64,000 nucleotides of DNA from a virus: the IMG/VR virus record IMGVR_UViG_3300034062_007329, positions 1-64,000 of that record; one strand, written 5' to 3'. The notes beneath the pieces are model-generated. The model saw nothing but the letters and a program-made list of their open reading frames with translations, made no database searches and had not been told where the DNA came from. Positions 1 to 64,000 of this stretch are shown here, piece by piece (the first letter of the stretch is position 1; each line of letters opens with the position of its first letter). Both the position numbers and the translations under genes were made by a program.

Positions 1-2
1 AG

Positions 3-890
3 TACAACAAAATTGATCATATTGCTGGAATCGTTCCAATTGGCGGAAAGGCTCTTGATTTCCAAATGCCTTGGCACGATGCACTAATTCCAGTTGCTCC
101 AGATTATTTAGCAATTGAGCAAGCGGTTTATCAATGCGCCGTTGCTGGTTGCGATACAATTTGGATTGTTGGTCATAAAGGAACAACGCCATTAGTTCGT
201 CATAGACTTGGTGATATAGTAATTGATCCTAATTCAATTCCAGGATCGGAACAATTTCACTTTGCAAGACGCAAAGAAATACCAATTTTCTATGTTCCAA
301 TCCTACCAAAAGATTATGACAGGCGCGATAGTTTAGGATGGAGCGTTTTACACGGAGCAGATGTTGCTTTCCGTGTTTGCTGTTTTATTAGTAAATGGGT
401 TGCACCAACACGATATTTTTGTGCGTTTCCATATGGAATCACATCGGTTGAATTTATAAAGGAGAATAGGGAGAAGTTTTTTACTGGAGAAGTACCAACG
501 ATCTTCTCATATGGCGGCAAAAATGTTAAGGACGGGTTGCATATACCATTTCTGTTCAGCGCAGGAGACTATAAAAAATGTAGAGATATAGTAAAAAAGA
601 AGAATATAGAAGATTGGGAGAAGAGAAAAGAACGGGATGCAAGAGAATTTACTCTGCAAGAAATATTCGAGCCACTTGACATCTCTAATGGTTCTGTGGT
701 AGAGTTACCTTGGTTCTACGACATCGGTTCGTGGGCAAATTATTGCAAATATACTTCAAGTGAACAAGCTCTACTATTAAAGAAGCATAAAGAAGTTTTT
801 ATAAGAGAGAAGAGAAGAATATTTCCTACAGAGAGAGAAATAAATGGTGAAGGAAAACTGGAAGAAGAAGTACGAGGATCTGAAGAATAA
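3..890 (+). CDS. Nucleotidyltransferase-like protein (5' truncated)
   Basis: The reading frame is open to the left edge, so the true start lies outside the window; an in-frame ATG at 66 is internal. The visible start reads IAGIVPIGGKALDFQMPWHD followed by a CDTIWIVGHKG strand, the layout of the N-terminal half of GT-A-fold nucleotidyltransferases, which join an NTP to a sugar phosphate or related acceptor. The usual GxGxRl loop would lie upstream, so the substrate cannot be named. The C-terminal third is charged and lacks recognisable motifs. A 71-aa gene overlaps its end. Fold assignment is an inference from pattern. Confidence 0.55.
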   Translation, partial: YNKIDHIAGIVPIGGKALDFQMPWHDALIPVAPDYLAIEQAVYQCAVAGCDTIWIVGHKGTTPLVRHRLGDIVIDPNSIPGSEQFHFARRKEIPIFYVPILPKDYDRRDSLGWSVLHGADVAFRVCCFISKWVAPTRYFCAFPYGITSVEFIKENREKFFTGEVPTIFSYGGKNVKDGLHIPFLFSAGDYKKCRDIVKKKNIEDWEKRKERDAREFTLQEIFEPLDISNGSVVELPWFYDIGSWANYCKYTSSEQALLLKKHKEVFIREKRRIFPTEREINGEGKLEEEVRGSEE

Positions 891-1059
891 TTTTGATCGT
901 CTTGACAGACATAATGATGTGTTGTATCGTCTATTTGTAGCTGCAAGAAAACTCAGAAATAATGGTCACGATAGAGATATTATTGCGGAAGCATCTCAGG
1001 AATTATTTGCCGCCATTGGTGACGTTGAAAACTTTGAGAGGAATTTAAAAAATGACTGA
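844..1059 (+). CDS. Small charged hypothetical protein
   Basis: A 71-aa, mostly helical, charged protein starting MVKENWKKKYEDLK. A purine-rich GAGAGAG stretch precedes the ATG. It overlaps the upstream gene by 47 nt and the polymerase gene by 8 nt, which suggests translational coupling. No family recognised. Confidence 0.55.
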   Translation: MVKENWKKKYEDLKNNFDRLDRHNDVLYRLFVAARKLRNNGHDRDIIAEASQELFAAIGDVENFERNLKND

Positions 1060-4000
1060 TCGCAAGAAATCTTCACTAAAATTTACAAATCTTCACGGAC
1101 ACGATACCTTTTCTATTTTTGATGGAATGGGATATCCTGACGAACATATTGATTTTGCGTATGGCAATGGTTTGGACGGAATGGCGTTTACAAACCACGG
1201 CTCAATGAATTCGTTCTCTTATGCTTTTATGAAAGCTAAGAAAATGAAAGACGAAGGCAAGACTGACTTTAAAGTTATTTATGGCATCGAAGCTTATATT
1301 CACCCGTCTATCCCAGAATGGAAGAAGGAAAAGGTTAAGCACAACGAAGATGCTAAACTTGCAAAACAAGTTGACGACGATGTTGGTCTTGTCGTGGAAG
1401 ATGAAAGCGAAACTAAAAAGGGTAAACATGGAACACTTAATCAACGTAGCCACCTTGTCCTTGTGGCGCAAAACCAAACAGGACTCAATAACCTTTTCAA
1501 AATGGTTAGCGACTCCTATCGTGGCGATAACTTCTATCGTTTTCCCCGTATGGACTACGAGCTACTTAAGCGATATTCTGATGGAATCATTGCTTCTACA
1601 GCCTGTATTGGCGGTATCCTTGGCAATGATTACTGGCGTAATCGTGACAATGGCGATTCAGCGGTTCTTGCCGCAATGGAACAAACTGTCAAGCAAATGA
1701 TGGAAATCTTTGGTGATCGCTTTTATGGCGAACTGCAATGGGCTATGAATCCAGACCAACATAGGATCAATCAATTTATTATCCAGCTGTCAAAGCAATA
1801 TGGATTTAAGTTGGTCACAACCTGCGATGCTCATTATCCTTCTCCCGATCTTTGGAAGGATCGTGAGATCTATAAAATGCTTGGTTGGCTTGGAAAGAAT
1901 AAGGATGAACTGAGCATTGGAAATCTTCCTGTTTCTTTGGAAGAAATGGCATATCAGCTTTATCCAAAAAATGGTGATCAATTATATGAATTCTATAAGC
2001 TTACTTCTAAAAAACTTGGCTTTTCTTATGACGATAAGCTTATTGCTGAAAGCATTGAGAGAACGTCAGAAATTGCAGCAACGAGAATTGAAAGCTATAC
2101 GCCAGACACAACCATCAAACTTCCGTCGTTCGTAGTTCCAGAAGGCGAAACTGCTGATGATATGCTTGTGAAGATCGCTATTGATAATCTAAAAAAGCAT
2201 AATCTTCATAAGGATAGCGAATATGTTGCTCGCTTAAAGGAAGAATTACACACGATTAAAGATCGTGGTTTCTCAAAATACTTCCTTACAATGAAGACTA
2301 TTGCCGACAAGTCAAAAGAAAAGCAATTGTGTGGAGCTGGTCGTGGATCAGGCGCTGGTTCGCTTGTTTCTTATTTGTTGAATATTACTGAGGTTGACCC
2401 AATTAAGTATAAACTCCAGTTCTCACGATTCATTCGTAAGAATGCTAAGGATTATCCTGATATTGACTTTGACGTTTCCGATCCAATGGAAATCAAAGAA
2501 ACAATGATTAAAGAATTTGGTGAGGATTGTGTTGTTCCGATCTCAAACTACAATACTCTACAAATTCGTTCGCTCATCAAGGATATTTCTAAGCTCTATG
2601 ATATTAACTTCCAAGAAGTAAACGAAGTAACAAGCAAAATGTTGAATGAAGCAACGCCAGTTTGCAAGCGTCTGCACAATATTACAGCTGGTGTTTATAA
2701 CCCAACTTGGGAAGAGCTAAAAGAGCATTCACCATCGCTTGTTTCATTCCTTGGAAAATATCCGCACGTCGCAACGCACGTTGAAAACTTGCAAGGACAG
2801 ATTCGTTCAATTTCAAGACACGCTGGCGGTGTGCTATTTGCCGACAATCTAAATCAAAGAATGCCGCTCATTAACAGTGGTGGTGTAATTCAAACTCCTT
2901 GGACCGAAGGACAAACTGTACGTCATTTGGAGCCATTGGGCTTTATTAAGTTTGACGTTCTTGGTTTGGCTTCGTTGCGAATGGTTGAAACTTGTATTGA
3001 ACATATTTTAAAACGTCATCACGGCATCAAAGAACCAACGTTCAAAGATATTAAGAAATATTACGACGAGCATCTAAGTCCAGAAAAGATTAATCTGAAC
3101 GATAAGGCTGTTTACGAAAGCGTATTCCAAAATGGTAATTTCTGTGGAACATTCCAGTTCACAAATAATGGTGCTAAGAAATTCTGTATGGATGCCAAAC
3201 CAGAAAATATTGTAGATATTGCTGCCATCACATCTATTTATCGTCCTGGTCCATTATCTGCAAACGTGCATACAAAATATGTTGAAGCAAAAAAGGATCC
3301 AAGCAGCGTTCTTTATATGCACGATCTTGTTCGTGAAGTAACGGAAGAAACATATGGGTTTATTGTCTTCCAAGAGCAATTGAGCTTGCTTGCTCATAAG
3401 CTTGGAAAGGATATTTCGCTTGATGAAGGCAATGAATTACGTAAAGTTCTAACTAAAAAAGGAACAGGTAAGGAAGCTGCTGTTAAGGAGAAACTATATG
3501 GAAAATTTGTCGAAGGATGCAAAGAAAAAGGAATCGCAGAAGTTGATGCGATCAATCTCTGGAAAACTATGGAATTCTTCTCTGGTTACGGCTTCAACCT
3601 TAGCCATGCTGTGTGCTATTCCATTCTATCTTACCAGTGTGCCTATCTTTTTCACTATTACCCTGCTGAATGGCTCGCAGCATTCTTGGATAAGGAACCC
3701 GAAGATCGTAAAGAGGCTGCAATCGCGTCTGCTAAATCATTTGGATACACGATAAGAAAGGTGGACATTAATAGTTCTGGGGTCAAGTGGGAAGTTGATG
3801 CAAAAGACCCCAAAATTTTGATTCAACCGCTATCCTCAATTAAGGGTCTTGGTGAAACTGCGGTTGAGCAGATTATGAAATATCGTCCATTTAAAAACGC
3901 GGAGCATCTGCTGTTCCATCCAGAAGTTACATATAGCAAGCTAAACAAAAAAGCTCTTGATTCGCTAACACGAAGTGAAGCCCTTGATTGTTTGGTCGAT

Positions 4001-4486
4001 AAGCGATTTACTGGCTTAAAGCACTTTTGGTCAGCTTGTGTTGTTGATCGTCCAAAAACACCAAAGAAGCTTGAGGAAAACATTGAAAAATATAAACCAG
4101 AAGGTGACTTTACATTAGAGGAAAAGATTGATAATCTAACATCCTTGTCAGGTATGTATCCTGTAAATCTTGTTATGGACCCACAAATTCTTAAAAGATT
4201 GGAAGAAAAGTATATTCCAGCAATTGGTGAATACGATCCAGAACTTGGAGAATTAGCTTGGTTTATTCCGCGAAACGTTACAGAGAAGAAAACAAAGAAT
4301 GGTAAAATTTACTGGATCTTAGAGGTTACAGACACAACAAATAAATTGACAAATATCAAGTGTTGGGGAATTGATCCGAAAAAAGATAAGGTCTGGACAA
4401 ACCGTCCGTACCTTGGTAAACTACAGCATGATGACTGGGGCTTCTCGACCCGCAGCATCAAGTATAATTTCAAACTATTGGGGTAA
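1052..4486 (+). CDS. dnaE: DNA polymerase III alpha subunit, DnaE type
   Basis: C-family replicative DNA polymerase, 1144 aa, close to bacterial DnaE length. An N-terminal PHP domain is visible (FTNLHGHDTFSIFDG). The palm carries GRGSGAGSLVSYLL and the catalytic PDIDFDVSD aspartate pair near residues 460-480, and the third aspartate lies in FIKFDVLGLASLRM. SRHAGGVLF and GYGFNLSHAVCYS are typical finger-region blocks. The C-terminus (LEVTDTTNKL) could be a short OB-type domain. A phage-encoded Pol III alpha implies substantial independence from host replication. A DnaQ-type exonuclease at 62464 is a candidate proofreading partner; no sliding clamp was seen in this window. Confidence 0.97.
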   Translation: MTDRKKSSLKFTNLHGHDTFSIFDGMGYPDEHIDFAYGNGLDGMAFTNHGSMNSFSYAFMKAKKMKDEGKTDFKVIYGIEAYIHPSIPEWKKEKVKHNEDAKLAKQVDDDVGLVVEDESETKKGKHGTLNQRSHLVLVAQNQTGLNNLFKMVSDSYRGDNFYRFPRMDYELLKRYSDGIIASTACIGGILGNDYWRNRDNGDSAVLAAMEQTVKQMMEIFGDRFYGELQWAMNPDQHRINQFIIQLSKQYGFKLVTTCDAHYPSPDLWKDREIYKMLGWLGKNKDELSIGNLPVSLEEMAYQLYPKNGDQLYEFYKLTSKKLGFSYDDKLIAESIERTSEIAATRIESYTPDTTIKLPSFVVPEGETADDMLVKIAIDNLKKHNLHKDSEYVARLKEELHTIKDRGFSKYFLTMKTIADKSKEKQLCGAGRGSGAGSLVSYLLNITEVDPIKYKLQFSRFIRKNAKDYPDIDFDVSDPMEIKETMIKEFGEDCVVPISNYNTLQIRSLIKDISKLYDINFQEVNEVTSKMLNEATPVCKRLHNITAGVYNPTWEELKEHSPSLVSFLGKYPHVATHVENLQGQIRSISRHAGGVLFADNLNQRMPLINSGGVIQTPWTEGQTVRHLEPLGFIKFDVLGLASLRMVETCIEHILKRHHGIKEPTFKDIKKYYDEHLSPEKINLNDKAVYESVFQNGNFCGTFQFTNNGAKKFCMDAKPENIVDIAAITSIYRPGPLSANVHTKYVEAKKDPSSVLYMHDLVREVTEETYGFIVFQEQLSLLAHKLGKDISLDEGNELRKVLTKKGTGKEAAVKEKLYGKFVEGCKEKGIAEVDAINLWKTMEFFSGYGFNLSHAVCYSILSYQCAYLFHYYPAEWLAAFLDKEPEDRKEAAIASAKSFGYTIRKVDINSSGVKWEVDAKDPKILIQPLSSIKGLGETAVEQIMKYRPFKNAEHLLFHPEVTYSKLNKKALDSLTRSEALDCLVDKRFTGLKHFWSACVVDRPKTPKKLEENIEKYKPEGDFTLEEKIDNLTSLSGMYPVNLVMDPQILKRLEEKYIPAIGEYDPELGELAWFIPRNVTEKKTKNGKIYWILEVTDTTNKLTNIKCWGIDPKKDKVWTNRPYLGKLQHDDWGFSTRSIKYNFKLLG

Positions 4487-4490
4487 AAGT

Positions 4491-4694
4491 ATGAATGCTT
4501 ATGTTGTGTCCTATTTTGCTGTAAATTTTATGCTTCTGCTACAGATGATAAAGAACTTATATTTTACACCTCACACTAAAGAATACTTAGAAGAAAGAAA
4601 AGCAGAAATAAACCTTTTTATTCCTCTAACAATTTTGTTTGGAGCAGTTCTATTTTTAATTGCTTATTTCGATGAAATGACGAACGGAGAATGA
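4491..4694 (+). CDS. Small two-pass membrane protein
   Basis: 67 aa starting MNAYVVSYFAVNF. Two hydrophobic stretches, residues about 4-20 and 42-60, flank a basic/acidic loop. I chose the ATG just after the polymerase stop because the longer frame would read back into the polymerase gene. No family recognised. Confidence 0.6.
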   Translation: MNAYVVSYFAVNFMLLLQMIKNLYFTPHTKEYLEERKAEINLFIPLTILFGAVLFLIAYFDEMTNGE

Positions 4695-4695
4695 A

Positions 4696-5943
4696 TTGAA
4701 ATTATTTAGTATTCACTACGCGGATGATCTAAAATTAGTAGAAAAAAATCATAAAAAATTTTGTGCTAACAATGGCATAGAGTATAATAAATTCAGAGCT
4801 TCTCCAAGCGCTGCACTGAAGTATAGTTTTATACTTCAGGAGTTACAAAGAAATTTCGGGGAAACGCTTATTTTTATAGACTCAAGCTGCTACTTTAATA
4901 AATTTAAAACAAAATTTGATTTTAATAAATCAAAAATTTGGTTTCAAAAAGAAAAAAATTATTCATTTGATAATTTTATTGTTATCAAAAGCGATGAAGA
5001 AACTATAAAACTATTTTCAAAAATATCTTTTGATATTGACAAAACGACATTTGGAAAATTTTATACTGAACCGATTCACATAGACATACCAGAAAAGTAT
5101 ATAATACCACATTCATATAGAGAAAATGATCAATATTTTTGTTTAAGAATTGGCATGTGCAACGATTATAGCCAAATAGAGGAAAGTTTAGTGCTATCTA
5201 CAGATAGTGTCCTTACAGAAGAAAAAGGTCTTTTTTTTGCTGAAGCCTGTTGTGCTGCCAAAGAGATAAAACAAGAAAATTTAGATTCTAAATTAGATTT
5301 TGAAATTATTAATCCAAATAAAACTAAAGCATTGGTAATGCTATATACCGACGAAATTAAAGAATATGGTGCTACTTCTGAAGAATCTATCAAATCATTT
5401 TGTCAAAAAAATGACCATACGCTGTATGTCTATAGAAAAGTGCCAGAATTGCTAAAAAGAATGTCTGGGTCTTGGACGAAGCCGTTTGTGTTATTGAAAC
5501 ACATGAAAGATCATGAGTTTATTGGATGGATTGACGGTGATATTTTAATTGGAGAAGATTTTAAGAATATTTTTGAAGATGATGTGGCGATATTCAGAGA
5601 TCCCTCTGGCTGGTTGTTTAACTCTGGTTTTATGATGTTCAAAAACACCCAGAAAAATTATGATCTCTTAATGAAGATCGTACATGAGATAGGCAAATTG
5701 GAAAACTTAAATGGTGTTTATAACTATGGAGGAGATCAAAAACTTTTTATAGAATTCTTAAAAAAAGATTACCCATATATGTTACCATTGAGTAGTAGAT
5801 TTGCTAATACGCATCCTGTTTCACCAGAACAAATTAATCCAAGAGCAAGCAAAGATAAAATGATACACTTTATGGGATTTAAAAAAATACTAAGAAGCGA
5901 GTTGATTAAAGGCTATAATGCTTTAATGAGGAAACAAAAATGA
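4696..5943 (+). CDS. GT-A glycosyltransferase with duplicated halves
   Basis: 415 aa. The second half has the DxD signature in FIGWIDGDILIGEDF, then FNSGFMMFKNT and YGGDQKLF, the pattern of galactosyltransferase/alpha-mannosyltransferase (GT34-like) families that use nucleotide sugars and a metal. The first half repeats the outline in degraded form (LIFIDSSCYFNKF), suggesting an internal duplication with one inactive copy. The start is TTG at 4696, 6 nt after GGAG, because no in-frame ATG fits. Possible roles are modification of phage DNA, virion or host surface; the sequence does not decide. Confidence 0.7.
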   Translation: MKLFSIHYADDLKLVEKNHKKFCANNGIEYNKFRASPSAALKYSFILQELQRNFGETLIFIDSSCYFNKFKTKFDFNKSKIWFQKEKNYSFDNFIVIKSDEETIKLFSKISFDIDKTTFGKFYTEPIHIDIPEKYIIPHSYRENDQYFCLRIGMCNDYSQIEESLVLSTDSVLTEEKGLFFAEACCAAKEIKQENLDSKLDFEIINPNKTKALVMLYTDEIKEYGATSEESIKSFCQKNDHTLYVYRKVPELLKRMSGSWTKPFVLLKHMKDHEFIGWIDGDILIGEDFKNIFEDDVAIFRDPSGWLFNSGFMMFKNTQKNYDLLMKIVHEIGKLENLNGVYNYGGDQKLFIEFLKKDYPYMLPLSSRFANTHPVSPEQINPRASKDKMIHFMGFKKILRSELIKGYNALMRKQK

Positions 5944-6164
5944 ATTGGAAATTAGTTCACGAAGATGTTGCCATCAATACCGATAGTAGTGTAGTATCAA
6001 GAACACACATGATACTTGAAAAAGATGGCGTCCAAATCCATCTTGGAGTGCTCGACAAGCAAGAAGAACACGCCCTTGGTGCCAAAAGAGTGCTGGTAGA
6101 CACAGCTAATATGCTTAGGCGTTTAGCACATGAAATGGAAAACAAAGCTGACAAGCTTTATTAG
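5940..6164 (+). CDS. Hypothetical protein
   Basis: 74 aa (MNWKLVHEDVAINTDSS). It starts inside the glycosyltransferase stop (ATGA overlap). An N-terminal beta-rich part is followed by a helix (AKRVLVDTANMLRRLAHEME). No family recognised. Confidence 0.6.
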   Translation: MNWKLVHEDVAINTDSSVVSRTHMILEKDGVQIHLGVLDKQEEHALGAKRVLVDTANMLRRLAHEMENKADKLY

Positions 6165-6172
6165 GAGAAAAT

Positions 6173-6634
6173 ATGACAACGATTATGTTCCCAGAAACAG
6201 TAAAATTACAATGGAAGCCCCTGACAGAAACAGCTAAAGCCCCGCAGAAAGCGCATGCAGAAGATGCTGCTTGGGATCTTTTTGCTGATTGCCCAGATAA
6301 AGGAATTGACATCAACCCAGGACAAACAAAAATCGTACCAACTGGTTTAGCCATTATGCCACCAAAAGGATGGGCATGTGATATTCGTGGTCGTAGCGGA
6401 ATGAATAGTAAGGGAAAGTTTGTTATCCTTGGTCTTGTAGATTCTTTTTATACTGGTCCTTGGGGTGTTGTTGTGCATAACGGCACAAACGATATTATTA
6501 CAATAAATCATCATGACAAATTAGCACAGTTTACTGTGCAAAGGGTATATGAAAGCTCATTAGTAAGAGTTGAAGAATTCAACGATCAGGGAACACGTGG
6601 AAGCGGTGGATTTGGATCAAGCGGTGTAAAATGA
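6173..6634 (+). CDS. dut: dUTP pyrophosphatase (trimeric dUTPase)
   Basis: Hydrolyses dUTP to dUMP and pyrophosphate, keeping uracil out of DNA and feeding dTMP synthesis. All five motifs are visible in 153 aa: AEDAAWDLF (1), RGRSGMNSKGKF (2), LGLVDSFYTGPWGV with the catalytic aspartate region (3), DKLAQFTVQRV (4) and the Gly-rich RGSGGFGSSG tail (5). Length is normal for homotrimeric dUTPases. GGAG lies before the ATG. It overlaps the next gene by 4 nt. Confidence 0.95.
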   Translation: MTTIMFPETVKLQWKPLTETAKAPQKAHAEDAAWDLFADCPDKGIDINPGQTKIVPTGLAIMPPKGWACDIRGRSGMNSKGKFVILGLVDSFYTGPWGVVVHNGTNDIITINHHDKLAQFTVQRVYESSLVRVEEFNDQGTRGSGGFGSSGVK

Positions 6635-6852
6635 ATAGAAAAGAGCGTAGAGCGGCAGAAAAAATGATGGGTAAAGAAACGGCACAAAAAGCGAGCCTAA
6701 TGCTTTCCATCCCAGAGAAGTGCTTGACTTGTGACTCAAGATTTGATAAAAAGAGTAGAGAGCACGCGATGACTTGGTATGTTGAAGTCTTTGAATCGCA
6801 AAAAAGAGTCGATTTATATTGTCCTGCGTGTCAAGAAAAGAGGAAAAAATGA
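6631..6852 (+). CDS. Small zinc-ribbon-like protein
   Basis: 73 aa beginning MNRKERRAAEKMMGK, a start common among phage small basic proteins. Two cysteine pairs, CLTC and CPAC, form a likely zinc ribbon around residues 31-68. ATGA overlaps on both sides (dut and guaB) place it in one translational unit with nucleotide-metabolism genes. Confidence 0.65.
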   Translation: MNRKERRAAEKMMGKETAQKASLMLSIPEKCLTCDSRFDKKSREHAMTWYVEVFESQKRVDLYCPACQEKRKK

Positions 6853-7880
6853 AAGAAGCTCTAACTTACGATGACGTACTACTCGTTCCAAAATTCTCCG
6901 ATATTGAGAGTAGAGCAAATATTAGCTTGGAAAGTGAACTTGATGTATCTTTAAAGTTTAATACCCCAATCATTGCCAGCCCAATGGATACAGTAAGCGG
7001 TGAAAATATGGCAATTAAACTGTCGCAATTAGGTGGCGTAGCAGTAATTCATAGATACAATACAATTGAACAACAATGTGAAATTGTTAGGAGCGTTAAA
7101 AGAGTTGGTGAGCGCGTTGGCGCTGCTGTTGGAACAACTGGCGATTTCTTAGAAAGAGTGACAAGACTAAAGAACGCTGGGGTTGACTTCATCTGTATTG
7201 ATGTTGCTCATGGACATCACAAAATGGTTTATGACGCAATTACTAAAATTCGCGCTGCTTTCCCATTTTTACATATTATGGCAGGGAATGTTGCCACCGC
7301 CGAGGCATTTGAAGCTTTGCAATCATGGGGTGCAGATTCAATCCGTGTAGGAATCGGTGGAGGCTCTATTTGCTCTACTCGCATTCAAACAGGGCATGGC
7401 GTTCCAAACGTTAGCGCGATTATGGAATGCGCTGAAGTCGCCACTTCAGCTAAACTTATTGCTGATGGCGGTATCAAAAATGCTGGCGATATCGTTAAAG
7501 CTTTAGCCGCTGGAGCAGACTTTGTAATGTTAGGTTCTATTCTTGCTGGAACAGATGAATCTCCTGGCGAAGTTATTGAATCTGTTTTGCATGGCACTAA
7601 GATGAAGTCTTATCGCGGCATGGCAAGCCGTGAAGCGCAAGAGGAATGGCGCGGCAAGTCTTCAGCACCAGAAGGAATTTCTACTATGGTTCCGTATAAA
7701 GGACCAGTAGAATTTATTTTTAATGATCTGGTGGGAAATATTAAAAGCGGGCTATCATATACTGGTGCTGTGACTATTAGTGGTTTACAGAGTAGATCTG
7801 AATTTATTCGCCAAACCTCCGCTGGTCAGCATGAAAGCTCAACACACATTCTTTCAAAAACTCCATTTGGACACAGATAA
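6849..7880 (+). CDS. guaB: IMP dehydrogenase / GMP reductase family, CBS-less
   Basis: 343-aa TIM-barrel enzyme. IMPDH oxidises IMP to XMP with NAD+; GMP reductase does the reverse step from GMP. The N-terminus ALTYDDVLLVP and PIIASPMDTVSG match IMPDH. The active-site cysteine loop reads GIGGGSICSTRIQTGHG, and phosphate-binding GGIKNAGDIVKAL and LGSILAG are present. The usual CBS regulatory pair is missing, as in GMP reductase and some short IMPDHs. The C-terminal SAGQHESSTH resembles IMPDH more than GMPR, so I favour IMPDH. Start at 6849 (ATGA overlap); the frame extends further upstream without a site. With purA at 25449 it acts on the IMP branch point. Confidence 0.88.
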   Translation: MKEALTYDDVLLVPKFSDIESRANISLESELDVSLKFNTPIIASPMDTVSGENMAIKLSQLGGVAVIHRYNTIEQQCEIVRSVKRVGERVGAAVGTTGDFLERVTRLKNAGVDFICIDVAHGHHKMVYDAITKIRAAFPFLHIMAGNVATAEAFEALQSWGADSIRVGIGGGSICSTRIQTGHGVPNVSAIMECAEVATSAKLIADGGIKNAGDIVKALAAGADFVMLGSILAGTDESPGEVIESVLHGTKMKSYRGMASREAQEEWRGKSSAPEGISTMVPYKGPVEFIFNDLVGNIKSGLSYTGAVTISGLQSRSEFIRQTSAGQHESSTHILSKTPFGHR

Positions 7881-8194
7881 TGGATACTGGATGGAAAAGA
7901 TATACTTTCTATATTAATTCCACCGCTCATGCGGATATGCGTATTAAACTTCGCCATGATGAAGTCCCACAACAAACATTCTTTAAAATGCTCATAAAAG
8001 CATACATCGAGGATAATACGCATATGCGAGAGTTAATAAAAGAATTAAATGCAGAAAAGCTCGGAAAGCGCTCTTTGAAAAAAATGAAAAAAGATGAAAA
8101 ACTTGCCACAGAACAAGAAGAGTGGTTCGGTTTAAGTGAAGAAGAAATAACAGATATTTATGACCAAATAGAAATGGATGATAATAATGAGTGA
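7880..8194 (+). CDS. Hypothetical protein, possible ribbon-helix-helix
   Basis: 104 aa. KRYTFYINSTAHADMRIKL is followed by helices, a spacing reminiscent of ribbon-helix-helix DNA-binding proteins, but this is a weak similarity. The C-terminus is acidic (DQIEMDDNNE). It starts on the last base of the guaB stop (TAATG). Confidence 0.5.
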   Translation: MDTGWKRYTFYINSTAHADMRIKLRHDEVPQQTFFKMLIKAYIEDNTHMRELIKELNAEKLGKRSLKKMKKDEKLATEQEEWFGLSEEEITDIYDQIEMDDNNE

Positions 8195-8444
8195 ATATAA
8201 GTTTACAACATGTGTTGAAGCGTGCAAAACATTAGAAGAATCATGTCCAAATAGCGATTGTCGCAGCTGGATTAATTACGAAGAAGACCTAAATTGTACA
8301 CATATTGCAGTTCAAAAGCATGGTAGTATGACCTTGCGAGAAGTATCAAAAAGGATCGGGTGCAGTTTTGTACGAGTAAAACAGATAGAAGAAGATGTTT
8401 TAGAAAAAATTAAAGATCAAATGAACGATTCCAACTATTTATAA
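8187..8444 (+). CDS. Sigma-70 region-4-like HTH protein
   Basis: 85 aa. The C-terminal half MTLREVSKRIGCSFVRVKQIEEDVLEKI closely resembles sigma-70 region 4, the helix-turn-helix that reads -35 elements. The N-terminal half has five cysteines (CVEACKTLEESC, DCRSW, DLNC) and no sigma region 2. I prefer ATG 8187 over 8178, which differ by three residues. It sits directly upstream of a copy of the proposed late motif AACTATTTAT. By analogy with T4 it could be a late-transcription specificity factor; that is inference. Confidence 0.72.
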   Translation: MSEYKFTTCVEACKTLEESCPNSDCRSWINYEEDLNCTHIAVQKHGSMTLREVSKRIGCSFVRVKQIEEDVLEKIKDQMNDSNYL

Positions 8445-8473
8445 TGTTATAAAAAGTCTTTTTAATTTACGAG

Positions 8474-8484
8474 TTACTATTTAT
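8474..8484 (+). promoter_or_regulatory. Late-type motif TTACTATTTAT
   Basis: Copy of the recurrent AACTA(T/C)TTAT motif, 34 nt before the ATG of the 305-aa acidic protein, with GGAG between. See the finding on late promoters. Confidence 0.5.
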
Positions 8485-8517
8485 TTTAAATTTTAACAAT
8501 CTTTTAGGAGATAACAA

Positions 8518-9435
8518 ATGAGCAATAAGAAAAGTTTACTAACTGAATCAGAAATCCGTCGTTTTATGAAACTTGCCAACATCCCAGCAATCGGCAAGGA
8601 ACTTGTTAAAGAAGAAAGCGAAGCTATCAACCGTATTCAAGGCGACACCGAAGCAACAAGCGCCGTACTTCCAAGAAGCGAAGGCTATACGGCAGGAATG
8701 GAAGAAGAAGACCAAATGCCAGAATTAGATGATGCTGGCGGCGAAGAAGAAACAATGAAATTAGGCGACGAAGCAGCGGAAGGAGCTGGCGAAGAAGTAA
8801 GCGATGAGTTAGCTATGAAAGTCGCAAAAGCTGTATTAAGCGCTTTGGGCAAGGAAAGCGAATTTTCAGTAGAAGAAGAACCAGAAGCAGCAGCACCAGA
8901 ACAAGAGCCAAGTGAAGAAGAAGGCGAAGAAGGTGAAGAAGCTTCTGAAGAAGGTGAAGAAGAAGGTGAAGAAGAAGGTGAAGAAGAATTAGATGAAGCA
9001 GAGGAAGTAGAAGAAAGCGAAAAACTTGAAGAGTCAAAGTTGATAGAGACTATTCTTGCTCGCGTTACTGCTCGCTTAATTGCAGAAGCCAAGAAGAGCA
9101 AAATGTCAGCAGCAGAAAAGAAAAAGAAGGCAGAAGAAGCCAAGAAGAAAAAAGAAATGATGAAGAAAAAGGCAGCTGCTGCAAAAAATAAATTAGAAGA
9201 AGCTAACGCACCAGCCCCAAAATCAACAATGCCAAACGCATCAGCAGCTGGCGTTGCAAAAGGACATGGTCCCGGTTCAAAAGCTTTTGGAACCGATGAA
9301 AAGAAGAGCATGAAATGGAAACAAGGCAAGGGCGAAAAAGGTCACGAACTACAAACAGTCTCAGCATCAGCTGAACATATCGTTTCACACGGTAAGAAAA
9401 ACTTAGCTGTTCAAGGCGGAAATAAAAAAGGTTAA
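8518..9435 (+). CDS. Acidic/lysine-rich probable virion-internal or scaffold protein
   Basis: 305 aa. It opens MSNKKSLLTESEIRRFMKLAN, followed by a Glu-rich tract (about residues 60-180, many EEGEE repeats) and a Lys/Ala coiled segment (AEKKKKAEEAKKKKEMMKKK). Such low-complexity acidic cores are seen in phage prohead core and scaffold proteins. The late-type motif upstream and the terminator after it support a separately expressed, abundant product. No catalytic motif. The function is inferred from composition and context. Confidence 0.6.
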   Translation: MSNKKSLLTESEIRRFMKLANIPAIGKELVKEESEAINRIQGDTEATSAVLPRSEGYTAGMEEEDQMPELDDAGGEEETMKLGDEAAEGAGEEVSDELAMKVAKAVLSALGKESEFSVEEEPEAAAPEQEPSEEEGEEGEEASEEGEEEGEEEGEEELDEAEEVEESEKLEESKLIETILARVTARLIAEAKKSKMSAAEKKKKAEEAKKKKEMMKKKAAAAKNKLEEANAPAPKSTMPNASAAGVAKGHGPGSKAFGTDEKKSMKWKQGKGEKGHELQTVSASAEHIVSHGKKNLAVQGGNKKG

Positions 9436-9460
9436 TTAAGATTACCATATAAATATAAGG

Positions 9461-9496
9461 CACCGACATATCTCTAATGGTGTGTCGGTGTTTTAC
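9461..9496 (+). terminator. Rho-independent terminator
   Basis: Perfect 8-bp stem CACCGACA / TGTCGGTG followed by TTTT. Confidence 0.85.
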
Positions 9497-9512
9497 TATA
9501 AGGGAAAATAAA

Positions 9513-9779
9513 ATGCAAATCACAAAAGGTCAGCTAAGACAAATTATAGCAGAAGAGATGGAAAATATCGCCAATGAGGAAGAGGAGATGGATACTTTAA
9601 TTGAAAGCTATTCTTCTGTCTATCAAAGTGGCGAAAGCAGCGTTTCTAAAGACGCTCTTATCGACTTCCTTGAAGTATTAGAGGAGCAAAATATTCCAAA
9701 AGCAGCGTTAGAAGCTTTTATGGCGAATCTCCCAGAAGAAATGGTAGCTCCGTTATTAAAAGAAGTTGTAGAAGAATAA
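9513..9779 (+). CDS. MQITK-leader protein (proposed virion-internal)
   Basis: 88 aa, starting MQITKGQLRQIIAEEMENI, a variant of the MKITK-x-x-L-x-x-I-I-x-E-E leader found on six proteins in this window. The rest is acidic and helical. The ATG follows AAGGGAAAATAAA; a longer frame would start inside the terminator. The leader could be a capsid-targeting peptide removed by a prohead protease (IAE fits an I-x-E site); that is inference. Confidence 0.62.
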   Translation: MQITKGQLRQIIAEEMENIANEEEEMDTLIESYSSVYQSGESSVSKDALIDFLEVLEEQNIPKAALEAFMANLPEEMVAPLLKEVVEE

Positions 9780-9803
9780 GAGCTATGTTATAGTCATAAT
9801 ACA

Positions 9804-9836
9804 GACCCGCTCCGTTATAAGGGGCGGGTTTTTTAT
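9804..9836 (+). terminator. Rho-independent terminator
   Basis: ACCCGCTCC / GGGGCGGGT stem with a short AT-rich loop, followed by TTTTTT. Confidence 0.88.
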
Positions 9837-9850
9837 TATCGGAGGTGAAA

Positions 9851-10249
9851 ATGCAGGAATTGATAGTATTTTTATGCGTTGTAATTTTTTGGATGTTATA
9901 TAATATTGGAAAAAATGAGAATGATAGAAAGCAGATGCTAAAAGACATGGAACATAGATTTCTAATCGGTATGGCATACTCTGAATCTTACAAATATCAG
10001 ACACTAAAAGTGTTAGAAATTATATACGAAAAGGCTTCCGAGACTGATCCACAATTTAGAAAAGATTATGAAAAAATTTTGTACTCAACTGAAAAAAAAT
10101 TTGAACAATTTGGAGATGAGTGGGTTAAAAACATAAATGAAGTGCTTGGCTATAAAACGGAGTATAAAAACTGGAAGCAAGCGACTAAATATATTGAAAG
10201 GCTTTTAGCGGATACAAAAAAACAAGATGGATATAGAGACACAGATTAA
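9851..10249 (+). CDS. Membrane-anchored hypothetical protein
   Basis: 132 aa. One N-terminal transmembrane segment (LIVFLCVVIFWMLYNIG) is followed by a soluble helical domain. GGAGG sits 5 nt before the ATG, which decides the start over a GTG two codons upstream. No family recognised. Confidence 0.62.
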   Translation: MQELIVFLCVVIFWMLYNIGKNENDRKQMLKDMEHRFLIGMAYSESYKYQTLKVLEIIYEKASETDPQFRKDYEKILYSTEKKFEQFGDEWVKNINEVLGYKTEYKNWKQATKYIERLLADTKKQDGYRDTD

Positions 10250-10463
10250 GAGGATTTTAAAAAGCTATAAGACTATTGATGGCAATTTAATAAATTGTCA
10301 AAAAATTTTCGTAGCTAATTCTGTGTTAATATGGGCATTAGAAAATGTCAAAGAAAAAGAAAAAATAATATATTATATTCGTGAAGTAGAAAAGCACTTA
10401 AAAGATGAGATAACATTGTACTGGGAAGATGGTAGTATAAAGGTGAAAAGGAAAAGAAAATGA
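10227..10463 (+). CDS. Hypothetical protein
   Basis: 78 aa, mixed helix/strand, ending in a basic tail KVKRKRK. Overlaps its neighbours by 23 and 4 nt, indicating coupled translation. No family recognised. Confidence 0.5.
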   Translation: MDIETQIKRILKSYKTIDGNLINCQKIFVANSVLIWALENVKEKEKIIYYIREVEKHLKDEITLYWEDGSIKVKRKRK

Positions 10464-10780
10464 AAATGGATGCATATGCTTGGCGGAATGATGCGAATAC
10501 ATATGAATACAAAATTCAAGTAAACGATATAAAACACGGCGACAAAACAACTTTCTCAAAACTATTTAAAGAATGGCAAGAAAATGGTTACGGGTGGAAT
10601 ATAAAAGATAAAACAGAAATTAAGATTTTGACTAAAACCTTTAAATCAGAAAAAGAGTGGGTTGAATGGGCTAAAAAGTGCCCAATTAAAGTAGTGGAAC
10701 TTAAATACAGATCTGGTAAGGAAAAAATAATTCAACATTCTTGTAAAACAAGAAAGAAAAGAGCAAAGAAAAATGGCTAA
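10460..10780 (+). CDS. Hypothetical basic protein
   Basis: 106 aa. Several Trp residues (WQENGYGWNIKD, EWVEWAKKCP) and a Lys/Arg-rich C-terminus (KTRKKRAKKNG). Overlaps both neighbours by 4-8 nt. No family recognised. Confidence 0.52.
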   Translation: MKMDAYAWRNDANTYEYKIQVNDIKHGDKTTFSKLFKEWQENGYGWNIKDKTEIKILTKTFKSEKEWVEWAKKCPIKVVELKYRSGKEKIIQHSCKTRKKRAKKNG

Positions 10781-11411
10781 TGTAAAAACCGAGCAAGAAC
10801 AAGAATCAGTCGAACAACCACAGCTTATTGTATTGCCAAGTGAAGAACAAAAAGTAGTAATGAGAACAATTGGTCTTATAGGCGATGTTGATGAAGAAAA
10901 GGCTGGTGAAATAATCTATGGAATGCTAACGCTTAGGGAATATGGAAAACTACCAGATGATACGCAAGCTAAAGGAAAAAGCAAAAAACAACTATATGAG
11001 CCTTTTGAATTTTATCTTTCAACTCATGGCGGTTCTGCATCAGACATGTTTGCGATTTATGATGTGATGCGGCAAGTACGCAAGGATTGCGAAATTCATA
11101 CAATTGGTTTAGGAAAAGTAATGAGTGCTGGCGTTTTGTTGCTTGCTGCTGGGACAAAGGGAAAGCGCAAAATCGGAAAACATTGTCGGGTCATGATTCA
11201 TTCAGTATTAGCAGGTAATGAAGGACCACTTCATAATCTTGAAAATGAGTTAGAGGAAATTAAGTGGACGCAAAAAAAGTACATCGATGCCCTTATTGCA
11301 GAAACAAAAATGACTCAAACAAGCATTAATAAGCTTTTGCAAAAACACGTTAATATTTATCTCTCAGCGGAAGAGGCTGTTAAGTATGGTATTGCAGACG
11401 AGGTGGTATAA
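10773..11411 (+). CDS. ClpP-like serine protease with Asp-to-Asn triad change
   Basis: 212-aa protein of the ClpP/crotonase fold. EFYLSTHGGSASDMFAIYD gives the oxyanion region. The catalytic serine is in KVMSAGVLLLAAGTKGKR and the histidine in RVMIHSVLAG. The third triad position, Asp in ERDRFLSA of E. coli ClpP, is Asn here (HVNIYLSAEEAVKYGIADEV). Listeria ClpP1 shows the same change. It could be a head-maturation protease or act on host or phage proteins; no ClpX-type partner was seen in the window. Confidence 0.85.
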   Translation: MANVKTEQEQESVEQPQLIVLPSEEQKVVMRTIGLIGDVDEEKAGEIIYGMLTLREYGKLPDDTQAKGKSKKQLYEPFEFYLSTHGGSASDMFAIYDVMRQVRKDCEIHTIGLGKVMSAGVLLLAAGTKGKRKIGKHCRVMIHSVLAGNEGPLHNLENELEEIKWTQKKYIDALIAETKMTQTSINKLLQKHVNIYLSAEEAVKYGIADEVV

Positions 11412-12976
11412 TGGCGAAGAAAGATCTTGAGTTAAAGCTTGAAGAGATATATTATGAAACGGACGGTGTACTTGGGACAAAGCTCCTAAGAGAAGCATTA
11501 ACAAAAACTTTCTTAAAGAAACTAAGAGAAAAAACAATTTTAGAAGGCAGAGGTATGCCTTTTAGAACACCTGGTGATCTGTTTCAAAATGAACAAAATA
11601 GAGCTATAACATTTTCTAATGCCATAATTTTACCAGATGGTGGAGGGTCTTTTCCTTCTAAAGAAGAGGCACAAGAGGCAGTTGAGGCTGTTTCACAGCA
11701 GGAACAAATAGAGTTAGAAAAAATTGTTAATATGCCTAATAGGGCTGCAATGATTGTTGTTTTTAACGACGAAAATGCAAAAAAAATAGGCTTTGTTAAG
11801 TATTTTGCTTCAACGCCAGCCGATGGTAAAGAAAAATGGGCTGAGAAAAATTTTAAGCTTGATACTGGATATTATAGAAGCGCTAAGGACGGAAAAATCT
11901 CTACATCATCTTTGGAAAGTTTGCCAATAAAACCAACTGATTTAGTTGGTGATGAAAAAGTTAGAAACGTTAAAAAATTAAAGGATCATATTTTAGCAAA
12001 AGCTAATACTTTATTGTCTTCTGGGGCTTTGTCGGCAGAAGCTTATGGTCATATAGAAAAAATTATTAATAATTCTGTAAACAATATAAAAGGTGATAAC
12101 GTCCTAAAAAACGGCGCACAGTACGCACCAGCTTATGATAAATATCTTAGTGAAATATTGGCTCCAATTTCTTTAGTTACTGGTTGGTTGTCTACTGGTG
12201 ATAGACAGCAAAGCGAAAGTGTTTTATTAAAAGGAAAAAATTATTCTTCTATGAAAATTGCTTTTAACATAAGCCCAAATGAAAGATTAGTTGATTCAAA
12301 ATTAGTTCATGCAGACGGAACAGAAGTAAAAATAAGTTCAAAAGCTGGTTCTGGAGCGGCTTCTACTATTACAACATTCAATGATATACTAAAAAATTTG
12401 AAAAAAAACGATCAAAAGAATTATAAAGATTTTTTGGAAAAATATCCGCTATTGTCACAAACTCTTGAAATAATATCTGATAACGACTGGTTTGATGGAC
12501 CTGTGATATTAGGTAAAAATATAGGTTTACTTAAAAGTGATGACATAACTGTTTTAAAAAAAATTAAAGAGAGCGAAAGATTAAATTTGGCAAACTTTAA
12601 AAAAGAAATAAGCCTAACAGAAAATCTCAAAGAAATTTCAAGAACATTTAAAGGGACTTCGCCAGACGAAATGACGACAGCAGAGCCAGGATATGAACCA
12701 AAATTACATGTTATTTCTGCAATTGCAAAACAGGTCGTTCTCAGAATTAATTCTGACCCAAGTTTCGATCAAGGTATCAGAAACTTATTAAGTAAATCAA
12801 ATATGGTGCAGATTAACTCAAGTATAAAATTAACTGGAGATAAAAAAGCTGATTGTGAGTTTGTTAATTTTGAAGTTAGATATCCGCCAGTTTTTAAAGG
12901 CTCTATAAAACTTGATGCAGCTAAAAACTATAGTGCTACAAGAATAAGAGGAAAAATATCTTTCAAAATGGTATAA
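11411..12976 (+). CDS. Large hypothetical, possible PD-(D/E)XK-like core
   Basis: 521 aa, shares one base with the ClpP stop. The middle contains ERLVDSKLVHADGTEVKISS, where D...E-x-K spacing is compatible with a PD-(D/E)XK nuclease or nuclease-derived fold. No other motif. The following gene has a similar arrangement, so the two may be partners or distant paralogues. Nuclease activity is unproven. Confidence 0.45.
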   Translation: MAKKDLELKLEEIYYETDGVLGTKLLREALTKTFLKKLREKTILEGRGMPFRTPGDLFQNEQNRAITFSNAIILPDGGGSFPSKEEAQEAVEAVSQQEQIELEKIVNMPNRAAMIVVFNDENAKKIGFVKYFASTPADGKEKWAEKNFKLDTGYYRSAKDGKISTSSLESLPIKPTDLVGDEKVRNVKKLKDHILAKANTLLSSGALSAEAYGHIEKIINNSVNNIKGDNVLKNGAQYAPAYDKYLSEILAPISLVTGWLSTGDRQQSESVLLKGKNYSSMKIAFNISPNERLVDSKLVHADGTEVKISSKAGSGAASTITTFNDILKNLKKNDQKNYKDFLEKYPLLSQTLEIISDNDWFDGPVILGKNIGLLKSDDITVLKKIKESERLNLANFKKEISLTENLKEISRTFKGTSPDEMTTAEPGYEPKLHVISAIAKQVVLRINSDPSFDQGIRNLLSKSNMVQINSSIKLTGDKKADCEFVNFEVRYPPVFKGSIKLDAAKNYSATRIRGKISFKMV

Positions 12977-12982
12977 AAATTT

Positions 12983-14236
12983 ATGACTAAAAACTTTAAA
13001 AAATTTTTACTTGAATTAACGCAGATTGCGCTTGAAGAAGAATTAGAAAGACAAGAAGAACTAATGTCTTTTATCAATAGCTCTTTATCAAAACTTGACG
13101 AAGAGAAACTAAAAATAGTTTCCATAACTCCTTCAAATAAAAGTGACATGGCTTTAGTTGTTAGATTTGAGGATAAAGAAAATATAGAAAAAGCCAGGAA
13201 TAGTATTAAAAATGCTATTAAAAGTGCGGGGATCTCTTTACAGGATAGAGTCATTCCTAAATTTGATTCTTCTATAGAATGTACTGAAGTAAGCTATTCT
13301 GACGGCAGTGGAAGAGTTTATATTGTTTATAAATATGATATAGGTTCAAGAGAGGGTCTTGCTCTTGAGCATGTTGTCGGACTTGTTTTAACTGGTAAAA
13401 TAACCGACGAATTGAAGAATAGGTTAAACCTACCGCCAGAAGCGTCTAAGCAAGACGTAAAACAAAAGCTTAAAGATGAATTTGCTGATGTTTTACAGAT
13501 TGCATTAAACAGCAAAAAAATGATAGAAGAAAAAACTGGGAAAATAATCTCTTCTGAATCTTTAGGAAGCAAAAACTCCAAAGCTGATTTAATTTTAACT
13601 AATGAAGATGGAGCAAAATACGGGCTCTCAATAAAGTTAGTAACAGAAGAGGGAAGAGAAATACGCTTTACTTATAATAAAAATATAGGGTATGGCGATG
13701 AAGAAGAAGATAACCTTGTTAAAAATCCTTCTGGCAAACCTTGGTGGATTGTTGGAAGACAAATATTTGCTAAAAAATTAGGTCGTTCGTATAATCCAAA
13801 AAAAGATAATTTTGAACCGCCAAGTTGGATGGAAAAAGCTAAAGAAAATAAAAAAGATCTATACAAAGAGGCTATGGAAGAAGTATACGAGCAGATCAGA
13901 GATGTTTTTATAAGTAATTTAAGGAAAATGAAATTAAAGGATCTTGTCGCGATGGTAAACGAAGCACAGCTCGGCTCAAAAGAAGAGCGAAAAGAATATC
14001 AAAAACTTTTTGTGCTTGTATCAGATGTCGACGGATTGAGAGTAGAAGAAAAAAAATATAGGCAACCAGATATAGAAAAAATATCTGGATTAAGTAAGAA
14101 AGATATTATTATGGCGGATGGAGCAAAAATTATAATTGACATACCAGGATTGGAGCCGCTTACAATTCATGGTTTAAAGTTTCAGAACAATATGTTATCA
14201 TCCTCAATGAACGATCTGAAGATCAAAACCCGATAA
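12983..14236 (+). CDS. Large hypothetical, possible nuclease-fold partner
   Basis: 417 aa. The region near residues 190-215 reads SKADLILTNEDGAKYGLSIK, again a D-x-n-x-I-K pattern like the PD-(D/E)XK core with Ser replacing the usual acidic residue. Coiled-coil-rich N-terminus (EEELERQEELM). Located 6 nt after the previous gene. No family recognised. Confidence 0.45.
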   Translation: MTKNFKKFLLELTQIALEEELERQEELMSFINSSLSKLDEEKLKIVSITPSNKSDMALVVRFEDKENIEKARNSIKNAIKSAGISLQDRVIPKFDSSIECTEVSYSDGSGRVYIVYKYDIGSREGLALEHVVGLVLTGKITDELKNRLNLPPEASKQDVKQKLKDEFADVLQIALNSKKMIEEKTGKIISSESLGSKNSKADLILTNEDGAKYGLSIKLVTEEGREIRFTYNKNIGYGDEEEDNLVKNPSGKPWWIVGRQIFAKKLGRSYNPKKDNFEPPSWMEKAKENKKDLYKEAMEEVYEQIRDVFISNLRKMKLKDLVAMVNEAQLGSKEERKEYQKLFVLVSDVDGLRVEEKKYRQPDIEKISGLSKKDIIMADGAKIIIDIPGLEPLTIHGLKFQNNMLSSSMNDLKIKTR

Positions 14237-14254
14237 GAAAGGTCTGGTGTATTC

Positions 14255-15835
14255 GTGAAAGTATATGATAATGGTTTGTCTCTTAATACAAAAATTTTAA
14301 CAGGTGTAAATAAATTAGCAGATGCAGTTTCTGCGACTCTCGGTCCCAAAGGCAAGAACGTAGTAATTCATTTAAAAGGTCGTAATCCAATAATCACAAA
14401 AGATGGTGTTACCGTAGCACATGCAGTTGAGCTACAAGATCCTTTTGAAAACGTAGGCGCACAAGTTCTAAAACAAGCCTCTGCTGTAACAGCTCAAGAA
14501 GCTGGCGATGGAACAACTACTGCTACCGTGTTGGCTCGTTCTATTATGAACGAAGCCCAGAAATACATTATTGCAGGAGCGTCTCCAACAGATCTAAAAC
14601 GTGGCATGGATGCTGCTGTTGAATATATTGTAAAAAAGATTGAGGAAAATGCAAGACCAGTTGCAAGCTTAGAGAACATTGAGCATGTTGCCACAATATC
14701 GGCTAACGGCGATAAAAAGATTGGTAAACTAATTGCGACAGCAGTTGATAAAGTGGGTAAGGATGGAGCGATCACTATTGAGGCTGGAAAGAGTGTTGAA
14801 ACCAGTTTAGATATAGTTGAAGGTTTCCAAGTTAATTCTGGCTATTTATCGCCACAATTTGTTACCGATGAAACAAGAGCCGTAATGCGATTTGATGATG
14901 CGCGGCTTCTTATTACAGACCATAGCATAGATAATTTAGATGATCTTTTTCCTGTTTTAGAGATTATGGCAAGAGAAAAGAAGCCATTCGTTATAATCGC
15001 TGAAAACGTAGAAGGTCAAGCTCTTGCAGCCTTGATCTTAAATGCTGTTCGTGGTAGTATGAAGATCGGCGTTATTAAAGCTCCTAAGTATGGCGAGGAG
15101 CGTAGAAATATTATGAAAGATTTAGCCCTTGCAACTGGTGCCACATTCATTACACGCGAAAGTGGAAGACCATTACGTGATGCAAAATTAAAAGATTTAG
15201 GAACAGCTAAGACTGTAGAATCATTAAAGTTGCACACTACAATCGTCGGCGGTGGTGGTAATTATGAGGAAGTCGAGCGCCATATTGAGAGATTAAAGCA
15301 GGAAATTTTGCAGACCGAAGACCTCGCGGAGTGCGAGCGCATCCAAGAAAGAATTACCAGACTCGCCAGCGGGGTCGCCATAATTCGTGTGGGCGGTACG
15401 ACTGAAGTAGACATGGTGGAGCGTAAACACCGCGTTGAAGATGCCCTTGAAGCTGTTAAATCAGCGCAACAAGAAGGTATTTTACCAGGCGGCGGCGTTG
15501 CGCTTTTAAAGCTATCCAAGAATTTAGAAGAAGAAGTAACAGTAGACAACAGCGATGAACGGTTTGGTCTTAAGATCGTTCAGAGAGCCTGTGAAGAACC
15601 TATCCGTAAGCTTTCTGAGAATTGTGGTGATAAGCCAGATGTTGTTGTCGATACAGTATTAAATAAATGCGGTGATGACATCTGGAGTGGGCGTAATTTT
15701 TCAACTGGTGAATATGTAAATATGGATACGGCAGGGGTCATAGATCCAGCAAAAGTAACTCGTTGTGCGTTGCAAAATGCGGTTTCGGCTGCCTCAACAT
15801 TATTAACTACCTCGCATGCAATTGTTGATACTTAA
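14255..15835 (+). CDS. groEL: GroEL-type chaperonin
   Basis: 526 aa group I chaperonin, which folds proteins in an ATP-driven ring. ATP-site blocks TLGPKGKNVV, DGTTTATVLARSIM and LPGGGVALL are present, as is the equatorial KDGVTVA. The flexible GGM tail of bacterial GroEL is absent, so the protein ends at SHAIVDT. The start is GTG at 14255. No groES gene lies beside it. Phage GroELs are known (for example EL of Pseudomonas phage EL), where they can work without a co-chaperonin. An Hsp20 gene 2 kb downstream suggests virion folding support. Confidence 0.96.
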   Translation: MKVYDNGLSLNTKILTGVNKLADAVSATLGPKGKNVVIHLKGRNPIITKDGVTVAHAVELQDPFENVGAQVLKQASAVTAQEAGDGTTTATVLARSIMNEAQKYIIAGASPTDLKRGMDAAVEYIVKKIEENARPVASLENIEHVATISANGDKKIGKLIATAVDKVGKDGAITIEAGKSVETSLDIVEGFQVNSGYLSPQFVTDETRAVMRFDDARLLITDHSIDNLDDLFPVLEIMAREKKPFVIIAENVEGQALAALILNAVRGSMKIGVIKAPKYGEERRNIMKDLALATGATFITRESGRPLRDAKLKDLGTAKTVESLKLHTTIVGGGGNYEEVERHIERLKQEILQTEDLAECERIQERITRLASGVAIIRVGGTTEVDMVERKHRVEDALEAVKSAQQEGILPGGGVALLKLSKNLEEEVTVDNSDERFGLKIVQRACEEPIRKLSENCGDKPDVVVDTVLNKCGDDIWSGRNFSTGEYVNMDTAGVIDPAKVTRCALQNAVSAASTLLTTSHAIVDT

Positions 15836-15846
15836 TACTATTTATT
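15834..15846 (+). promoter_or_regulatory. Late-type motif AATACTATTTATT
   Basis: Copy of the AACTA(T/C)TTAT-like motif overlapping the groEL stop and 25 nt before the next ATG, with GGAG between. Confidence 0.45.
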
Positions 15847-15870
15847 ATTACAAACCGCGAGGAGCACCCG

Positions 15871-16191
15871 ATGCCATTATCAGATGAGAAAGTAATAGAA
15901 TTAAATCAAAGCTTGAATGAGTTAAAAGTTAATACACATACGATTGTAGTAAAGATGGAACAAATTTATGATTCTATTGAAAAATTAGAAAAAACAGTAG
16001 AAACAATAAGCACGGCTGTCTCTTCTCAAGAAAAAAGATTAACTGTTTTAGAGCAATCAATGCCTAAAAATCTTATAGAAGATTTAGCCCTTCTTAAGAA
16101 TTCTCAGGAAACATATAGTAAAATACTGTGGCTTGTCGGCGGTGGTGTTTTGGCTTCCTTAATGCAGTCTTTTTTTAAAGTTATTCCATAG
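15871..16191 (+). CDS. Coiled-coil protein with C-terminal membrane anchor
   Basis: 106 aa: heptad-like coiled coil (MEQIYDSIEKLEKTVETI) then one C-terminal hydrophobic segment (ILWLVGGGVLASLMQSFF). The layout resembles XhlA-type haemolysin/holin-accessory proteins, so a lysis role is possible but unproven. Late-type motif upstream, terminator downstream. Confidence 0.6.
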   Translation: MPLSDEKVIELNQSLNELKVNTHTIVVKMEQIYDSIEKLEKTVETISTAVSSQEKRLTVLEQSMPKNLIEDLALLKNSQETYSKILWLVGGGVLASLMQSFFKVIP

Positions 16192-16222
16192 CTTTACTTT
16201 TTTAAATTCTTGTGATAGATTG

Positions 16223-16250
16223 AAGGACAGATGAAAATCTGTCCTTTTTA
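16223..16250 (+). terminator. Rho-independent terminator
   Basis: AGGACAGAT / ATCTGTCCT stem with GAAA tetraloop, followed by TTTTT. Confidence 0.9.
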
Positions 16251-16264
16251 TTTGGAGAAAATAA

Positions 16265-16561
16265 ATGAATGCAAAAATAAAAATCACGGTGCCAATAGAT
16301 AAAGTACATCTAAAAATAGCTTCTATATTGAAAGAAGTTTGCGAAGAATTAAATATTACAGCTAAAGAAACAGCAGAAATCGCGGAACAAACTTCAAAAT
16401 CTCAAGATCTCTTACTACAGCTTGATAAAATTGATAAATTAAGAAAAAAAATGGCTCTTCTTGACTCGAACTTAGAAGACTGTTATGATGTGATTGATGG
16501 TCTCGTAAAGTATAAAACAAACAATAAAGGGAAAGAGGATGCTAAGTCTTCAGCCGAATAG
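16265..16561 (+). CDS. Helical hypothetical protein
   Basis: 98 aa. A beta-like start (MNAKIKITVPIDKVHLKI) then long helices. GGAG upstream. Overlaps the next gene by 23 nt. No family recognised. Confidence 0.55.
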   Translation: MNAKIKITVPIDKVHLKIASILKEVCEELNITAKETAEIAEQTSKSQDLLLQLDKIDKLRKKMALLDSNLEDCYDVIDGLVKYKTNNKGKEDAKSSAE

Positions 16562-16799
16562 AGGAGATGTAGTTAAATTGCCTCAAGGAGTTATTGCATA
16601 TCAGCTACGCGACAAAGATAAAACAGAGATGTCATTACTTTTTTTTGAAGAAATAAAAAAGCCATCAGTTGCAATTTTTGTTGAAAAATTTAATGATAGT
16701 GTTTCAAAATTGATTTATGGAGATAAAATTATTTACGTATATGACAGATGGATCTATAATTTAGAGGAAAAAGATGCTGATCAAGTTAGTTACAGTTAA
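16539..16799 (+). CDS. Small beta-rich protein (possible SH3-like)
   Basis: 86 aa starting MLSLQPNRGDVVKLPQGVIAYQL; the R-G-D-V-V-K-L strand resembles the V-G-D-L-V family widespread in this window. AGAGG precedes the ATG. Overlaps both neighbours. Confidence 0.5.
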   Translation: MLSLQPNRGDVVKLPQGVIAYQLRDKDKTEMSLLFFEEIKKPSVAIFVEKFNDSVSKLIYGDKIIYVYDRWIYNLEEKDADQVSYS

Positions 16800-17079
16800 T
16801 GAAGAAATTGTAAATTTTAACAACTCACAGGGACATAAAAAATATTATGTTTCACAAGTTTATATTAACCCATATCACGTAGTAGTCTTGAAAGAAGATT
16901 TGCAGTATGTAGAGTTAAATGTAAAAAAGCATTTACCAGAAGGCTTTGAGAAAGACCAAAAATTTACAAGAGTTTTAATAAATCGCGGTAATATGGGCGA
17001 AGAATTTGTGGTAGTTGGAGATATAAAAGGAATTGCTTCAAAACTAAACGAGGGAATGCATGGCAATCAGACTAAGTAA
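16774..17079 (+). CDS. Hypothetical protein
   Basis: 101 aa, beta-rich (KKYYVSQVYINPYHVVVL). AGAGGAAAAAG precedes the ATG. Overlaps neighbours by 26 and 20 nt. No family recognised. Confidence 0.52.
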   Translation: MLIKLVTVNEEIVNFNNSQGHKKYYVSQVYINPYHVVVLKEDLQYVELNVKKHLPEGFEKDQKFTRVLINRGNMGEEFVVVGDIKGIASKLNEGMHGNQTK

Positions 17080-17572
17080 AAACGGCAAGAGACTTGGAAG
17101 ACCACCAAAAAATAAAAATAGTGGTGTCGTGTTCGTAAGTCCAGTAGAAATTAAAAAAGAAGAAACTTTTGTTGAGCCACCAGCTGACGTGGATTCTGTT
17201 ATAGAATGCGAATTTATGCCAATATCTCAATTTTCTCATGCCCCAACAGGAGAAAAAAAAGAAGGGCGCTATATGACCAGTATTTATTCTATTGATGGTT
17301 TTGGAAAAAATAGATGGGTTGTTGGTGCTTATATAAAAGCCGACTTAGAAAAATATAAAATTCTAAGATGGCATGATAGTGAAATAGTTAAAAGATGCGT
17401 AAATTATCTTAATTCTATAGCTATTAATAAAAAAGGTAAGAAAAAATACGGAAATCTACAACTACATAAATTTAACAAAATTAATAAATTTGGTCAAGAA
17501 ATTATAGTAGTTGAATTAATTACTGATGAAAGAAAAAACGAAAATTTCTGGGGCGAAGGAGAACGTATGTAA
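17060..17572 (+). CDS. Hypothetical protein with AT-hook-like start
   Basis: 170 aa. The N-terminus NGKRLGRPPKNKN contains the G-R-P core of AT-hook minor-groove binders. The rest is mixed alpha/beta with a basic segment (INKKGKKKYG). DNA binding is inferred only from the hook. Confidence 0.5.
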   Translation: MAIRLSKNGKRLGRPPKNKNSGVVFVSPVEIKKEETFVEPPADVDSVIECEFMPISQFSHAPTGEKKEGRYMTSIYSIDGFGKNRWVVGAYIKADLEKYKILRWHDSEIVKRCVNYLNSIAINKKGKKKYGNLQLHKFNKINKFGQEIIVVELITDERKNENFWGEGERM

Positions 17573-17967
17573 TGCCTCCATCTAAAAAGAAAAAAACAGC
17601 AGTAAAATATTATACTATTGTATTTGAAAAATACATGGATATAGTCACGGAAGTAGACAAAACGTACCATATACTATCTGATAAAGTTAAAGAATTGGTG
17701 CAAGAAATCGATATAGAAGATTGGTACGATAGCAGCCTACCAGACTTTATTGAAATATTTTTATTAGTCGATACTTATAAAGAATTTTTGGATGACAAGA
17801 TTAACAATCCTTCAGAAGAAGAGATACAAGTCACTGTAAAAAATAACATAAAAGATGTTTTATTTACTAAAGATCAATTGCAATATATGCAAGACTTATA
17901 TTTTTCTTTAGAAATGAAAAAAGAATACTTATTATTTAAGTATAATTTTAGCTGTTCGCTAAATTAG
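17572..17967 (+). CDS. Hypothetical helical protein
   Basis: 131 aa, acidic, helical, starting MPPSKKKKTAVKYYT. TAATG junction with the previous gene. No family recognised. Promoter for hsp20 begins right after its stop. Confidence 0.5.
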   Translation: MPPSKKKKTAVKYYTIVFEKYMDIVTEVDKTYHILSDKVKELVQEIDIEDWYDSSLPDFIEIFLLVDTYKEFLDDKINNPSEEEIQVTVKNNIKDVLFTKDQLQYMQDLYFSLEMKKEYLLFKYNFSCSLN

Positions 17968-17971
17968 TCCC

Positions 17972-17999
17972 TTGACAGCAAAAATGTATGTCTTATCTT
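17972..17999 (+). promoter_or_regulatory. Sigma-70-like promoter for hsp20
   Basis: TTGACA, 16-nt spacer, TATCTT; about 40 nt before the GGAG of hsp20. Confidence 0.55.
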
Positions 18000-18044
18000 A
18001 TGATTGTCAGTGGGAAAACCGCTCTTAACCATAAGGAGAAAAAA

Positions 18045-18404
18045 ATGACACTACGTAATCCATATGAAAGATTGTTCAATGATATCATGGGCGAATTTAT
18101 CCACCCAGAGATGATTTCTGATACTTACCACACTTACTCTACAAAAGATGCTTATATTATTGAAATGCCATTAGTTGGAGCAACAAAAGAAGAGCTTAAT
18201 ATAAATGTAGAAGGAGACTTCTTAAAGATAGAAGCAAAACCATCTAAGAAATCAAAATTTGTTAAGAATACAGCAGTCCACTTCTCTTTAAGAGAAGATA
18301 CGGACATCAACAACATCTCGGCAAAGTTAGAAAATGGTCTGCTGCTTGTGACAATCCCAAAAACAACTCCAGAAAAGAAAACAGTAAACATTAAAATAAA
18401 CTAA
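18045..18404 (+). CDS. Hsp20 / alpha-crystallin small heat-shock protein
   Basis: 119 aa holdase chaperone that binds unfolding proteins without ATP. The alpha-crystallin domain is visible (AYIIEMPLVGATKEELNINV ... ISAKLENGLLLVTIPK, with the A-x-L-x-N-G-L-L box), ending in a V-N-I-K-I tail like the I-x-I oligomerisation motif. AAGGAG sits 6 nt before the chosen ATG; the frame extends upstream into the promoter. Own promoter and terminator make it a single-gene unit. Confidence 0.93.
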   Translation: MTLRNPYERLFNDIMGEFIHPEMISDTYHTYSTKDAYIIEMPLVGATKEELNINVEGDFLKIEAKPSKKSKFVKNTAVHFSLREDTDINNISAKLENGLLLVTIPKTTPEKKTVNIKIN

Positions 18405-18426
18405 AACAAGATTTCATGTATAATAA

Positions 18427-18454
18427 GCGGGAGGCAGAAATGCCTCCCGTTTTG
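18427..18454 (+). terminator. Rho-independent terminator
   Basis: CGGGAGGCA / TGCCTCCCG stem with GAAA loop and TTTT. Confidence 0.92.
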
Positions 18455-18463
18455 CGTTATGTA

Positions 18464-18473
18464 AACTACTTAT
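18464..18473 (+). promoter_or_regulatory. Late-type motif AACTACTTAT, 4 nt before ATG
   Basis: Recurrent motif placed immediately before the start codon of the next gene, after a terminator; there is no Shine-Dalgarno, so a leaderless transcript is possible. Confidence 0.5.
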
Positions 18474-18477
18474 TTGT

Positions 18478-19293
18478 ATGATTAAGATCAAAATAAATCA
18501 CTCAAGAAATAGCCCACCAGTTGATACAACCGATGTGGAATTTAACACACAAAGCAAGATTAGCGGATTTGGTCTAACTACTCCTGATAATGTTATTGGA
18601 CCTGCTGGTGATCCTTTTAGGGCAAGTTCTGCTTTACCAAGACACGCGCTGGAAGAAGAAAGACCCGAAGATCGTCTACCAAGCGGCTACGAAAAACCAG
18701 GCTTTAGTATTTTTAAAGAAGATCATTGCGGGTGCCAATGCGAAGATTGTGCGGAAGAAGAAGGCGAAAGTGTAAAATATTTTGATGAATATCTCGCAGA
18801 AGGTCTTGATGAATCGCTTTTATACGAAAAAAAGGATCGTTGTTATTATCAAGCTAAACAAAAATATGATGTGTTCCCAAGTGCATACGCTTCTGGTTAT
18901 ATAGTTCGCTGCCGAAAAGGCAAGGTTGGTCGTAAGCGTAAAAAAACAAAAGTAAAAGTACGTAAAAAGAAAACAAACGAGAATTTTGAGCTTGACATCG
19001 ATGAACTATTAGAAGAGGGTACTTTTGATAAAGAAAAATCCCAAGGTTTGCATGGTTGGTTCGCCCGTAAAGGCGGTAAAGGCAAAAGCAAAGGCTGGGT
19101 AGATTGTAATACCTGTCGTACAAATCCAAAGACAGGGCGTAAAACTTGTAAAACATGCGGTAGACAAGCTGGTGAAAAGCGAAGCAAATACCCAGCATGT
19201 CGTCCAACTCCTTCTGCTTGTACCAGAACTGGAACCAGAAAAAAACGCGGTCCTATGAGAGTTTCTTGGAAAAAGAAGAAAAAAGAGGAATAA
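18478..19293 (+). CDS. Cys-rich basic protein, DUF5872-like
   Basis: 271 aa. N-terminus MIKIKINHSRNS, a second leader type shared with the HAD protein (MIKIRI) and the kinase-like protein (MLKIRI). An acidic middle contains CGCQCEDC. Then DRCYYQAKQKYDVFPSAYAS and GLHGWFARKGGKGKSKGWVDC with TCKTCGRQAGEKRSKYPACR, which resemble the DUF5872 repeat of viral proteins of unknown function. Very basic C-terminus. Probably virion-associated by leader and late-type motif; function unknown. Confidence 0.65.
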   Translation: MIKIKINHSRNSPPVDTTDVEFNTQSKISGFGLTTPDNVIGPAGDPFRASSALPRHALEEERPEDRLPSGYEKPGFSIFKEDHCGCQCEDCAEEEGESVKYFDEYLAEGLDESLLYEKKDRCYYQAKQKYDVFPSAYASGYIVRCRKGKVGRKRKKTKVKVRKKKTNENFELDIDELLEEGTFDKEKSQGLHGWFARKGGKGKSKGWVDCNTCRTNPKTGRKTCKTCGRQAGEKRSKYPACRPTPSACTRTGTRKKRGPMRVSWKKKKKEE

Positions 19294-19295
19294 AA

Positions 19296-19706
19296 ATGAA
19301 AATTTTAAAAGAAGAGTTGACAAAAATAATCGTAGAATCAATTCAAGAAGCGCTTATTGTAGAACAGATTGGCGACGAAACCGCCGTATTAGAAGACGGA
19401 ACACCAGTTTGCGAAGGATGTTTGTATGAGGATTTAACATGTGGCTGCCCAGATAAGCTGGAAGAAGCAAAATATCAGGGCAGAACTGTTCCATTAGGTA
19501 AGCCAATGCGTGGTGACGTTAAAAAGTTTAAAGTCTATGTTCGTGATCCATCGACTGGTAATGTTAAAAAAGTCAATTTTGGTGATCCAAACATGAAGAT
19601 TAAAAAAAGCAATCCAAAACGCCGCAAAAGCTTCCGCGCCCGTCATAATTGTGACAACCCAGGTCCAAGAACAAAGGCGCGCTATTGGTCATGCCGTAAG
19701 TGGTAA
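19296..19706 (+). CDS. MKILK-leader protein with conserved basic C-terminus
   Basis: 136 aa. Leader MKILKEELTKIIVESIQEAL, with IVE/S matching a T4-type prohead cleavage site. Cys cluster CEGCLYEDLTCGC, then a strongly patterned C-terminus (KPMRGDVKKFKVYV ... KRRKSFRARHNCDNPG ... YWSCRKW) that I recognise as recurring in phage proteins without assigned function. Start set at the ATG after GAGG. Proposed virion-internal protein. Confidence 0.65.
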   Translation: MKILKEELTKIIVESIQEALIVEQIGDETAVLEDGTPVCEGCLYEDLTCGCPDKLEEAKYQGRTVPLGKPMRGDVKKFKVYVRDPSTGNVKKVNFGDPNMKIKKSNPKRRKSFRARHNCDNPGPRTKARYWSCRKW

Positions 19707-19711
19707 AAACA

Positions 19712-21652
19712 ATGAACAAAGAAAAATTTTATAAGTGGCTTTTTGAAGAAAAGAAAAAAGAACAAGACACAACAAAAAAATTCTTTGTTCTTGTTGGTCC
19801 TCCTGCTGTCGGTAAAACAAGCTGGATCAAGCATTTTATTGAAGAAAGCGGAGAAAGTTATACTGTAATAAGCAGAGACCAAATCATCGAAGACCAGATA
19901 TTTCCAAAATATAAATTAGCTAATAATGAACTATATGGTTTGGTGCCGCCAAAAGACGCAGAAGTGGGACAAATCGTAAACGGCTTTGAAAAATATGGTA
20001 AAGTTATAGAAGACCGCAAAGGTAGGAAAGCTTTTAAAAATATTCTTGAAGCAAATGAAGAAGTCGAAAAGCAAATCAAAAAACAAGTTGACGCTGCTCT
20101 GTCTAAAGAAGAAGAAACTCCTGACAATATAGTAATTGATGCTATTAATGGTACAGAACAAGAAAGAGCTAAAGCCCTTGGTTTGATTACAGACCGACCA
20201 GAATACAAAAAAATAGCTGTATATTTTGAGTTTCAACCGTACAGAAAAGAAATAGAAACAAGAGCACATTTGAGAGCGCAACAAATGAAAAAAGAATTAG
20301 GTGCAACTTTCGGCAGAGAAGTACCAAGCAAAGCGTATGATGCAATGTTTTCAAGAATAACAAAGCCACACAGTTCCGAAGGTTTCGATGAAATATCATC
20401 TTATGATAGTTTTAAGGGAGTTAAAACGCCAACAATGCAACCAACAGCAGAAAGTCTAACTTTAGGATTTAGAAAATATTTGAATGAAGAAATAAATGAA
20501 GAAAATTTTGGTGTTGTAAAAACTGGAAGTGGCTTAAATGTAAATTACGTTTTAATTGATACAAGCGCTTTACTAAAGCTGTATAAGTCATTAGACCCAC
20601 AAAATCCTGACATTAGAAAAAAAGATCTAATCGATAACAATGTTGTTGTCAGCGCAATTAAAATAGCTGAAAATACTCAAGAATTAAAGGATGAATACGG
20701 TACCTGCATGAATGCAAGCCAAGTTAAGGTTTCTGCTGTTAATAAAAATTTAGCACGTAGAGGGTACGGAAAACGCTTATACAAGATCATAATGTCTGAA
20801 CATCCAGAAGGGTTATATCCTGATAGAGATTTTGTTAGCCCTAAAGCTGCGAATGCTTGGGTTGATATGTCTTCCGCTGGGGTTAAATTTAAGGAAATTA
20901 AGGATGGGGATGACACCAGAGATGTTTTTGATGATAAAAATAATCCAAAAACACCAACACCAGAAGATGATTGTGTAATCCATCCACGATATGACGGCGA
21001 TCCTTTGAATAGAGCTTATACTCATGGAGCTGAAAATATCGATGTTTATCTTATGAAGGCTCATGAAGCCCTTGCTACTTGCGAAGAAATGATACCTGGC
21101 GGTTGGACGATTGAATCATTAGAAGATTTAATCGTTGATGCTGGTATGTCTCTTTATGATATAGCAATTGGATACGAAGGAGACTTACAAGAGGCTCGCT
21201 TAAGTAAAGTATGGAAAAAGCGAGCAAAAGCCCGCGCTAATCGTCAACAAAGAGCTTACGATAAAACTGATTTAAAGTGGGCACATAAACGACAATTTGA
21301 AATTCATAAAAAGTATCCAGAGCTTGAGCAAGAATATTTAAAAGAGATAGAAGCTGCCACGCAAGCTTCAAAAGCGGCAAAAGAATATCTTCTAAAAATT
21401 AGAGAATTAAGAAAAAAGAAAATGGAAGAAAAAAAGCAGGAAATGGTTGCTCCAACGGATAAAAATTTGAAGAAAAGACCTAAACCAGCAAACCCATACG
21501 CTGGCGAAGGACCAGAAACAAAAAATTTCCCTTATAAAAAAGCAAGAACTGGTGGTGTTGCTAAGGTTTATCAAAGAAGAGCAAGCAAGACACCATCCGC
21601 AGCCCCAGGTGAAGCTTGGGCTTTAGAAGAAGAAACCGAAAAAAAGGAATAA
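19712..21652 (+). CDS. P-loop kinase + GNAT-like + coiled-coil fusion protein
   Basis: About 646 aa, three parts. Residues 20-240: P-loop domain with Walker A VGPPAVGKTSW and ISRDQIIED, like polynucleotide-kinase/zeta-toxin NTPases. Residues 255-400: FRKYLNEEIN linker then an acetyltransferase-like segment with VNKNLARRGYGKRLYKIIM (GNAT motif A R-x-x-G-x-G/R) and DDCVIHPRYDGDPLN. Residues 490-646: basic coiled coil (WKKRAKARANRQQRAYDKTD). ATG 19712 chosen; GTG 19700 is possible. Neighbours carry virion leaders and a HAD phosphatase follows 1.2 kb later. Biochemical role unknown. Confidence 0.7.
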   Translation: MNKEKFYKWLFEEKKKEQDTTKKFFVLVGPPAVGKTSWIKHFIEESGESYTVISRDQIIEDQIFPKYKLANNELYGLVPPKDAEVGQIVNGFEKYGKVIEDRKGRKAFKNILEANEEVEKQIKKQVDAALSKEEETPDNIVIDAINGTEQERAKALGLITDRPEYKKIAVYFEFQPYRKEIETRAHLRAQQMKKELGATFGREVPSKAYDAMFSRITKPHSSEGFDEISSYDSFKGVKTPTMQPTAESLTLGFRKYLNEEINEENFGVVKTGSGLNVNYVLIDTSALLKLYKSLDPQNPDIRKKDLIDNNVVVSAIKIAENTQELKDEYGTCMNASQVKVSAVNKNLARRGYGKRLYKIIMSEHPEGLYPDRDFVSPKAANAWVDMSSAGVKFKEIKDGDDTRDVFDDKNNPKTPTPEDDCVIHPRYDGDPLNRAYTHGAENIDVYLMKAHEALATCEEMIPGGWTIESLEDLIVDAGMSLYDIAIGYEGDLQEARLSKVWKKRAKARANRQQRAYDKTDLKWAHKRQFEIHKKYPELEQEYLKEIEAATQASKAAKEYLLKIRELRKKKMEEKKQEMVAPTDKNLKKRPKPANPYAGEGPETKNFPYKKARTGGVAKVYQRRASKTPSAAPGEAWALEEETEKKE

Positions 21653-21653
21653 A

Positions 21654-22178
21654 ATGAAAATCACAAAACACACATTAAGACAAATAATTAAAGAAGAAAT
21701 AGAAAAGCTTTTTGAAAACAAAAAAATAAAAACAGAAGATATTGCAGCAGGAATAAAAATTATAAACGAATATATTTTGCTTATAGATAAATGCTCTCAA
21801 TATAAAAAAGATGACTCTTCAAGTCTACAAATCACTATTGATAGCTTTAAAAAAGCATTAGGAAAAGGAAGCGAACTACATAAAGGTTTATTTCAAGAGA
21901 AAGAAATGAAACCAAATAGGATATATTATGTCCCCGCTAATAGCTTTAATCCATATCAAGCAGGCGTCTTCGAAAAACTTTTTGATTTAGAAAAATATTG
22001 TATAGATTATATAAAAGGCGGTTGGGGTTTTAAGGGGTTTTTTGACTATCACCCTCATCTGTTTAAAGACAAAGGGCTCAGAGATCAAGAATCTTTTTTG
22101 CAAATTTTAAATGAATGTAGGGGCGTTTTAGAAAATTTTGCTGATCAATTTTCAACTGAAATTGATTTAGGAGTATAA
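21654..22178 (+). CDS. MKITK-leader protein
   Basis: 174 aa. Leader MKITKHTLRQIIKEEIEKLF (IKE as possible cleavage site). The remainder is helical with an aromatic segment (GGWGFKGFFDYHPHLF). One base after the fusion gene. Proposed virion-internal protein of unknown function. Confidence 0.62.
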   Translation: MKITKHTLRQIIKEEIEKLFENKKIKTEDIAAGIKIINEYILLIDKCSQYKKDDSSSLQITIDSFKKALGKGSELHKGLFQEKEMKPNRIYYVPANSFNPYQAGVFEKLFDLEKYCIDYIKGGWGFKGFFDYHPHLFKDKGLRDQESFLQILNECRGVLENFADQFSTEIDLGV

Positions 22179-22181
22179 ATA

Positions 22182-22436
22182 ATGAAAATCACAAAAAAAT
22201 TATTAAAAGAAATGATTGAGGCGGAAATAACTAATTTAAAAGAAACTGACGACATGTTCCCAGAAATTAAGTTGGATAAGCAAGGACAAAGTCTTCTTAG
22301 AGAAGTAGCGAATGCTTTAGGGGATGCAAACTTTTTATTAAATTATGTTAATTTTTCGACAAATGAACAGAAAGAAGCAGTAATCTACATTAAAAATGTG
22401 CTTGAAAAAGTAAAGAGCCTTTTACAAACAAAATAA
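22182..22436 (+). CDS. MKITK-leader protein, short
   Basis: 84 aa. Leader MKITKKLLKEMIEAEITNL, then a helical body (LLREVANALGDANFLLNYV). Member of the tandem leader-bearing set. Confidence 0.62.
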   Translation: MKITKKLLKEMIEAEITNLKETDDMFPEIKLDKQGQSLLREVANALGDANFLLNYVNFSTNEQKEAVIYIKNVLEKVKSLLQTK

Positions 22437-22453
22437 ACAACAGGGATAAAATA

Positions 22454-22801
22454 ATGAAAATCACAAAACAACTGTTAAGAGAAATGATTGAAGAAGAAAT
22501 GAAAGTTATTCAATTGGGTCTTGGTCAGCCTCTACAAGCTCATGGATATATTGGCGGTGAACAAGGTATGGAAATCCAACCAAGTGAACCACAAATGGGT
22601 TATGAACAAGATCCAGATGGTTACGAAGGAAGTATGGCAAAAAATAACTTGTACAACTTAAAAAGTGATGCTATGATGCTCTGCGAACTCATCGCAGAGG
22701 ACGAGAATTTAGAGCCTTGGGTTGAGGAAAAGATCGCAGTTGCCGCCTCAATGTTAAACTCTGTGGCTCGTCACATGAAGGCAGAAAAAACAAGGATGTA
22801 A
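22454..22801 (+). CDS. MKITK-leader protein
   Basis: 115 aa. Leader MKITKQLLREMIEEEMK, a Gly/Gln-rich linker, then a helical domain (NLYNLKSDAMMLCELIAEDE, EPWVEEKIAVAASML). The helical domain type recurs in other phage leader proteins. Immediately abuts the HAD gene. Confidence 0.64.
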   Translation: MKITKQLLREMIEEEMKVIQLGLGQPLQAHGYIGGEQGMEIQPSEPQMGYEQDPDGYEGSMAKNNLYNLKSDAMMLCELIAEDENLEPWVEEKIAVAASMLNSVARHMKAEKTRM

Positions 22802-23314
22802 ATGATTAAGATCAGGATTGCTAATCAAAAATATTGCACAAAATTGTCTGTGTTTGATTTCGACGGAACTTTATTTAAAAGCCCAGACAAACCAGAAGGC
22901 TACAAAGGTAACTGGTGGATTGAAGCTAAGTCCTTGAATCCGCCGGCAGTTCCTAAAAAACCTGGTGATCAATTCTGGAATTTAGATGTCGTTGATGCCG
23001 CAATAAATGAATTAGCTAATCCTAAGAATTACGTGATATTAATGACTGGTCGTGTTGACCAGTTTTTTGAAGAACGTATAAATGAATTAGTAAAGCAGAA
23101 GGGCTTGAACTTTAAACACGTATGGCTAAACCAATTTGGTAGAAGCACTGGTGAGTTTAAAGTAGAAAAGATACGCGAACTCTTGAAAAATAATCCTTCA
23201 ATTAAAGAAATTGAAATGTGGGAAGACGAACAGGACAAGATCGAACTATATACTGAAGAATTTGGTAAGCAATATAAATTTAATATAAATAAAATAAAAG
23301 GCAGGGAAAAATAA
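22802..23314 (+). CDS. HAD-superfamily phosphatase, Swiss-army-knife RNA-repair type
   Basis: 170 aa. Motif I LSVFDFDGTLFKSP, motif II YVILMTGRVDQFF, acidic motif WEDEQDKIELY. The inserted GNWWIEAKSLNPP and FWNLDVVDAAI blocks match the HAD domain of Swiss-army-knife RNA-repair proteins. Expected to remove phosphate, possibly from nucleic-acid ends. N-terminus MIKIRIANQKY is the second leader type. The P-loop fusion 1.2 kb upstream could supply kinase activity, as in T4 Pnk split over two genes; that link is inference. Confidence 0.75.
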   Translation: MIKIRIANQKYCTKLSVFDFDGTLFKSPDKPEGYKGNWWIEAKSLNPPAVPKKPGDQFWNLDVVDAAINELANPKNYVILMTGRVDQFFEERINELVKQKGLNFKHVWLNQFGRSTGEFKVEKIRELLKNNPSIKEIEMWEDEQDKIELYTEEFGKQYKFNINKIKGREK

Positions 23315-23680
23315 ATGGATCCATTAATAGTTAATATGTTAGTAGGTATTGAACAACAGTTACGTATTCTTCATTGGCAAACAGACAGTTTTGCTCAACA
23401 TGAAGCATTTGGCAAAACTTATGCTGCTCTTGGAGATCTTATTGATGCATTTATGGAAGGCGTGATGGGAAAATATGGAAGATTCCAATTGCAAAGTAAT
23501 TCTGTTCAAATCATTAATATGTCCGAATTAGATATAGCGGATTTCATTGATGGCAGCGCCCAGTTCTTCAGTGGTCTTTCCGAGCAATTAGATCCAGAAA
23601 CTGATACAGATTTATTAAACATTCGTGACGAAATGTTGGCAGCAATCAGCAAACTAAAATATCTGCTAACTCTTAAGTAA
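23315..23680 (+). CDS. Ferritin/Dps-like helical protein
   Basis: 121 aa, all helical. RILHWQTDSFAQHEAFGKTY and LIDAFMEGVMGKYGR follow the H-W ... H ... D-x-F-x-E pattern of Dps/ferritin-like and DUF5856 proteins. Metal-ligand positions are only partly evident. It directly follows the H-A-D gene; terminator downstream. Confidence 0.6.
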   Translation: MDPLIVNMLVGIEQQLRILHWQTDSFAQHEAFGKTYAALGDLIDAFMEGVMGKYGRFQLQSNSVQIINMSELDIADFIDGSAQFFSGLSEQLDPETDTDLLNIRDEMLAAISKLKYLLTLK

Positions 23681-23708
23681 TACATTCTTTACAACATAAA
23701 AAAAACAT

Positions 23709-23740
23709 GCTATAAGTTTCTAAAGCTTATAGCTTTTTTA
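23709..23740 (+). terminator. Rho-independent terminator
   Basis: GCTATAAG / CTTATAGC stem and TTTTTT. Confidence 0.85.
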
Positions 23741-23753
23741 TTGGAGAAAATAT

Positions 23754-24035
23754 ATGTGTGTAATTTGCCGTGGGCTAAAAAATCACAAAATGACAATAGA
23801 GGAAGCAGAAGAAAAATATCAAGAGTTTTTAGAATTAGACTTGTTGGATGAAGACCATCAAGAAAAAGTCGAAGAACTAATTGCAGAAGCAGCTGATGAA
23901 TTAGCTTATTGGGATCTTGCCAAGAGAGATGTCTTTAGAAGAGACTATGACGATGACATTGACGAAAATGAACTTGTGCATGATGAAGTTGACGACCCAG
24001 AAACAGATTATTCAGACGAACCAGATGATGATTAA
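23754..24035 (+). CDS. Small acidic protein
   Basis: 93 aa. Starts MCVICRGLKNHKMTIEEAEE (one CxxC) and ends in an Asp/Glu-rich tail. GGAG before the ATG. Abuts the aminoacyl-transferase-like gene (ATGA-type spacing). Function unknown. Confidence 0.6.
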   Translation: MCVICRGLKNHKMTIEEAEEKYQEFLELDLLDEDHQEKVEELIAEAADELAYWDLAKRDVFRRDYDDDIDENELVHDEVDDPETDYSDEPDDD

Positions 24036-24734
24036 ATGAAAATAATTTATGATCATACGCATGGTTTTGGTAAAATGCGTGATCAAGCGTATATATACGC
24101 CCCAACAGGAGCCTTAGTTGAAGAAAAAGAGCATAAAGAAGCGCTGGAAACTGGTTGGTGTCCTTTATTAAATAATCTCTGGTTTCAAACAAGATCTACA
24201 AGAATAGATATAAAAAAGTATATACCAAATAAAAAGCTTTTAAAAAAAGCAAAACACATAAAACCATTTTATGGTGTATCACTTGATAATACAAAGAAAG
24301 CAATTTTTTTTGAGATATTCCAAAAATATATTAAATACAAAAAATTTAAAAGTCAAGATTACTCACTCGACGATATAATCAATACATCGAATGGCTACGT
24401 TTATTATGCATATGCAAATAAAATAATTGGTTTTTGTTTTTTCAAGATCTTAGCAAATAATATGTTTGCGGTTGAATTTGCTTGGGATTATGAAGATCCG
24501 AAGCTTTCTCTTGGAAAGTTAAACATACATTTTCTTGCTTACTTTGCTAAAATGAAAAAGTATGATTGTGTATACCTTTCTTCGGGATATGAAAGCTGCT
24601 CTATATACAAATCAGACTATGAAGGTTTCCAGTGGTGGACGGGAATGAAATGGTCAGAAGATGTTGAACACTTCAAGCGCCTGTGTTATAGTGATGATAA
24701 GGTGAAGATAGAGTTTGATTGGGAGAATATATGA
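24036..24734 (+). CDS. Arginyl/leucyl-tRNA-protein transferase-like (GNAT fold)
   Basis: 232 aa. NKIIGFCFFKILANNMFAVEF, then LSLGKLNIHFLAYFAKMKKY, VYLSSGYESCSIYKSDYEGF and WWTGMKW follow the C-terminal domain of Ate1/Bpt transferases (S-L-G ... Y-L-G-Y-x-x-x-x-C-x-K-M-x-Y-K-x-x-F). Those enzymes add Arg or Leu to protein N-termini, marking them for degradation. The N-terminal WCPLLNNLWFQTRSTRIDI fits the substrate-recognition part but lacks the usual CxxC pairs. Assignment is by pattern. Its stop overlaps the interrupted purA start (ATGA). Confidence 0.6.
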   Translation: MKIIYDHTHGFGKMRDQAYIYAPTGALVEEKEHKEALETGWCPLLNNLWFQTRSTRIDIKKYIPNKKLLKKAKHIKPFYGVSLDNTKKAIFFEIFQKYIKYKKFKSQDYSLDDIINTSNGYVYYAYANKIIGFCFFKILANNMFAVEFAWDYEDPKLSLGKLNIHFLAYFAKMKKYDCVYLSSGYESCSIYKSDYEGFQWWTGMKWSEDVEHFKRLCYSDDKVKIEFDWENI

Positions 24735-24772
24735 TTGACTATGCAGATGTTGTAGTAGATTTAGCTTGTTAA
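24731..24772 (+). pseudogene. Remnant of the original purA 5' end
   Basis: ATG overlapping the upstream stop (ATGA) encodes MIDYADVVVDLA, then Cys and TAA. The same 12 residues begin the intact purA at 25449, but 8 of 12 codons differ, all silently. The coupled position shows this was the original purA start, cut off by the endonuclease insertion. Confidence 0.85.
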
Positions 24773-24793
24773 AATGCTTATAATGGTCGTATG

Positions 24794-24803
24794 AACTACT
24801 TAT
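24794..24803 (+). promoter_or_regulatory. Late-type motif AACTACTTAT
   Basis: Copy of the recurrent motif 25 nt before the GIY-YIG gene, with GGAGG between. Confidence 0.5.
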
Positions 24804-24827
24804 TATATATGTCATGGAGGCTTTATA

Positions 24828-25442
24828 ATGAGTACAAAAAAATCTGGAATTTATCGTATTACCAATAAAGTAAATAATAAAATTTATATTGGTTCTGCCT
24901 ACAACTTATCTAATCGATTTTCTACACACAAATATTCTTTAAGAAATAATAAACATAAAAATCCACACCTACAAAGTGCTTGGAATTTATATGACGAGAA
25001 AGATTTTATATTTGAAATTCTTGAAATCGTAGAAGATAAAACAAAAATTATTGAAAGAGAACAATATTATTTAGATTTATATAACCCATGCGATAATTCT
25101 ATAGGCTATAATATTGCTAAAAAAGCTGGTAATACTGCTGGAGTTAAAGTATCTCTTGAAACAAGACAAAAACAAAGCGAATCAGCAAAAAAAAGACCAA
25201 AATATAAATGGACTGAAGAACAGAAACAAAATAGGAAAAAGACCCGCAAAGGTCAAGTAATGCCTTGGGCTAAATTAAACTGGGGGCTTGTAAACGAGAT
25301 AAGAAAGTTGTATACTGATGGCGTCTTCCAAAGAGAAATAGCAAAAAAATATAATTTGGCACAAACGACTGTAAGTGAAATTATAAGAAATGTAATTTGG
25401 ATCGATGAGTATTATGCCTACGAGCGTAGGAGAAACGGATAA
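24828..25442 (+). CDS. GIY-YIG homing endonuclease
   Basis: 204 aa. GIY-YIG catalytic domain at residues 6-95 (SGIYRITNK, KIYIGSAYNLSNRF, Glu in IIEREQYYLDLYN). The C-terminal DNA-binding part holds WGLVNEIRKLYTDG and a helix-turn-helix (QREIAKKYNLAQTTVSEIIRN). Such free-standing endonucleases cut an uninvaded allele and spread by repair. It separates the upstream purA stub from the recoded purA, so purA is the likely target. Own late-type motif and GGAGG. Confidence 0.93.
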   Translation: MSTKKSGIYRITNKVNNKIYIGSAYNLSNRFSTHKYSLRNNKHKNPHLQSAWNLYDEKDFIFEILEIVEDKTKIIEREQYYLDLYNPCDNSIGYNIAKKAGNTAGVKVSLETRQKQSESAKKRPKYKWTEEQKQNRKKTRKGQVMPWAKLNWGLVNEIRKLYTDGVFQREIAKKYNLAQTTVSEIIRNVIWIDEYYAYERRRNG

Positions 25443-25448
25443 ATAATT

Positions 25449-26447
25449 ATGATAGATTATGCTGATGTAGTGGTTGATCTTGCGTATGGGGATTCTGGAA
25501 AGGGAAAAGTTACACATCATTTAGCTAAAGTTGGGAACTATACTCACGTAATCAGGTTTTCTGGAGGCAATAACGCTGGACACACGATTTACCACGAAGG
25601 CAAGAAGTTTATCACTCATTCTATTCCTTCTGGTGTATTTTATGGAATTCGAAGCATTATTGGACCTGGATGTGTACTTAATGTAGAGCATTTCTTTAAT
25701 GAGATGAAGGAGTTGGAAGATGGTGGTGTCAGGTGTCAGGGCTTGGTATTTATTGCACGAAATGCTCATATCATCACCGATGAACACGTTATGGAGGATC
25801 GACAAGATAACGTTATCGGGACAACAAAACGCGGCGTCGGTCAAGCCTATCGTGACAAGCACAGCCGCAAGGGCATACGAGCGGAACAGGTAGAAAAGTT
25901 AAAACCATACCTAATTGATATGTATGAGGAGTTTTATAAACCTAATCAAATTAGTCGTATCCTTTTTGAAGGCGCTCAAGGATTTGGTCTTGATATCGAT
26001 TGGGGAGATTACCCTTACGTTACTTCTTCTGGCTGCACTGTTGCTGCTGCAATTGCTAATGGAGTTCCTGCAAAGCGAATTCGCAATGTTTGGGGAGTTG
26101 CGAAAGCTTATGAAACGTATGTTGGAATGAAGAAATTTGAACCAGATGAACCCGTGTTTAAAACAATGAGAGAAATTGGAAATGAATACGGAGCAACAAC
26201 TGGTCGTCCTCGTCAATGCAATTGGGTCAATGCAAAAAATCTTTTTAAAGCTATCGATCTAAACGGAGCTAACAAGATTGTATTTAACAAGGTTGATATC
26301 TTGAGAGAGATTGGCTCTTGGAAGATCTATGATGAAGACGACAAACTTGTAGAGTTTAAGAGCGAAGAAGAAATGAAAACTTGGTTTGCTAATAAGCTCC
26401 CAAGATCAACTGAGATCTATTGGTCGGATTCACCGGAAAGACTATAA
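25449..26447 (+). CDS. purA: Adenylosuccinate synthetase, short phage form
   Basis: 332 aa (bacterial PurA is about 430). Joins IMP and aspartate using GTP, first committed step to AMP. P-loop YGDSGKGKVTHHLA keeps the catalytic Asp and replaces the next Glu by Ser. NNAGHTI, IGTTKRGVGQAYRD (IMP phosphate loop), GATTGRPRQCNW (aspartate loop with both arginines) and NKVDIL (guanine site) are present. The C-terminal part of bacterial PurA is shortened, as in archaeal forms. Its first 12 codons are a recoded copy of the stub at 24731. The retained Asp argues against PurZ of Z-genome phages. Confidence 0.9.
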   Translation: MIDYADVVVDLAYGDSGKGKVTHHLAKVGNYTHVIRFSGGNNAGHTIYHEGKKFITHSIPSGVFYGIRSIIGPGCVLNVEHFFNEMKELEDGGVRCQGLVFIARNAHIITDEHVMEDRQDNVIGTTKRGVGQAYRDKHSRKGIRAEQVEKLKPYLIDMYEEFYKPNQISRILFEGAQGFGLDIDWGDYPYVTSSGCTVAAAIANGVPAKRIRNVWGVAKAYETYVGMKKFEPDEPVFKTMREIGNEYGATTGRPRQCNWVNAKNLFKAIDLNGANKIVFNKVDILREIGSWKIYDEDDKLVEFKSEEEMKTWFANKLPRSTEIYWSDSPERL

Positions 26448-26665
26448 TGGAGACTATAAAAGTAAAGCAGGGAGAATTTGAGGCTACAATATCGAAAGAC
26501 CCAGAGAGGGTCTTCATAAGCTTTAATATCCCAATGAAAGAACAAGAAGGTTTCAACCCAAATGATTTTTCATATCTTATTGAGCACATGATGTATCTGG
26601 CGATGAATAAAGATGGGAAATATGTCGTGGAATATCAGGGGCTTGACACGCCAATATCTGCGTGA
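26447..26665 (+). CDS. Hypothetical protein
   Basis: 72 aa starting METIKVKQGEFEATISKDP, on the last base of the purA stop (TAATG). Beta strands then a helix. Its 3' end contains the promoter for the next gene. No family recognised. Confidence 0.55.
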   Translation: METIKVKQGEFEATISKDPERVFISFNIPMKEQEGFNPNDFSYLIEHMMYLAMNKDGKYVVEYQGLDTPISA

Positions 26666-26671
26666 TAGAGT
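26643..26671 (+). promoter_or_regulatory. Promoter, leaderless class
   Basis: TTGACA, 17 nt ending TGA, TAGAGT; the next ATG lies exactly 7 nt after the -10, at the predicted +1. Confidence 0.72.
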
Positions 26672-26677
26672 GTCTCT

Positions 26678-27007
26678 ATGCTGACGACGACACCGAAGTA
26701 CCCCGTAGAATCCACATATGATCCCTGCCTCCTTCGCGGGGCTGATGGTAAACAATTGTATGCAGTTGGAGGTGGTGAATGGCTACCAGTTCCAGATGGT
26801 ACAACAATGGTGAATGTTCATCTCTATATGAAAAGGAAAGAGTATGTCCCGAATCTCCCGATCAAAAGAATGCAAGTCACAATCAAAGGCAAGGGATACA
26901 AAGTCGAGGTGTGGAAAGACAAAACTATTACTTGCGAATGCACAGGATTCCGCTATCGAAAGACTTGTAAGCACGTTCAAGCAGTTCAAAAAGCGGTGAA
27001 GAATTGA
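26678..27007 (+). CDS. SWIM zinc-finger protein
   Basis: 109 aa. The C-terminus has the SWIM pattern C-x-C-x-n-C-x-H (ITCECTGFRYRKTCKHVQAV), a zinc motif for nucleic-acid or protein contact. N-terminal strand region includes KRMQVTIKGKGYKVEVWKD. Predicted leaderless. Its stop overlaps the TTG start of the next gene. Confidence 0.72.
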   Translation: MLTTTPKYPVESTYDPCLLRGADGKQLYAVGGGEWLPVPDGTTMVNVHLYMKRKEYVPNLPIKRMQVTIKGKGYKVEVWKDKTITCECTGFRYRKTCKHVQAVQKAVKN

Positions 27008-27366
27008 AGAACAAATTCAAGATAGGCGATCTTGTTAAAATGAAGCGAGATAGGTTCTTTATCCATCGTTGGAAGAATACAGAAAAGCTGGCAACACTAC
27101 CAGTTGCTGGTATGATTACAGCTATTAATATTGAAAGCTGGATTCATCCTTATTATGGCTTGTCTAAGCACTTTGAAAAGAAAGAAATTGAAGTTGAAGT
27201 TGCAACAATCAAGTGGTTTGAGTATGAAATACCTGGTTTCGGATTCTCGGATGAATTTAATTTAGCTGAATATAATAAAAATTATAGTAAGATGCCAACC
27301 AAAAGTTTGGCAGATTTTAGCAAGTATCTCGCGGCTCTGAGGAAAAAGAAAGATCTTTACAAGTGA
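27004..27366 (+). CDS. V-G-D-L-V family small protein
   Basis: 120 aa from TTG (TTGA overlap, GGTGAAG upstream). KFKIGDLVKMKRDR and EVATIKWFEYE fit the small beta-barrel-like family expanded in this window, with a longer C-terminal helix. Confidence 0.58.
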   Translation: MKNKFKIGDLVKMKRDRFFIHRWKNTEKLATLPVAGMITAINIESWIHPYYGLSKHFEKKEIEVEVATIKWFEYEIPGFGFSDEFNLAEYNKNYSKMPTKSLADFSKYLAALRKKKDLYK

Positions 27367-27384
27367 GAGCGAGAGTGGTAGAGT
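27356..27384 (+). promoter_or_regulatory. Promoter with 5' hairpin leader
   Basis: TTTACA, 17 nt ending TGG, TAGAGT; leader hairpin GAGCCGA/TCGGCTC and AAGGAG before the 27454 gene. Confidence 0.65.
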
Positions 27385-27453
27385 AGTTCTACAAGGTGAG
27401 CCGAGAGATGACAGATCGGCTCCGATAACCGCCCAAAGTGGCAAGGAGAAAAT

Positions 27454-27765
27454 ATGTCAAGCCGTAACACTAAGTCAAACCGTTCAACCCGCAACACTTC
27501 AACCCGCTCAACTGGTCGTGATCCAAACCGTACAGTGTTTGACCCAACCGATTATGATCGTGGTGTATACAAGGTTGAGCGCAAGCTAAAGCGTATCGGC
27601 ATGGGTATTCGTCGCGGTGATACACGTCATGGTGATTATAGCAACGTAGTCCTGTGGAAGCCAAAGGATGCTCGAGGTGATTCACGTAGATTCACACTAA
27701 CTCTTTCTGAAGCCCGTTCACTACAGGCTTTTTTGAATCGTGAACTCCAAGTCCGCGCTCGCTAA
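27454..27765 (+). CDS. Basic Ser/Thr/Arg-rich probable nucleic-acid-binding protein
   Basis: 103 aa. N-terminus is low complexity (SSRNTKSNRSTRNTSTRSTG). The C-terminus VVLWKPKDARGDSRRFTLTL plus SEARSLQAFLNREL looks like a compact beta-helix fold. Own promoter, hairpin leader and terminator point to a strongly expressed single gene. Family not recognised. Confidence 0.6.
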   Translation: MSSRNTKSNRSTRNTSTRSTGRDPNRTVFDPTDYDRGVYKVERKLKRIGMGIRRGDTRHGDYSNVVLWKPKDARGDSRRFTLTLSEARSLQAFLNRELQVRAR

Positions 27766-27790
27766 ACTAAAATTTAAAATCTAAACAGAA

Positions 27791-27826
27791 AAGCCTCCCG
27801 ATAAAAAGGGAGGCTTCTTTCTTTTT
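27791..27826 (+). terminator. Rho-independent terminator
   Basis: AAGCCTCCC / GGGAGGCTT stem then a T-rich tract. Confidence 0.92.
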
Positions 27827-27853
27827 GACATCATAAATTTCCTGTGGTATAGT
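27825..27853 (+). promoter_or_regulatory. Promoter
   Basis: TTGACA, 17 nt ending TGG, TATAGT; short leader with GGAGGAGG before ATG 27870. Confidence 0.75.
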
Positions 27854-27869
27854 TTGTGGAGGAGGAGAT

Positions 27870-28094
27870 ATGTTATATACAATTTGTCCAAGAAATAGAG
27901 CTGGTGCTTTTGAACAAAAGTTTATGATTGATGGTGATTTTGAATTAGCTGTTCTTGTTGCTCGTCATACATTCCTTAGCAATAGCGTTCACCATGTAGA
28001 AATTTATGAAGGACGAGTGCCTGTAATGGATTGTTGGGGTAAGCCGAAACTATTTGTTTATAAGGACAATGTTTCAGAAACAAGGCTACATTGA
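27870..28094 (+). CDS. Hypothetical protein
   Basis: 74 aa (MLYTICPRNRAGAFEQKF). Strong GGAGGAGG site. Overlaps the next gene by 26 nt. No family recognised. Confidence 0.6.
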   Translation: MLYTICPRNRAGAFEQKFMIDGDFELAVLVARHTFLSNSVHHVEIYEGRVPVMDCWGKPKLFVYKDNVSETRLH

Positions 28095-28383
28095 TAAGAT
28101 CGATAAAGACGATATGGAGCAAGGCTTGCGAGACTTGCAGATAGGCGATTTAATTTTTGATCCTTGGTATGGCTTTGGTCTAATTATATCTTTAGACCAA
28201 ATAAATAATTTTCAAAGCGAAATAAGATTTTATGATAATCGAGAACAAAAATTCTTATTAGACATGGAACAGGCATATTTCTTGAAAAGAAACATACCAG
28301 TGCTTCTTCAAGTTTCAGATATGAATCCAAGAAGCGAAGATACGAGAAGAATATGGTCAGAAGAAATGTATTGTATATTTTAG
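28069..28383 (+). CDS. V-G-D-L-V family small protein
   Basis: 104 aa. LQIGDLIFDPWYGFGLIISL is the family core. ATG 28069 follows ATAAGG; an ATG at 28114 is an alternative start. Beta-rich. Confidence 0.55.
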   Translation: MFQKQGYIDKIDKDDMEQGLRDLQIGDLIFDPWYGFGLIISLDQINNFQSEIRFYDNREQKFLLDMEQAYFLKRNIPVLLQVSDMNPRSEDTRRIWSEEMYCIF

Positions 28384-28393
28384 GAGAATAATA

Positions 28394-28645
28394 ATGTCAA
28401 AAGGTGGAGTTCATAAAAAAGAAGAATCTGGATATGTTCATATAGGAGGTAGAATAGAACAGAGACCAGATCAAGCTTCAGGTATTTTTTGTTGTAAAAC
28501 TTGTGAATACTTTCAAATAGAAAGGGATGCAAAGTATGGCGCTTGCACGATTGTAGAAGGAGAAATATATGGTGGTGATTGCTGTAACTATTGGGAGCCA
28601 AAAGATAGTATAAGAGCAGCTTATAGCTTTACAATTTTTAAATAA
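28394..28645 (+). CDS. Small Cys-rich protein, HiPIP-like pattern
   Basis: 83 aa. FCCKTCEYFQIE ... YGACTIVEGEIYGGDCCNYW resembles the four-cysteine pattern of high-potential iron-sulphur-like proteins (C-x-x-C ... C ... C). Cofactor binding is inferred. GGAG upstream. Confidence 0.6.
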   Translation: MSKGGVHKKEESGYVHIGGRIEQRPDQASGIFCCKTCEYFQIERDAKYGACTIVEGEIYGGDCCNYWEPKDSIRAAYSFTIFK

Positions 28646-28656
28646 CTTGATAGGAT
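28628..28656 (+). promoter_or_regulatory. Promoter, leaderless class
   Basis: TTTACA, 17 nt ending TGA, TAGGAT; ATG 28664 is 8 nt after the -10. Confidence 0.6.
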
Positions 28657-28663
28657 ACAGTGG

Positions 28664-29224
28664 ATGAGTACCACTACCATACTACCCCCCTACCCCCCCA
28701 GTGGGGGTCTACAACAAAATAAACAAGAAGAAGCAGTAGAAGAAAGTATCTTTTATTCTGGTGAAATTGTTTTAATGAGATCGCGCAGAATAAGCAAAGA
28801 AGAAGTAAAAAGATTTTATGATTTATATGGTGCTTCTCTTCCAACGGATGTTTGGTGGAGTTATCTTGGTAAAGACTACAATAAAAACATAGAATATTGT
28901 AAAGACGCGGATGATAATAGCGCATATTACATGTTCCACAACAAATATATTGGAAAAGTTAAAGAACCAATGGTAATCAAAAAAAATTATCACCCCGCTC
29001 AAACTTCTTTGTTTGAACAAAAACTTTTTATTGTTGAATGGGAAGTAAGAGACAATCAGATAATGCCTGGAGAATCTCTGACAAGATTACAAGAGCACTA
29101 CCCAGAAAGTCTAATCTCTATTTCTAAAATGACTGTTATGACGAAAGAAGAGATTTTGGAGGACGTTTTGCGCTGGGCGAGAGATAGAAATATCTATTCA
29201 TCAGCCCCAGAAACAACAATTTGA
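28664..29224 (+). CDS. Hypothetical protein with Pro-rich start
   Basis: 186 aa. Starts MSTTTILPPYPPSGG, encoded by runs of C and G (28680-28708). Middle has RISKEEVKRFYDLYG and VWWSYLGKDYNKN. No Shine-Dalgarno; predicted leaderless. No family recognised. Confidence 0.58.
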   Translation: MSTTTILPPYPPSGGLQQNKQEEAVEESIFYSGEIVLMRSRRISKEEVKRFYDLYGASLPTDVWWSYLGKDYNKNIEYCKDADDNSAYYMFHNKYIGKVKEPMVIKKNYHPAQTSLFEQKLFIVEWEVRDNQIMPGESLTRLQEHYPESLISISKMTVMTKEEILEDVLRWARDRNIYSSAPETTI

Positions 29225-29334
29225 ATTTAAACAATTCGTTTTTTAGAATTGCCATAAATCATATTATATCACTATAAGTTACAATTAATTAGACTAAAGG
29301 AAGTGTTAAGTATAAAACAAAACAAATTGATTGT

Positions 29335-29410
29335 AAAAAACCTCGTCCTCTCTGCTACTTACACATTCCAATGATATAATAGAGAAATAGCTGCGTGATC
29401 TCGCAGGGTT
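29335..29410 (-). ncRNA. Candidate minus-strand small RNA
   Basis: From the predicted minus +1 (29410) the transcript has a CTGCG/CGCAG hairpin and reaches a run of six U after about 75 nt. There is no stem directly before the U run, so termination is uncertain. Confidence 0.35.
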
Positions 29411-29416
29411 AGACAC

Positions 29417-29445
29417 ACTCTATCACCGCAATATTCCCGTGTCAA
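29417..29445 (-). promoter_or_regulatory. Minus-strand promoter
   Basis: Minus strand reads TTGACA, 17 nt ending TGA, TAGAGT. No minus-strand gene follows. Confidence 0.6.
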
Positions 29446-29502
29446 CCAGCGTATATTTTCTTTGAATATGGCACACTCTATCCGTGGAGCTAAAAATATC
29501 GC

Positions 29503-29531
29503 TTGACACGGGACGCCCGTTGTAATAAGAT
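29503..29531 (+). promoter_or_regulatory. Promoter, leaderless class
   Basis: TTGACA, 17 nt, TAAGAT, ATG exactly 7 nt after the -10. Confidence 0.62.
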
Positions 29532-29537
29532 GTTACT

Positions 29538-29594
29538 ATGGAGGAGCGTTCAAAACCAGCCGCCATTTGCACTAATTACTTGCAAATGCGGTAA
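29538..29594 (+). CDS. Possible leaderless 18-aa peptide
   Basis: MEERSKPAAICTNYLQMR. The only support is the exact leaderless spacing to a consensus promoter; it may be a truncated remnant (compare MEER at 58923). Confidence 0.3.
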   Translation: MEERSKPAAICTNYLQMR

Positions 29595-29645
29595 CCAGCC
29601 GCCGCGAATGTATTAGGGGGGCAACCTACCCCCTATTCAAACCTG

Positions 29646-29674
29646 TTGACACGTCCCTCCGCTTGTGGTACTCT
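29646..29674 (+). promoter_or_regulatory. Promoter for the zinc-knuckle gene
   Basis: TTGACA, 17 nt ending TGG, TACTCT; leader with AGGAGAGGA before ATG 29714. Confidence 0.7.
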
Positions 29675-29713
29675 GTTCCTTGTTCGGCGTGGTGCCGATA
29701 GGAGAGGAAGCGT

Positions 29714-30295
29714 ATGCGTCATTGTCGTTATTGTGGAAATACTGGTCATAATCGTAGAACCTGCCCGTCCCGTTCGCCTGAAACGAAGAAGGCGGATAAT
29801 GATTACCACAAGCGGTATCGTTCGCGTTCGCGTACTTGCCGCTATTGCCGTGGTAGCAATCACGATAGGCGCAAGTGTGATAAGCTTATTGCTGATCGTG
29901 CGGAATGGGTAACGCGCAATGCTGCTTTCCGCAAGCGTTTTCTTGAGGATGCCAAGAAAGAGGGTTGGGGTGTTGGCTGCGTAATTAAGATGTCGCATTG
30001 GAATAACGCTGAATATTTCTATCTTGTCACGAAGATTAACTGGGATGCTATTGTTGTAGACAATAGGTATGCTTACTCAATGGGCGTTTCACAGATCGGC
30101 GGTGACGATTGCACTAACTATAATCCTCCAAGGCATTTCGGCGTTGAGGATATCAATGATCGTGCATACTTCATGAAGAATTCGGATACGATGGTTGAGA
30201 ATCCTGTTTCAGTTGAATCTATCGAAAAAGCAATCCCCAGCAACTGGCTTTCTGGCGAGACTCCCAAAAACTATATGCCTGGATCTCTGAAGTAA
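29714..30295 (+). CDS. Double CCHC zinc-knuckle protein
   Basis: 193 aa. Two retroviral-type knuckles at residues 4-17 (CRYCGNTGHNRRTC) and 42-55 (CRYCRGSNHDRRKC), both C-x2-C-x4-H-x4-C, linked by an Arg/Ser-rich stretch. Such knuckles bind single-stranded RNA or DNA and are rare in phages. The C-terminal domain (VGCVIKMSHWNNAEYFYLV ... AIVVDN) looks like a beta-barrel of the V-G-x-V type. First gene of the GC-richer block. Confidence 0.8.
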   Translation: MRHCRYCGNTGHNRRTCPSRSPETKKADNDYHKRYRSRSRTCRYCRGSNHDRRKCDKLIADRAEWVTRNAAFRKRFLEDAKKEGWGVGCVIKMSHWNNAEYFYLVTKINWDAIVVDNRYAYSMGVSQIGGDDCTNYNPPRHFGVEDINDRAYFMKNSDTMVENPVSVESIEKAIPSNWLSGETPKNYMPGSLK

Positions 30296-30329
30296 CCGAT
30301 AGGGTAGCAAAGAAAATAAATGCAGCCTG

Positions 30330-30358
30330 TTGACACGGGCGCTGTGCTGTGGTAGAGT
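30330..30358 (+). promoter_or_regulatory. Promoter with 5' hairpin leader
   Basis: TTGACA, 17 nt ending TGG, TAGAGT; leader starts with hairpin GTTGAGC/GCTCAAC. Confidence 0.75.
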
Positions 30359-30435
30359 AGTTAAGTAAGGTTGAGCGGCGAATGGGTCGCTGCTCAACAA
30401 TAAACGCAAGTCGAATAAAAGGGTAGGTAATAAAA

Positions 30436-31497
30436 ATGGCTGTTGACTTCAAGACGTTCGCTAAGATTGTTCCCCATGTCACTAAGGTTAAGAAGCCCGT
30501 CCTGATTCGTGGTAAGCATGGTATCGGTAAGTCGGAGCAGGTTTATCAGTTTGCCGCTGCAATCGGTTTCCCCATTATTGAGCGTCGTGCATCGCAGATG
30601 ACCGAAGGCGACCTTATCGGTCTGCCTTCGCTTGACGGCAATCGCACTCGCTGGAATCCGCCCGATTGGTACAAGACCGCTTGTGAGAAGCCCGTTGTGC
30701 TTTTCTTCGACGAGGTTGATCGTGCGGTTACTGAGGTTCGTCAGGGTCTTTTCGAGTTGACGGATTCCCGTAAGCTCAATGGTTTCCACCTCCATCCTGA
30801 TACGCTGATCTTTGCTGCCGTTAATGGTGGGCAGCATGGTTCGCAGTATCAGGTTGGTGAAATGGACCCTGCTGAGTTGGATCGTTGGACGGTTTTCGAT
30901 CTTGAGCCTACCGTTGAGGATTTCCTTGATTTCGCCAAGGACAAGCTGAATATGGTTGTTTGGGATTTCATCAACCAGAATCGCATTCACCTTGAGCATA
31001 AGGGCGAGTTTGAGCCTAACAAGGTTTATCCTTCGCGGCGTTCGTGGTTCCGTCTTAACGAGTGTTTGACCTCTGCTGATATGCTTGGCAAGGAGAAGAA
31101 TGAGCAGAAGCAGCATCTCCCTGCAATCTATGAGCTTGGTTGCGCCTTTATTGGTATGGAGGGTGCGGTTGCGCTTCGTGATTTCGTTGAGAAGTATGAG
31201 CGTCAGATTTCGATTGACGATATCTTCAACGGAAAGCATGATGCCCTTAAGGATCTGCCCGTGAACGATCACCTTGCTCTTATCGAGAAGATCCAGGCTT
31301 CCGATAAGCTTAAGACCAAGCTTGATGCCAAGCAGCTTAAGAACATTGCGGATTATATCCGAATGATCCCTGCGGAGGCTTCGATGAAGCTTTGGAAGAT
31401 CGCTGGTAACGCGAACGTGTATAACGCTGTTGAGCTTCACAAGCTTTGCAACGACTACATCGTTTCGATTATGACGGGTGGTTCCAACAAGAAGTAA
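30436..31497 (+). CDS. MoxR-type AAA+ ATPase
   Basis: 353 aa. Walker A RGKHGIGKSEQ, Walker B VVLFFDEVDR, sensor FAAVNGG and an Arg-bearing ELDRWTVFDL match MoxR/CbbQ ATPases, chaperones that insert metals or remodel targets together with a VWA protein. The next gene is a VWA-metallopeptidase, the standard genomic pair. The large frames on the opposite strand are codon-bias shadows. Confidence 0.9.
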   Translation: MAVDFKTFAKIVPHVTKVKKPVLIRGKHGIGKSEQVYQFAAAIGFPIIERRASQMTEGDLIGLPSLDGNRTRWNPPDWYKTACEKPVVLFFDEVDRAVTEVRQGLFELTDSRKLNGFHLHPDTLIFAAVNGGQHGSQYQVGEMDPAELDRWTVFDLEPTVEDFLDFAKDKLNMVVWDFINQNRIHLEHKGEFEPNKVYPSRRSWFRLNECLTSADMLGKEKNEQKQHLPAIYELGCAFIGMEGAVALRDFVEKYERQISIDDIFNGKHDALKDLPVNDHLALIEKIQASDKLKTKLDAKQLKNIADYIRMIPAEASMKLWKIAGNANVYNAVELHKLCNDYIVSIMTGGSNKK

Positions 31498-31511
31498 AAC
31501 CTAAACGGCAA

Positions 31512-31541
31512 AGGGGGCAAGCTGGAAACAGCTTCCCCCAA
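31512..31541 (+). terminator. Terminator-like hairpin
   Basis: GGGGGCAAGCTG / CAGCTTCCCCC with GAAA loop; no U tract follows. Confidence 0.5.
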
Positions 31542-31556
31542 CTGCTAATTCTACGC

Positions 31557-31585
31557 TTGACTCTCTCAGGCGTGCGTGATATACT
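31557..31585 (+). promoter_or_regulatory. Promoter with 5' hairpin leader
   Basis: TTGACT, 17 nt ending TGA, TATACT; leader hairpin GTGGC/GCCAC and GAGGT site. Confidence 0.75.
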
Positions 31586-31630
31586 ATTCTCTGTAAGGTG
31601 GCAATCCCGCCACGAAATGAGGTAATGAAG

Positions 31631-32917
31631 ATGGCTACTAAGAAGAAGAATGTTGTGGATACCGATAAGCTGTTTGAGGATCACGTCAAGCGATTTGACG
31701 AGGTTAAGGAGCTTACTGCTAAGGGCGATATGAATGAGGGTCTGCGTCGTTTCGATATGAACGATCATATTCTCTCGTTGCTGGAAAGCGAGCCGTTCTT
31801 TGCCGCGATTTCGCGTCACGTTGCAAAGGTGCCTTCGCTTGCCCTGCCTACCGCTGGCATTAAGGTTTCCAGCGAGGGGCATTTTGAGATGATCTATAAC
31901 CCTTATTTCTTTGCTGCGTTTGAGCCTAAGTATCGTTTGGGCGTTCTCAAGCATGAGTTTTATCATGCTATCTTTGAGCACGTTACCACTCGTTTGCCCG
32001 ATGCGGAAGATGGTTCGGGCACTAAGAAAATGAATCGTCTTTGGAATATTGCGACTGATCTTGCAATCAACTCGCATCTTCTTACTGAGATTCCCCTGTT
32101 CGGTTGTTTGCCCGAATATGGGCAACTTGCTGATATGCCTGCTGGCAAGACCGCTGAATGGTATTATGCGGAATTGAAGAAGAAGCAGGAGGAAAATGGT
32201 GGTGGCGATGGTGAAGGCGATGGCTTTGGTGATCCCTTTGACGATCACAGCGGTTGGGGTGAAGGCGATATCGACCCTTCCGTGAAGGAGATTGCCAAGC
32301 AGCGTCTTAAGGAGATGATGAAGCAAGCTGCGGAGGAAGCGAATAAGAAGTCGTGGGGTTCGATCTCTGCTGATATGCGTCAGGATATTCTTGACCGCAT
32401 CTCCAACAAGGTCGATTGGCGTAACGTTCTGCGTTATTTCATTAAGACCTCGCAGCGTGCAAATAAGAATCATACGGTGAGGCGTCTTAACAAGCGTTTC
32501 CCCTATATTCACGCTGGCGCTAAGGTTGATCGTCGGGCAAACATTGCCATTTCGATTGACCAGTCGGGTTCGGTCAGCGATGAAATGCTGGTTAAGTTCT
32601 TTGCAGAGTTGAATGGTCTTGCAAAGCTTGCCACTTTCACCGTTGTTCCGTTCGATACGGAGGTTGACGAGAAGTTGGTGTATGTCTGGAAGAAGGGCAA
32701 GCACCAAAAGGCAGAGCGTGTTAAGTGCGGTGGAACCGATTTCAACGCTCCCACGAAGTATGTGAATGAGCGTAAGTTTGATGGTCACATCGTTCTTACC
32801 GATATGTACGCTCCGAAGCCCATTGCTTCGACTTGCCAGCGTATGTGGATGACTGATAAGGTTTGTGCGAACAATCCTTATTTCACCACCACGGAGCGTG
32901 TTATTGCGGTAGACTAA
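31631..32917 (+). CDS. VWA domain protein with metallopeptidase-like N-terminus
   Basis: 428 aa. The N-terminal half has LGVLKHEFYHAIFEH (HExxH-type zinc site) as in DUF2201-type proteins. A Gly/Glu linker (about 195-225) follows. The C-terminal VWA domain has the MIDAS residues in SIDQSGSVSDEM, the Thr in CGGTDFNAP and Asp in VLTDMYAP. Partner of the MoxR ATPase upstream, but with its own promoter. ATG 31631 chosen, 7 nt from GAGGT; 31625 is possible. Substrate unknown. Confidence 0.88.
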   Translation: MATKKKNVVDTDKLFEDHVKRFDEVKELTAKGDMNEGLRRFDMNDHILSLLESEPFFAAISRHVAKVPSLALPTAGIKVSSEGHFEMIYNPYFFAAFEPKYRLGVLKHEFYHAIFEHVTTRLPDAEDGSGTKKMNRLWNIATDLAINSHLLTEIPLFGCLPEYGQLADMPAGKTAEWYYAELKKKQEENGGGDGEGDGFGDPFDDHSGWGEGDIDPSVKEIAKQRLKEMMKQAAEEANKKSWGSISADMRQDILDRISNKVDWRNVLRYFIKTSQRANKNHTVRRLNKRFPYIHAGAKVDRRANIAISIDQSGSVSDEMLVKFFAELNGLAKLATFTVVPFDTEVDEKLVYVWKKGKHQKAERVKCGGTDFNAPTKYVNERKFDGHIVLTDMYAPKPIASTCQRMWMTDKVCANNPYFTTTERVIAVD

Positions 32918-32980
32918 ACGAAACGCGGTTGGTTGGCAACTGGATAATCGGTTGCCAGCCGCCGCAAATCGGTTTGCAAA

Positions 32981-33247
32981 ATGGCGAGGAATCTAAATAA
33001 ACCAAGACTGGACCAATATAGGGTAGGGAGCATACTTAAGTTTCAACCAGGAAAAGATCTGGAATATGAATACTATTTGATCCTGCGTATTGATGCATTA
33101 AAGAAAAACAAACCAATACGGTATGCTGTGCATATGTGGAAGGTTGGTACAGAAGAACCAAAAGACATTTATCAAACCCCTTGGCAAAGCGCGGAAGCTA
33201 TTAACCAAATGTTGGATAATGAGATGATGAGTGTTGAGTCTTATTAG
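32981..33247 (+). CDS. V-G-x-L family small protein
   Basis: 88 aa. YRVGSILKFQPGK and EYYLILRIDAL resemble the small beta-barrel family; ends in a helix. The upstream 60 nt contains a CCAGCCGCC repeat (32950). GGCG before ATG only, weak ribosome site. Confidence 0.55.
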   Translation: MARNLNKPRLDQYRVGSILKFQPGKDLEYEYYLILRIDALKKNKPIRYAVHMWKVGTEEPKDIYQTPWQSAEAINQMLDNEMMSVESY

Positions 33248-33267
33248 AATCCCAGCAAAAATATTGC

Positions 33268-33296
33268 TTGACTCCCCCGCCCCGTTGTGATAGACT
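33268..33296 (+). promoter_or_regulatory. Promoter
   Basis: TTGACT, 17 nt ending TGA, TAGACT; AAGGAGAG before ATG 33317. Confidence 0.75.
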
Positions 33297-33316
33297 GTAA
33301 GAAGATAAGGAGAGAG

Positions 33317-33499
33317 ATGATGCACAATAAGGAAGCCTGTAATCACTTTATGCAGTTAATCGGAAATGTTAAGGAGCTTTATTGGGAGCATGACGATATC
33401 CTTGTTCAGCGTGATGTAGAGAAATGGACTTGTGAGCTTTGCGGTGAAACCAAGTTTGCAATTCAGGAGAATGAACGTGAGTTAGTTGATAATCAGTAG
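33317..33499 (+). CDS. Small zinc-ribbon-like protein
   Basis: 60 aa starting MMHNKEACNHFMQL with one CxxC (WTCELCGETKF) and an N-terminal C-x-x-H. Possible zinc binding. AAGGAGAG decides the start. Confidence 0.6.
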   Translation: MMHNKEACNHFMQLIGNVKELYWEHDDILVQRDVEKWTCELCGETKFAIQENERELVDNQ

Positions 33500-33509
33500 A
33501 AAAAACCAG

Positions 33510-33538
33510 TTGACACTTAACCCTTAACCCTGTAAGAT
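33510..33538 (+). promoter_or_regulatory. Promoter
   Basis: TTGACA, 17 nt ending CTG, TAAGAT; about 55 nt before ATG 33593. Confidence 0.68.
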
Positions 33539-33592
33539 TAAGCAAGATTATTTAACCGCTCCATTGTGAGCAGAATAAAAGGATAAAAACAA

Positions 33593-33907
33593 ATGGCTAC
33601 TATCAATAACATCGACGTTCTCGCTGCAATCCAGTCCTATCTCGATAGCAATAATCGCCCGTGTCCTGCCCATTATCTCAATGACAAGTTTGGTGATGAT
33701 GTTGCAGAGAATATTACCAATCTCAAGAAGGATGGTAAGGTGGTTGGTCGTCGTGGTCGGAATGGTGGTATCGTGTTTCCTGATACCGTGTTCAAGGATA
33801 AGGCGGATAGTTCTTCGCCTGTTGCCGCAAAGAAGGTTGCGGTTGACACGGAGGATTCCGATTCCGACAACGATTCCGATGTGGAGATTGTCGATCTTCC
33901 CATCTAA
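33593..33907 (+). CDS. Small winged-helix-like protein
   Basis: 104 aa. IDVLAAIQSYLDSNNRPCPA ... NITNLKKDGKVVGRRGRNGG ... IVFP is laid out like a winged helix (two helices then a Gly-rich wing), with an acidic tail. Shares the outline N/E-N-x-R-x-C-P ... G-R-x-x-x-G-G with the pair at 53463 and 56299, so probably a distant third copy. DNA binding inferred. Confidence 0.6.
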   Translation: MATINNIDVLAAIQSYLDSNNRPCPAHYLNDKFGDDVAENITNLKKDGKVVGRRGRNGGIVFPDTVFKDKADSSSPVAAKKVAVDTEDSDSDNDSDVEIVDLPI

Positions 33908-33929
33908 TTAAATACAAACAAACGTAGCC

Positions 33930-33952
33930 AAAGCCCCTTCATTGGGGCTTTC
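33930..33952 (+). terminator. Rho-independent terminator
   Basis: AAAGCCCC / GGGGCTTT stem with a 6-nt loop; U tract is only three residues. Confidence 0.65.
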
Positions 33953-33973
33953 GGCGTTAGAGGAGCATAACAA

Positions 33974-34036
33974 ATGCTAATGATCACTACTTGCATCGCA
34001 ACACTTTTAATTGGCTTTGTATTGTCAATTGAGTAA
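33974..34036 (+). CDS. 20-aa membrane peptide
   Basis: MLMITTCIATLLIGFVLSIE, one hydrophobic span. AGGAG sits 9 nt upstream and the stop overlaps the next ATG (TAATG), both typical of real genes here. Confidence 0.55.
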   Translation: MLMITTCIATLLIGFVLSIE

Positions 34037-34308
34037 TGGCTATGGCAGATCCAATGTCAGTAAAACCCGTAGTAACAACTACGTTAAGAGAATTAATGGG
34101 ACCAAAGTGGCAACATAAAACAACGAATGGCAAGTATTGGGTTTCAACCAGCGATGTTATGTTTACTGGTTGGGAAACAATGGTATTTGCAGTTCGATCA
34201 GATGGTGATATAGATTATGTAGGTTTAGACGAAGAAAGATATTCCAACGAAAATCAAGCGTATTGGGGTCATATCAAAATGTTCCAGAAGTGGGACGAAA
34301 AGGAGTAA
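34036..34308 (+). CDS. Hypothetical protein
   Basis: 90 aa. Contains TTTLRELMGPKWQHKTTNG and beta strands (ETMVFAVRSDGDIDYVGL). Coupled to the upstream peptide. No family recognised. Confidence 0.58.
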   Translation: MAMADPMSVKPVVTTTLRELMGPKWQHKTTNGKYWVSTSDVMFTGWETMVFAVRSDGDIDYVGLDEERYSNENQAYWGHIKMFQKWDEKE

Positions 34309-34314
34309 TATAAA

Positions 34315-34455
34315 ATGGGTGTTCTAAAGTGTTTTGTTTGTGGTTGCTATCTTCACGATGACGAGGTTGTTTGGATTGAGTTAGACGATAATCATTCAGC
34401 AGCTCATTGTGTCTCGTGTGCGCCAGAACAACCTGATTATGACGAAACTATGTGA
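34315..34455 (+). CDS. Small zinc-ribbon protein
   Basis: 46 aa: KCFVCGCYL ... AHCVSCAPE, two CxxC pairs. AAGGAG upstream of the ATG. Overlaps the next gene by 17 nt. Confidence 0.65.
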   Translation: MGVLKCFVCGCYLHDDEVVWIELDDNHSAAHCVSCAPEQPDYDETM

Positions 34456-34690
34456 TTATTTCCAGATTGGTCATTTGTATGAAATAGAAATTAAGTCCTA
34501 CGAAAATGGAGATATTCCAGAAATAACAAAAGCGGTCTTAGTTCTAAAGAATATTACAAAAGAACATAATGTTAAAATCTACGAAGGTAGAACCGCAATG
34601 CTACTATGCTATCTGGATGATCCATCCGAAACAACAATCACTTATCTTTATCGCGAGGAAAGTAGCCAATGGCTGAAAAAGATATCCTGA
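34439..34690 (+). CDS. F-Q-V-G-H-L-Y paralogue 1
   Basis: 83 aa. CDYFQIGHLYEIEIKS ... EESSQWLKKIS. Tandem paralogue of the following gene (EYFQVGHLYEVTYNK ... LKKIS). The C-terminal QWLKKIS is read out of frame from the next gene's first codons (22-nt overlap). Confidence 0.62.
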   Translation: MTKLCDYFQIGHLYEIEIKSYENGDIPEITKAVLVLKNITKEHNVKIYEGRTAMLLCYLDDPSETTITYLYREESSQWLKKIS

Positions 34691-34905
34691 AAGAATATTT
34701 CCAGGTTGGTCACTTATACGAAGTGACATACAACAAGCTTTCGCAGATTAAAGAGAATGGTGGGATTGTAAAAAAAACCTTCTTGCTTAAACACATTAAT
34801 CCATTTCTTAGCAAAGATATGTTGTTTGAGGATATCGAGAATGGCGAAGAACAATTCTTCTACTATGAAGAATACAACATAGATACCCTCAAAAAAATCT
34901 CTTGA
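34669..34905 (+). CDS. F-Q-V-G-H-L-Y paralogue 2
   Basis: 78 aa. Same fold outline as its upstream neighbour: V-G-H-L-Y-E-V core, F-L-L-K-H-I strand, C-terminal LKKIS. Its stop overlaps the -35 of the next promoter. Confidence 0.62.
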   Translation: MAEKDILKEYFQVGHLYEVTYNKLSQIKENGGIVKKTFLLKHINPFLSKDMLFEDIENGEEQFFYYEEYNIDTLKKIS

Positions 34906-34930
34906 CGGGCGACCCTGCGCGTGATAATAT
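34902..34930 (+). promoter_or_regulatory. Promoter with 5' hairpin leader
   Basis: TTGACG, 17 nt ending TGA, TAATAT; leader hairpin CGCTG/CAGCG then AAGG. Confidence 0.72.
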
Positions 34931-34970
34931 GTTCTTAACGCTGGTGGTCAGCGAGAAAAGGATATTATAA

Positions 34971-35672
34971 ATGCGTTGGGGATATAATCGTTTTGCAAAG
35001 CCCAAGGTTGTCGTGCAGAAGGTGAATGATCCTTCTATTCCCGCTCGCCTTGATGCTCTTATCAACAATGGCGTGATTACCACTAACGATAAGGCTATCT
35101 GCGAATCGCTTAAGCAGGGTTGGGATCGCTATGGTTCAATCACCGCTGGTCAAAACGGATTGCTTCTTAAGATGGAGCAGCGTTATGATGCAAGCGAGGT
35201 TGCCAAGCGAACCGCTGCACAAAGCGATTGGCTTTCTAACTTTACTCCCGAAATGCGTGCAAGGCTGAATGTTTGCGCGCAGTATTACGTTACCACTCCG
35301 TATTTCCGTGATATCGCGGTTCGCGTTATGAACGAGCCTACTTGGACGCCCAGCGAAAAGCAGTATCGCGCTATGTGTGAAAACAAGTATGCCCAGCGGA
35401 TCATGGAGAATATCGAAACGCCTGTTAAGTATCCTGTTGGTTCAATTGTAGAGATCCGCAAGACCGCTCGTTATTGGGGTGATAACAAGATTTGTGCTGT
35501 TATCGCGTATGAGAACGCGGTTGGTCCTGCAAGGGGTTCGCGGCAATACACCTTGATGCCTTTTGGTGGTGATAACAAGATCACGATGCCAGAGCGTGAT
35601 ATCAAGATTTACCGCGCAAAGCCCGAACACGAACAGGGGATTGAGGATGACAATGAAGATGCGCCCTTTTAA
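34971..35672 (+). CDS. Hypothetical protein with C-terminal V-G-x-V domain
   Basis: 233 aa. Helical N-terminus (ARLDALINNGVITTND, KQGWDRYGSITAGQ), then YPVGSIVEIRKTARYWGDN and TMPERDIKIY, which match the C-terminal domain of the 264-aa protein at 36352. Probably an N-terminal helical domain fused to the beta-barrel family of this window. Confidence 0.62.
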   Translation: MRWGYNRFAKPKVVVQKVNDPSIPARLDALINNGVITTNDKAICESLKQGWDRYGSITAGQNGLLLKMEQRYDASEVAKRTAAQSDWLSNFTPEMRARLNVCAQYYVTTPYFRDIAVRVMNEPTWTPSEKQYRAMCENKYAQRIMENIETPVKYPVGSIVEIRKTARYWGDNKICAVIAYENAVGPARGSRQYTLMPFGGDNKITMPERDIKIYRAKPEHEQGIEDDNEDAPF

Positions 35673-35901
35673 TGATGTGAATGGTGTTTGGCACGATAGC
35701 GTCGGTGTGCCAATTGACAAACACGAAAGGGATAAGTGGGGAACCGAATGTGCTGAGTGGTTGGCAAAAGAGCCAAACGAGTATTTTGTTTATACCCGAA
35801 GCGGCGATACCATCGTAATTGGTATTCGTGACAGCGACGGCAACACCATCGAAATTTTTGATTGCAAAATCCGAAGGGATATGAGGTTCATTAATGAGTG
35901 A
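35653..35901 (+). CDS. Hypothetical protein
   Basis: 82 aa starting MKMRPFNDVNGVWHDSVGV. GAGG lies 6 nt before this ATG; ATG 35647 also possible. Overlaps both neighbours. Ends in beta strands (TIVIGIRDSDGNTIEIF). Confidence 0.55.
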   Translation: MKMRPFNDVNGVWHDSVGVPIDKHERDKWGTECAEWLAKEPNEYFVYTRSGDTIVIGIRDSDGNTIEIFDCKIRRDMRFINE

Positions 35902-36085
35902 TTCTAAGAAGATGACATATGAGCAGATGGAGTTTATGTACCAAACCGCAATTCAGGCAGCTACCAAAACGCTGTTTGAGGATCATTACGCGGATCACGG
36001 ATGGACGCAGAAGGAGTTTACCGAAACGATGCTTTGGACGATGAAGGCAGTTCAGGAGGGTAAGCTGCAAAGGTGGGTTAACTAA
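35894..36085 (+). CDS. Small helical protein
   Basis: 63 aa (MSDSKKMTYEQMEFMYQTA), helical. Overlaps upstream by 8 nt and abuts the next start. No family recognised. Confidence 0.55.
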   Translation: MSDSKKMTYEQMEFMYQTAIQAATKTLFEDHYADHGWTQKEFTETMLWTMKAVQEGKLQRWVN

Positions 36086-36352
36086 ATGGATGCTATTATG
36101 TCAAAGGTTGTGCAAATTAATCTAACTGGACAGGAAGTTCAGGATATGCTTATGCATAAGATTTATGCTAAGTATCCCGATCTTGCAGATGATACTAAGT
36201 GGTGTTGGGAGGATTTCTCTTTGAGTTTCAATAGCCAGAAACTTGAAGCCGGTGCCCTAAACATTATTTTTACTCAGAATAGTGATTATTGTGAGGATAG
36301 CAAGGAAACTACTAATACCCCTATTACCTTCGTTGAAGGCGGTGGAATTTAA
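36086..36352 (+). CDS. Hypothetical protein
   Basis: 88 aa (MDAIMSKVVQINLTGQEV). The second ATG (MSKVVQ) could be the start. Shares one base with the next start (TAATG). No family recognised. Confidence 0.55.
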   Translation: MDAIMSKVVQINLTGQEVQDMLMHKIYAKYPDLADDTKWCWEDFSLSFNSQKLEAGALNIIFTQNSDYCEDSKETTNTPITFVEGGGI

Positions 36353-37146
36353 TGTCTAATAAGAATAGCCACTATAAACTGGACTTCAAGATTAAGAGCA
36401 ACGGCGGTAATCTGACGTTTCAGGATTTCCGTCGTAGGTATTACTGGACGGGAAGTAGCCAATGGAATGTTCCGTTTATTGAGCGTTTCCTTAATCAGCT
36501 TTATGTTGACAACAAGGTTTCTACGATTGTTCCAAAGGACATTAATATTGTCCAAACGGCGATTGATGCTGGTCTTGTGTTGAATAAAGAAGAGGTAATC
36601 GACTTTCATCGTTATGTCGCAGTTGGCAGAGAGGTTTGGTATAAGGATCTCCAAGACGAAACTGGAAGGTTGAAGAATCGACTTATTACTTCAAGTTCGC
36701 GCGAGCGTTATGAGATAATTCTTTCCTATCTTGCAACGCAGACTCCAGAATTCCAGAGTTGTGAAGCGCAATTCCAAACGTGGCTTGCCAAGCGTCCAGG
36801 TTTGGTGGAAGTTTGGAATGAAGTTTTTGAGGAAAAGCCCACGCTTCTTAGGTTTGCAAGGGCTTCAAAGGATCATACTTTCCGAACCAAGTTGGAAAAT
36901 GCCCGTCCTCGCACTTTGAAGATTGGTACTCTTGTTCAGTTAAAGGATAAGTATATTAATAACAGGAGTCGAGATCCATTTTATTGGGAACAAGATTATA
37001 AGAGTTCTCCTCGACTTGGTATGATTGCTGGTTTCAACGAAGATAATGCATATGGTTATGGCTCACGATTGCTCAGGATTATGTGGATCGCAAGCAGCCA
37101 AGAAACTACAATCATGGAACGCGACCTTAAGATCCTTAGTGAGTAA
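36352..37146 (+). CDS. Hypothetical protein with C-terminal I-G-x-L-V domain
   Basis: 264 aa. Helical N-terminus and middle (SSRERYEIILSYLATQTPEF), then LKIGTLVQLKDKYINN ... GMIAGFNEDNAYG ... TTIMERDLKILSE, the same terminal domain as the 34971 protein (both end in x-M-x-E-R-D-x-K-I). A paralogous pair with divergent front ends. Confidence 0.62.
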   Translation: MSNKNSHYKLDFKIKSNGGNLTFQDFRRRYYWTGSSQWNVPFIERFLNQLYVDNKVSTIVPKDINIVQTAIDAGLVLNKEEVIDFHRYVAVGREVWYKDLQDETGRLKNRLITSSSRERYEIILSYLATQTPEFQSCEAQFQTWLAKRPGLVEVWNEVFEEKPTLLRFARASKDHTFRTKLENARPRTLKIGTLVQLKDKYINNRSRDPFYWEQDYKSSPRLGMIAGFNEDNAYGYGSRLLRIMWIASSQETTIMERDLKILSE

Positions 37147-37161
37147 GTAGCAATTACCCTC

Positions 37162-37190
37162 TTGACTTGAGCGGGAGCCTATGGTATCCT
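37162..37190 (+). promoter_or_regulatory. Promoter
   Basis: TTGACT, 17 nt ending TGG, TATCCT; GGAG before ATG 37220. Confidence 0.72.
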
Positions 37191-37219
37191 GTTCTTGTCA
37201 TTTGGAGCGGAGAAAAAGA

Positions 37220-37561
37220 ATGTGGCATCGAAGCAACCTTAGAGATCGTGATTACAAGTCCAGTTCATCTGTATACAAAAAGTATGCTAAACATATCGGC
37301 AAGCTTGTTGGTTGTGAATATTGGGCTGGTAAAACTGCTGAAAACGAGGAAGGGTGGAAAGTTAGAATCTATATGATCTCCGCTGTTACTCCGCAAAGGC
37401 ATTACATGAATCGCTTCGCTTATAAGCTTATTGCAGTTGGGGATCATAACGATTGCGAGTATGGTTGTGCGGGTGTTTTGAAAGATTTGCTCCGTAACAA
37501 GCATATTGCTGGTACGGATATGCAGATGAATAAAAAGAGCGGTTGGAGGTTCCTTGATTGA
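37220..37561 (+). CDS. Hypothetical protein
   Basis: 113 aa starting MWHRSNLRDRDYKSS, with KHIGKLVGCEYWAGK and beta strands ending MNKKSGWRFLD. Promoter upstream. No family recognised. Confidence 0.58.
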   Translation: MWHRSNLRDRDYKSSSSVYKKYAKHIGKLVGCEYWAGKTAENEEGWKVRIYMISAVTPQRHYMNRFAYKLIAVGDHNDCEYGCAGVLKDLLRNKHIAGTDMQMNKKSGWRFLD

Positions 37562-37820
37562 TCCATATGAGTTGCCAGCCGCCGCAAATGTTATTGCGGA
37601 GGAAGTGGTCAAAACATTTACCTGCCTTAAGTGTAAGGGGGAGGTGGAGTATGATCAATTCTTCAAACACGATGATCCCACATTTGACTATGGATTCTAC
37701 GCGCTAAAGGATAGTGGATACGCAGTTGGTGTAGAAATTGTAAAGGGTATGGATCTTTGCGAATGGTGTGTACCTGTGATGTACCACTCAACCGATAAAA
37801 AGGAAAACAATAATGACTAA
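37554..37820 (+). CDS. Zinc-ribbon protein, non-ATG start
   Basis: 88 aa from TTG 37554; no in-frame ATG before the zinc site. FTCLKCKGEVEYDQF and MDLCEWCVPV give two CxxC pairs. The first codons contain a CCAGCCGCC repeat otherwise found between genes, so the true start may lie further in. Confidence 0.5.
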   Translation: MIDPYELPAAANVIAEEVVKTFTCLKCKGEVEYDQFFKHDDPTFDYGFYALKDSGYAVGVEIVKGMDLCEWCVPVMYHSTDKKENNND

Positions 37821-38055
37821 GGAAAAGTTTTACGATACTGCTATGGTTGCTCTTGGATGTTTTATTGGCTTGGTTGTGATTGTGATTCTTGCTCTTGGGT
37901 ATAGCGCAAATAAAACACATCAGGAATTGCAGGAGGTTGAGAAAGGCATCTTTTTTAAGAAGTGTGCTGCCGCTTGTGCGCCTAACGATGTTTATTCTAC
38001 CAAGTATAATCGTTGTACCTGTAATGCTGCTGTAATCGTGAAGGAGATTAATTAA
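37813..38055 (+). CDS. Single-pass membrane protein with Cys motif
   Basis: 80 aa. One transmembrane segment (ALGCFIGLVVIVILALGYSA), then a C-terminal CAAACAPND ... RCTCN motif also found in the lipoprotein-like peptide at 57385 (C-x-x-x-C-A-P ... C-x-C-N). The shared motif suggests related function outside the cytoplasm. Confidence 0.62.
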   Translation: MTKEKFYDTAMVALGCFIGLVVIVILALGYSANKTHQELQEVEKGIFFKKCAAACAPNDVYSTKYNRCTCNAAVIVKEIN

Positions 38056-38370
38056 ATGGCAAAGAGTGATTCTTTTGATCGCTTGATGGATAAGCTGGAT
38101 GCAATTCACCAACAGCTTAGTGATTTTGAGGCAACGATTACAACTGCCCTTATCAAGTTTGAGGGCAAGGTAGATAAGCCAAAGCCAAAGAAGGCAAAGG
38201 ATTTGCCTATCGGCACTAAGGTGACAATTTATGGCTTGGACGAAGGGCGTGAAGCGGACGATATCTACGAAGTTATCGCACACTCTAAGACTTGCGATGA
38301 TGTTGTTATCTTAGAAAATGGTAGTGGTGATATTACCACAGAAAATGCAGATGATCTGGAGATAGTTTAA
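38056..38370 (+). CDS. Coiled coil plus beta domain
   Basis: 104 aa. N-terminal coiled coil (RLMDKLDAIHQQLSDFEATI), then DLPIGTKVTIYGLDEGREAD, an I-G-T-K-V beta domain like the window-wide family. Directly follows the membrane protein gene. Confidence 0.58.
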   Translation: MAKSDSFDRLMDKLDAIHQQLSDFEATITTALIKFEGKVDKPKPKKAKDLPIGTKVTIYGLDEGREADDIYEVIAHSKTCDDVVILENGSGDITTENADDLEIV

Positions 38371-38386
38371 AATAAGGTAAAACGAT

Positions 38387-38740
38387 ATGGGTCTTGATAT
38401 GTATATTCACGACGAACATGGCAACGAGGTTGCATATTGGAGAAAGTTTAATGCCCTTCACGCTTGGTTTGTCACAAATCTCCAAGATGGCGTAGATGAA
38501 TGTCAGCGATCCAGAAGGATTACGAAGGAGGATATTGAACAAATTATCTATATCTTCAAGGCAATTGATGAAGCGCCAATGGCAGCTCAAGTTTTATTGC
38601 CGCCAAGGGATGGTTTCTTCTTTGGTTCTACCGCGTTTGATGAGTATTTGCTGAATGATGTAAGATCCTCAATCCCTGTGTTTGAGCGATTGCTGGAATC
38701 GGTGGATAGGGAGAAATTTTATTATCAGTCAAGTTGGTGA
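38387..38740 (+). CDS. Conserved phage protein (MGLDMYI type)
   Basis: 117 aa. MGLDMYIHDEHGNEVAYWRK ... NALHAWFVTNLQDG follows a phage/plasmid small-protein type that starts M-G-L-D-M-Y and contains Y-W-R-K-x-N-x-L-H-x-W-F. Function unknown. Confidence 0.7.
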   Translation: MGLDMYIHDEHGNEVAYWRKFNALHAWFVTNLQDGVDECQRSRRITKEDIEQIIYIFKAIDEAPMAAQVLLPPRDGFFFGSTAFDEYLLNDVRSSIPVFERLLESVDREKFYYQSSW

Positions 38741-38743
38741 CAA

Positions 38744-38959
38744 ATGGAATACAGAGTTGGGGATATTGTAGAATTTACTTATGGAGCAGTAGAAGCAGGA
38801 ATGTCTGGAACCAGAACCGTTTTGCTTTTGAGGAAACTGGAACAGAAAGATTGGTGGAGGGGAGAACTAATTAACGATTCCAATAATTATTTGGGTAGCA
38901 CTGGGGAGTTTTGTTTAGATCCAGGGGGACATAATAAACTGGTTTGGAGGCAAAGTTAG
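38744..38959 (+). CDS. V-G-D-I-V family small protein
   Basis: 71 aa, MEYRVGDIVEFTYGAVEAG then RTVLLLRKLEQ, a typical copy of the window-wide family. Confidence 0.62.
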   Translation: MEYRVGDIVEFTYGAVEAGMSGTRTVLLLRKLEQKDWWRGELINDSNNYLGSTGEFCLDPGGHNKLVWRQS

Positions 38960-38962
38960 TGC

Positions 38963-38991
38963 TTGACAAGCCCTTCGCTCCGTGATAAGAT
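38963..38991 (+). promoter_or_regulatory. Promoter (first of three without ORF)
   Basis: TTGACA, 17 nt ending TGA, TAAGAT; followed by an AACGCTGGT-type leader but no gene. Confidence 0.68.
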
Positions 38992-39059
38992 GTCTTTAAC
39001 GCTGGTGATCTGGTGTGAGCGAAACACAGAAGTCCAGCAAAAAAAGTGAAACGGGGCGC

Positions 39060-39088
39060 TTGACAACGGCTCGGAGTCGTGGTAGACT
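39060..39088 (+). promoter_or_regulatory. Promoter (second of three)
   Basis: TTGACA, 17 nt ending TGG, TAGACT; leader hairpin GGTGCGCCTCG-type (39097-39122), no ORF. Confidence 0.7.
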
Positions 39089-39147
39089 GTTCTTCAAGGT
39101 GGCGCTGAGTGCGAGGCGCACCGACGAACGAAAGAAAAAAAGAGTGC

Positions 39148-39176
39148 TTGACAAGCCTGCCCGCGTGTGGTAGACT
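39148..39176 (+). promoter_or_regulatory. Promoter (third of three)
   Basis: TTGACA, 17 nt ending TGG, TAGACT; about 110 nt before ATG 39286 and the tRNA cluster. Confidence 0.72.
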
Positions 39177-39285
39177 GAGCGGGTAAGGTTGAGAGGCGGT
39201 GGTTGTTGTTAGAAACCCCGCGTGTTCTTTAACAATTGAATAACACCGTGATATTGTTTCTTTGAACAAAAGAGAAGGAACACAA

Positions 39286-39573
39286 ATGTCAAAAGTGCAA
39301 GTAGATATCACAAATCTTAAGCGGATTCTTCCTGCTTGTAGGCGATGCCGTGTTCGTAGTGACCAAATGCTGCGAGACAGCGAACAGCCAATGATTTGTG
39401 ATAAATGTAGAGATGTAATTAAGAATGACTTTCCTCATATGGTTCCGCTTGAACCTATTCCTTTTGAGAGAGCGAGGGAATGTTTGTTCAACCATGAAAG
39501 AGAGTGCGAATGTTGGCAGGAAGGAATCGCGTTTCCTCCTGAGCCAGCGCATTGGAGAGTGAACGAGCTGTAA
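39286..39573 (+). CDS. Zinc-ribbon protein
   Basis: 95 aa. CRRCRVRSD ... MICDKCRD gives two CxxC pairs, then ERECECWQEG. GAAGGA before the ATG. Last protein gene before the tRNAs, probably cotranscribed with them. Confidence 0.65.
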   Translation: MSKVQVDITNLKRILPACRRCRVRSDQMLRDSEQPMICDKCRDVIKNDFPHMVPLEPIPFERARECLFNHERECECWQEGIAFPPEPAHWRVNEL

Positions 39574-39582
39574 CGCAATACT

Positions 39583-39659
39583 GGACCTGTAGCTTAACTG
39601 GTTAAAGCACTCGACTTATAATCGAGAGAGTCTGGGATCGTTCCCCAGCGGGTCCACCA
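39583..39659 (+). tRNA. tRNA-Ile (UAU)
   Basis: Full cloverleaf: acceptor GGACCTG/CGGGTCC, anticodon arm CTCGA-CTTATAA-TCGAG, T loop, encoded CCA. Reads AUA, rare in most bacterial hosts. Confidence 0.9.
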
Positions 39660-39664
39660 ATTAC

Positions 39665-39753
39665 GGGGATGTGGCGGAATTGGCATACGCAAAGCACTTA
39701 AAATGCTTCGGGTCTTAGCGCCCATGTGGGTTCGACTCCCACCATCCCCACCA
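39665..39753 (+). tRNA. tRNA-Leu (UAA)
   Basis: Acceptor GGGGATG/CATCCCC, anticodon loop CTTAAAA, long variable arm, encoded CCA. Confidence 0.92.
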
Positions 39754-39810
39754 ATTTTGTTAGTCGTTTCGTGGTAGAGACAACTAATTATTATTACGAG
39801 GTGTCTCCCT

Positions 39811-40263
39811 ATGAAAACAAAAGAAGAAATAGAAGCAGCAGTAAGAGATAGTTTATCATACGCTCAAACGCTTTCTAAGTTAGATTTGAAGCCTATGGGT
39901 GGCAACTATCGAATCCTGAAACGCAAGATTGCAGAGTATCAAATAGATACAAAGCATTTTACTGGCAAGGGTCATTTAAAGAATAAAACGCACGACTGGT
40001 CTAAAAAGATTCCTCTTGTTGATATATTAAAAGAGGGAACAATCTATCAAAGTTTTAAGTTAAAAAATAGGTTGTTAAAAGAAAAGATCATTGAAAACAA
40101 ATGTAGTGAATGTGGTCTTGGTGATGAATGGTTTGGCAAGAAAATTAACCATCATTTAGATCACATAAACGGTGTCAACACTGATAATAGGTTAGAGAAT
40201 CTAAGATTGCTCTGCCCTAATTGTCATAGTCAAACTGATACTTATACTGGTAAGAATAAATAG
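39811..40263 (+). CDS. HNH endonuclease in tRNA cluster
   Basis: 150 aa. C-terminal zinc-supported HNH: KCSECGLGDEWFG, HHLDHINGVNTDNRLENL, LLCPNCHSQTDTYTG. N-terminus has a helical, HTH-like region (AQTLSKLDLKPMGGNYRILK). Probably a mobile homing endonuclease lodged between tRNA-Leu and tRNA-Asn. ATG follows CGAGGTGTCTCC. Confidence 0.9.
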   Translation: MKTKEEIEAAVRDSLSYAQTLSKLDLKPMGGNYRILKRKIAEYQIDTKHFTGKGHLKNKTHDWSKKIPLVDILKEGTIYQSFKLKNRLLKEKIIENKCSECGLGDEWFGKKINHHLDHINGVNTDNRLENLRLLCPNCHSQTDTYTGKNK

Positions 40264-40269
40264 TTTAGT

Positions 40270-40345
40270 TGGCGAGTAGCACAATGGCAGTCGCAGCGAG
40301 CTGTTAACTCGCAGGTTGCAGGTTCAAGTCCTGCCTCGCCAGCCA
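40270..40345 (+). tRNA. tRNA-Asn (GUU)
   Basis: Acceptor TGGCGAG/CTCGCCA, anticodon arm GCGAG-CTGTTAA-CTCGC, encoded CCA. Confidence 0.93.
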
Positions 40346-40362
40346 ATTTATGTAATAATCAT

Positions 40363-40438
40363 GGGGAGTTAGCTCATCAGGTAGAGCAAAAGACTTTTAA
40401 TCTTTTGGTGGACGGTTCGAGTCCGTCACTCCCTACCA
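40363..40438 (+). tRNA. tRNA-Lys (UUU)
   Basis: Acceptor GGGGAGT/ACTCCCT, anticodon arm AAAGA-CTTTTAA-TCTTT, encoded CCA. Confidence 0.93.
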
Positions 40439-40468
40439 ATTTTCAAAGTAAGACTATTTAAGTATCAT

Positions 40469-40543
40469 GGCTCGTTCGTCTAATGGTTAGGACGGAAGCC
40501 TTTCAAGCTTCAAACAAGAGTTCAATTCTCTTACGAGTCACCA
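40469..40543 (+). tRNA. tRNA-Glu (UUC)
   Basis: Acceptor GGCTCGT/ACGAGTC, anticodon arm GAAGC-CTTTCAA-GCTTC, encoded CCA. A GACTATTTAA motif lies 7 nt upstream. Confidence 0.92.
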
Positions 40544-40558
40544 ATTTATATAAGGACT

Positions 40559-40693
40559 ATGCGGGCTTATTATTATAAGGTGTTCAACTCTGCTGCGAAC
40601 ACCCAGTCAAGCGCGGAACCTTGAATTCCTTTGCTGAGATGGCATGATTATTAAAGCGCAGATAGTGGTTGGGTCGAGAAACCAACCCCGCAT
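40559..40693 (+). ncRNA. Structured RNA candidate 1 in tRNA cluster
   Basis: 135 nt closed by ATGCGGG/CCCGCAT. Inside are hairpins CTTAT/ATAAG, GGTGTTC/GAACACC (7 bp) and GGTTGG/CCAACC with a TCGA-containing loop next to the closing stem. No anticodon arm, no CCA and no ORF. Not recognised as tmRNA or RNase P. Confidence 0.5.
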
Positions 40694-40703
40694 AATGTTT
40701 TAT

Positions 40704-40777
40704 TGGGAATTCGTCTAAGGGCAGGACGGCAGACTTTGAATCTGCCTATGGTGGTTCAAATCCATCATTCCCAACCA
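40704..40777 (+). tRNA. tRNA-Gln (UUG)
   Basis: Acceptor TGGGAAT/ATTCCCA, anticodon arm GCAGA-CTTTGAA-TCTGC, encoded CCA. Confidence 0.92.
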
Positions 40778-40789
40778 ATTTTGTTTTGC

Positions 40790-40866
40790 GGTCTGGTAGC
40801 TCAATTGGATAGAGCAAAGAGCTTCTACCTCTTAGGTTGGGGGTTCAAGTCCCTCCCAGATCGCCA
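40790..40866 (+). tRNA. tRNA-Arg (UCU)
   Basis: Acceptor GGTCTGG/CCAGATC, anticodon arm AAGAG-CTTCTAC-CTCTT, encoded CCA. Reads AGA. Confidence 0.93.
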
Positions 40867-40872
40867 ATTTGC

Positions 40873-40962
40873 AGAGGGTTGTGTGAGCGGTTGAAACAGC
40901 CAGACTTGAAATCTGGTATACCTTAACGGGTATCAAAGGTTCAAATCCTTTACCCTCTGCCA
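40873..40962 (+). tRNA. tRNA-Ser (UGA)
   Basis: Acceptor AGAGGGT/ACCCTCT, anticodon loop CTTGAAA, long variable arm, discriminator G and encoded CCA. Confidence 0.9.
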
Positions 40963-40973
40963 CTAATTAACAC

Positions 40974-41063
40974 GGATGTTTAGACCGCTAAAGTAGACGG
41001 GTCGCTCTGTAAAAGCGATATCCCTTGTGATCCGAGTGGGCGCGATTCCCTCAACATCCACCA
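40974..41063 (+). tRNA. tRNA-Tyr (GUA)
   Basis: Acceptor GGATGTT/AACATCC, anticodon arm TCGCT-CTGTAAA-AGCGA, long variable arm, encoded CCA. T loop is CGCGATT, with C instead of T at the first position. Confidence 0.87.
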
Positions 41064-41085
41064 ACCTGTAAGCAGGAGGCAACAA

Positions 41086-41265
41086 ATGAAGATCGTTCGT
41101 AATAGCGCGAAGTGTAAGAAGTGCGGGGACGAAATCGAAAGCAAGCATCGTCACGATTTTGTTTCTTGCAAGTGTGGTGAAATCTTTGTTGATGGTGGCA
41201 AGGATTATTTCCGTCGCGGTGCAAAGGATCTTGAGAATATCGTTGATACTTCTGTGAGTGTGTAA
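41086..41265 (+). CDS. Small zinc-ribbon protein
   Basis: 59 aa: KCKKCGDEIES ... VSCKCGEIF. AGGAGG 8 nt before the ATG. Lies between tRNA-Tyr and the next small gene. Confidence 0.68.
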   Translation: MKIVRNSAKCKKCGDEIESKHRHDFVSCKCGEIFVDGGKDYFRRGAKDLENIVDTSVSV

Positions 41266-41327
41266 TTCGATGGGAATGTCTCCCATCCCTAACCGCTGGA
41301 TATTCCAGCAGAGAGAGAAAGAAACAA

Positions 41328-41525
41328 ATGAAGATCGCTAATTCGCTGTGGGCTGTGGTTGAGCGTTCGGATGTTGATGGTGGCAGTTTCGTGATGCGCG
41401 AGGAGATTTTCAGTTCGCGTCAGGATGCCCGCGATTATCTTTCTGAGGTAAAGCGTAGTGGCGTTGTGGATCGCCCTCGTTCGCTGTTCATTCGCCAGTT
41501 GCGCGTTACTAACAAGCGTGGCTAA
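41328..41525 (+). CDS. Small hypothetical protein
   Basis: 65 aa. SLWAVVERSDVDGGSFVMRE then DARDYLSEVKRSG, a beta-helix fold seen in phage accessory proteins. The leader carries two hairpins (GATGGGA/TCCCATC and CTGG/CCAG) before GAGAGAG. Confidence 0.6.
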   Translation: MKIANSLWAVVERSDVDGGSFVMREEIFSSRQDARDYLSEVKRSGVVDRPRSLFIRQLRVTNKRG

Positions 41526-41608
41526 TTATTAAGAACGGTCTGTGATCGTTTGGGCTTTGGTGGTTGCGCCCGTGGGTTGTTCCATAAAGCAACCGCCCCA
41601 ATTTTTAA

Positions 41609-41684
41609 GCCTATTTAGCTCAGTTGGTAGAGCACGTCACTTGTAATGATGAGGTCGCCCGTTCGATTCGGGCAATAGGCTCCA
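41609..41684 (+). tRNA. tRNA-Thr (UGU)
   Basis: Acceptor GCCTATT/AATAGGC, anticodon arm CGTCA-CTTGTAA-TGATG, encoded CCA. Confidence 0.92.
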
Positions 41685-41694
41685 ATTGTTGTAT

Positions 41695-41781
41695 GGGCGA
41701 ATGGCGTAACAGGTAGCCGCGACAGACTCAAAATCTGTTTCCTGCAAAGGAGTGTCGGTTCGATTCCGACTTTGCCCACCA
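41695..41781 (+). tRNA. tRNA-Leu (CAA)
   Basis: Acceptor GGGCGAA/TTTGCCC, anticodon arm ACAGA-CTCAAAA-TCTGT, long variable arm, encoded CCA. Confidence 0.9.
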
Positions 41782-41914
41782 ATCTACACTACAGCAATAA
41801 ACACAAGGTCTGTGGTTTCCAAAGTGGGTTGGAAATTATTGTTGAGCGAACTACAGGTTCTCTGGCATATCCTGTTGTAGAAAAAGCCAGACTTTTTATA
41901 AGGAATTAGCTGAA

Positions 41915-42469
41915 ATGCTTACGTCAAAAGCTGACCTGAAGCAATTAGTACGAACAAGAAAGTTGGTAAGGGAACAAGCAGAAACTTCTTATGAAGATCC
42001 AGAAGATTTTATATTTTTTTGCTACATTGCAAAGAACCCACAGTCTTATGGAAGTCTCTTGGAGAAAAGAATAAGAGAGAAGAACGGAATGATTAAAGTC
42101 GAAGCATCCCAAGAGAAAGGTGATGCTGTAGACGTGGATGGTAATTTTAAAGAGATTAAGTGCTCTATAAGTGATTGTGGTGTATTTAATGCAGTTCAAA
42201 TTAGACCACACCACAATATTCATTCTTGTTTGCTTTTCTTTTTTGAAATTGATGATAGCACAAACGTCGTGAATCACTTCTTTGAAGTTCCAGAGAAAGA
42301 TGTATTAACTTTTCCTGGTATCTCAATAGCTCATGGCGTTAAAGCAAACAAAAATTCTAAATCAGAGTATAGAATTACGTTTGATAAAAACAAAAAAAAG
42401 TCTGATACTGTTGCTGGTAGAGCATGGAATGAACTTCAAAAATATAAAATAAGCAACAAGATATTTTAA
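41915..42469 (+). CDS. PD-(D/E)XK-like endonuclease
   Basis: 184 aa. GDAVDVDGNFKEIKCSISD has the D-x-n-E-x-K catalytic spacing of restriction-type nucleases; QSYGSLLEKRIREKNG could hold the supporting Glu. Inserted among tRNA genes like the HNH gene, so a homing or restriction endonuclease is likely. AAGGA before ATG. Confidence 0.65.
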   Translation: MLTSKADLKQLVRTRKLVREQAETSYEDPEDFIFFCYIAKNPQSYGSLLEKRIREKNGMIKVEASQEKGDAVDVDGNFKEIKCSISDCGVFNAVQIRPHHNIHSCLLFFFEIDDSTNVVNHFFEVPEKDVLTFPGISIAHGVKANKNSKSEYRITFDKNKKKSDTVAGRAWNELQKYKISNKIF

Positions 42470-42485
42470 AAGAATTGTTCTATTT

Positions 42486-42560
42486 GGGAATGTAGTTTAA
42501 TGGTAAAACATCTGTCTCATACGCAGAATAGTGATGGTTCGATTCCATCCGTTCCCACCA
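42486..42560 (+). tRNA. tRNA-Met or Ile2 (CAU)
   Basis: Acceptor GGGAATG/CGTTCCC, anticodon loop CTCATAC, encoded CCA. G1-C72 pairs, so not an initiator. Met versus lysidine-modified Ile cannot be decided by eye. Confidence 0.87.
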
Positions 42561-42566
42561 ATTTAC

Positions 42567-42640
42567 AGTCCCATAACTTAATGGTAAAGTAAAAGGCTCT
42601 TACCCTTTTAATGAGAGTTCGATTCTCTCTGGGACTACCA
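42567..42640 (+). tRNA. tRNA-Lys (CUU)
   Basis: Acceptor AGTCCCA/TGGGACT, anticodon arm AAAGG-CTCTTAC-CCTTT, encoded CCA. Confidence 0.88.
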
Positions 42641-42653
42641 AATATATTTGCAA

Positions 42654-42719
42654 ACTGGTATAGATTAACGGAAAAGCGTTGCGGCAGCAAAGATATGGGT
42701 TCAAATCCCATTGCCAGTT
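42654..42719 (+). other. Degenerate tRNA-like sequence
   Basis: Acceptor ACTGGTA/TGCCAGT and T arm ATGGG-TTCAAAT-CCCAT are intact. The D arm does not pair and the anticodon arm is a 4-bp/4-nt hairpin (TTGC-GGCA-GCAA); no CCA. Could be a decayed tRNA or a tRNA-like RNA. Confidence 0.5.
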
Positions 42720-42731
42720 TGCATTTTAATT

Positions 42732-42810
42732 TTATGCGGTAGCAGGTTCGATTCCTGCCTGTCGCCCGCTAATATGGGAGGCGGAGAGCAGAATGGTTAC
42801 TTTCGCATAA
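42732..42810 (+). ncRNA. Structured RNA candidate 2, T-arm-like
   Basis: Closed by TTATGCG/CGCATAA. Contains GCGGTAGCAGG-TTCGATT-CCTGC, a tRNA T arm directly joined to an acceptor-like helix without D or anticodon arm, then CGCC/GGCG. Similar to the RNA at 53157. Confidence 0.45.
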
Positions 42811-42819
42811 TCCTTTCGT

Positions 42820-42895
42820 GTGTCCTTGTTGTATTTAGTTTGCATACCAGACTGTGACTCTGGCGGAATTGGTGCGAATCCAATAGGACACCCCA
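42820..42895 (+). tRNA. tRNA-His (GUG)
   Basis: Acceptor GTGTCCT/AGGACAC with C73 as expected for His, anticodon arm CCAGA-CTGTGAC-TCTGG, encoded CCA. Unusual D loop without GG and T loop TGCGAAT; base -1 is T rather than G. Confidence 0.75.
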
Positions 42896-42946
42896 ATTTG
42901 CTCCTTTCCCCTATAGCATCCTATTTACTTTATGGAGGTAATAGCG

Positions 42947-43162
42947 ATGGCTAAAACAAATCAAAAGGGAAAGGAGAGAGCAACAAAGAAAGATTCAGGC
43001 AACAAAGCATTTATAATTAGCATGATTGTATTTGCTGTTCTTGTTTCTGGGTGTGTCTCGTACTTATTATGGGATAGGAGCAATTCACACCAATATGGTT
43101 GCATGGTATTAGGCGTTGACCAAGTATCTGGATTGGTTGGATTGGAATGTTACAAGAAATAA
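42947..43162 (+). CDS. Single-pass membrane protein
   Basis: 71 aa. Basic N-terminus, then one membrane segment (FIISMIVFAVLVSGCVSYLLW). GGAGG fixes the ATG at 42947. Periplasmic tail with CMVLGVD. No family recognised. Confidence 0.62.
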   Translation: MAKTNQKGKERATKKDSGNKAFIISMIVFAVLVSGCVSYLLWDRSNSHQYGCMVLGVDQVSGLVGLECYKK

Positions 43163-43163
43163 C

Positions 43164-43343
43164 ATGAAACTACCATATCCGCACGATGAAACGTATCATA
43201 AAGAATTCATGGAGTATGATGATTTCTATGCTGCGTATTATTGCAAAAAATGTGATTTCTGGTTAGAAGATAAGTGCGAAGATCCCCTTTGCCTATTCTG
43301 CAAACAAAGACCAGAGAAGCCATCAAAAGTATTTTATAGTTGA
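43164..43343 (+). CDS. Small zinc-ribbon protein, paralogue of 45624
   Basis: 59 aa: AAYYCKKCDFWLEDKCEDPL ... CLFCKQRPEKPSK. The same C-x-x-C-D-x-W-L-E-x-K-C-E-D ... F-C-x-x-R-P-x-K-P-S pattern recurs at 45624. Confidence 0.68.
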   Translation: MKLPYPHDETYHKEFMEYDDFYAAYYCKKCDFWLEDKCEDPLCLFCKQRPEKPSKVFYS

Positions 43344-43367
43344 AAACAATTTTAGTTTGAGATATAA

Positions 43368-43970
43368 ATGAAAAAAGATTTTACTATTAAAGCGATAGCA
43401 AAAGAAGAAGCAAAGTCTATTTTAGAAAAATATCATTATCTATCTAAGATATCTCGCGGCTTTAAAAGCGGGTATAATTATGGATTATACCACAAACAAA
43501 CACTTTCTGGAGTTTCTATCTTTACTGGTCTACCAGTTCCAGAAGTCGCTAAAGGTTGCTTTGGTTTAGAGAGAAATGAACAGGATGGGTTATTCGAATT
43601 ATCCCGTCTGTGCCTCATACCAGAAGTTCAGCATAGTGAACATAACTTGGCTGGTTGGTTTTCTTCAAGAGCGATTAAGCAATTACGGAAAGATGTAAAT
43701 GTTCGTGCGATCCTGTCATATGCCGATAATGATTTCCATAGCGGAATTGTTTATGCTGCAACAAACTGGAAATACTATGGGTTAACAGATCCAAAGAAAG
43801 ATTTTTGGTTCAAGCAAGAGGATGGCACATACAAAAAGCATAACAGAGGAAAAATTAGTGGTTGCGAAGGCGAATGGAGAGATCGCAGCAGAAAGCATCG
43901 CTTTTTAAAAGTATTTGATCCATCTCTAAATGTTCTTTGGCAAGAACAAGAGTGGAAAAATAAAAGTTAG
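43368..43970 (+). CDS. Mom-like GNAT-fold protein (possible DNA modification)
   Basis: 200 aa. ILEKYHYLSKISRG, then LFELSRLCLIPEV, NVRAILSYADNDFHSGIVY and AATNWKYYGLT, which follow the pattern of phage Mu Mom and related proteins (S-R-L ... Y-A-D ... G-x-x-Y-x-A-x-N-W). Mom modifies adenines to shield phage DNA from restriction. Identity is by pattern only. Ends at the start of structured RNA 3. Confidence 0.68.
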   Translation: MKKDFTIKAIAKEEAKSILEKYHYLSKISRGFKSGYNYGLYHKQTLSGVSIFTGLPVPEVAKGCFGLERNEQDGLFELSRLCLIPEVQHSEHNLAGWFSSRAIKQLRKDVNVRAILSYADNDFHSGIVYAATNWKYYGLTDPKKDFWFKQEDGTYKKHNRGKISGCEGEWRDRSRKHRFLKVFDPSLNVLWQEQEWKNKS

Positions 43971-44172
43971 TGTTTGGATAGGTGAATATCAAAGAGAGGT
44001 GTTCCCCGTTGCAGATGAACCCCTTTCCGCTGCAAGACCAACGGATAAAATATAAATCGCAACTAAGTATGCAATCCGCTAAGAGAGGTTGCCCCAAAAA
44101 GGTAATGGCTGTGGATTGGAAACCCATTGCGGGTTCTTTACCTACCCGCCTTCGCATTATCTTCCAAACACT
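43969..44172 (+). ncRNA. Structured RNA candidate 3
   Basis: 204 nt closed by a 9-bp helix AGTGTTTGG/CCAAACACT, starting in the stop of the Mom-like gene. Inside: TTGCAG/CTGCAA, CGGAT/ATCCG, AACCC/GGGTT and GCGGG/CCCGC alternatives. The 79-codon frame here runs into tRNA-Ile and has no ribosome site, so RNA is preferred. Confidence 0.45.
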
Positions 44173-44185
44173 ATTTATGTATTAT

Positions 44186-44262
44186 GCGATAATAGCTCAG
44201 TTGGTTAGAGCATTCGCTTGATAAGCGAAAGGTCGTTGGTTCAAGTCCATCTTATCGCACCA
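44186..44262 (+). tRNA. tRNA-Ile (GAU)
   Basis: Acceptor GCGATAA/TTATCGC, anticodon arm TTCGC-TTGATAA-GCGAA, encoded CCA; one T-T mismatch in the T stem. CACTATTTAT lies 8 nt upstream. Confidence 0.88.
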
Positions 44263-44271
44263 ATTTAGAAT

Positions 44272-44349
44272 CGGGGTATCGCCTAACCTGGCATGGCACC
44301 AGTTTTGGGAACTGGCAAAATATTGGTTCAAATCCAATTACCCCGACCA
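44272..44349 (+). tRNA. tRNA-Pro (UGG)
   Basis: Acceptor CGGGGTA/TACCCCG, anticodon arm CCAGT-TTTGGGA-ACTGG, encoded CCA. Confidence 0.9.
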
Positions 44350-44375
44350 ATTTTTTTTCTCTTATTCAGCTATAT

Positions 44376-44385
44376 AACTATTTAT
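44376..44385 (+). promoter_or_regulatory. Late-type motif AACTATTTAT
   Basis: 22 nt before ATG 44407, with AGGAG between. Confidence 0.55.
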
Positions 44386-44406
44386 ATACATTACAGGAGA
44401 AATCGT

Positions 44407-44673
44407 ATGAAAATTACCAAAGAGTATTTAAAAGAATTGATCAAAGAAGAACTCAGCGAGTCTGGGGAACCTTTTTCCAAGAGACACAAACAGCAAGCCA
44501 GCAGAGTCTTAAAAAGCTTTTTACAAAAAAAAAGCAAAGCTCTAAGCCCACAAGTTGAAAATAAAGTAATAGAAATATTAGCCGACAAAATTAATCAAAG
44601 CGAATATAGCGGTAGCGGTGGTACGCTTAGTGATTCCCATATAGCAATGGCTATATTAGATGTTGTTTTGTAG
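44407..44673 (+). CDS. MKITK-leader protein
   Basis: 88 aa, MKITKEYLKELIKEELSESG, then a helical body (KRHKQQASRVLKSFLQKK). A leader-type gene placed alone after the tRNA cluster, with its own late-type motif and terminator. Proposed virion-internal. Confidence 0.62.
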   Translation: MKITKEYLKELIKEELSESGEPFSKRHKQQASRVLKSFLQKKSKALSPQVENKVIEILADKINQSEYSGSGGTLSDSHIAMAILDVVL

Positions 44674-44702
44674 TTATTTTAGAACATACTTGTAGGTGTA
44701 AA

Positions 44703-44734
44703 GCCACAGATGATCCTTTCGTCTGTGGCATTTT
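44703..44734 (+). terminator. Rho-independent terminator
   Basis: GCCACAGA/TCTGTGGC stem then ATTTTA. Confidence 0.82.
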
Positions 44735-44806
44735 ATATCACGGTGTTATTCAAATGCGGTTTCCAGCCGCCCGCAACTTATTTCCCCGCAACCAACAATT
44801 AAACTC

Positions 44807-44835
44807 TTGACACGCTGCCCCTGCCGTGGTAGTAT
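44807..44835 (+). promoter_or_regulatory. Promoter with 5' hairpin leader
   Basis: TTGACA, 17 nt ending TGG, TAGTAT; hairpin CGCTG/CAGCG then GAGAGGA. Confidence 0.75.
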
Positions 44836-44869
44836 GGTATTAACGCTGATGGGCAGCGAGAGGAAATGA

Positions 44870-45148
44870 ATGTCACTTTATAGTGAATGTGCGGATATCT
44901 ACGCAGAATATGTTGAACCCTATTACTATGATGGGGACTATGATCTTGAGTTTATGCCTAAAATGAGGCAGCGTGCTGCAAAGGCAGTTGTTGAGTATGT
45001 GAAAAAGAATTATCCAGATACTCCCACAACCTATTGCAAGGCTTGTGACGAGATCCATCCATACACCAAGATTGTTTATGATTCTGGTGTTGCTGCCGAT
45101 GTTTGTTTGGTTTGTGGTTATGGTGTAGTTCCGATTGAGGGGAAGTAA
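44870..45148 (+). CDS. Zinc-ribbon protein
   Basis: 92 aa. Tyr/Asp-rich helical start, then TTYCKACDEIHPY ... VCLVCGYGV. Own promoter. Function unknown. Confidence 0.66.
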   Translation: MSLYSECADIYAEYVEPYYYDGDYDLEFMPKMRQRAAKAVVEYVKKNYPDTPTTYCKACDEIHPYTKIVYDSGVAADVCLVCGYGVVPIEGK

Positions 45149-45150
45149 AA

Positions 45151-45282
45151 ATGGAAAAGCGTTGCTCAAATTGTAAAAGCTATCTTACTGATCTTGAAAT
45201 TGAAGCTTGCGGTGGAATGTGTGCTGAATGTGAATTCTATTCAGTAGTTTTAATGGATGATGATAGTTTGGAGGAAGCGTAA
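45151..45282 (+). CDS. Small zinc-ribbon protein
   Basis: 43 aa: KRCSNCKSYL ... MCAECEFYS. Two nt after the previous stop; shares a base with the next ATG (TAATG). Confidence 0.65.
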   Translation: MEKRCSNCKSYLTDLEIEACGGMCAECEFYSVVLMDDDSLEEA

Positions 45283-45620
45283 TGTCTAATATCTATATGA
45301 TCCGCCGTAAGACCGATGGTAAGTATATTTGCGGAAGCGGTCGTTATCCTTGGTTTTCCGATGATATCGGTAGAACCTTCTATTCGCTCCATTCGGTTAA
45401 GATTTTCTTAACAAACTATCTCAAGTGTAATAAGATCAAGACTTGGGAGAATGGACGTTACAAGTTTAATGCTGGTGAGTTCTTTACTCCAAGCAACATT
45501 CTTCTTAATTGTGAAGTTGTAGCGGTTGAGGTTAAGCCAAGTTCTATCCAAGACATTTTTGAGTTCTCCGCTCAAACTGAAATGGAGCGAAAGACAAAGA
45601 AGAAGAAGGCAAAGAAGTAA
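45282..45620 (+). CDS. Hypothetical protein
   Basis: 112 aa. MSNIYMIRRKTDGKYICGSG, a W-F-S pattern and basic C-terminus (KTKKKKAKK), resembling small phage proteins that begin with a Y-x-I-R-x-K strand. GGAGG upstream. Confidence 0.6.
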   Translation: MSNIYMIRRKTDGKYICGSGRYPWFSDDIGRTFYSLHSVKIFLTNYLKCNKIKTWENGRYKFNAGEFFTPSNILLNCEVVAVEVKPSSIQDIFEFSAQTEMERKTKKKKAKK

Positions 45621-45623
45621 GCA

Positions 45624-45788
45624 ATGTTCAAAGTAACTTGTAAGTTATATGAATTTCATAAAACTGACTATAGTTACGAATATGATGCCTATTTCTGTTG
45701 CGATTGCGATGATTGGTTAGAAAAGAAATGTGAAGATCATCGCTGTAACTTTTGTCCAAAGCGCCCAGATAAGCCATCGCAAGTTTAG
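45624..45788 (+). CDS. Small zinc-ribbon protein, paralogue of 43164
   Basis: 54 aa: FCCDCDDWLEKKCEDHRCNF ... CPKRPDKPSQV. The final G of its TAG stop is the first base of tRNA-Ser. Confidence 0.65.
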   Translation: MFKVTCKLYEFHKTDYSYEYDAYFCCDCDDWLEKKCEDHRCNFCPKRPDKPSQV

Positions 45789-45879
45789 GAAACGTGGGTG
45801 AGAGGCTTAAACCAGCGGTTTGCTAAACCGCCGTAGGTGTAACAATCTACCGAAGGTTCAAATCCTTCCGTTTCCGCCA
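45788..45879 (+). tRNA. tRNA-Ser (GCU)
   Basis: Acceptor GGAAACG/CGTTTCC, anticodon arm GCGGT-TTGCTAA-ACCGC, long variable arm, discriminator G and CCA. Begins on the last base of the preceding stop codon. Confidence 0.92.
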
Positions 45880-45883
45880 TTAC

Positions 45884-45923
45884 AGCCAGTTGCCAATCAA
45901 TTTTGGTAACTGGCTATTTTTTT
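45884..45923 (+). terminator. Rho-independent terminator
   Basis: AGCCAGTT / AACTGGCT stem then seven T. Confidence 0.88.
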
Positions 45924-45924
45924 G

Positions 45925-45953
45925 TTGACTCCTGCCCTCGCTTGTGATAGGAT
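45925..45953 (+). promoter_or_regulatory. Promoter, leaderless class
   Basis: TTGACT, 17 nt ending TGA, TAGGAT; ATG 45960 is 7 nt after the -10. Drives the V-G-Q-V-W array. Confidence 0.75.
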
Positions 45954-45959
45954 AAAAGA

Positions 45960-46163
45960 ATGGAACCCAAGGTTGGACAGATTTGGCGATATGCTACACC
46001 TTTCGATAATGGTGAAACCGTATATGAATATATTTTCATAACTGGGATCAAATCGAACGGACACGCAGTTCATTATTTTTCCTTTGATGATCCAGAAAGA
46101 CCCGTATGGGATTACGCACAATCGTTTGTGGAAAACAAAAGTTATGAATTTGTGAGTGGCTAA
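45960..46163 (+). CDS. V-G-Q-V-W array member 1
   Basis: 67 aa, MEPKVGQIWRYATPFDNGE ... ending YEFVSG. Predicted leaderless. First of four tandem paralogues with K-V-G-Q-x-W starts and V-S-D/G ends. Confidence 0.68.
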   Translation: MEPKVGQIWRYATPFDNGETVYEYIFITGIKSNGHAVHYFSFDDPERPVWDYAQSFVENKSYEFVSG

Positions 46164-46354
46164 TGAAACCCCAAATCAAGATCGGGCAAGTTTGGAAGTT
46201 CAAAGAAAGTTATGGCAGCGGTACAGATTATTACTTTGTTGTCAATCGTATCACGGAACAAGTGATCGGGTTTCAGTATTTGCACAAGGATTCAACTGGT
46301 TGGTGTTTTGAACGGGATTTTCATCGACAATATGAATTGGTGAGTGATGTATGA
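46163..46354 (+). CDS. V-G-Q-V-W array member 2
   Basis: 63 aa, KIGQVWKFKESYGSG ... YYFVVNRITEQ ... YELVSDV. TAATG overlap upstream, ATGA overlap downstream. Confidence 0.68.
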   Translation: MKPQIKIGQVWKFKESYGSGTDYYFVVNRITEQVIGFQYLHKDSTGWCFERDFHRQYELVSDV

Positions 46355-46548
46355 GAACTCCAATTCCTGGTGAATTGTGGAAAGACGAACACAATAAAAC
46401 GTTACTTATAAAAAGCGTAAGAGTAGATCATCCAGTAAGTCACGATTGGATTTATTATTATATCGTTGATTATGATATAGATAGTAATTGTTCGCTTGCA
46501 TCTTTCGTTAAATATTCAACGCTGGTGAGTGGATATTCTGATGGATAA
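46351..46548 (+). CDS. V-G-Q-V-W array member 3
   Basis: 65 aa, PIPGELWKDEHNKTLLIKSV ... STLVSGYSDG. Most divergent copy (P-G-E-L-W). Confidence 0.65.
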   Translation: MRTPIPGELWKDEHNKTLLIKSVRVDHPVSHDWIYYYIVDYDIDSNCSLASFVKYSTLVSGYSDG

Positions 46549-46765
46549 AGTAAAAGTTGGACAAGTTTGGAAGATACTTGAAAGTAAGTTAGACCTCAAG
46601 GGAGGGAACCCAGAAGATTACCTAATCGTTATCACAAAGATTTATAAGAAAGGAATGGTTGCAGACTTCTTTTATCTTGATGGTTATGATTCTGGTCGTG
46701 ATGGTGAGGACGATATAAACATTCCTTGGCTACTCAAGAATGGACAATTGGAGAGTGATGTATGA
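46541..46765 (+). CDS. V-G-Q-V-W array member 4
   Basis: 74 aa, MDKVKVGQVWKILESKLDLK ... LIVITKIYKKG ... LESDV. Start at ATG 46541; a GTG four codons earlier is possible. Confidence 0.66.
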   Translation: MDKVKVGQVWKILESKLDLKGGNPEDYLIVITKIYKKGMVADFFYLDGYDSGRDGEDDINIPWLLKNGQLESDV

Positions 46766-47016
46766 GTAAAGATTATGATAAGGGCTTCCAAGATGCAGTA
46801 AAAAAGATTAGCGATCTATTGCTTTCCGAATTTAAAGTATACAAAAAGGAAATAAAGGGATACGTTAAGGATACTGATTATCTTTCTGCTTACGAAAACA
46901 AGGTTCGCATGGAAGATGCTGATTTCTATTTCCACGAATTCCGTAAGATGGTTGTAGATAAAGCTGATAGCGATGAGCATAAAGCTTGCAATTGTTTAAT
47001 CTGCAAAGGGGAATAA
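46762..47016 (+). CDS. Helical protein with C-terminal Cys pair
   Basis: 84 aa. MSKDYDKGFQDAVKKISDLL, then HKACNCLICKGE. ATGA overlap with the array. No family recognised. Confidence 0.58.
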   Translation: MSKDYDKGFQDAVKKISDLLLSEFKVYKKEIKGYVKDTDYLSAYENKVRMEDADFYFHEFRKMVVDKADSDEHKACNCLICKGE

Positions 47017-47073
47017 AATGGGTCGCTGCTGCACATAAAGGACGATGCTGTTTCGCAAGCAGCAAATAAGCTC

Positions 47074-47102
47074 TTGACTTCAAAGCCCACCTATGTTAGA
47101 CT
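47074..47102 (+). promoter_or_regulatory. Promoter, leaderless class
   Basis: TTGACT, 17 nt, TAGACT; ATG 47109 is 7 nt after the -10. Heads the 12-gene array. Confidence 0.75.
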
Positions 47103-47108
47103 GTTCCT

Positions 47109-47333
47109 ATGGTCGAGCATAAGGTGGGCGAACTTGTTTTGATGGTTCTTAGGACTTATGAGAGAAGATACCAATACCTTGGTATCATCAAAAAGGTTGA
47201 TGACGGAATAATGATTGGTACAAAAGCCTATTTTGTCGAATGGAACGATGGACAAGACAATTGGTATTCCTCGGAAAGTATTGAGGAAATGAAAAGTGAC
47301 CTCTGGACTTACTATGAATCACAAAATCGGTGA
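47109..47333 (+). CDS. V-G-D-L-V array member 1
   Basis: 74 aa: HKVGELVLMVLRTYERR, LGIIKKVDDG, YFVEWNDGQ, then a C-terminal helix. Ends ESQNR, read out of frame from the next gene's MNHKIGDL codons (20-nt overlap). Pattern suggests an SH3/KOW-like barrel plus helix; function unknown. Confidence 0.7.
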   Translation: MVEHKVGELVLMVLRTYERRYQYLGIIKKVDDGIMIGTKAYFVEWNDGQDNWYSSESIEEMKSDLWTYYESQNR

Positions 47334-47532
47334 TCTTATTTGGTCACAATCCGCACACGAAATTGCAATCATCGTTGGATACTTTCCAAATGGTTTGCAC
47401 GGATCGGACAAGTTTAAATATTCCGTTTGCCACAGCTCTACTGGTAATCGGTTCTTCTACACGGAAGAAATGATTGAAACGGGCAAAAAGCAATTAGAGA
47501 AATTCTATGAACGCGAAGCATCAAATCGGTGA
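47314..47532 (+). CDS. V-G-D-L-V array member 2
   Basis: 72 aa: MNHKIGDLIWSQSAHE, IAIIVGYFPNG, ends EREASNR, again encoded by the overlapping start of the next gene (26 nt). Confidence 0.68.
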   Translation: MNHKIGDLIWSQSAHEIAIIVGYFPNGLHGSDKFKYSVCHSSTGNRFFYTEEMIETGKKQLEKFYEREASNR

Positions 47533-47722
47533 TCCTGTATACAGCAATTCGTATGGTCTTGGATATATTTCTGATATTGAACCAACCACTCTTCATGTGA
47601 AGCATCACGTTAAGTGGATGGACGATAATATGTTTCTTGCAGATGATAGATGGTATGAAGCAAAAGGCATTGACACTCTCAAGATGTTCCTGCGAATGAA
47701 ATTGCGCGGTGAAGATATATGA
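47507..47722 (+). CDS. V-G-D-L-V array member 3
   Basis: 71 aa: MNAKHQIGDPVYSNSYGLGY, HHVKWMDDN, C-terminal helix. Ends ATGA into member 4. Confidence 0.68.
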   Translation: MNAKHQIGDPVYSNSYGLGYISDIEPTTLHVKHHVKWMDDNMFLADDRWYEAKGIDTLKMFLRMKLRGEDI

Positions 47723-47970
47723 AACATAAAGTTGGTGACCTTGTTTATTACAAAGCAAACAAGAAAGTGTTTGCAGACAAAAACCAACCTTCAATTGGCA
47801 TTATAGCCAAGTGCTTTCCAAGGAAAGATACTTATTGGATTGAATGGTTGAATGACAGCGATGTGCTTTATCAGAAATTAGTAATGACAGAGTTTTCGGG
47901 TCAGGCGATTGGTTGGTTCAAAAGAGATTTGCAAGAGGTATTAGGGAATGACGGAACACAAAATCGGTGA
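47719..47970 (+). CDS. V-G-D-L-V array member 4
   Basis: 83 aa: MKHKVGDLVYYKANKKVF, SIGIIAKCFPR, YWIEWLNDSD. Ends GTQNR by 23-nt overlap. Confidence 0.7.
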   Translation: MKHKVGDLVYYKANKKVFADKNQPSIGIIAKCFPRKDTYWIEWLNDSDVLYQKLVMTEFSGQAIGWFKRDLQEVLGNDGTQNR

Positions 47971-48178
47971 TCTTGTTTACCAGCTTGACAACAAAAGCAT
48001 TGGCATCATCACAAAGATCACAGATGATGATAAGGAGAGTATGCCTCGTTACCGAATGATTTATATTATTGAATATGCAAATGGCAAAACTGGTCGTCAT
48101 TCCGCTGCCGTCATTGATGGTATGAAAAGCAATCTACAAAACCACTTAAGGAAAGAAAATGGATCACAAAGTCGGTGA
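47948..48178 (+). CDS. V-G-D-L-V array member 5
   Basis: 76 aa: MTEHKIGDLVYQLDNKSIGI, ITKITDDDK, YIIEYANGK. Ends GSQSR by 20-nt overlap. Confidence 0.7.
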   Translation: MTEHKIGDLVYQLDNKSIGIITKITDDDKESMPRYRMIYIIEYANGKTGRHSAAVIDGMKSNLQNHLRKENGSQSR

Positions 48179-48374
48179 TTTGATATATGACGATATTAGC
48201 GAAGCCATTGGAGTGATAAAGCGAATCCGTGAGGATGAAGAAAATGGAATACTCTATGATATCGAATGGAGTAGCGGAGAGGCATCAACTGGTATTCACG
48301 GACTTGCATCGGAATCAATTGACTATCTCAAGGATTTACTAAATGCAGAACTCAAAAGAGCACAACGTCGGTGA
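48159..48374 (+). CDS. V-G-D-L-V array member 6
   Basis: 71 aa: MDHKVGDLIYDDISEAIGVI, YDIEWSSGE. Ends RAQRR by 32-nt overlap. Confidence 0.7.
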   Translation: MDHKVGDLIYDDISEAIGVIKRIREDEENGILYDIEWSSGEASTGIHGLASESIDYLKDLLNAELKRAQRR

Positions 48375-48549
48375 TCTTGTTCTTGCTGGTGGTTTAGGGA
48401 TCATAACAAAGATAGATAGGGATTTCCGTGCTGACTGGTATCACGTTGAATGGTGTTGCGAAGGAAATGAAGCCATCAGAAGCGCGTTTCAGGATAACGA
48501 GATCGCGTATTTTAAAGAGGCGTTGAATCGTGAATCACAAAGTCGGTGA
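48343..48549 (+). CDS. V-G-D-L-V array member 7
   Basis: 68 aa: MQNSKEHNVGDLVLAGGLGI, YHVEWCCEG. Ends ESQSR by 20-nt overlap. Confidence 0.69.
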   Translation: MQNSKEHNVGDLVLAGGLGIITKIDRDFRADWYHVEWCCEGNEAIRSAFQDNEIAYFKEALNRESQSR

Positions 48550-48778
48550 TCCTGTTTATTGCAATGGTAGTGTAGGAGCAATCAAGGCAACAAGCGAAGG
48601 GGTATATGGTCCCCAAGTAGTATTGCCAGAAACGGAGCGTAGTTATAGGATTGAATGGTTTGACGATAAACCATTTGCAAGTGGCTACATCCGAAAGGTC
48701 TGGTTTAACTTTTATGAAGTTGCTTCCTTCAAAGAGCAATTGCGAGAGGCGTTAAATGAGCAATCATCAAGTAGGTGA
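48530..48778 (+). CDS. V-G-D-L-V array member 8 (GTG start)
   Basis: 82 aa from GTG: NHKVGDPVYCNGSVGAIKA, YRIEWFDDK. Ends EQSSSR by 23-nt overlap. Confidence 0.68.
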   Translation: MNHKVGDPVYCNGSVGAIKATSEGVYGPQVVLPETERSYRIEWFDDKPFASGYIRKVWFNFYEVASFKEQLREALNEQSSSR

Positions 48779-48986
48779 TTTGGTCTACGATCCAGCATAC
48801 CAAGATTTTGGCGTTATCACAAAGATATGGACAGAGGATGAATTAACAAAACTTGGAAAAGAACCTCCATATTACACAATCGAAGTGCGATTCCCAGATA
48901 GCAAGGTTATGCCAGTAGATAGATACAAGCCAAATACGATTGACAAGTTCAAACGGACATTGAAGGATATGTATGATGAATCATAA
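48756..48986 (+). CDS. V-G-D-L-V array member 9
   Basis: 76 aa: MSNHQVGDLVYDPAYQDFGV, ITKIWTEDE, YTIEVRFPD. Stop TAA lies in the next gene's N-H codons. Confidence 0.69.
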   Translation: MSNHQVGDLVYDPAYQDFGVITKIWTEDELTKLGKEPPYYTIEVRFPDSKVMPVDRYKPNTIDKFKRTLKDMYDES

Positions 48987-49191
48987 CGTTGGCGATCTTG
49001 TATTGCATAAGGCTCACACATTGAGGAATACTCTTGGATATATCAAAAAGATTAAAGCATATCGAGAGTACGAAGTCTATTGGTTCAATCCTTACTTGAA
49101 GCATCAAGATGACATATCGTTAGAGTCTGATGCGTCAATAAATTCGCTCAAAAGAAACCTACAGGAATATATGGATGAGCATCACTCATAA
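48973..49191 (+). CDS. V-G-D-L-V array member 10
   Basis: 72 aa: MMNHNVGDLVLHKAHTLRNT, LGYIKKIKA, YEVYWFNPY. Second ATG (48976) equally possible. Confidence 0.68.
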   Translation: MMNHNVGDLVLHKAHTLRNTLGYIKKIKAYREYEVYWFNPYLKHQDDISLESDASINSLKRNLQEYMDEHHS

Positions 49192-49435
49192 GGTAGGCGA
49201 TCTGGTGATGGGCGTCAATGTGGACAACGAAACAATTTTGGGAGTAATAAAAAAGATTTCCATTGCAGACACTAATATTGTTGTTGACAACAACGTGGAA
49301 CGCTATTATGAAGGTGAACCCCATTACCAGATTGAATGGGCGAATGATCTCCACTCTAATGTTTGGTATAAGGAAAGCAATGTTAATGCTTTCAAGATGA
49401 CGTTTGATGAATATATGAGGAGAAAGAAAAAATAA
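49175..49435 (+). CDS. V-G-D-L-V array member 11
   Basis: 86 aa: SITHKVGDLVMGVNVDNETI, LGVIKKISI, YQIEWANDL; basic tail RRKKK. Confidence 0.69.
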   Translation: MSITHKVGDLVMGVNVDNETILGVIKKISIADTNIVVDNNVERYYEGEPHYQIEWANDLHSNVWYKESNVNAFKMTFDEYMRRKKK

Positions 49436-49666
49436 ATGGATGAGTATAAGATAGGCGATCTACTCATGATGCATCGGCTTTCACTAAAGCCAGTAATTGG
49501 AATCGTCAAGGATTGTAAAGTGGGGGATATTAGCAATAGTAAATATTACTTTGTAGAATGGATATCCGAAGATGCGGGGATTACAACAAACGTTTGGTTT
49601 GCAGAATGTGATATACAATACTATAGGCAAGCGTATGTGCAGTATGCAGCGGATAATAGCCTTTAG
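49436..49666 (+). CDS. V-G-D-L-V array member 12
   Basis: 76 aa: MDEYKIGDLLMMHRLSLKP, VIGIVKDCK, YFVEWISED. Last copy; starts directly after the previous stop with no overlap. Confidence 0.69.
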   Translation: MDEYKIGDLLMMHRLSLKPVIGIVKDCKVGDISNSKYYFVEWISEDAGITTNVWFAECDIQYYRQAYVQYAADNSL

Positions 49667-49841
49667 ACACTTAAGGGGGATTAATAGGGGAGTGGGTATG
49701 TTGTATAGTGCGGTATGGAGTATAATAGGATGGACGCTGCCAACCCTGCGGAAAGTGGTATTAGCGCCACTATACCACAATATATAGTGGTGTGTAAAGC
49801 GTATCGCCTAAACCCCCGTAAATACAGGCAAAAAAACGTGC

Positions 49842-49870
49842 TTGACACGGTGCCTGATCCGTGGTAGGAT
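49842..49870 (+). promoter_or_regulatory. Promoter, leaderless class
   Basis: TTGACA, 17 nt ending TGG, TAGGAT; ATG 49877 7 nt after the -10. The 175 nt before it hold a GTGGTA/TATACCAC hairpin (49755-49778) and no gene. Confidence 0.75.
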
Positions 49871-49876
49871 GGTACT

Positions 49877-50215
49877 ATGATGCGAGAGTGCAGCGAATGT
49901 GGTGGTGAGTTTGATCCGCGAAGCAAGGCAAAGCGGATTGCTGGTGGTTTGTCAACCCATTGCCCCGATTGTTCGGAGGAAACGGAGGTACGGTATTTCG
50001 GTACCTCCGCAGGAGAGGGTAAGCAGGCAAGCGTGCAGGTATTGAAGTTTGCTTCCCAGAAGGATAGGGATGCATATCAGCGATATTGGAAGGCATCATC
50101 AGGATTGAATACGGGCAAGCAATGCCAGATGGCATTCCGCGCTAATGAGATTGGCGTGCATTTCGAGACAAGGGCTACATTTACAGGCAATACTAACCAT
50201 AAGGGGAAGGCATAA
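49877..50215 (+). CDS. Zinc-ribbon protein
   Basis: 112 aa. MMRECSECGGEFDPRSKAKR ... THCPDCSEE is a zinc ribbon; the C-terminal part (KDRDAYQRYWKASSG) is helical. Predicted leaderless. TAATG overlap downstream. Confidence 0.68.
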   Translation: MMRECSECGGEFDPRSKAKRIAGGLSTHCPDCSEETEVRYFGTSAGEGKQASVQVLKFASQKDRDAYQRYWKASSGLNTGKQCQMAFRANEIGVHFETRATFTGNTNHKGKA

Positions 50216-50382
50216 TGCAGTATATTATTGAACGTATGGATGCGGGTGGTAGGTGGACTAAGCATAGTTCGGCAAGCTCAGAAAGCGCAGCCAATGTTTC
50301 AGCCCGTAATCTAAAGGAAGTATACCCCAATTGGTCTATCCGAGTGGTGGATAGCGATGGGGATGTATGTAATATTCTGTAA
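50215..50382 (+). CDS. Small hypothetical protein
   Basis: 55 aa: QYIIERMDAGGRWTKHSSAS ... SARNLKEVYPNWSIRVVDSD. Resembles small phage proteins with a Y-x-I-E-R strand, helix, then I-R-V-V. Coupled to the upstream gene. Confidence 0.62.
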   Translation: MQYIIERMDAGGRWTKHSSASSESAANVSARNLKEVYPNWSIRVVDSDGDVCNIL

Positions 50383-50439
50383 TCTATACACTCCCAGGGT
50401 GGGGGGGGTCTGCGGTTTAAGATAAAAAGGGTACATATA

Positions 50440-50520
50440 AATTAACCAGCCGCCTGATAAGGCGGAATAGGGATTATACCCATATAGTAATACCCCAATT
50501 CCCCCCTGCGGGGGCTGGGC
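50440..50520 (+). repeat. CCAGCC...GGCTGG hairpin element
   Basis: CCAGCC and GGCTGG bracket GCCTGATAAGGC and CCCCTGCGGGGG hairpins. One of several such elements after operons; a G tract (50395) precedes it. Confidence 0.45.
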
Positions 50521-50549
50521 TTGACAAGGTTAGGGGGTACTGGTATAGT
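50521..50549 (+). promoter_or_regulatory. Promoter
   Basis: TTGACA, 17 nt ending TGG, TATAGT; GGGGAGGTG before ATG 50574. Confidence 0.75.
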
Positions 50550-50573
50550 ACTACCATAGAGGGGAGGTGTCAT

Positions 50574-50663
50574 ATGCCACATCCACACAAGAATCGACCA
50601 CGCAAAGGTCGGCGTAAGATTGGTTCAAAAAAGCGTCGTAGCCGTAACATGAGAAAGAAGTAA
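50574..50663 (+). CDS. 29-aa very basic peptide
   Basis: MPHPHKNRPRKGRRKIGSKK plus RRSRNMRKK: about half Arg/Lys. Consensus promoter and GGGGAGG site indicate strong expression. Likely nucleic-acid or ribosome binding; no family recognised. Confidence 0.66.
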   Translation: MPHPHKNRPRKGRRKIGSKKRRSRNMRKK

Positions 50664-50690
50664 TAGGGCAAATGGGAGCGAATCTTGTGC

Positions 50691-50719
50691 TTGACACGGG
50701 GTTCGCTCCCTGCTATACT
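50691..50719 (+). promoter_or_regulatory. Promoter, leaderless class
   Basis: TTGACA, 17 nt, TATACT; ATG 50726 7 nt after the -10. Confidence 0.75.
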
Positions 50720-50725
50720 GTTTAT

Positions 50726-50971
50726 ATGGTGCGATGGAGCAGCGAACCATTAGATTGCCGCGTTGGTGATATTGTGGTTGAGAAGGTTAATGGGCAGAAT
50801 CCAACTTATTGGGTTATATCAAAAGTAACAAAGAATGATAACCCAATACGATTTGGGCATACATACAAAGAAGTGTATGATATGTTTAATCTGGAGAATG
50901 ATATGGATACAATAGAAAATGTTATGTTCCGCAATACGGAAGCAGTAACATATGAGATCATCCGTGGGTAA
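50726..50971 (+). CDS. V-G-D-I-V family small protein
   Basis: 81 aa: DCRVGDIVVEKVNGQNPTYW, VISKVTKND. Predicted leaderless; overlaps the next copy by 20 nt. Confidence 0.65.
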   Translation: MVRWSSEPLDCRVGDIVVEKVNGQNPTYWVISKVTKNDNPIRFGHTYKEVYDMFNLENDMDTIENVMFRNTEAVTYEIIRG

Positions 50972-51173
50972 TACATTCCGCGTCGGAGATCTTGTCGAAT
51001 TTCAAAGCAAAGAGTCGCATTCGTTATTCCAGAAAAAAGTGTGGAATAACAAAATCGGCGTCATTTCTGCCATTAGAACAAAAGCCGAAATCGCATATAT
51101 CAAATGGTCCGATTTGGACCTAAATGATGTATGGATTGCGTATGAAGATTTGAAGCTTCTAAACCGAGAGTAA
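50952..51173 (+). CDS. V-G-D-L-V family small protein
   Basis: 73 aa: TFRVGDLVEFQSKESHS, IGVISAIRTK, AYIKWSDLD. Tandem with the previous copy. Confidence 0.65.
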   Translation: MRSSVGNTFRVGDLVEFQSKESHSLFQKKVWNNKIGVISAIRTKAEIAYIKWSDLDLNDVWIAYEDLKLLNRE

Positions 51174-51236
51174 CAATCGGCAAGCGAAACGAAATAGTTC
51201 TACAAATAACATATGATATCTCGGGTAAACAGAACC

Positions 51237-51266
51237 ATGTTATCACAAACCCGCCGCCGCTGTCAA
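51237..51266 (-). promoter_or_regulatory. Minus-strand promoter
   Basis: Minus strand: TTGACA, 18-nt spacer ending TGA, TAACAT. No minus-strand gene downstream. Confidence 0.45.
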
Positions 51267-51315
51267 GCATAAAAAGCGCCCCCTAACCCCCTGTAACTAC
51301 AGGCGAAAATAAAAG

Positions 51316-51344
51316 TTGACGGGGAACCCGTTTTCGGGTAGACT
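51316..51344 (+). promoter_or_regulatory. Promoter with 5' hairpin leader
   Basis: TTGACG, 17 nt ending GGG, TAGACT; leader hairpin GTGG/CCAC region before ATG 51403. Confidence 0.72.
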
Positions 51345-51402
51345 GTACTTGTTCGGTGGTCGTGAAGGCGTGTCGCCCGAAGCCACTGATAGGGTGCAAC
51401 CG

Positions 51403-52059
51403 ATGGCTAATGCTTATTACATGAAGTGGACTAAGGGTAACGAGAAGTTGCAAAAGGACAATGGTGGTGTTTATAACATCGTTGGTTTCGGCATCCCTGC
51501 CGATTATGATATGGGCAATGGGATGAATACGTGTCCTGGGGCGCTTGCTTGCCGTGCGGTTTGCTATGCAAAGCAGGGTCGTTATGCTATGCCCAACGTC
51601 ATGAATGCGCGTATGCACAACCTTGAAATGTCGTTGCAGCCTGATTTCGTGGAAAACGTTGTTCGTGATCTTGACCGTATGCGAAAGGTTAACACGGTTC
51701 GTATTCACGATTCGGGTGATTTCTATTCGCAGGAGTATTATCGCAAGTGGTGCGATATCGCTCGGATGCTTCCCGATATCACGTTTTATGCATACACTAA
51801 GACCGTGAATATGGACCTGTTCGGGAATAAGCCCGATAACCTCCAGATCACGCAATCGCTTGGTGGCAAGCACGACGAGAGCGTGAATATGGATATGCCC
51901 CATTCGCGCATCTTTGCAACCCATGAGGATCGCGTTCGTGCTGGATACGTCGACGGTAACGTGAATGACGTTCCTGCGATTGAGGGTTTGGTGCAAATCG
52001 GGTTGGTGTATCACGGGCAGCGCAAGTTGACGGAATCGCAGAAGCGTTATTTTGCTTAA
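51403..52059 (+). CDS. GP88-family phage protein
   Basis: 218 aa. MNTCPGALACRAVCYAKQGR with four cysteines, then NTVRIHDSGDFYSQEYYRKW and ITFYAYTKTVNM match the Gene product 88 pattern (C-P-x-A ... C-x-x-x-C-Y-A ... H-x-S-G-D-F ... Y-T-K). Function of the family is unknown to me; the cysteine cluster suggests a metal site. No clear Shine-Dalgarno before the ATG. Confidence 0.8.
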   Translation: MANAYYMKWTKGNEKLQKDNGGVYNIVGFGIPADYDMGNGMNTCPGALACRAVCYAKQGRYAMPNVMNARMHNLEMSLQPDFVENVVRDLDRMRKVNTVRIHDSGDFYSQEYYRKWCDIARMLPDITFYAYTKTVNMDLFGNKPDNLQITQSLGGKHDESVNMDMPHSRIFATHEDRVRAGYVDGNVNDVPAIEGLVQIGLVYHGQRKLTESQKRYFA

Positions 52060-52069
52060 GAGGTAAACA

Positions 52070-52249
52070 ATGGCAAGGACAAAGAAAGATCGGAAGGCAA
52101 AGCATATTGACCCCAATAGCATTAAGACCCGTGATTGGTGTATGGTGCTAATCATCCAAGGGGTTACTAAGGCAGGGGTTATTCCTGATAGGCGCAAGGC
52201 ACGGAATAAGTATCGGTGCCGTAATAGTAGGAATGGGGAGTGGGACTAA
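52070..52249 (+). CDS. Small basic protein
   Basis: 59 aa: MARTKKDRKAKHIDPNSIKT ... DRRKARNKYRCRNSRNGEWD. GAGGT 7 nt before ATG. Basic, possibly nucleic-acid binding. Confidence 0.62.
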   Translation: MARTKKDRKAKHIDPNSIKTRDWCMVLIIQGVTKAGVIPDRRKARNKYRCRNSRNGEWD

Positions 52250-52304
52250 CCCGTATTCCAGTAGGGTGGGGGGGTCTCAAATAATGTATTACAGGTAATG
52301 TATA

Positions 52305-52378
52305 TCAGCCGCCCTTTAGGGCAATACCATTAGGATAATACCCCCCTAATAGGTATATGCCCAAATGCGGGCGGCTGA
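52305..52378 (+). repeat. Long hairpin element, CAGCCGCC type
   Basis: Three nested stems: TCAGCCGCCC/GGGCGGCTGA (10 bp), GGGC/GCCC, and ATACC-ATTAGG/CCTAAT-A-GGTAT. No U tract. No gene inside. Confidence 0.65.
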
Positions 52379-52406
52379 CACTCTCGGGATAGAGCAAAGA
52401 AAAAAG

Positions 52407-52435
52407 TTGACGGCATCCCCTGTCCGTGGTAGACT
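52407..52435 (+). promoter_or_regulatory. Promoter with 5' hairpin leader
   Basis: TTGACG preceded by an A-rich tract, 17 nt ending TGG, TAGACT; hairpin GCTGG/CCAGC then GAGAGGT. Confidence 0.78.
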
Positions 52436-52471
52436 GTTCTTAATGCTGGATGGTCCAGCGAGAGGTAAGCG

Positions 52472-52714
52472 ATGACGGATTATAACGGTTGGGCAAACTA
52501 CGAAACGTGGAATGTTGCTCTTTGGATTCAGAACGACGAGGGGCTTTATGCGCTTGCCAAGGAGATTGCCGAATCCAAGTATTCGCGTCCTTATCAGGGA
52601 TTCGTGGATAACATGAAGGATTGCGATATTCATGCAACGCCTGATGGTGTTTCATACCAGGATCGTTTGCTTAATATCAAGGAACTGGATTCTATGATTA
52701 GGGAGCTTGCATAA
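52472..52714 (+). CDS. Conserved NYETW-type protein
   Basis: 80 aa. GWANYETWNVALWIQNDEGL ... YALAKEIAES is a small-protein type (DUF7249-like) frequent in phages and plasmids. Function unknown. Confidence 0.75.
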   Translation: MTDYNGWANYETWNVALWIQNDEGLYALAKEIAESKYSRPYQGFVDNMKDCDIHATPDGVSYQDRLLNIKELDSMIRELA

Positions 52715-52942
52715 ATGATGATTCCAGGAAATAGTGTTTTTCATTGCCATTTGCCAGAACTTGGAAAGGGTGTGATTACTGCAATCCTTATGGACACCCA
52801 ATCAGGAAAACCTATTGCCAAAGTTATGTGGGAATCACCAAAGCATGGTGTTGCCTCGCTTCACACATTCGACCATTTGAAGCGTATCGATGAATGCACG
52901 GATGCCTATACCGCATTTCAGATGGTATTGCCGTTCATATGA
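52715..52942 (+). CDS. Small beta-rich protein
   Basis: 75 aa: MMIPGNSVFHCHLPELGKGV, AKVMWESPKHG. G-x-G-V-I plus V-x-W strands resemble the V-G-D-L-V family. Abuts the previous stop. Confidence 0.58.
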   Translation: MMIPGNSVFHCHLPELGKGVITAILMDTQSGKPIAKVMWESPKHGVASLHTFDHLKRIDECTDAYTAFQMVLPFI

Positions 52943-52982
52943 TGTTTGACGTTTGCCCTATTCCTTATTCTAAGGATAGAGG

Positions 52983-53023
52983 CGGCTGGCGAAGGTAATC
53001 AGTTCAGTTTACCATGCCAGCCC
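52983..53023 (+). repeat. GGCTGGC/GCCAGCC hairpin element
   Basis: GGCTGGC ... GCCAGCC (7 bp) enclosing GGTAA/TTTACC, located after an operon end and overlapping a minus-strand promoter. Confidence 0.55.
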
Positions 53024-53034
53024 CCGCGTGTCAA
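53006..53034 (-). promoter_or_regulatory. Minus-strand promoter
   Basis: Minus strand: TTGACA, 17 nt ending TGG, TAAACT. No minus-strand gene. Confidence 0.6.
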
Positions 53035-53104
53035 GCGAAATCGACACGCCGATCCCCCAGGGCGATGCCCGCTAACCCCTTGAAAAGACTTGCGAAAAAA
53101 GAAG

Positions 53105-53133
53105 TTGCAAGCGGTTGGGGGTTGTGGTAGACT
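53105..53133 (+). promoter_or_regulatory. Promoter for T-arm-like RNA
   Basis: TTGCAA, 17 nt ending TGG, TAGACT; +1 about 53140, followed by structured RNA, no ORF. Confidence 0.7.
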
Positions 53134-53156
53134 GTTCTTCGTTCGGTGGATGGTGT

Positions 53157-53262
53157 CTCGCCCCGAAAGAGTGTAGCGGTAGCGGGCTCGATCCCCGCAC
53201 GCCAACCCTTGCGGGTATGGTGGAGACGGAACGGTTCCGCGCTACACTCTAAGCGGGGAGCA
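53157..53262 (+). ncRNA. Cloverleaf-like RNA with T arm, no anticodon
   Basis: Closing stems CCCCG/CGGGG and AGAGTGTAGC/GCTACACTCT. Inside: T-arm-like GCGGG-CTCGATC-CCCGC, a second arm CGCCAACCC/GGGTATGGTG, and CGGAA/TTCCG. The GCGGTAGC-x-GG-x-TCGAT segment recurs at 42737 with a compensatory A-T to G-C change. Confidence 0.55.
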
Positions 53263-53272
53263 AAGAAAAAAG

Positions 53273-53301
53273 TTGACGGGGCAAGCGAGGCATGATAGAC
53301 T
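53273..53301 (+). promoter_or_regulatory. Promoter
   Basis: TTGACG, 17 nt ending TGA, TAGACT; leader TTGGCG/CGCCAG hairpin, no ORF before the next promoter. Confidence 0.72.
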
Positions 53302-53359
53302 GTCTCTTGTAAGGTTGGCGATGCGGTACTGACGCCAGCGAGGGAACGAAAGAAAAAAG

Positions 53360-53388
53360 TTGACGCCCGATCGTGGGCATGGTAAGAT
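53360..53388 (+). promoter_or_regulatory. Promoter with two-hairpin leader
   Basis: TTGACG, 17 nt ending TGG, TAAGAT; hairpins GAGGC-type/GCCTC and CGCACC/GGTGCG, then GGAAGGTAAG before ATG 53463. Confidence 0.75.
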
Positions 53389-53462
53389 AGGCGGGTAAGG
53401 TTGAGAGAGGCAATATCGCCTCCCAACAACGCACCAAAGGTGCGGGAAGGTAAGCGTAACAC

Positions 53463-53816
53463 ATGGCTACTAACAAGGTTCTCGACGTTGTGAAGTTCGT
53501 TCGTTCGTACATCGCGGAGAACGATCGCGGTTGCCCGAAGGGTGTGCTCCAGCACGTCGGTGGTTTCAAGGCTAAGGATATTGCCCTCGCCCTCGAAACG
53601 GGTCTGCTTGAGAGCGGTCGCGGTTCGGAGGGTGGTCTTTTCCCGAAGGGCGAGCGTCCCGCTCCGAAGGATCGGGTTGCGGTAACGCTCAAGTCGCGCC
53701 TTGTCGATGCCCTTCGCGTGATTGCGACGGGTGGAACGCTGGATCGTGACTTCGCGGCAACGCTGGTTGCGGAGTATGACGCCGAGATTGAGAAGCGTCG
53801 TGACGCTCAGGCGTAA
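53463..53816 (+). CDS. Winged-helix-like protein, paralogue of 56299
   Basis: 117 aa. VLDVVKFVRSYIAENDRGCP, KGVLQHVGGFKAKDIALAL, GLLESGRGSEGGLFPKGERP: helix-helix-Gly-rich wing. The 107-aa protein at 56299 is nearly the same along its length, and its promoter leader is also alike. Probably a DNA-binding regulator or histone-like protein; GC-rich codons. Confidence 0.7.
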   Translation: MATNKVLDVVKFVRSYIAENDRGCPKGVLQHVGGFKAKDIALALETGLLESGRGSEGGLFPKGERPAPKDRVAVTLKSRLVDALRVIATGGTLDRDFAATLVAEYDAEIEKRRDAQA

Positions 53817-53830
53817 GTAAACAATCGGGT

Positions 53831-53856
53831 TGCCCCTCCGATAAAAGGGGCGCAAT
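53831..53856 (+). terminator. Rho-independent terminator-like hairpin
   Basis: GCCCCT/AGGGGC stem, then GCAATGTTT. Confidence 0.6.
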
Positions 53857-54089
53857 GTTTGGGTCCAACCTCTAACGCGAGGAGCGTCGAATCTAATGTC
53901 GGAACCGCTGTAAGAAGCAAAGATCTACATATGAAGGTTCGGGGTGAGCCTATATTAAAACCCCTTGTTTATTCCCGCAGGGAGAAACGATAAATGCGAC
54001 TCTTAGAATAACCGCCGAGCGAGGGGAAGGCGGGAACATAAATACCCCTCTCATATAATGCCAAGTGCGCGGAATCGCTGGGGAAATCC

Positions 54090-54117
54090 CAGCCCCCGCG
54101 CCGAAGGCGCGGCTGGC
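54090..54117 (+). repeat. CCAGCC hairpin element
   Basis: CAGCC-CCC-GCGCC-GAA-GGCGC-GGCTG. On the minus strand it begins at the predicted +1 of the adjacent promoter. Confidence 0.6.
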
Positions 54118-54146
54118 ATTCTACCACGCCCGCAACCCCACGTCAA
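54118..54146 (-). promoter_or_regulatory. Minus-strand promoter
   Basis: Minus strand: TTGACG, 17 nt ending TGG, TAGAAT; transcript would start with the GCCAGCC hairpin. Confidence 0.62.
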
Positions 54147-54218
54147 GAGAAAAAGTGAAGGCACCACCCTCCAGGTCGAGTGCCCCTAACCCCCCGAAAA
54201 CACACACGAAAATAAAAG

Positions 54219-54247
54219 TTGACCGCTGCCCCGACTTGGGGTATACT
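54219..54247 (+). promoter_or_regulatory. Promoter with 5' hairpin leader
   Basis: TTGACC, 17 nt ending GGG, TATACT; hairpin GCTGG/CCAGC then GGAGG. Confidence 0.75.
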
Positions 54248-54284
54248 GTTTTTCAAGCTGGACGGTTCCAGCGGAGGCAAGTCG

Positions 54285-54527
54285 ATGGCAAAGTGTGAAG
54301 GCTGCGAGAAGGATTTCATTGTTTGCGCGCACAATGCTTGCGGTGACGATAAGGGTGGTTTCATTGTTACCCATCGCGATTGCGACGAATGGGGTTGCGG
54401 TCTTTGCATGACCCGTTGCGATGAATCGCCAGACGAAGAGTATTGCATGGAATGCCTTACCAATAGTTCGCATAGCGGTATGGCGGATCACTATACCCGT
54501 CGCATGGAAAATGGTTGGAGCGAGTAG
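54285..54527 (+). CDS. Cys-rich zinc protein
   Basis: 80 aa with about 12 cysteines (CEGCEKDFIVC, CDEWGCGLCMTRC, YCMECL) and His residues: probably two zinc clusters. GGAGG sets the ATG. Confidence 0.68.
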   Translation: MAKCEGCEKDFIVCAHNACGDDKGGFIVTHRDCDEWGCGLCMTRCDESPDEEYCMECLTNSSHSGMADHYTRRMENGWSE

Positions 54528-54553
54528 TTCTAAGGGCAGAGCAAAGAAAAAAC

Positions 54554-54582
54554 TTGACGCCCACGGTCGGGCATGATAGGAT
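54554..54582 (+). promoter_or_regulatory. Promoter, leaderless class
   Basis: TTGACG, 17 nt ending TGA, TAGGAT; ATG 54590 8 nt after the -10. Confidence 0.68.
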
Positions 54583-54589
54583 GGTCTAC

Positions 54590-54811
54590 ATGATGCAGGG
54601 TGAAACGATGATGACGGGCGCTGGCAAGGTTTGCGGCGATTGCAACGAGATTCCGCTTTGGGGCGTTTATCGTTCCGCTGCTGGATATTACGTTGGGACG
54701 TATTGCGGTTGCGGTCCCTATTCCCGCGAGAGCGGTTATTTCCAAACTCAGGAGTCGGCAAAGGTTTTGCTGGATTCCGTGCAGCGTTATTTCAACGCGG
54801 TGGAGGCGTAA
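54590..54811 (+). CDS. Small Cys-containing protein
   Basis: 73 aa: KVCGDCNEIPLWGVYRS ... YCGCGPYS. A start at the internal MMTGAG (after AGGGTGAAACG) is an alternative to the leaderless ATG. One zinc-ribbon-like site. Confidence 0.6.
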   Translation: MMQGETMMTGAGKVCGDCNEIPLWGVYRSAAGYYVGTYCGCGPYSRESGYFQTQESAKVLLDSVQRYFNAVEA

Positions 54812-54815
54812 GTAA

Positions 54816-55052
54816 ATGGTGAAGCAATCGGACAATGCGGCGGTCGAAGCCTTCCTTAAGGCAAAGCGTGCGGTTGACCCTAACTATGGAAAGGTCCGCA
54901 AGGCAAAGGCAAATGGCAAGAGCGTATTCATGCTTGAGCGTCAGATTGAGCAGAATATTATGATGGGTTTTGGTCCCATTCTCAACGTCGATCTTTCAAA
55001 GAAGCAGCGTGCTGCAAAGCGTAGCGTAACCTTTATCACGGAGAAGAAGTAA
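54816..55052 (+). CDS. Hypothetical basic protein
   Basis: 78 aa: VEAFLKAKRAVDPNYGKVRK ... LERQIEQNIMMGFGPILNV. Follows by 4 nt. No family recognised. Confidence 0.58.
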   Translation: MVKQSDNAAVEAFLKAKRAVDPNYGKVRKAKANGKSVFMLERQIEQNIMMGFGPILNVDLSKKQRAAKRSVTFITEKK

Positions 55053-55053
55053 T

Positions 55054-55215
55054 ATGGCAAAGCGAATCGTTGTTCTGGATGATGGAACTTGGGAAACGCT
55101 TGGTGATGCTAAGGTTTACACTATCACCGACGAGGCATATGAGAAACTGCTAAACGGTGACGAACCGAAGCATTTGGAAACGGGCGACGTTCTCGACACG
55201 CAGGAGATTCAGTAA
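55054..55215 (+). CDS. Small hypothetical protein
   Basis: 53 aa: MAKRIVVLDDGTWETLGDAK ... YTITDEAYEKLLNGD, a strand-helix fold common in small phage proteins. GAGAAGAAG precedes it. Confidence 0.6.
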   Translation: MAKRIVVLDDGTWETLGDAKVYTITDEAYEKLLNGDEPKHLETGDVLDTQEIQ

Positions 55216-55216
55216 T

Positions 55217-55471
55217 ATGCGAATGATGAAGGCAACCTGGATGAGCAAGCCCGTGAAGGTTTACGGTTGGGCAATCACCGCTCACGGTTGGGAGTATTAT
55301 TTCCTCGACAATAAGAAGGGCGATATCCGCGAGGCATATGTTTGCGGACATGAGAACGAGCAGGGCGATGTTTCAATGAGCGAACTTAGCCCTTATATCC
55401 GATCCATTACTTTCGATGATGCGGATTTGCAGCGGTTGAATCCCGCTCCTGATTGTGTGTGGGTGGACTAA
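55217..55471 (+). CDS. Small beta-rich protein
   Basis: 84 aa: KVYGWAITAHGWEYYFLDNK, DIREAYVCGHENEQGD. Strand order resembles the V-G-D-L-V family. TAATATG junction with the previous gene. Confidence 0.58.
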   Translation: MRMMKATWMSKPVKVYGWAITAHGWEYYFLDNKKGDIREAYVCGHENEQGDVSMSELSPYIRSITFDDADLQRLNPAPDCVWVD

Positions 55472-55540
55472 CACCCCCAACCTGTAGGGTCTATCTCCAG
55501 AATAGTAGGGGGGGTCGGAACCTGTTGTTTTTACAGCGGA

Positions 55541-55571
55541 TTCCAGCCCCCGCTCCAAAGGAGCGGCTGGC
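55541..55571 (+). repeat. CCAGCC hairpin element
   Basis: CCAGCC-CCC-GCTCC-AAA-GGAGC-GGCTGG, after an operon and adjoining a minus-strand promoter; a G tract lies 40 nt upstream (55508). Confidence 0.6.
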
Positions 55572-55600
55572 ATTATAGCATGGCAGGGCAGGGCAGTCAA
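55572..55600 (-). promoter_or_regulatory. Minus-strand promoter
   Basis: Minus strand: TTGACT, 17 nt, TATAAT (consensus -10); transcript would start with GCCAGCC hairpin and run antisense to the 55217 gene end. Confidence 0.66.
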
Positions 55601-55672
55601 GAAAAAAAGTGAGGGGGTGGAGCCAGGGCGAGGGGGGTCTAACCTGTTGAGAACACTCACGAAAAAAAGATG

Positions 55673-55701
55673 TTGACGGCAACCTCGGGTTCCTGTATAC
55701 T
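55673..55701 (+). promoter_or_regulatory. Promoter, leaderless class
   Basis: TTGACG, 17 nt, TATACT; ATG 55708 7 nt after the -10. Confidence 0.76.
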
Positions 55702-55707
55702 CTCTAC

Positions 55708-55923
55708 ATGATGAACGCTCACACGGAGGTTGGCAAGATGGACGGCAAGATGGTCACGGTTTGGATTGGCGAGTATCCCTTCATCGTCAACTATGATTTC
55801 GATATGGAGGGTTTCCACATCTATTCTATGATCGACAACAATGGCAAGGAGGTCCGCAAGTATTCCAATGTTTGGAATATCGTTATGGACGATCTCGCGG
55901 GGCAGGAAACGGAGATCTTCTAA
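55708..55923 (+). CDS. Small hypothetical protein
   Basis: 71 aa: MMNAHTEVGKMDGKMVTVWI, GFHIYSMIDNNGKEVRK. Beta-rich, predicted leaderless. No family recognised. Confidence 0.62.
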   Translation: MMNAHTEVGKMDGKMVTVWIGEYPFIVNYDFDMEGFHIYSMIDNNGKEVRKYSNVWNIVMDDLAGQETEIF

Positions 55924-55943
55924 GCCAGGAACTAAAAAAAAGG

Positions 55944-55972
55944 TTGACGCGAGAGCGCGACCGTGGTAAAGT
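55944..55972 (+). promoter_or_regulatory. Promoter with 5' hairpin leader
   Basis: TTGACG, 17 nt ending TGG, TAAAGT; hairpin GCAGCGA/TCGCTGC then GAAGGGAAG. Confidence 0.75.
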
Positions 55973-56015
55973 AGTTGAACACGATGCAGCGATGGTCGCT
56001 GCGAAGGGAAGCAGG

Positions 56016-56189
56016 ATGCACAAGGTTGGCGATACGGTTTTCAAGGCGAACGGCAATGGTTACGATAAGGGCGTCGTCGTCCGTATCACGCAGGGCAAGT
56101 GCCTTGTCAACTTCGGTTCGTTCACCTCGACGGTGAATGGCAAGAGCCTCTATACGCAGAAGCAGATCAGGCGCAGGAGCGTGAAGTAA
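56016..56189 (+). CDS. V-G-D-x-V family minimal copy
   Basis: 57 aa: MHKVGDTVFKANGNGYDKGV, VVRITQGKCLVNFGSF. The shortest copy, lacking the C-terminal helix, and so a guide to the core fold. Confidence 0.66.
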   Translation: MHKVGDTVFKANGNGYDKGVVVRITQGKCLVNFGSFTSTVNGKSLYTQKQIRRRSVK

Positions 56190-56197
56190 AAAAGAAG

Positions 56198-56226
56198 TTG
56201 ACACCGACAAGGTGTCGTGGTAAGAT
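56198..56226 (+). promoter_or_regulatory. Promoter with two-hairpin leader
   Basis: TTGACA, 17 nt ending TGG, TAAGAT; two hairpins and GGAAGGTAAG, the same layout as 53360. Confidence 0.75.
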
Positions 56227-56298
56227 GGTCAAGTAAGGTCGAGAGGGCAATATCGCCACTCCGACAACGCTCAGGAGAGCGGGAAGGTAAGAAAACAA

Positions 56299-56622
56299 AT
56301 GGCTAAGGACATTCTTTCGTTCGTGCGTGATTACTGCGATGAGAACGGTCGTGGTTGCCCCAAGGGCGTCCTGATTCACGTTGGCGGTTTCAAGGCGAAG
56401 GACATTGCCGCAATGCTTGACGCTGGCAAGCTGGAAAGCGGTCGTGGCAGCGAGGGTGGTATCTTCGTTGCGGGCAATAAGCCCTCGCCTAAGACCCGCG
56501 AGAGCGTTTCGCTTAAGTCCCGTATGGCAGACTTCCTGCGAACGGTTGACAGCCCCGTTGCGCGTATTCTTGTCGAGGAGTATGACGCGGAGCTTCAGCG
56601 TCGTGCAGACGCGCAGGAGTAA
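56299..56622 (+). CDS. Winged-helix-like protein, paralogue of 53463
   Basis: 107 aa: FVRDYCDENGRGCPKGVLIH, VGGFKAKDIAAMLDAGKLES, GRGSEGGIFVAGNKP. Duplicate of the 53463 unit including promoter leader. GC-rich codons. Confidence 0.7.
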   Translation: MAKDILSFVRDYCDENGRGCPKGVLIHVGGFKAKDIAAMLDAGKLESGRGSEGGIFVAGNKPSPKTRESVSLKSRMADFLRTVDSPVARILVEEYDAELQRRADAQE

Positions 56623-56660
56623 TCATAACTCCATTCCACAATGAAGGTTCGGTGGTTCAC

Positions 56661-56687
56661 AGCCGCCGCGCCTTCGGCGCGGCTGGT
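56661..56687 (+). repeat. CAGCCGCC hairpin element
   Basis: CAGCCGCCGCGCC-TTC-GGCGCGGCTG; adjoins a minus-strand promoter. Confidence 0.62.
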
Positions 56688-56716
56688 ATTCTACCATGCC
56701 TCGCAGGGCAAGTCAA
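56688..56716 (-). promoter_or_regulatory. Minus-strand promoter
   Basis: Minus strand: TTGACT, 17 nt ending TGG, TAGAAT; transcript would start with the hairpin and run antisense to the 56299 gene end. Confidence 0.64.
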
Positions 56717-56777
56717 CAAAAAAGATCATGAGTGAATCCAGGGGGTTGCAACCTCTAAGGAACTGGTTTCTTTTTTG

Positions 56778-56806
56778 TTGCACCCTGCCGCGAGTCGTGG
56801 TACTAT
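56778..56806 (+). promoter_or_regulatory. Promoter, leaderless class
   Basis: TTGCAC, 17 nt ending TGG, TACTAT; ATG 56813 7 nt after the -10. Confidence 0.65.
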
Positions 56807-56812
56807 GTCTGC

Positions 56813-56917
56813 ATGATGATGACGCTGACGGACATGATGCTGGTTCTTTCAATCCTTCCCTTCTGGACGTTTGCCGCTTGCTATCGTGCAATGCTGCGCT
56901 ATGACAAGGGACTCTAA
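56813..56917 (+). CDS. 34-aa membrane peptide
   Basis: MMMTLTDMMLVLSILPFWTF plus AACYRAMLRYDKGL: one membrane span with a basic end. Predicted leaderless. First of six very small membrane proteins. Confidence 0.6.
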   Translation: MMMTLTDMMLVLSILPFWTFAACYRAMLRYDKGL

Positions 56918-56937
56918 GGGTAGACTAAAAAAAGATG

Positions 56938-56966
56938 TTGACGCGGGCATCGCGTCATGGTAAGAT
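56938..56966 (+). promoter_or_regulatory. Promoter with 5' hairpin leader
   Basis: TTGACG, 17 nt ending TGG, TAAGAT; hairpin GGGGA/TCCCC then GGTGGAG. Confidence 0.75.
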
Positions 56967-57009
56967 GCTCTAACACTTGGGGATGGTCCCCGCGAAAGGT
57001 GGAGAACAG

Positions 57010-57294
57010 ATGGCTAAGGCGAAGATGGTCAAGAAGGAAATGCGAACCTACAAGGTTGTGGATGTTGCAGAGGCTAAGGAACTGGGAGCAAAGATGTTTA
57101 GCGAAAACCCCTATAACCGTTTTGCGCTTGTCGCTGTTCGTGGCAAGGTGCTTGACAATGTGATCGCTTGGGGCTTCAACCGTGATCCCCTCGACAAGAA
57201 GGCAACGGAGCGAAACCGAGATATCGCCATGCTGGGTAAGATGATCGGCAAGGCGAACGAGATTGCGGATAAGGAGGAAAGCGAGGAGGCGTAA
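57010..57294 (+). CDS. Hypothetical protein
   Basis: 94 aa: KMVKKEMRTYKVVDVAEAKE ... NRDIAMLGKMIGKANEIADK. Basic start, helical, acidic end. GGTGGAG upstream. Heads a run of tiny membrane peptides. Confidence 0.6.
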   Translation: MAKAKMVKKEMRTYKVVDVAEAKELGAKMFSENPYNRFALVAVRGKVLDNVIAWGFNRDPLDKKATERNRDIAMLGKMIGKANEIADKEESEEA

Positions 57295-57297
57295 TAT

Positions 57298-57384
57298 ATG
57301 AACGTGATGGCATTCGTTGTCGAGTTGTCGCTCATTCTTCCCTTTGGTTCCCTTGCCCTTGTTCGCTTCATTGAGAGGTTCTAA
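57298..57384 (+). CDS. 28-aa membrane peptide
   Basis: MNVMAFVVELSLILPFGSLA plus LVRFIERF. The GAGGAGG of the preceding gene end serves as ribosome site; abuts the next start. Confidence 0.58.
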   Translation: MNVMAFVVELSLILPFGSLALVRFIERF

Positions 57385-57552
57385 ATGAAAGATCTAATCG
57401 TAATCGTGTTATTGTTCGCGTCCTGCACGGGTTGCGTTGCTCTAAAGGTAGAGGATGCAAAACGTTGTGATCCCGTGTGTGCGCCTTATGCTTTCGAGTA
57501 TACGTCTGCAAAGGGTGAGTGTGTTTGTAATCTCCAGAAGGTGAAGCGATAA
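57385..57552 (+). CDS. Lipoprotein-like Cys-motif peptide
   Basis: 55 aa. Signal-like MKDLIVIVLLFASCTGC (lipobox-like F-A-S-C), then CDPVCAPY ... GECVCN, matching the membrane protein at 37813. Exported or membrane-anchored. Confidence 0.6.
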   Translation: MKDLIVIVLLFASCTGCVALKVEDAKRCDPVCAPYAFEYTSAKGECVCNLQKVKR

Positions 57553-57672
57553 ATGGTGACAGAGTTTCTTATGGGTTTTCTTGCAGCTATTGCTTGCGGT
57601 GTTGCTGGTGCTGCGCTTGCGTTCTCTTTGCAGCGCGTGGTTGAAAACATCCTTGACCGAATGGGTATCTAA
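57553..57672 (+). CDS. 39-aa membrane peptide
   Basis: MVTEFLMGFLAAIACGVAGA plus ALAFSLQRVVENILDRMGI, a Gly/Ala-rich span. Starts directly after the previous stop; GAAGGTGAAG site. Confidence 0.58.
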   Translation: MVTEFLMGFLAAIACGVAGAALAFSLQRVVENILDRMGI

Positions 57673-57675
57673 AGA

Positions 57676-57744
57676 ATGATTGCATTCAGCTGGATCGTTG
57701 TGTCCCTTGCGTTCGCTGGTATCCTTTCAAACGAGGTTGCGTAA
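57676..57744 (+). CDS. 22-aa membrane peptide
   Basis: MIAFSWIVVSLAFAGILSNE plus VA. Support comes from spacing and the run of similar peptides. Confidence 0.45.
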   Translation: MIAFSWIVVSLAFAGILSNEVA

Positions 57745-57745
57745 T

Positions 57746-57844
57746 ATGATGCGTGATGATGACTTCATGGTGTTCGTCAAGGCAGGGCTTGCGGTGTTCA
57801 CGTTCGTCCTGTTCTTTATTGTGTGCAGCGCATTCTTTCCTTAG
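57746..57844 (+). CDS. 32-aa membrane peptide
   Basis: MMRDDDFMVFVKAGLAVFTF plus VLFFIVCSAFFP; acidic start and one span. GAGG upstream. Confidence 0.52.
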   Translation: MMRDDDFMVFVKAGLAVFTFVLFFIVCSAFFP

Positions 57845-57867
57845 AGTTTGCGGTGGCTGAACTTGTA

Positions 57868-57893
57868 AAGCGAGAAACGCTTTTGCTTTTGCA
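57868..57893 (+). terminator. Terminator-like hairpin
   Basis: AAGCG/CGCTT with AGAAA loop then TTGCTTTTG. The next 170 nt hold a C tract (57911-57930) and no gene. Confidence 0.55.
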
Positions 57894-58061
57894 AACGCAA
57901 AGGCTTGTGTGACCCCCTCCCCCTCCCCCCTATAGGTTGCGTTTATACGGAAAACAAGTCTGCCGATGAAAGTGTTATGTGCAAAACAAAGCTAAGGTCG
58001 TTTTTAAACTCGGGACCAATTTTCCAGATTTCTTAATCCCACGCCGTTTTTAACACGCCGT

Positions 58062-58071
58062 AACTATTTAA
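58062..58071 (+). promoter_or_regulatory. Late-type motif AACTATTTAA, 3 nt before ATG
   Basis: Recurrent motif directly before the kinase-like gene; no Shine-Dalgarno. Confidence 0.5.
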
Positions 58072-58074
58072 GAT

Positions 58075-58857
58075 ATGTTAAAAATCCGTATACTAAAAGA
58101 AGCCAAGGAAGCTCCCCTTAACCAAATTCAACAACACAACTTAAACTTCCTAATGAATAATAGCGAGGTGGCAGCAGACCTTGGCGAATTAGACATTTAT
58201 GACGCCGAGGACTTTGTTAAGCTTGTTAAAGCAATCCCTGCTCTTGGCAGTGCAAAATTAGTTAAATATATAACTGGCAGGAGTTTTGGCAAAGTGTTCA
58301 AGTTAGACAACGATCACATTTTTAAAATGTTTTCGAATTCAATTGGACCCGATGAAGATTATGAATGGTACAGAAACGCATCGCTCGTCCTGCATCGCGG
58401 TTGGGCAAAAAACACAACCCTTCCTGTTTATGAAACAGGTGTGAAAAAAATTGTTGGTAAACCTATTTTTTGGGTTGAAATGGCGGAACTTATCCCTCTT
58501 GATAAGTGGCTTGACCAAACTGGTCGTTCTGCTGCCATTCACACGGAAATTTCCGTCCTTATTGATTATGCTAAGGGTGAAACATCAATAAAAATATTAG
58601 ATTTTGGTAAATGGTTATTTAAGGAAATAAAACGCAAGTCACTGCGTTTTCCAGATATTAAAAAACAAATGTATGCCAAGCTTCTTCGTAAAGAAAGCTC
58701 GGCACAGCTAACAGGCGCTGAGATGATGGCTATGATTAGGGCTATCAAGGAAATCTTGGATAGTGGTTTAACACTAAGGGATATTCTTCCACGCAACATT
58801 GGATACGTAAGGCAAAGCCGTCCAGATAAACCAGTGTTTGTTATATTTGATAATTAA
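58075..58857 (+). CDS. Protein-kinase-like protein ending at the DFG site
   Basis: 260 aa. Gly-rich loop ITGRSFGKVFKLDND with FKMF lysine, hinge-like FWVEMAELIPL, catalytic loop GLTLRDILPRNIGYV (D ... N as in HRDxxxxN) and a final VFVIFDN corresponding to DFG. The usual C-lobe after DFG is missing, so the protein stops at the metal-binding Asp. Leader MLKIRILKEAKE resembles the virion leaders. Kinase activity uncertain. Confidence 0.7.
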   Translation: MLKIRILKEAKEAPLNQIQQHNLNFLMNNSEVAADLGELDIYDAEDFVKLVKAIPALGSAKLVKYITGRSFGKVFKLDNDHIFKMFSNSIGPDEDYEWYRNASLVLHRGWAKNTTLPVYETGVKKIVGKPIFWVEMAELIPLDKWLDQTGRSAAIHTEISVLIDYAKGETSIKILDFGKWLFKEIKRKSLRFPDIKKQMYAKLLRKESSAQLTGAEMMAMIRAIKEILDSGLTLRDILPRNIGYVRQSRPDKPVFVIFDN

Positions 58858-58887
58858 AAATATCCACAAAAAATTTCCGGAAGCAAA

Positions 58888-58916
58888 TTTTCAGATTTTT
58901 TATTCCATGATATAAT
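58888..58916 (+). promoter_or_regulatory. Promoter, leaderless class
   Basis: Weak -35 TTTTCA, 17 nt ending TGA, consensus TATAAT; ATG 58923 7 nt after the -10. Confidence 0.6.
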
Positions 58917-58922
58917 ATATAC

Positions 58923-59132
58923 ATGGAAGAACGTCATTATAACAATAAACGTCAGTGGGAATGCAATGTTCCCATAGGCTCAATTGTTGAATTAACAATT
59001 GACAATGGGGACGGAGGAATTGGTGTTGTCCTCCGTAATGACGACAATTTCCGTTATAAAATATATCGAATAACACACGGCGACATCATACTGGTGTACT
59101 CGTTTGAAATGTATGTTACATGGAGTCCATAA
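58923..59132 (+). CDS. V-G-S-I-V pair, copy 1
   Basis: 69 aa: NVPIGSIVELTIDNGDGGIG, YKIYRITHGD, YVTWSP. Tandem paralogue of the next gene. Predicted leaderless. Confidence 0.66.
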   Translation: MEERHYNNKRQWECNVPIGSIVELTIDNGDGGIGVVLRNDDNFRYKIYRITHGDIILVYSFEMYVTWSP

Positions 59133-59134
59133 TT

Positions 59135-59144
59135 AACTATTTAT
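59135..59144 (+). promoter_or_regulatory. Late-type motif AACTATTTAT, 4 nt before ATG
   Basis: Motif directly before the second copy; no Shine-Dalgarno. The two paralogues thus carry different promoter classes. Confidence 0.5.
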
Positions 59145-59148
59145 ACTT

Positions 59149-59346
59149 ATGGCTGTTGGTGAACAAAGCAAAGTAAAAATAGGCAGCATAGTTTTTCTTA
59201 CGCTAACCGAACAGGAGAACGGTGGGATCGCAATCGTATTGCGCTATAGCAAAAAGAAAAATATGTACTGGGTTTACCGTATAGGCGATGGTCACCAAAT
59301 GTGGGTTGAACATTGGGAAATGCACGTCCATTGGAGCCCCAAGTAA
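59149..59346 (+). CDS. V-G-S-I-V pair, copy 2
   Basis: 65 aa: KVKIGSIVFLTLTEQENGGI, YWVYRIGDGH, HVHWSPK. Same order of elements as copy 1. Confidence 0.66.
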   Translation: MAVGEQSKVKIGSIVFLTLTEQENGGIAIVLRYSKKKNMYWVYRIGDGHQMWVEHWEMHVHWSPK

Positions 59347-59354
59347 CTATTTAT
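59345..59354 (+). promoter_or_regulatory. Late-type motif AACTATTTAT
   Basis: Overlaps the upstream stop, 22 nt before ATG 59376 with AAGGAG between. Confidence 0.55.
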
Positions 59355-59375
59355 GTTTGTAAAAGGAGAATAATT

Positions 59376-60221
59376 ATGTCAAAAGATATGAAGTTGATCA
59401 TGGAAAACTGGCGCAAGTTTTCAAAATTGGTTGAAGCAGAAGAGTCTGAATTTGTGAAACGTCGCAGGGCGCAGCTTGCAGCAGAAAAACCAGAAGATAA
59501 AGGTGATGATACAAAGGTTTTAAAATTTGGTAAAAAGTCTGAGGAAGAACCACAAGGTTTTCAAGATCCATTAGCCGATTATTTCCCAGCGGGTAGCAAG
59601 TACAATCTACAAGGTTATGTCGATCCAGACCCAGATCCAGACCGTGACCCACTCCCCGGGGAAAGCGAAGAGGATTATATAAAACACTTGGTCACAACTG
59701 GTGAAAAAATGATGCCAGATCCATTTGCATATGTTGGTCCAGAAGATGGCGGTCCAACTGATGAAGAAGCCGAAGAATCCGAAATAGAGGCGGAAAAAGA
59801 AGCTTCTACAAGAGAATCGGAATTAGAAAAAAGTTTGTTCGACATTAAACCATTCCGTGATCCGGAAGATTTTTATGGAAACGCGGTTCCAGCGTTGACA
59901 ACACAAAAAGCGGATATGATTGATGAGTTATCAAAAAATCCAATTCCAACAACAAGCAAGTTATTTGCAAGAGGCTTGAAATCATTCCGTAACGATAAAG
60001 AAAAGGTTACCCGTTGGACTAACGAAATAAAAACAATGTTGGCTGGTAACGAAAATATTTATAAACCAGAAAATAGAGAAGCTCTTTTGAATGTAATTAA
60101 ATACGGAGTAACACAAGATCCAAGAGGCTTTATTCTTAACCGTATCCGTAGAGAAGTACAAGAACGAGGCATCGATGATCCAAGAGTGCTAAAGGCGATA
60201 CCTCCAAAGCAAATAAAATAA
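59376..60221 (+). CDS. MENWRKF-leader acidic protein (proposed virion-internal)
   Basis: 281 aa. Leader MSKDMKLIMENWRKFSKLVE followed by AEES (LVE/A as possible prohead cleavage site), then an acidic, Pro/Asp-rich middle (DPDPDPDRDPLPGESEED) and a helical C-terminal domain. Composition and late-type motif suggest a prohead core or internal protein. No catalytic motif. Confidence 0.62.
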   Translation: MSKDMKLIMENWRKFSKLVEAEESEFVKRRRAQLAAEKPEDKGDDTKVLKFGKKSEEEPQGFQDPLADYFPAGSKYNLQGYVDPDPDPDRDPLPGESEEDYIKHLVTTGEKMMPDPFAYVGPEDGGPTDEEAEESEIEAEKEASTRESELEKSLFDIKPFRDPEDFYGNAVPALTTQKADMIDELSKNPIPTTSKLFARGLKSFRNDKEKVTRWTNEIKTMLAGNENIYKPENREALLNVIKYGVTQDPRGFILNRIRREVQERGIDDPRVLKAIPPKQIK

Positions 60222-60249
60222 CCTAACTAATAAAAGTTAAATTATACCT

Positions 60250-60282
60250 TGTCGGGGCTTCGCCCCGACATTTTATTTTTTT
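60250..60282 (+). terminator. Bidirectional terminator between convergent genes
   Basis: TGTCGGGGC/GCCCCGACA stem with TTC loop; T run on the + side and A-rich flank for the - side. Confidence 0.9.
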
Positions 60283-60896
60283 GCTGTGCATTCTGGTACT
60301 CTTGCAGTGACCATTTTTCTAATTTGGTCTATCTTTTGAAATTTATGATTGATTTTTAAGATAGACCAATAAGCACGCTTTTCTATAACTATCTTGTGAT
60401 GTTTTTTTATTTGATTTGCAAGAATCCCTATGCCACATTCTAAATTATTTTTAGGGTTGAGAATTGTTGTTACAGTTGGATTGTTTTTGTTATCTTCTTC
60501 CCAATTAAAGTTGCACCATTTTGCCCATTTTGTGTCGCCATAGCTTAACTGTAACAAGCCTTCGGAAGTCACAATCTTACCAGTTACTGAGTCCTTGCCG
60601 AGTGATATTTCTGTTAATTGTGAATATGGATTCCATCCGCTTTCATAAAAAGCCATCGATGATACGAACTCAGACCAAAACAATTTTTTTGTTTCGTCCT
60701 TTAAGAAAGTGTATTCTGGACAAAATAATTCCGTGTCTTCCGCTAAGTTTAGTTTTTGAAAGTGCTTTTCAATTGCAGCTACTGTGATTTTTGTCCACAT
60801 GGCGTTAGTTGGATGTTTTGTTTCCCAGCTTAGATTTATTTCGGCATAAGCATATTTTGTGATTAACATAGCAATTAAAATTATTGTATACTTCAT
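60273..60896 (-). CDS. Lytic transglycosylase (endolysin-like) with signal peptide
   Basis: About 207 aa from the ATG preceded by GGGAGAAA on the minus strand. Signal peptide MKYTIILIAMLITKYAYA. SLT-type core: SMAFYESGWNPYSQ with catalytic Glu, then SEGLLQLSYGD and NLECGIGILANQIKKH. Cleaves peptidoglycan glycan strands. The export signal implies secretion by Sec rather than holin. Only minus-strand gene in the window, convergent with the internal-protein gene. Confidence 0.85.
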   Translation of the reverse strand: MKYTIILIAMLITKYAYAEINLSWETKHPTNAMWTKITVAAIEKHFQKLNLAEDTELFCPEYTFLKDETKKLFWSEFVSSMAFYESGWNPYSQLTEISLGKDSVTGKIVTSEGLLQLSYGDTKWAKWCNFNWEEDNKNNPTVTTILNPKNNLECGIGILANQIKKHHKIVIEKRAYWSILKINHKFQKIDQIRKMVTARVPECTAKK

Positions 60897-60958
60897 TGTG
60901 TTTCTCCCTTGTTCCAATGTAGCTGATCTATATTTTCTTGTTCAGGACAAAGTAGAGC

Positions 60959-60987
60959 TGGACATCCGCCTCCTATCGTGGTAAGAT
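60959..60987 (+). promoter_or_regulatory. Promoter
   Basis: TGGACA, 17 nt ending TGG, TAAGAT; AGGAG before ATG 61010. Confidence 0.65.
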
Positions 60988-61009
60988 CTTCTTTTATAGG
61001 AGAATTAAC

Positions 61010-61081
61010 ATGAAAATGGCTGTGATTTTCGCTGCCCTGTTCTTTTTTGTCGCTTGGGCTTTTGGTCACTTTATAAGGTAA
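61010..61081 (+). CDS. 23-aa membrane peptide
   Basis: MKMAVIFAALFFFVAWAFGH plus FIR. Promoter and AGGAG support expression. Confidence 0.55.
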   Translation: MKMAVIFAALFFFVAWAFGHFIR

Positions 61082-61085
61082 AATA

Positions 61086-61328
61086 ATGGAAGAAGAAACT
61101 TATAAAGTTGGTGATTTTGTATGTAGAACTACAGTATATACAGAGTATTTCTTAAAAGACAAGAAGATAAAGAAAGAAGTATTTAATAGAATGGTTGGAA
61201 CAGTTGTAGAAAAAAATAGTTTTGTTTTAACAGTTAAATTATTAAATGACAGAATTGTTTTTGGATCCAATGGCACTTTTATGCTGTTAAACAAAAAAAT
61301 GGCAGAAAGATTAGAATTTGATGAGTAA
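61086..61328 (+). CDS. V-G-D-F-V family small protein
   Basis: 80 aa: EETYKVGDFVCRTTVYTEYF, VGTVVEKNSFVLTVKLLND. An AT-rich copy of the family outside the arrays; overlaps the next start. Confidence 0.62.
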   Translation: MEEETYKVGDFVCRTTVYTEYFLKDKKIKKEVFNRMVGTVVEKNSFVLTVKLLNDRIVFGSNGTFMLLNKKMAERLEFDE

Positions 61329-61653
61329 TAATAATATATTAAAAATTGTTTTTTCTGCATTTATATTAATTTTAAATGGAGTAGTCGCAGCGTACAATAC
61401 TAAATGGATACGAAATGGTATCTCTCCACTATGGACTGGTTATATTTTTTCTTTTATTAGTGCCACAATGTATATCTACATGACAAAAGAAAAATTATTT
61501 TCCATGACGTATACTTCCGCATTTCAAACTTTTATGTTTCATAGTGCTTGGTATATTACTACACTGCTTGTTATTGGTGAAAGTCTGGCAGCCCACCGCT
61601 TGCTGGGATTGTTTTTTGTTTTTGGCGGCATGATACTTATGAGTATCAAATAG
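61321..61653 (+). CDS. Four-span membrane protein, DMT/SMR-like
   Basis: 110 aa with four hydrophobic segments (IVFSAFILILNGVVAAY; SPLWTGYIFSFISATMY; FQTFMFHSAWYITTLLVI; LLGLFFVFGGMILMSI). Size and layout resemble half-size drug/metabolite-transporter or small-multidrug-resistance proteins. Substrate unknown. Confidence 0.65.
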   Translation: MSNNNILKIVFSAFILILNGVVAAYNTKWIRNGISPLWTGYIFSFISATMYIYMTKEKLFSMTYTSAFQTFMFHSAWYITTLLVIGESLAAHRLLGLFFVFGGMILMSIK

Positions 61654-61664
61654 GAGAATATAAA

Positions 61665-61889
61665 ATGAATATTGATAATAATCAACCAAGAATTCGACCA
61701 CAAGATTTAAAAAACGCAAAAGATGTAGTATGTGAAAGTTGCGGACATAATGTTTTTGTACCAGGCTTTTATATTAAAGTTTTATCTGCATTGGTCTCAC
61801 CGAATGGTAGAGAAATGCATTTCCCAATTCAGACCTTTGCATGTGCAAAATGCAATATAGTAAACAAAGATTTTGAGCCTAATTTTTAA
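61665..61889 (+). CDS. Zinc-ribbon protein
   Basis: 74 aa: VVCESCGHNVFVPGFYIKVL ... FACAKCNIVNKDF. Two CxxC pairs flank a conserved-looking hydrophobic hairpin (S-A-L-V-S-P). GGAG upstream. Function unknown. Confidence 0.7.
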   Translation: MNIDNNQPRIRPQDLKNAKDVVCESCGHNVFVPGFYIKVLSALVSPNGREMHFPIQTFACAKCNIVNKDFEPNF

Positions 61890-61892
61890 CAG

Positions 61893-61921
61893 TTGACTCG
61901 GGCTGGACTATGTAGTAGTAT
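61893..61921 (+). promoter_or_regulatory. Promoter for HNH gene
   Basis: TTGACT, 17 nt, TAGTAT; leader with AAAGGA before ATG 61944. Confidence 0.68.
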
Positions 61922-61943
61922 GGAGCCTATAGAAAGGAATTAC

Positions 61944-62456
61944 ATGAGAGTACTTACACTTGCACCTAATTATGAACCTATAGGCACTATTTCTTGGAAA
62001 AAAGCAGTTGCTTTAGTATTTTTAAATAAAGTTACTACTCTTCAAGAGTATGAAGAAGAAATTAGATCAGTTAACTTTACGATGAAAATACCATCCGTTA
62101 TTGTGTTAAAAAGCGGTAAAATGAAGCGTATCAACTCAGTAAGATTTTCCAGAAGAAATATCTGGCTAAGAGACGAGGGTAAGTGTCAGTATTGCAATAA
62201 AAATGTAAACATCAAACAATTTACAATCGATCATGTACATCCAAAACATGCTGGTGGCAAAACCTCTTGGGAAAATGTTGTTGTTTCGTGCTATGAATGT
62301 AATCAAAAAAAAGGTGAAAAGTCACTAAAAGATTCTGGATTTAAGTTAAGTAAAACACCAAGAAAACCTATTTCTCTTCCATATGTAAATGAAATTGTTG
62401 GTTTTTTTGATGATAACTACTTACATCCATCTTGGAAATTTTGGTTAAATAGGTAA
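61944..62456 (+). CDS. HNH endonuclease
   Basis: 170 aa. RRNIWLRDEGKCQYCNKNVN, FTIDHVHPKHAGGKTSWENV, SCYECNQKKGEKS: HNH motif (D-H ... N ... zinc CxxC pairs) of the McrA/HNH_5 type. The N-terminus (LTLAPNYEPIGTISWKKAVA) is the standard start of this family, which is widespread in bacteria and phages. AAAGGA before the ATG. Confidence 0.9.
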   Translation: MRVLTLAPNYEPIGTISWKKAVALVFLNKVTTLQEYEEEIRSVNFTMKIPSVIVLKSGKMKRINSVRFSRRNIWLRDEGKCQYCNKNVNIKQFTIDHVHPKHAGGKTSWENVVVSCYECNQKKGEKSLKDSGFKLSKTPRKPISLPYVNEIVGFFDDNYLHPSWKFWLNR

Positions 62457-62463
62457 ATAAAAC

Positions 62464-63051
62464 ATGAAACTTTTAGTACTCGACACGGAAACAACTGGTC
62501 TTGATATGACAAGACATGAAATAATTCAAATTGGTTTTCTTCTTATGGAATTTGATGGAGATCAAAAATTTGAATTGATCTCCGAATCTGAAATAAAAAT
62601 TAGACCTCTGCATTTAGAAACTGCCGAACCAGCTGCACTTGCAGTTAATGGTTTTACTGCATATGGCTGGAAGGACACAAAACCAATAAATGAACACTTT
62701 GAAGAAATTAAACAGAAAATAGAAAATGCCGATTTAATGCTCGGACAAAATCTTGTATTTGACCTCAGATTTATAAAACAAGCTTATGAGAATTTGAATG
62801 CAGTCCCACCAGCCTTTCCACAATATATTGATACTAAATGGATGGCAACACAGCTTTTAAAAGAAGGAAAATTAAAAAGTACTTCAATGGATAAAATGTG
62901 CAAACACTTCAATATAAAAATTGAAGGCAAGGCACACACTGCGTTAGTAGATTGTAAAAGAACATTAGAAGTTTATAAGCTATTAGCTAAACAAGTTGCA
63001 GACATTACTAAATTTACATTTATAAAATATTATGATCCTTTTGAGCGTTAA
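62464..63051 (+). CDS. DnaQ-type 3'-5' exonuclease
   Basis: 195 aa DEDDh exonuclease. ExoI LLVLDTETTGLD, ExoII MLGQNLVFDLRFI, ExoIII HTALVDCKRTLEVY with the His-x4-Asp. Likely proofreading subunit for the phage Pol III alpha, or a separate nuclease; no clamp-binding motif was looked for beyond eye. Eight nt after the HNH gene. Confidence 0.92.
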   Translation: MKLLVLDTETTGLDMTRHEIIQIGFLLMEFDGDQKFELISESEIKIRPLHLETAEPAALAVNGFTAYGWKDTKPINEHFEEIKQKIENADLMLGQNLVFDLRFIKQAYENLNAVPPAFPQYIDTKWMATQLLKEGKLKSTSMDKMCKHFNIKIEGKAHTALVDCKRTLEVYKLLAKQVADITKFTFIKYYDPFER

Positions 63052-63063
63052 GGAAAAAATCTA

Positions 63064-63288
63064 ATGAAGCTTGGTGATATGGTTAAGCAACAATTTACTG
63101 ACAGTATCGAACGTTATGGTATTATAGTAGAAGATCCATTAGAAAGATATATCGGCGTCCTCCCAGTAACTAAAAAGTATTTTAAAATAAAATATCTTCC
63201 CCATCCAGATTTACCGTTTCATGGCGGTGATATGTACAGCGAATATACGGTAGAAGATACTTTAACTGTTGTTTCTTCCGTTGAGTAA
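63064..63288 (+). CDS. L-G-D-M-V family small protein
   Basis: 74 aa: MKLGDMVKQQFTDSIERYGI, YFKIKYLPHPD. AT-rich copy of the family. AAGG upstream. Confidence 0.62.
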   Translation: MKLGDMVKQQFTDSIERYGIIVEDPLERYIGVLPVTKKYFKIKYLPHPDLPFHGGDMYSEYTVEDTLTVVSSVE

Positions 63289-63334
63289 AATACTCACTAA
63301 ATAATATAGGAGGTATTTTACGGAGGAAACTTAC

Positions 63335-63475
63335 ATGAGCAAGCAAAAACCTCAAGAAAGCCCTGTACAGATACAATTAGAATTACCAGATTATTCGCAA
63401 ATGTACTATGAATACATGAAGAAAAAAGAAGAAAAAACAGAAGAAGAAACAGTTGTTATTATAGAAATTTACTAA
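63335..63475 (+). CDS. Small charged protein
   Basis: 46 aa: MSKQKPQESPVQIQLELPDY ... KKKEEKTEEETVVIIEIY. GGAGG 8 nt upstream. No family recognised. Confidence 0.6.
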   Translation: MSKQKPQESPVQIQLELPDYSQMYYEYMKKKEEKTEEETVVIIEIY

Positions 63476-63499
63476 TTATTACATTTAATCAGTCTAAGA

Positions 63500-63533
63500 A
63501 CTACTTATGTCATAAGGCATAGGTAGTTTTTTT
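63500..63533 (+). terminator. Rho-independent terminator
   Basis: ACTACTTATG/CATAGGTAGT stem (one G-T) then seven T. Confidence 0.88.
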
Positions 63534-63546
63534 ATTGGCTAAAAAC

Positions 63547-64000
63547 ATGTTATTATTAGAAAATATATCTCACGAAGATCTTAAAAAATATTTAAAAGAA
63601 TTTTATACTTATGCTTTGGAGCGTTTGAAAAAAATAGATCGTGATCCAAAAGTTATATTTAAATATGATCAAAAGAACGCTGATAATTTTTTTGGAAAAA
63701 CTGGTTATTACGACCCTGACGAAGAAAAAATAGTTCTTTATGTGAGTGATCGTCATGCAAAGGATGTACTTAGATCCTTTGCTCATGAATTAATACACCA
63801 TTATCAGAAATGCACTGGAGAAAGCGATACTGTAGACTTAAGCGCCACATCTGATCCATCATATGCATTACACAATGATGGTCTAAGAGAGATGGAAAAA
63901 ATGGCGTTTAAGTGGGGAAATATGTTATTTAGAGATTGGTGTGACATTAAAAAAATGGAGAGGAAAAACAATATGACAGAATCAAAAAAAGATTTAGTTG
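63547..64000 (+). CDS. Zinc metallopeptidase-like protein (3' truncated)
   Basis: Open to the right edge, at least 151 codons. Motif SFAHELIHHYQK has HExxH, and LREMEKMAFKWG could supply the third Glu ligand, as in gluzincins. The last visible residues (MTESKKDLV) sit after an internal ATG. Starts 13 nt after the terminator with a weak ribosome site. Confidence 0.7.
   Translation, partial: MLLLENISHEDLKKYLKEFYTYALERLKKIDRDPKVIFKYDQKNADNFFGKTGYYDPDEEKIVLYVSDRHAKDVLRSFAHELIHHYQKCTGESDTVDLSATSDPSYALHNDGLREMEKMAFKWGNMLFRDWCDIKKMERKNNMTESKKDLV

Follow-up and report, generated by a model that had tools for sequence, protein, structure and literature searches.

The closest described parallels to the locus reported here come from fungal mitochondria, where mobile endonuclease ORFs (mORFs) replace the 3' ends of genes, as in atp6 of Allomyces and in atp6, atp9, cox2 and nad3 of Glomus (PMC3630166). 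In Glomus and Allomyces the C-termini are the replaced parts, the orphan ends match those of relatives, and the working ends are foreign (PMC3630166); a related version in Tremella involves introns that carry host-gene fragments (PMC7315562). In phages, the Seg proteins of T4 are free-standing GIY-YIG endonucleases that spread by intronless homing with co-conversion of flanking sequence; their genes are intergenic, and the cleavage sites are hundreds or thousands of base pairs distant (PMC2988022). Other homing endonuclease genes (HEGs) split phage genes, as do mobE in nrdA of Aeh1 and mobA at gene 60/39 of T4 (PMC2988022), and there the genes stay split and function as two polypeptides. Gene-end replacement has thus far been described mainly in fungal mitochondria, in its C-terminal form; in the literature we searched, which excluded most subscription journals, we found no description of it in phages.

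We use comparative analysis of a 64,000-nucleotide stretch of viral DNA (positions 1 to 64,000 of IMG/VR record IMGVR_UViG_3300034062_007329; here called the window) to study a GIY-YIG endonuclease gene lodged between two starts of purA. Our main reading, to which we assign a probability of roughly 0.8, is an endonuclease-driven insertion after purA codon 12 that also imported a replacement for the gene end. The features of the locus are as follows.

24036..24734, + strand: upstream gene, an ORF with a weak arginyltransferase-like match (ATE_C, PF04377, E 2e-4, below cutoff)
24731..24772, + strand: orphan 5' stub of the resident purA, 12 codons (24731-24766), then TGT and the stop TAA
24767..24827, + strand: leader of the inserted element; the alignment to the HEG-free locus L001 ends at 24767
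24828..25442, + strand: GIY-YIG homing endonuclease gene, 204 aa (PF01541, E 1.5e-14; TIGR01453, 103.8 bits, cutoff 56)
25428..25432, + strand: AGGAG inside the 3' end of the endonuclease gene, a possible ribosome-binding site of the restarted purA, judged from sequence
25449..26447, + strand: complete purA, restarted after the insertion, 332 aa (adenylosuccinate synthetase, PF00709, E 5e-82)
25449..25484, + strand: duplicated, silently diverged 12-codon start, from codon comparison with the stub
25449..25874, + strand: putative imported (co-conversion) tract with an L002-like site pattern, its right end placed in a region of high similarity among L001, L002 and the window

As in the fungal mORFs, an endonuclease gene lies in a conserved gene, the native end is orphaned and nearly identical to that of relatives, and the working end is diverged, foreign and fused in frame; even the silent character of the differences recurs, since those between the Glomus atp6 orphan and its relative are all silent too (PMC3630166). 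Of the features that mark the fungal cases, the window has the end duplicated around the HEG, the orphan nearer to relatives and the foreign working end, and it is the N-terminus, not the C-terminus, that has been exchanged. Unlike the fungal cases, the setting is a phage, there is no intron, and with the 5' end swapped translation restarts after the endonuclease gene. With the T4 Seg system the locus shares a free-standing GIY-YIG gene and inheritance with co-converted flanks, but the window HEG sits inside its target ORF and is accompanied by a replacement gene end. In contrast to the mobE and mobA cases, one polypeptide is restored through the duplicated, diverged end.

The stub ORF (24731-24772) encodes MIDYADVVVDLAC*, and its ATG overlaps the stop of the upstream gene as ATGA. 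The leader contains GGAGG at 24816-24820, ahead of the endonuclease ATG; its RNA fold gives no signal (z 0.36) and it has no Rfam match. The endonuclease keeps the catalytic Tyr, Tyr, Arg, Glu and Asn positions, which are invariant alignment columns. The intact purA ORF (25449-26447) starts MIDYADVVVDLA, its longer N-terminal stretch being MIDYADVVVDLAYGDSGKGK, and the spacing from AGGAG to its ATG is long, at 16 nt. The 332-aa product falls below the NCBIfam cutoffs for PurA and PurZ alike, and a scan of genome contigs with this short PurA gave mostly Patescibacteria proteins as its nearest cellular relatives (49-63%). Elsewhere in the window, a cluster of 16 tRNA genes at 39583-45879 includes a small HNH-like ORF (39811-40263).

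Which of the two starts is the resident one can be read from L001, part of a 168-kb uncultured phage contig that is syntenic with the window, lacks the HEG and has an uninterrupted purA. L001 698-3037 aligns to window 22426-24767 and L001 3000-5172 to window 25448-27660, so that the 38 nt at L001 3000-3037 are matched twice, at 24730-24767 and from 25448 onward. The GIY-YIG gene is thus a polymorphism at this site, present in the window and absent in L001; no HEG occurs in the 80 purA loci that we fetched. The upstream gene in L001 is the same gene with the same ATGA overlap onto purA, although an IMG/VR search with the upstream protein as query gave no passing relative. The stub is identical to L001 at 33/36 nt, to a second purA locus (L002) at 32/36 and to the intact window start at 27/36, while that working start matches L001 at only 27/36 and L002 at 29/36. 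The synteny, the overlap and the higher identity of the stub together identify it as the resident purA start. An earlier note made from the sequence of the window had taken the stub for the original start because of its ATGA overlap and had suggested comparison with relatives lacking the insertion; that assignment holds, and the stub is not unrelated sequence. All three differences between stub and L001 are silent, which argues that the stub was functional until recently and has been dead for only a short time.

Codon by codon, the stub and the intact start encode the same 12 residues, with 8/12 codons and 9 nt differing and every difference silent, just as the earlier note described; the peptide repeat scores 59, where the 99th percentile of mismatched locus pairs is 43-46. 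If changes were random with respect to the code, the silent share would be about 22%, and for the 7 single-change codons P=2.6e-5, so both starts diverged as working coding sequence. The implied protein-level selection on both starts seems to fit divergence in separate genomes better than it fits a duplicate made in situ. It is very improbable that the purA start was instead duplicated locally at insertion and then altered by silent drift or by selection favouring synonymous changes that abolish the target: identical peptides and 9/9 silent differences are what this would leave, but a dead stub should also gather replacement changes, and none is seen against L001. Moreover, the divergence between stub and intact start equals that between separate phages, and a local copy leaves unexplained a tract of about 420 nt past the repeat that is L002-like. 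On these grounds we reject local duplication with later drift.

The same comparison bears on the earlier note's further proposal, that the silent differences are a recoding that would make the target resistant. Where the window and the fetched part of the L001 genome encode identical residues, about 58% of the codons are the same, and 12% of all identical 12-residue stretches have four or fewer codons in common; 8/12 is therefore ordinary divergence and needs no special recoding. Across eight duplicated pairs, working and orphan ends differ at 0.37 in the first 30 nt and at 0.29-0.34 further off. The differences are thus not concentrated at the insertion site, which counts against selected local change and calls for no targeted recoding. 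We reject recoding as proof of selection, silent divergence of this kind being ordinary between such phages.

A site-by-site comparison along purA, using full-length genes from L001, L002 and the window, points to the ancestry of the working start. Among sites at which L001 and L002 differ, agreement of the window with L002 is 60/76 in nt 1-414 and 51/124 beyond nt 426; the best mosaic break is nt 427 (permutation p<0.001), with much or most of its strength coming from an L002-like patch at nt 282-414, and nt 1-281 alone still differ from the rest (Fisher p=0.009). Over the whole gene the agreement is 0.56 of informative sites, against 0.17-0.48 in the other genes compared, which makes purA the most L002-shifted of these shared genes. 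With an L002-like first ~420 nt followed by an L001-type remainder, the working start has another ancestry than the rest of the gene, as co-conversion predicts and as the earlier note had proposed when it derived the new start from a diverged purA. The patch itself (window 25730-25862) is nearly identical to the otherwise distant L002 and L006 and looks like recent recombination. Window genes at 30436, 18478 and 6819 are likewise mosaic, with breaks between L001-like and L002-like sequence; since other genes of this phage are mosaic too, the purA break may have nothing to do with the endonuclease. With an identity of only about 76% outside the patch, L002 is not the donor, and in IMG/VR we found none with an identical restarted start or endonuclease.

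A mosaic of this kind raises the question of whether two phage strains were simply joined in assembly. The window arrangement is known from one metagenomic contig, and exact searches of IMG/VR for both junction sequences gave no match, so that the exact junction has been seen once. We nevertheless consider a chimera very improbable: synteny with L001 persists on both flanks, and identical or same-site arrangements at other genes recur in independent records (L236 = L376, 100% over 5.4 kb; L122, L123 and L301; L133 and L294).

Another rival is a group I intron that by coincidence encodes the first 12 residues at its 3' end, so that splicing would join the stub to codon 13; the possible splice points do obey the U / G rule (GCT|TGTTAA ... 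GCG|TATGGG). No Rfam intron is found even at E 10, however, in a search whose positive control, the group I intron beside the GIY-YIG gene of Bacillus phage BSP15 (L383), is detected. Apart from the endonuclease ORF the insert has only about 100 nt, a match of 12 encoded residues would not arise by chance, and none of 12 loci of window-like build (0/12) has an Rfam intron. With no intron core RNA around the HEG by Rfam, we reject this extremely improbable reading.

We return to endonuclease-driven insertion with import of a gene end, which could proceed as follows. The free-standing GIY-YIG HEG would enter after purA codon 12, just before the conserved GDSGKGK nucleotide-binding motif, its enzyme cleaving the conserved motif near a gene end. 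The repair template would be a phage that carries the endonuclease beside its own copy of the target gene, and break repair would then bring in the endonuclease gene, the purA 5' end of that different phage and some hundreds of bases of the gene body. The foreign first ~420 nt of purA would thereby be fused in frame to the resident remainder, with translation restarting there, and the resident start would remain as a dead orphan stub. In this scheme this enzyme is the presumed cutter, and the cut position, the repair route and the escape of the imported start from further cleavage are what the arrangement suggests. A GIY-YIG gene 44% identical to the window's lies in L113 (G005; ~5160-5890, minus strand), 19 nt upstream of dnaE and with no stub; this stub-free endonuclease-dnaE arrangement, in a phage that bears purA, could be a donor-like state.

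Now we consider whether the organisation recurs. We compared the translated flanks of GIY-YIG endonuclease loci from IMG/VR (153 distinct loci), scoring an adjacent repeat at ≥35 when it lay ≤200 nt upstream and ≤60 nt downstream. Such repeats occur at 15/153 HEG loci versus 5/913 mismatched pairs. Of the 15, we set aside L190 and L260, whose repeats do not make sense as gene ends, and the uncertain L303; with L191 added, 13 gene-sensible cases of an orphan end with a diverged replacement end remain, the window included, a rate of 8% that is not general because the survey centred on relatives of the window enzyme. Weak repeats dropped for want of a sensible gene end were L120, L147, L143, L183, L190, L260, L093 and L142. 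In the N-terminal form the order is stub, endonuclease, restarted gene; in the C-terminal form it is gene with new end, endonuclease, orphan end.

N-terminal form: purA, in the window
N-terminal form: GroEL, twice (L125, L135)
N-terminal form: GH19-like enzyme (L126)
N-terminal form: zinc-ribbon protein (L301, also L122 and L123)
N-terminal form: dnaE (L191), the stub 340 nt from the endonuclease with a further ORF between
N-terminal form: 432-residue ORF starting MPNVVETKK (L185)
C-terminal form: SbcC/SMC-like ATPase, twice (L238; L236, also L153 and L376)
C-terminal form: deaminase (L145)
C-terminal form: small protein, family not assigned (L294, also L133)
C-terminal form, shorter cases: L160, L270

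The C-terminal cases in L238, L236, L145 and L294 correspond directly to the fungal mORF form. At GroEL, two endonucleases sharing 53% identity have insertion points no more than about a codon apart (L125, L135). The small ORF between the dnaE stub and the endonuclease (L191 2155-2495) has a CTTCGC-type tandem repeat. All positive examples are metagenomic contigs; among isolate phages, 29 HEG ORFs in 28 regions gave no clear case, and several of these ORFs sit in split RNR, td or RNA polymerase genes.

The SbcC-like gene serves as a replicate. In L238 the orphan end is 88-96% identical in nucleotides to the HEG-free L315, L317, L366 and L369, against 81% for the working end, and it continues into the relatives' next ORF (stop, then ATGGATATGGCAAA). 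The L238 and L236 insertions are at the same nucleotide, with TATTTATATTAGA directly after the endonuclease stop codon in both. Between these two phages the endonucleases are 67% identical and the gene bodies 65%, while the orphan ends are 92% identical as protein. Orphans so alike despite the divergence elsewhere must have been orphaned recently and separately, as repeated site-specific homing predicts. The residue before ILDEP at the insertion point is F in 10/10 HEG-free homologues examined and M in both carriers, a hint, from these alignments, that the substitution may bear on resistance to the enzyme. An SbcC-like gene without endonuclease (L370 374-600) ends more like the imported type and has an altered stop; it may represent the state after loss of the element. 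Between the new gene end and the endonuclease start, L238 has a hairpin (GACCCACCTATT...AATAGGTGGGTTTT, 2440-2500), a candidate terminator or translation control.

These replicates also bear on whether the endonuclease and the replacement gene end travel as one unit, a mobile cassette with homology arms on both sides (the upstream gene and stub on the left, the gene body on the right), and not through one-off asymmetric repair. Such a unit would produce what is seen at one site in divergent phages whose endonucleases are homologous (GroEL in L125 and L135, the SbcC-like gene in L238 and L236): the same organisation, with orphan ends that still look recently functional. However, the two replacement ends of the SbcC-like gene match each other at just 79%, no better than they match the orphans, so no shared travelling end is visible, and the exact junction searches found no second copy of the window cassette. 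We hold the cassette as a tentative possibility, one to be taken seriously at less than even odds.

Beyond the single insertion in purA, we think it somewhat probable that a class of free-standing GIY-YIG elements is common in phages, directed at active-site motifs close to one or the other end of essential genes and supplying a diverged substitute for the severed end. Invasion would then be harmless to the gene while swapping part of a conserved protein between lineages, in N-terminal restart and C-terminal forms and by repeated independent insertions at the same nucleotide. On this reading neither an intron nor an intein nor a split protein is needed for a selfish endonuclease to invade the middle of a conserved phage gene, because it brings a spare gene end. 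The trace it leaves (orphan end, endonuclease, diverged working end) would be machine-detectable in any phage genome and would account for truncated 'extra' gene pieces. Endonucleases would directly generate mosaicism within the genes of conserved phage proteins, and the system would offer a natural test of how homing elements spare their own carrier.
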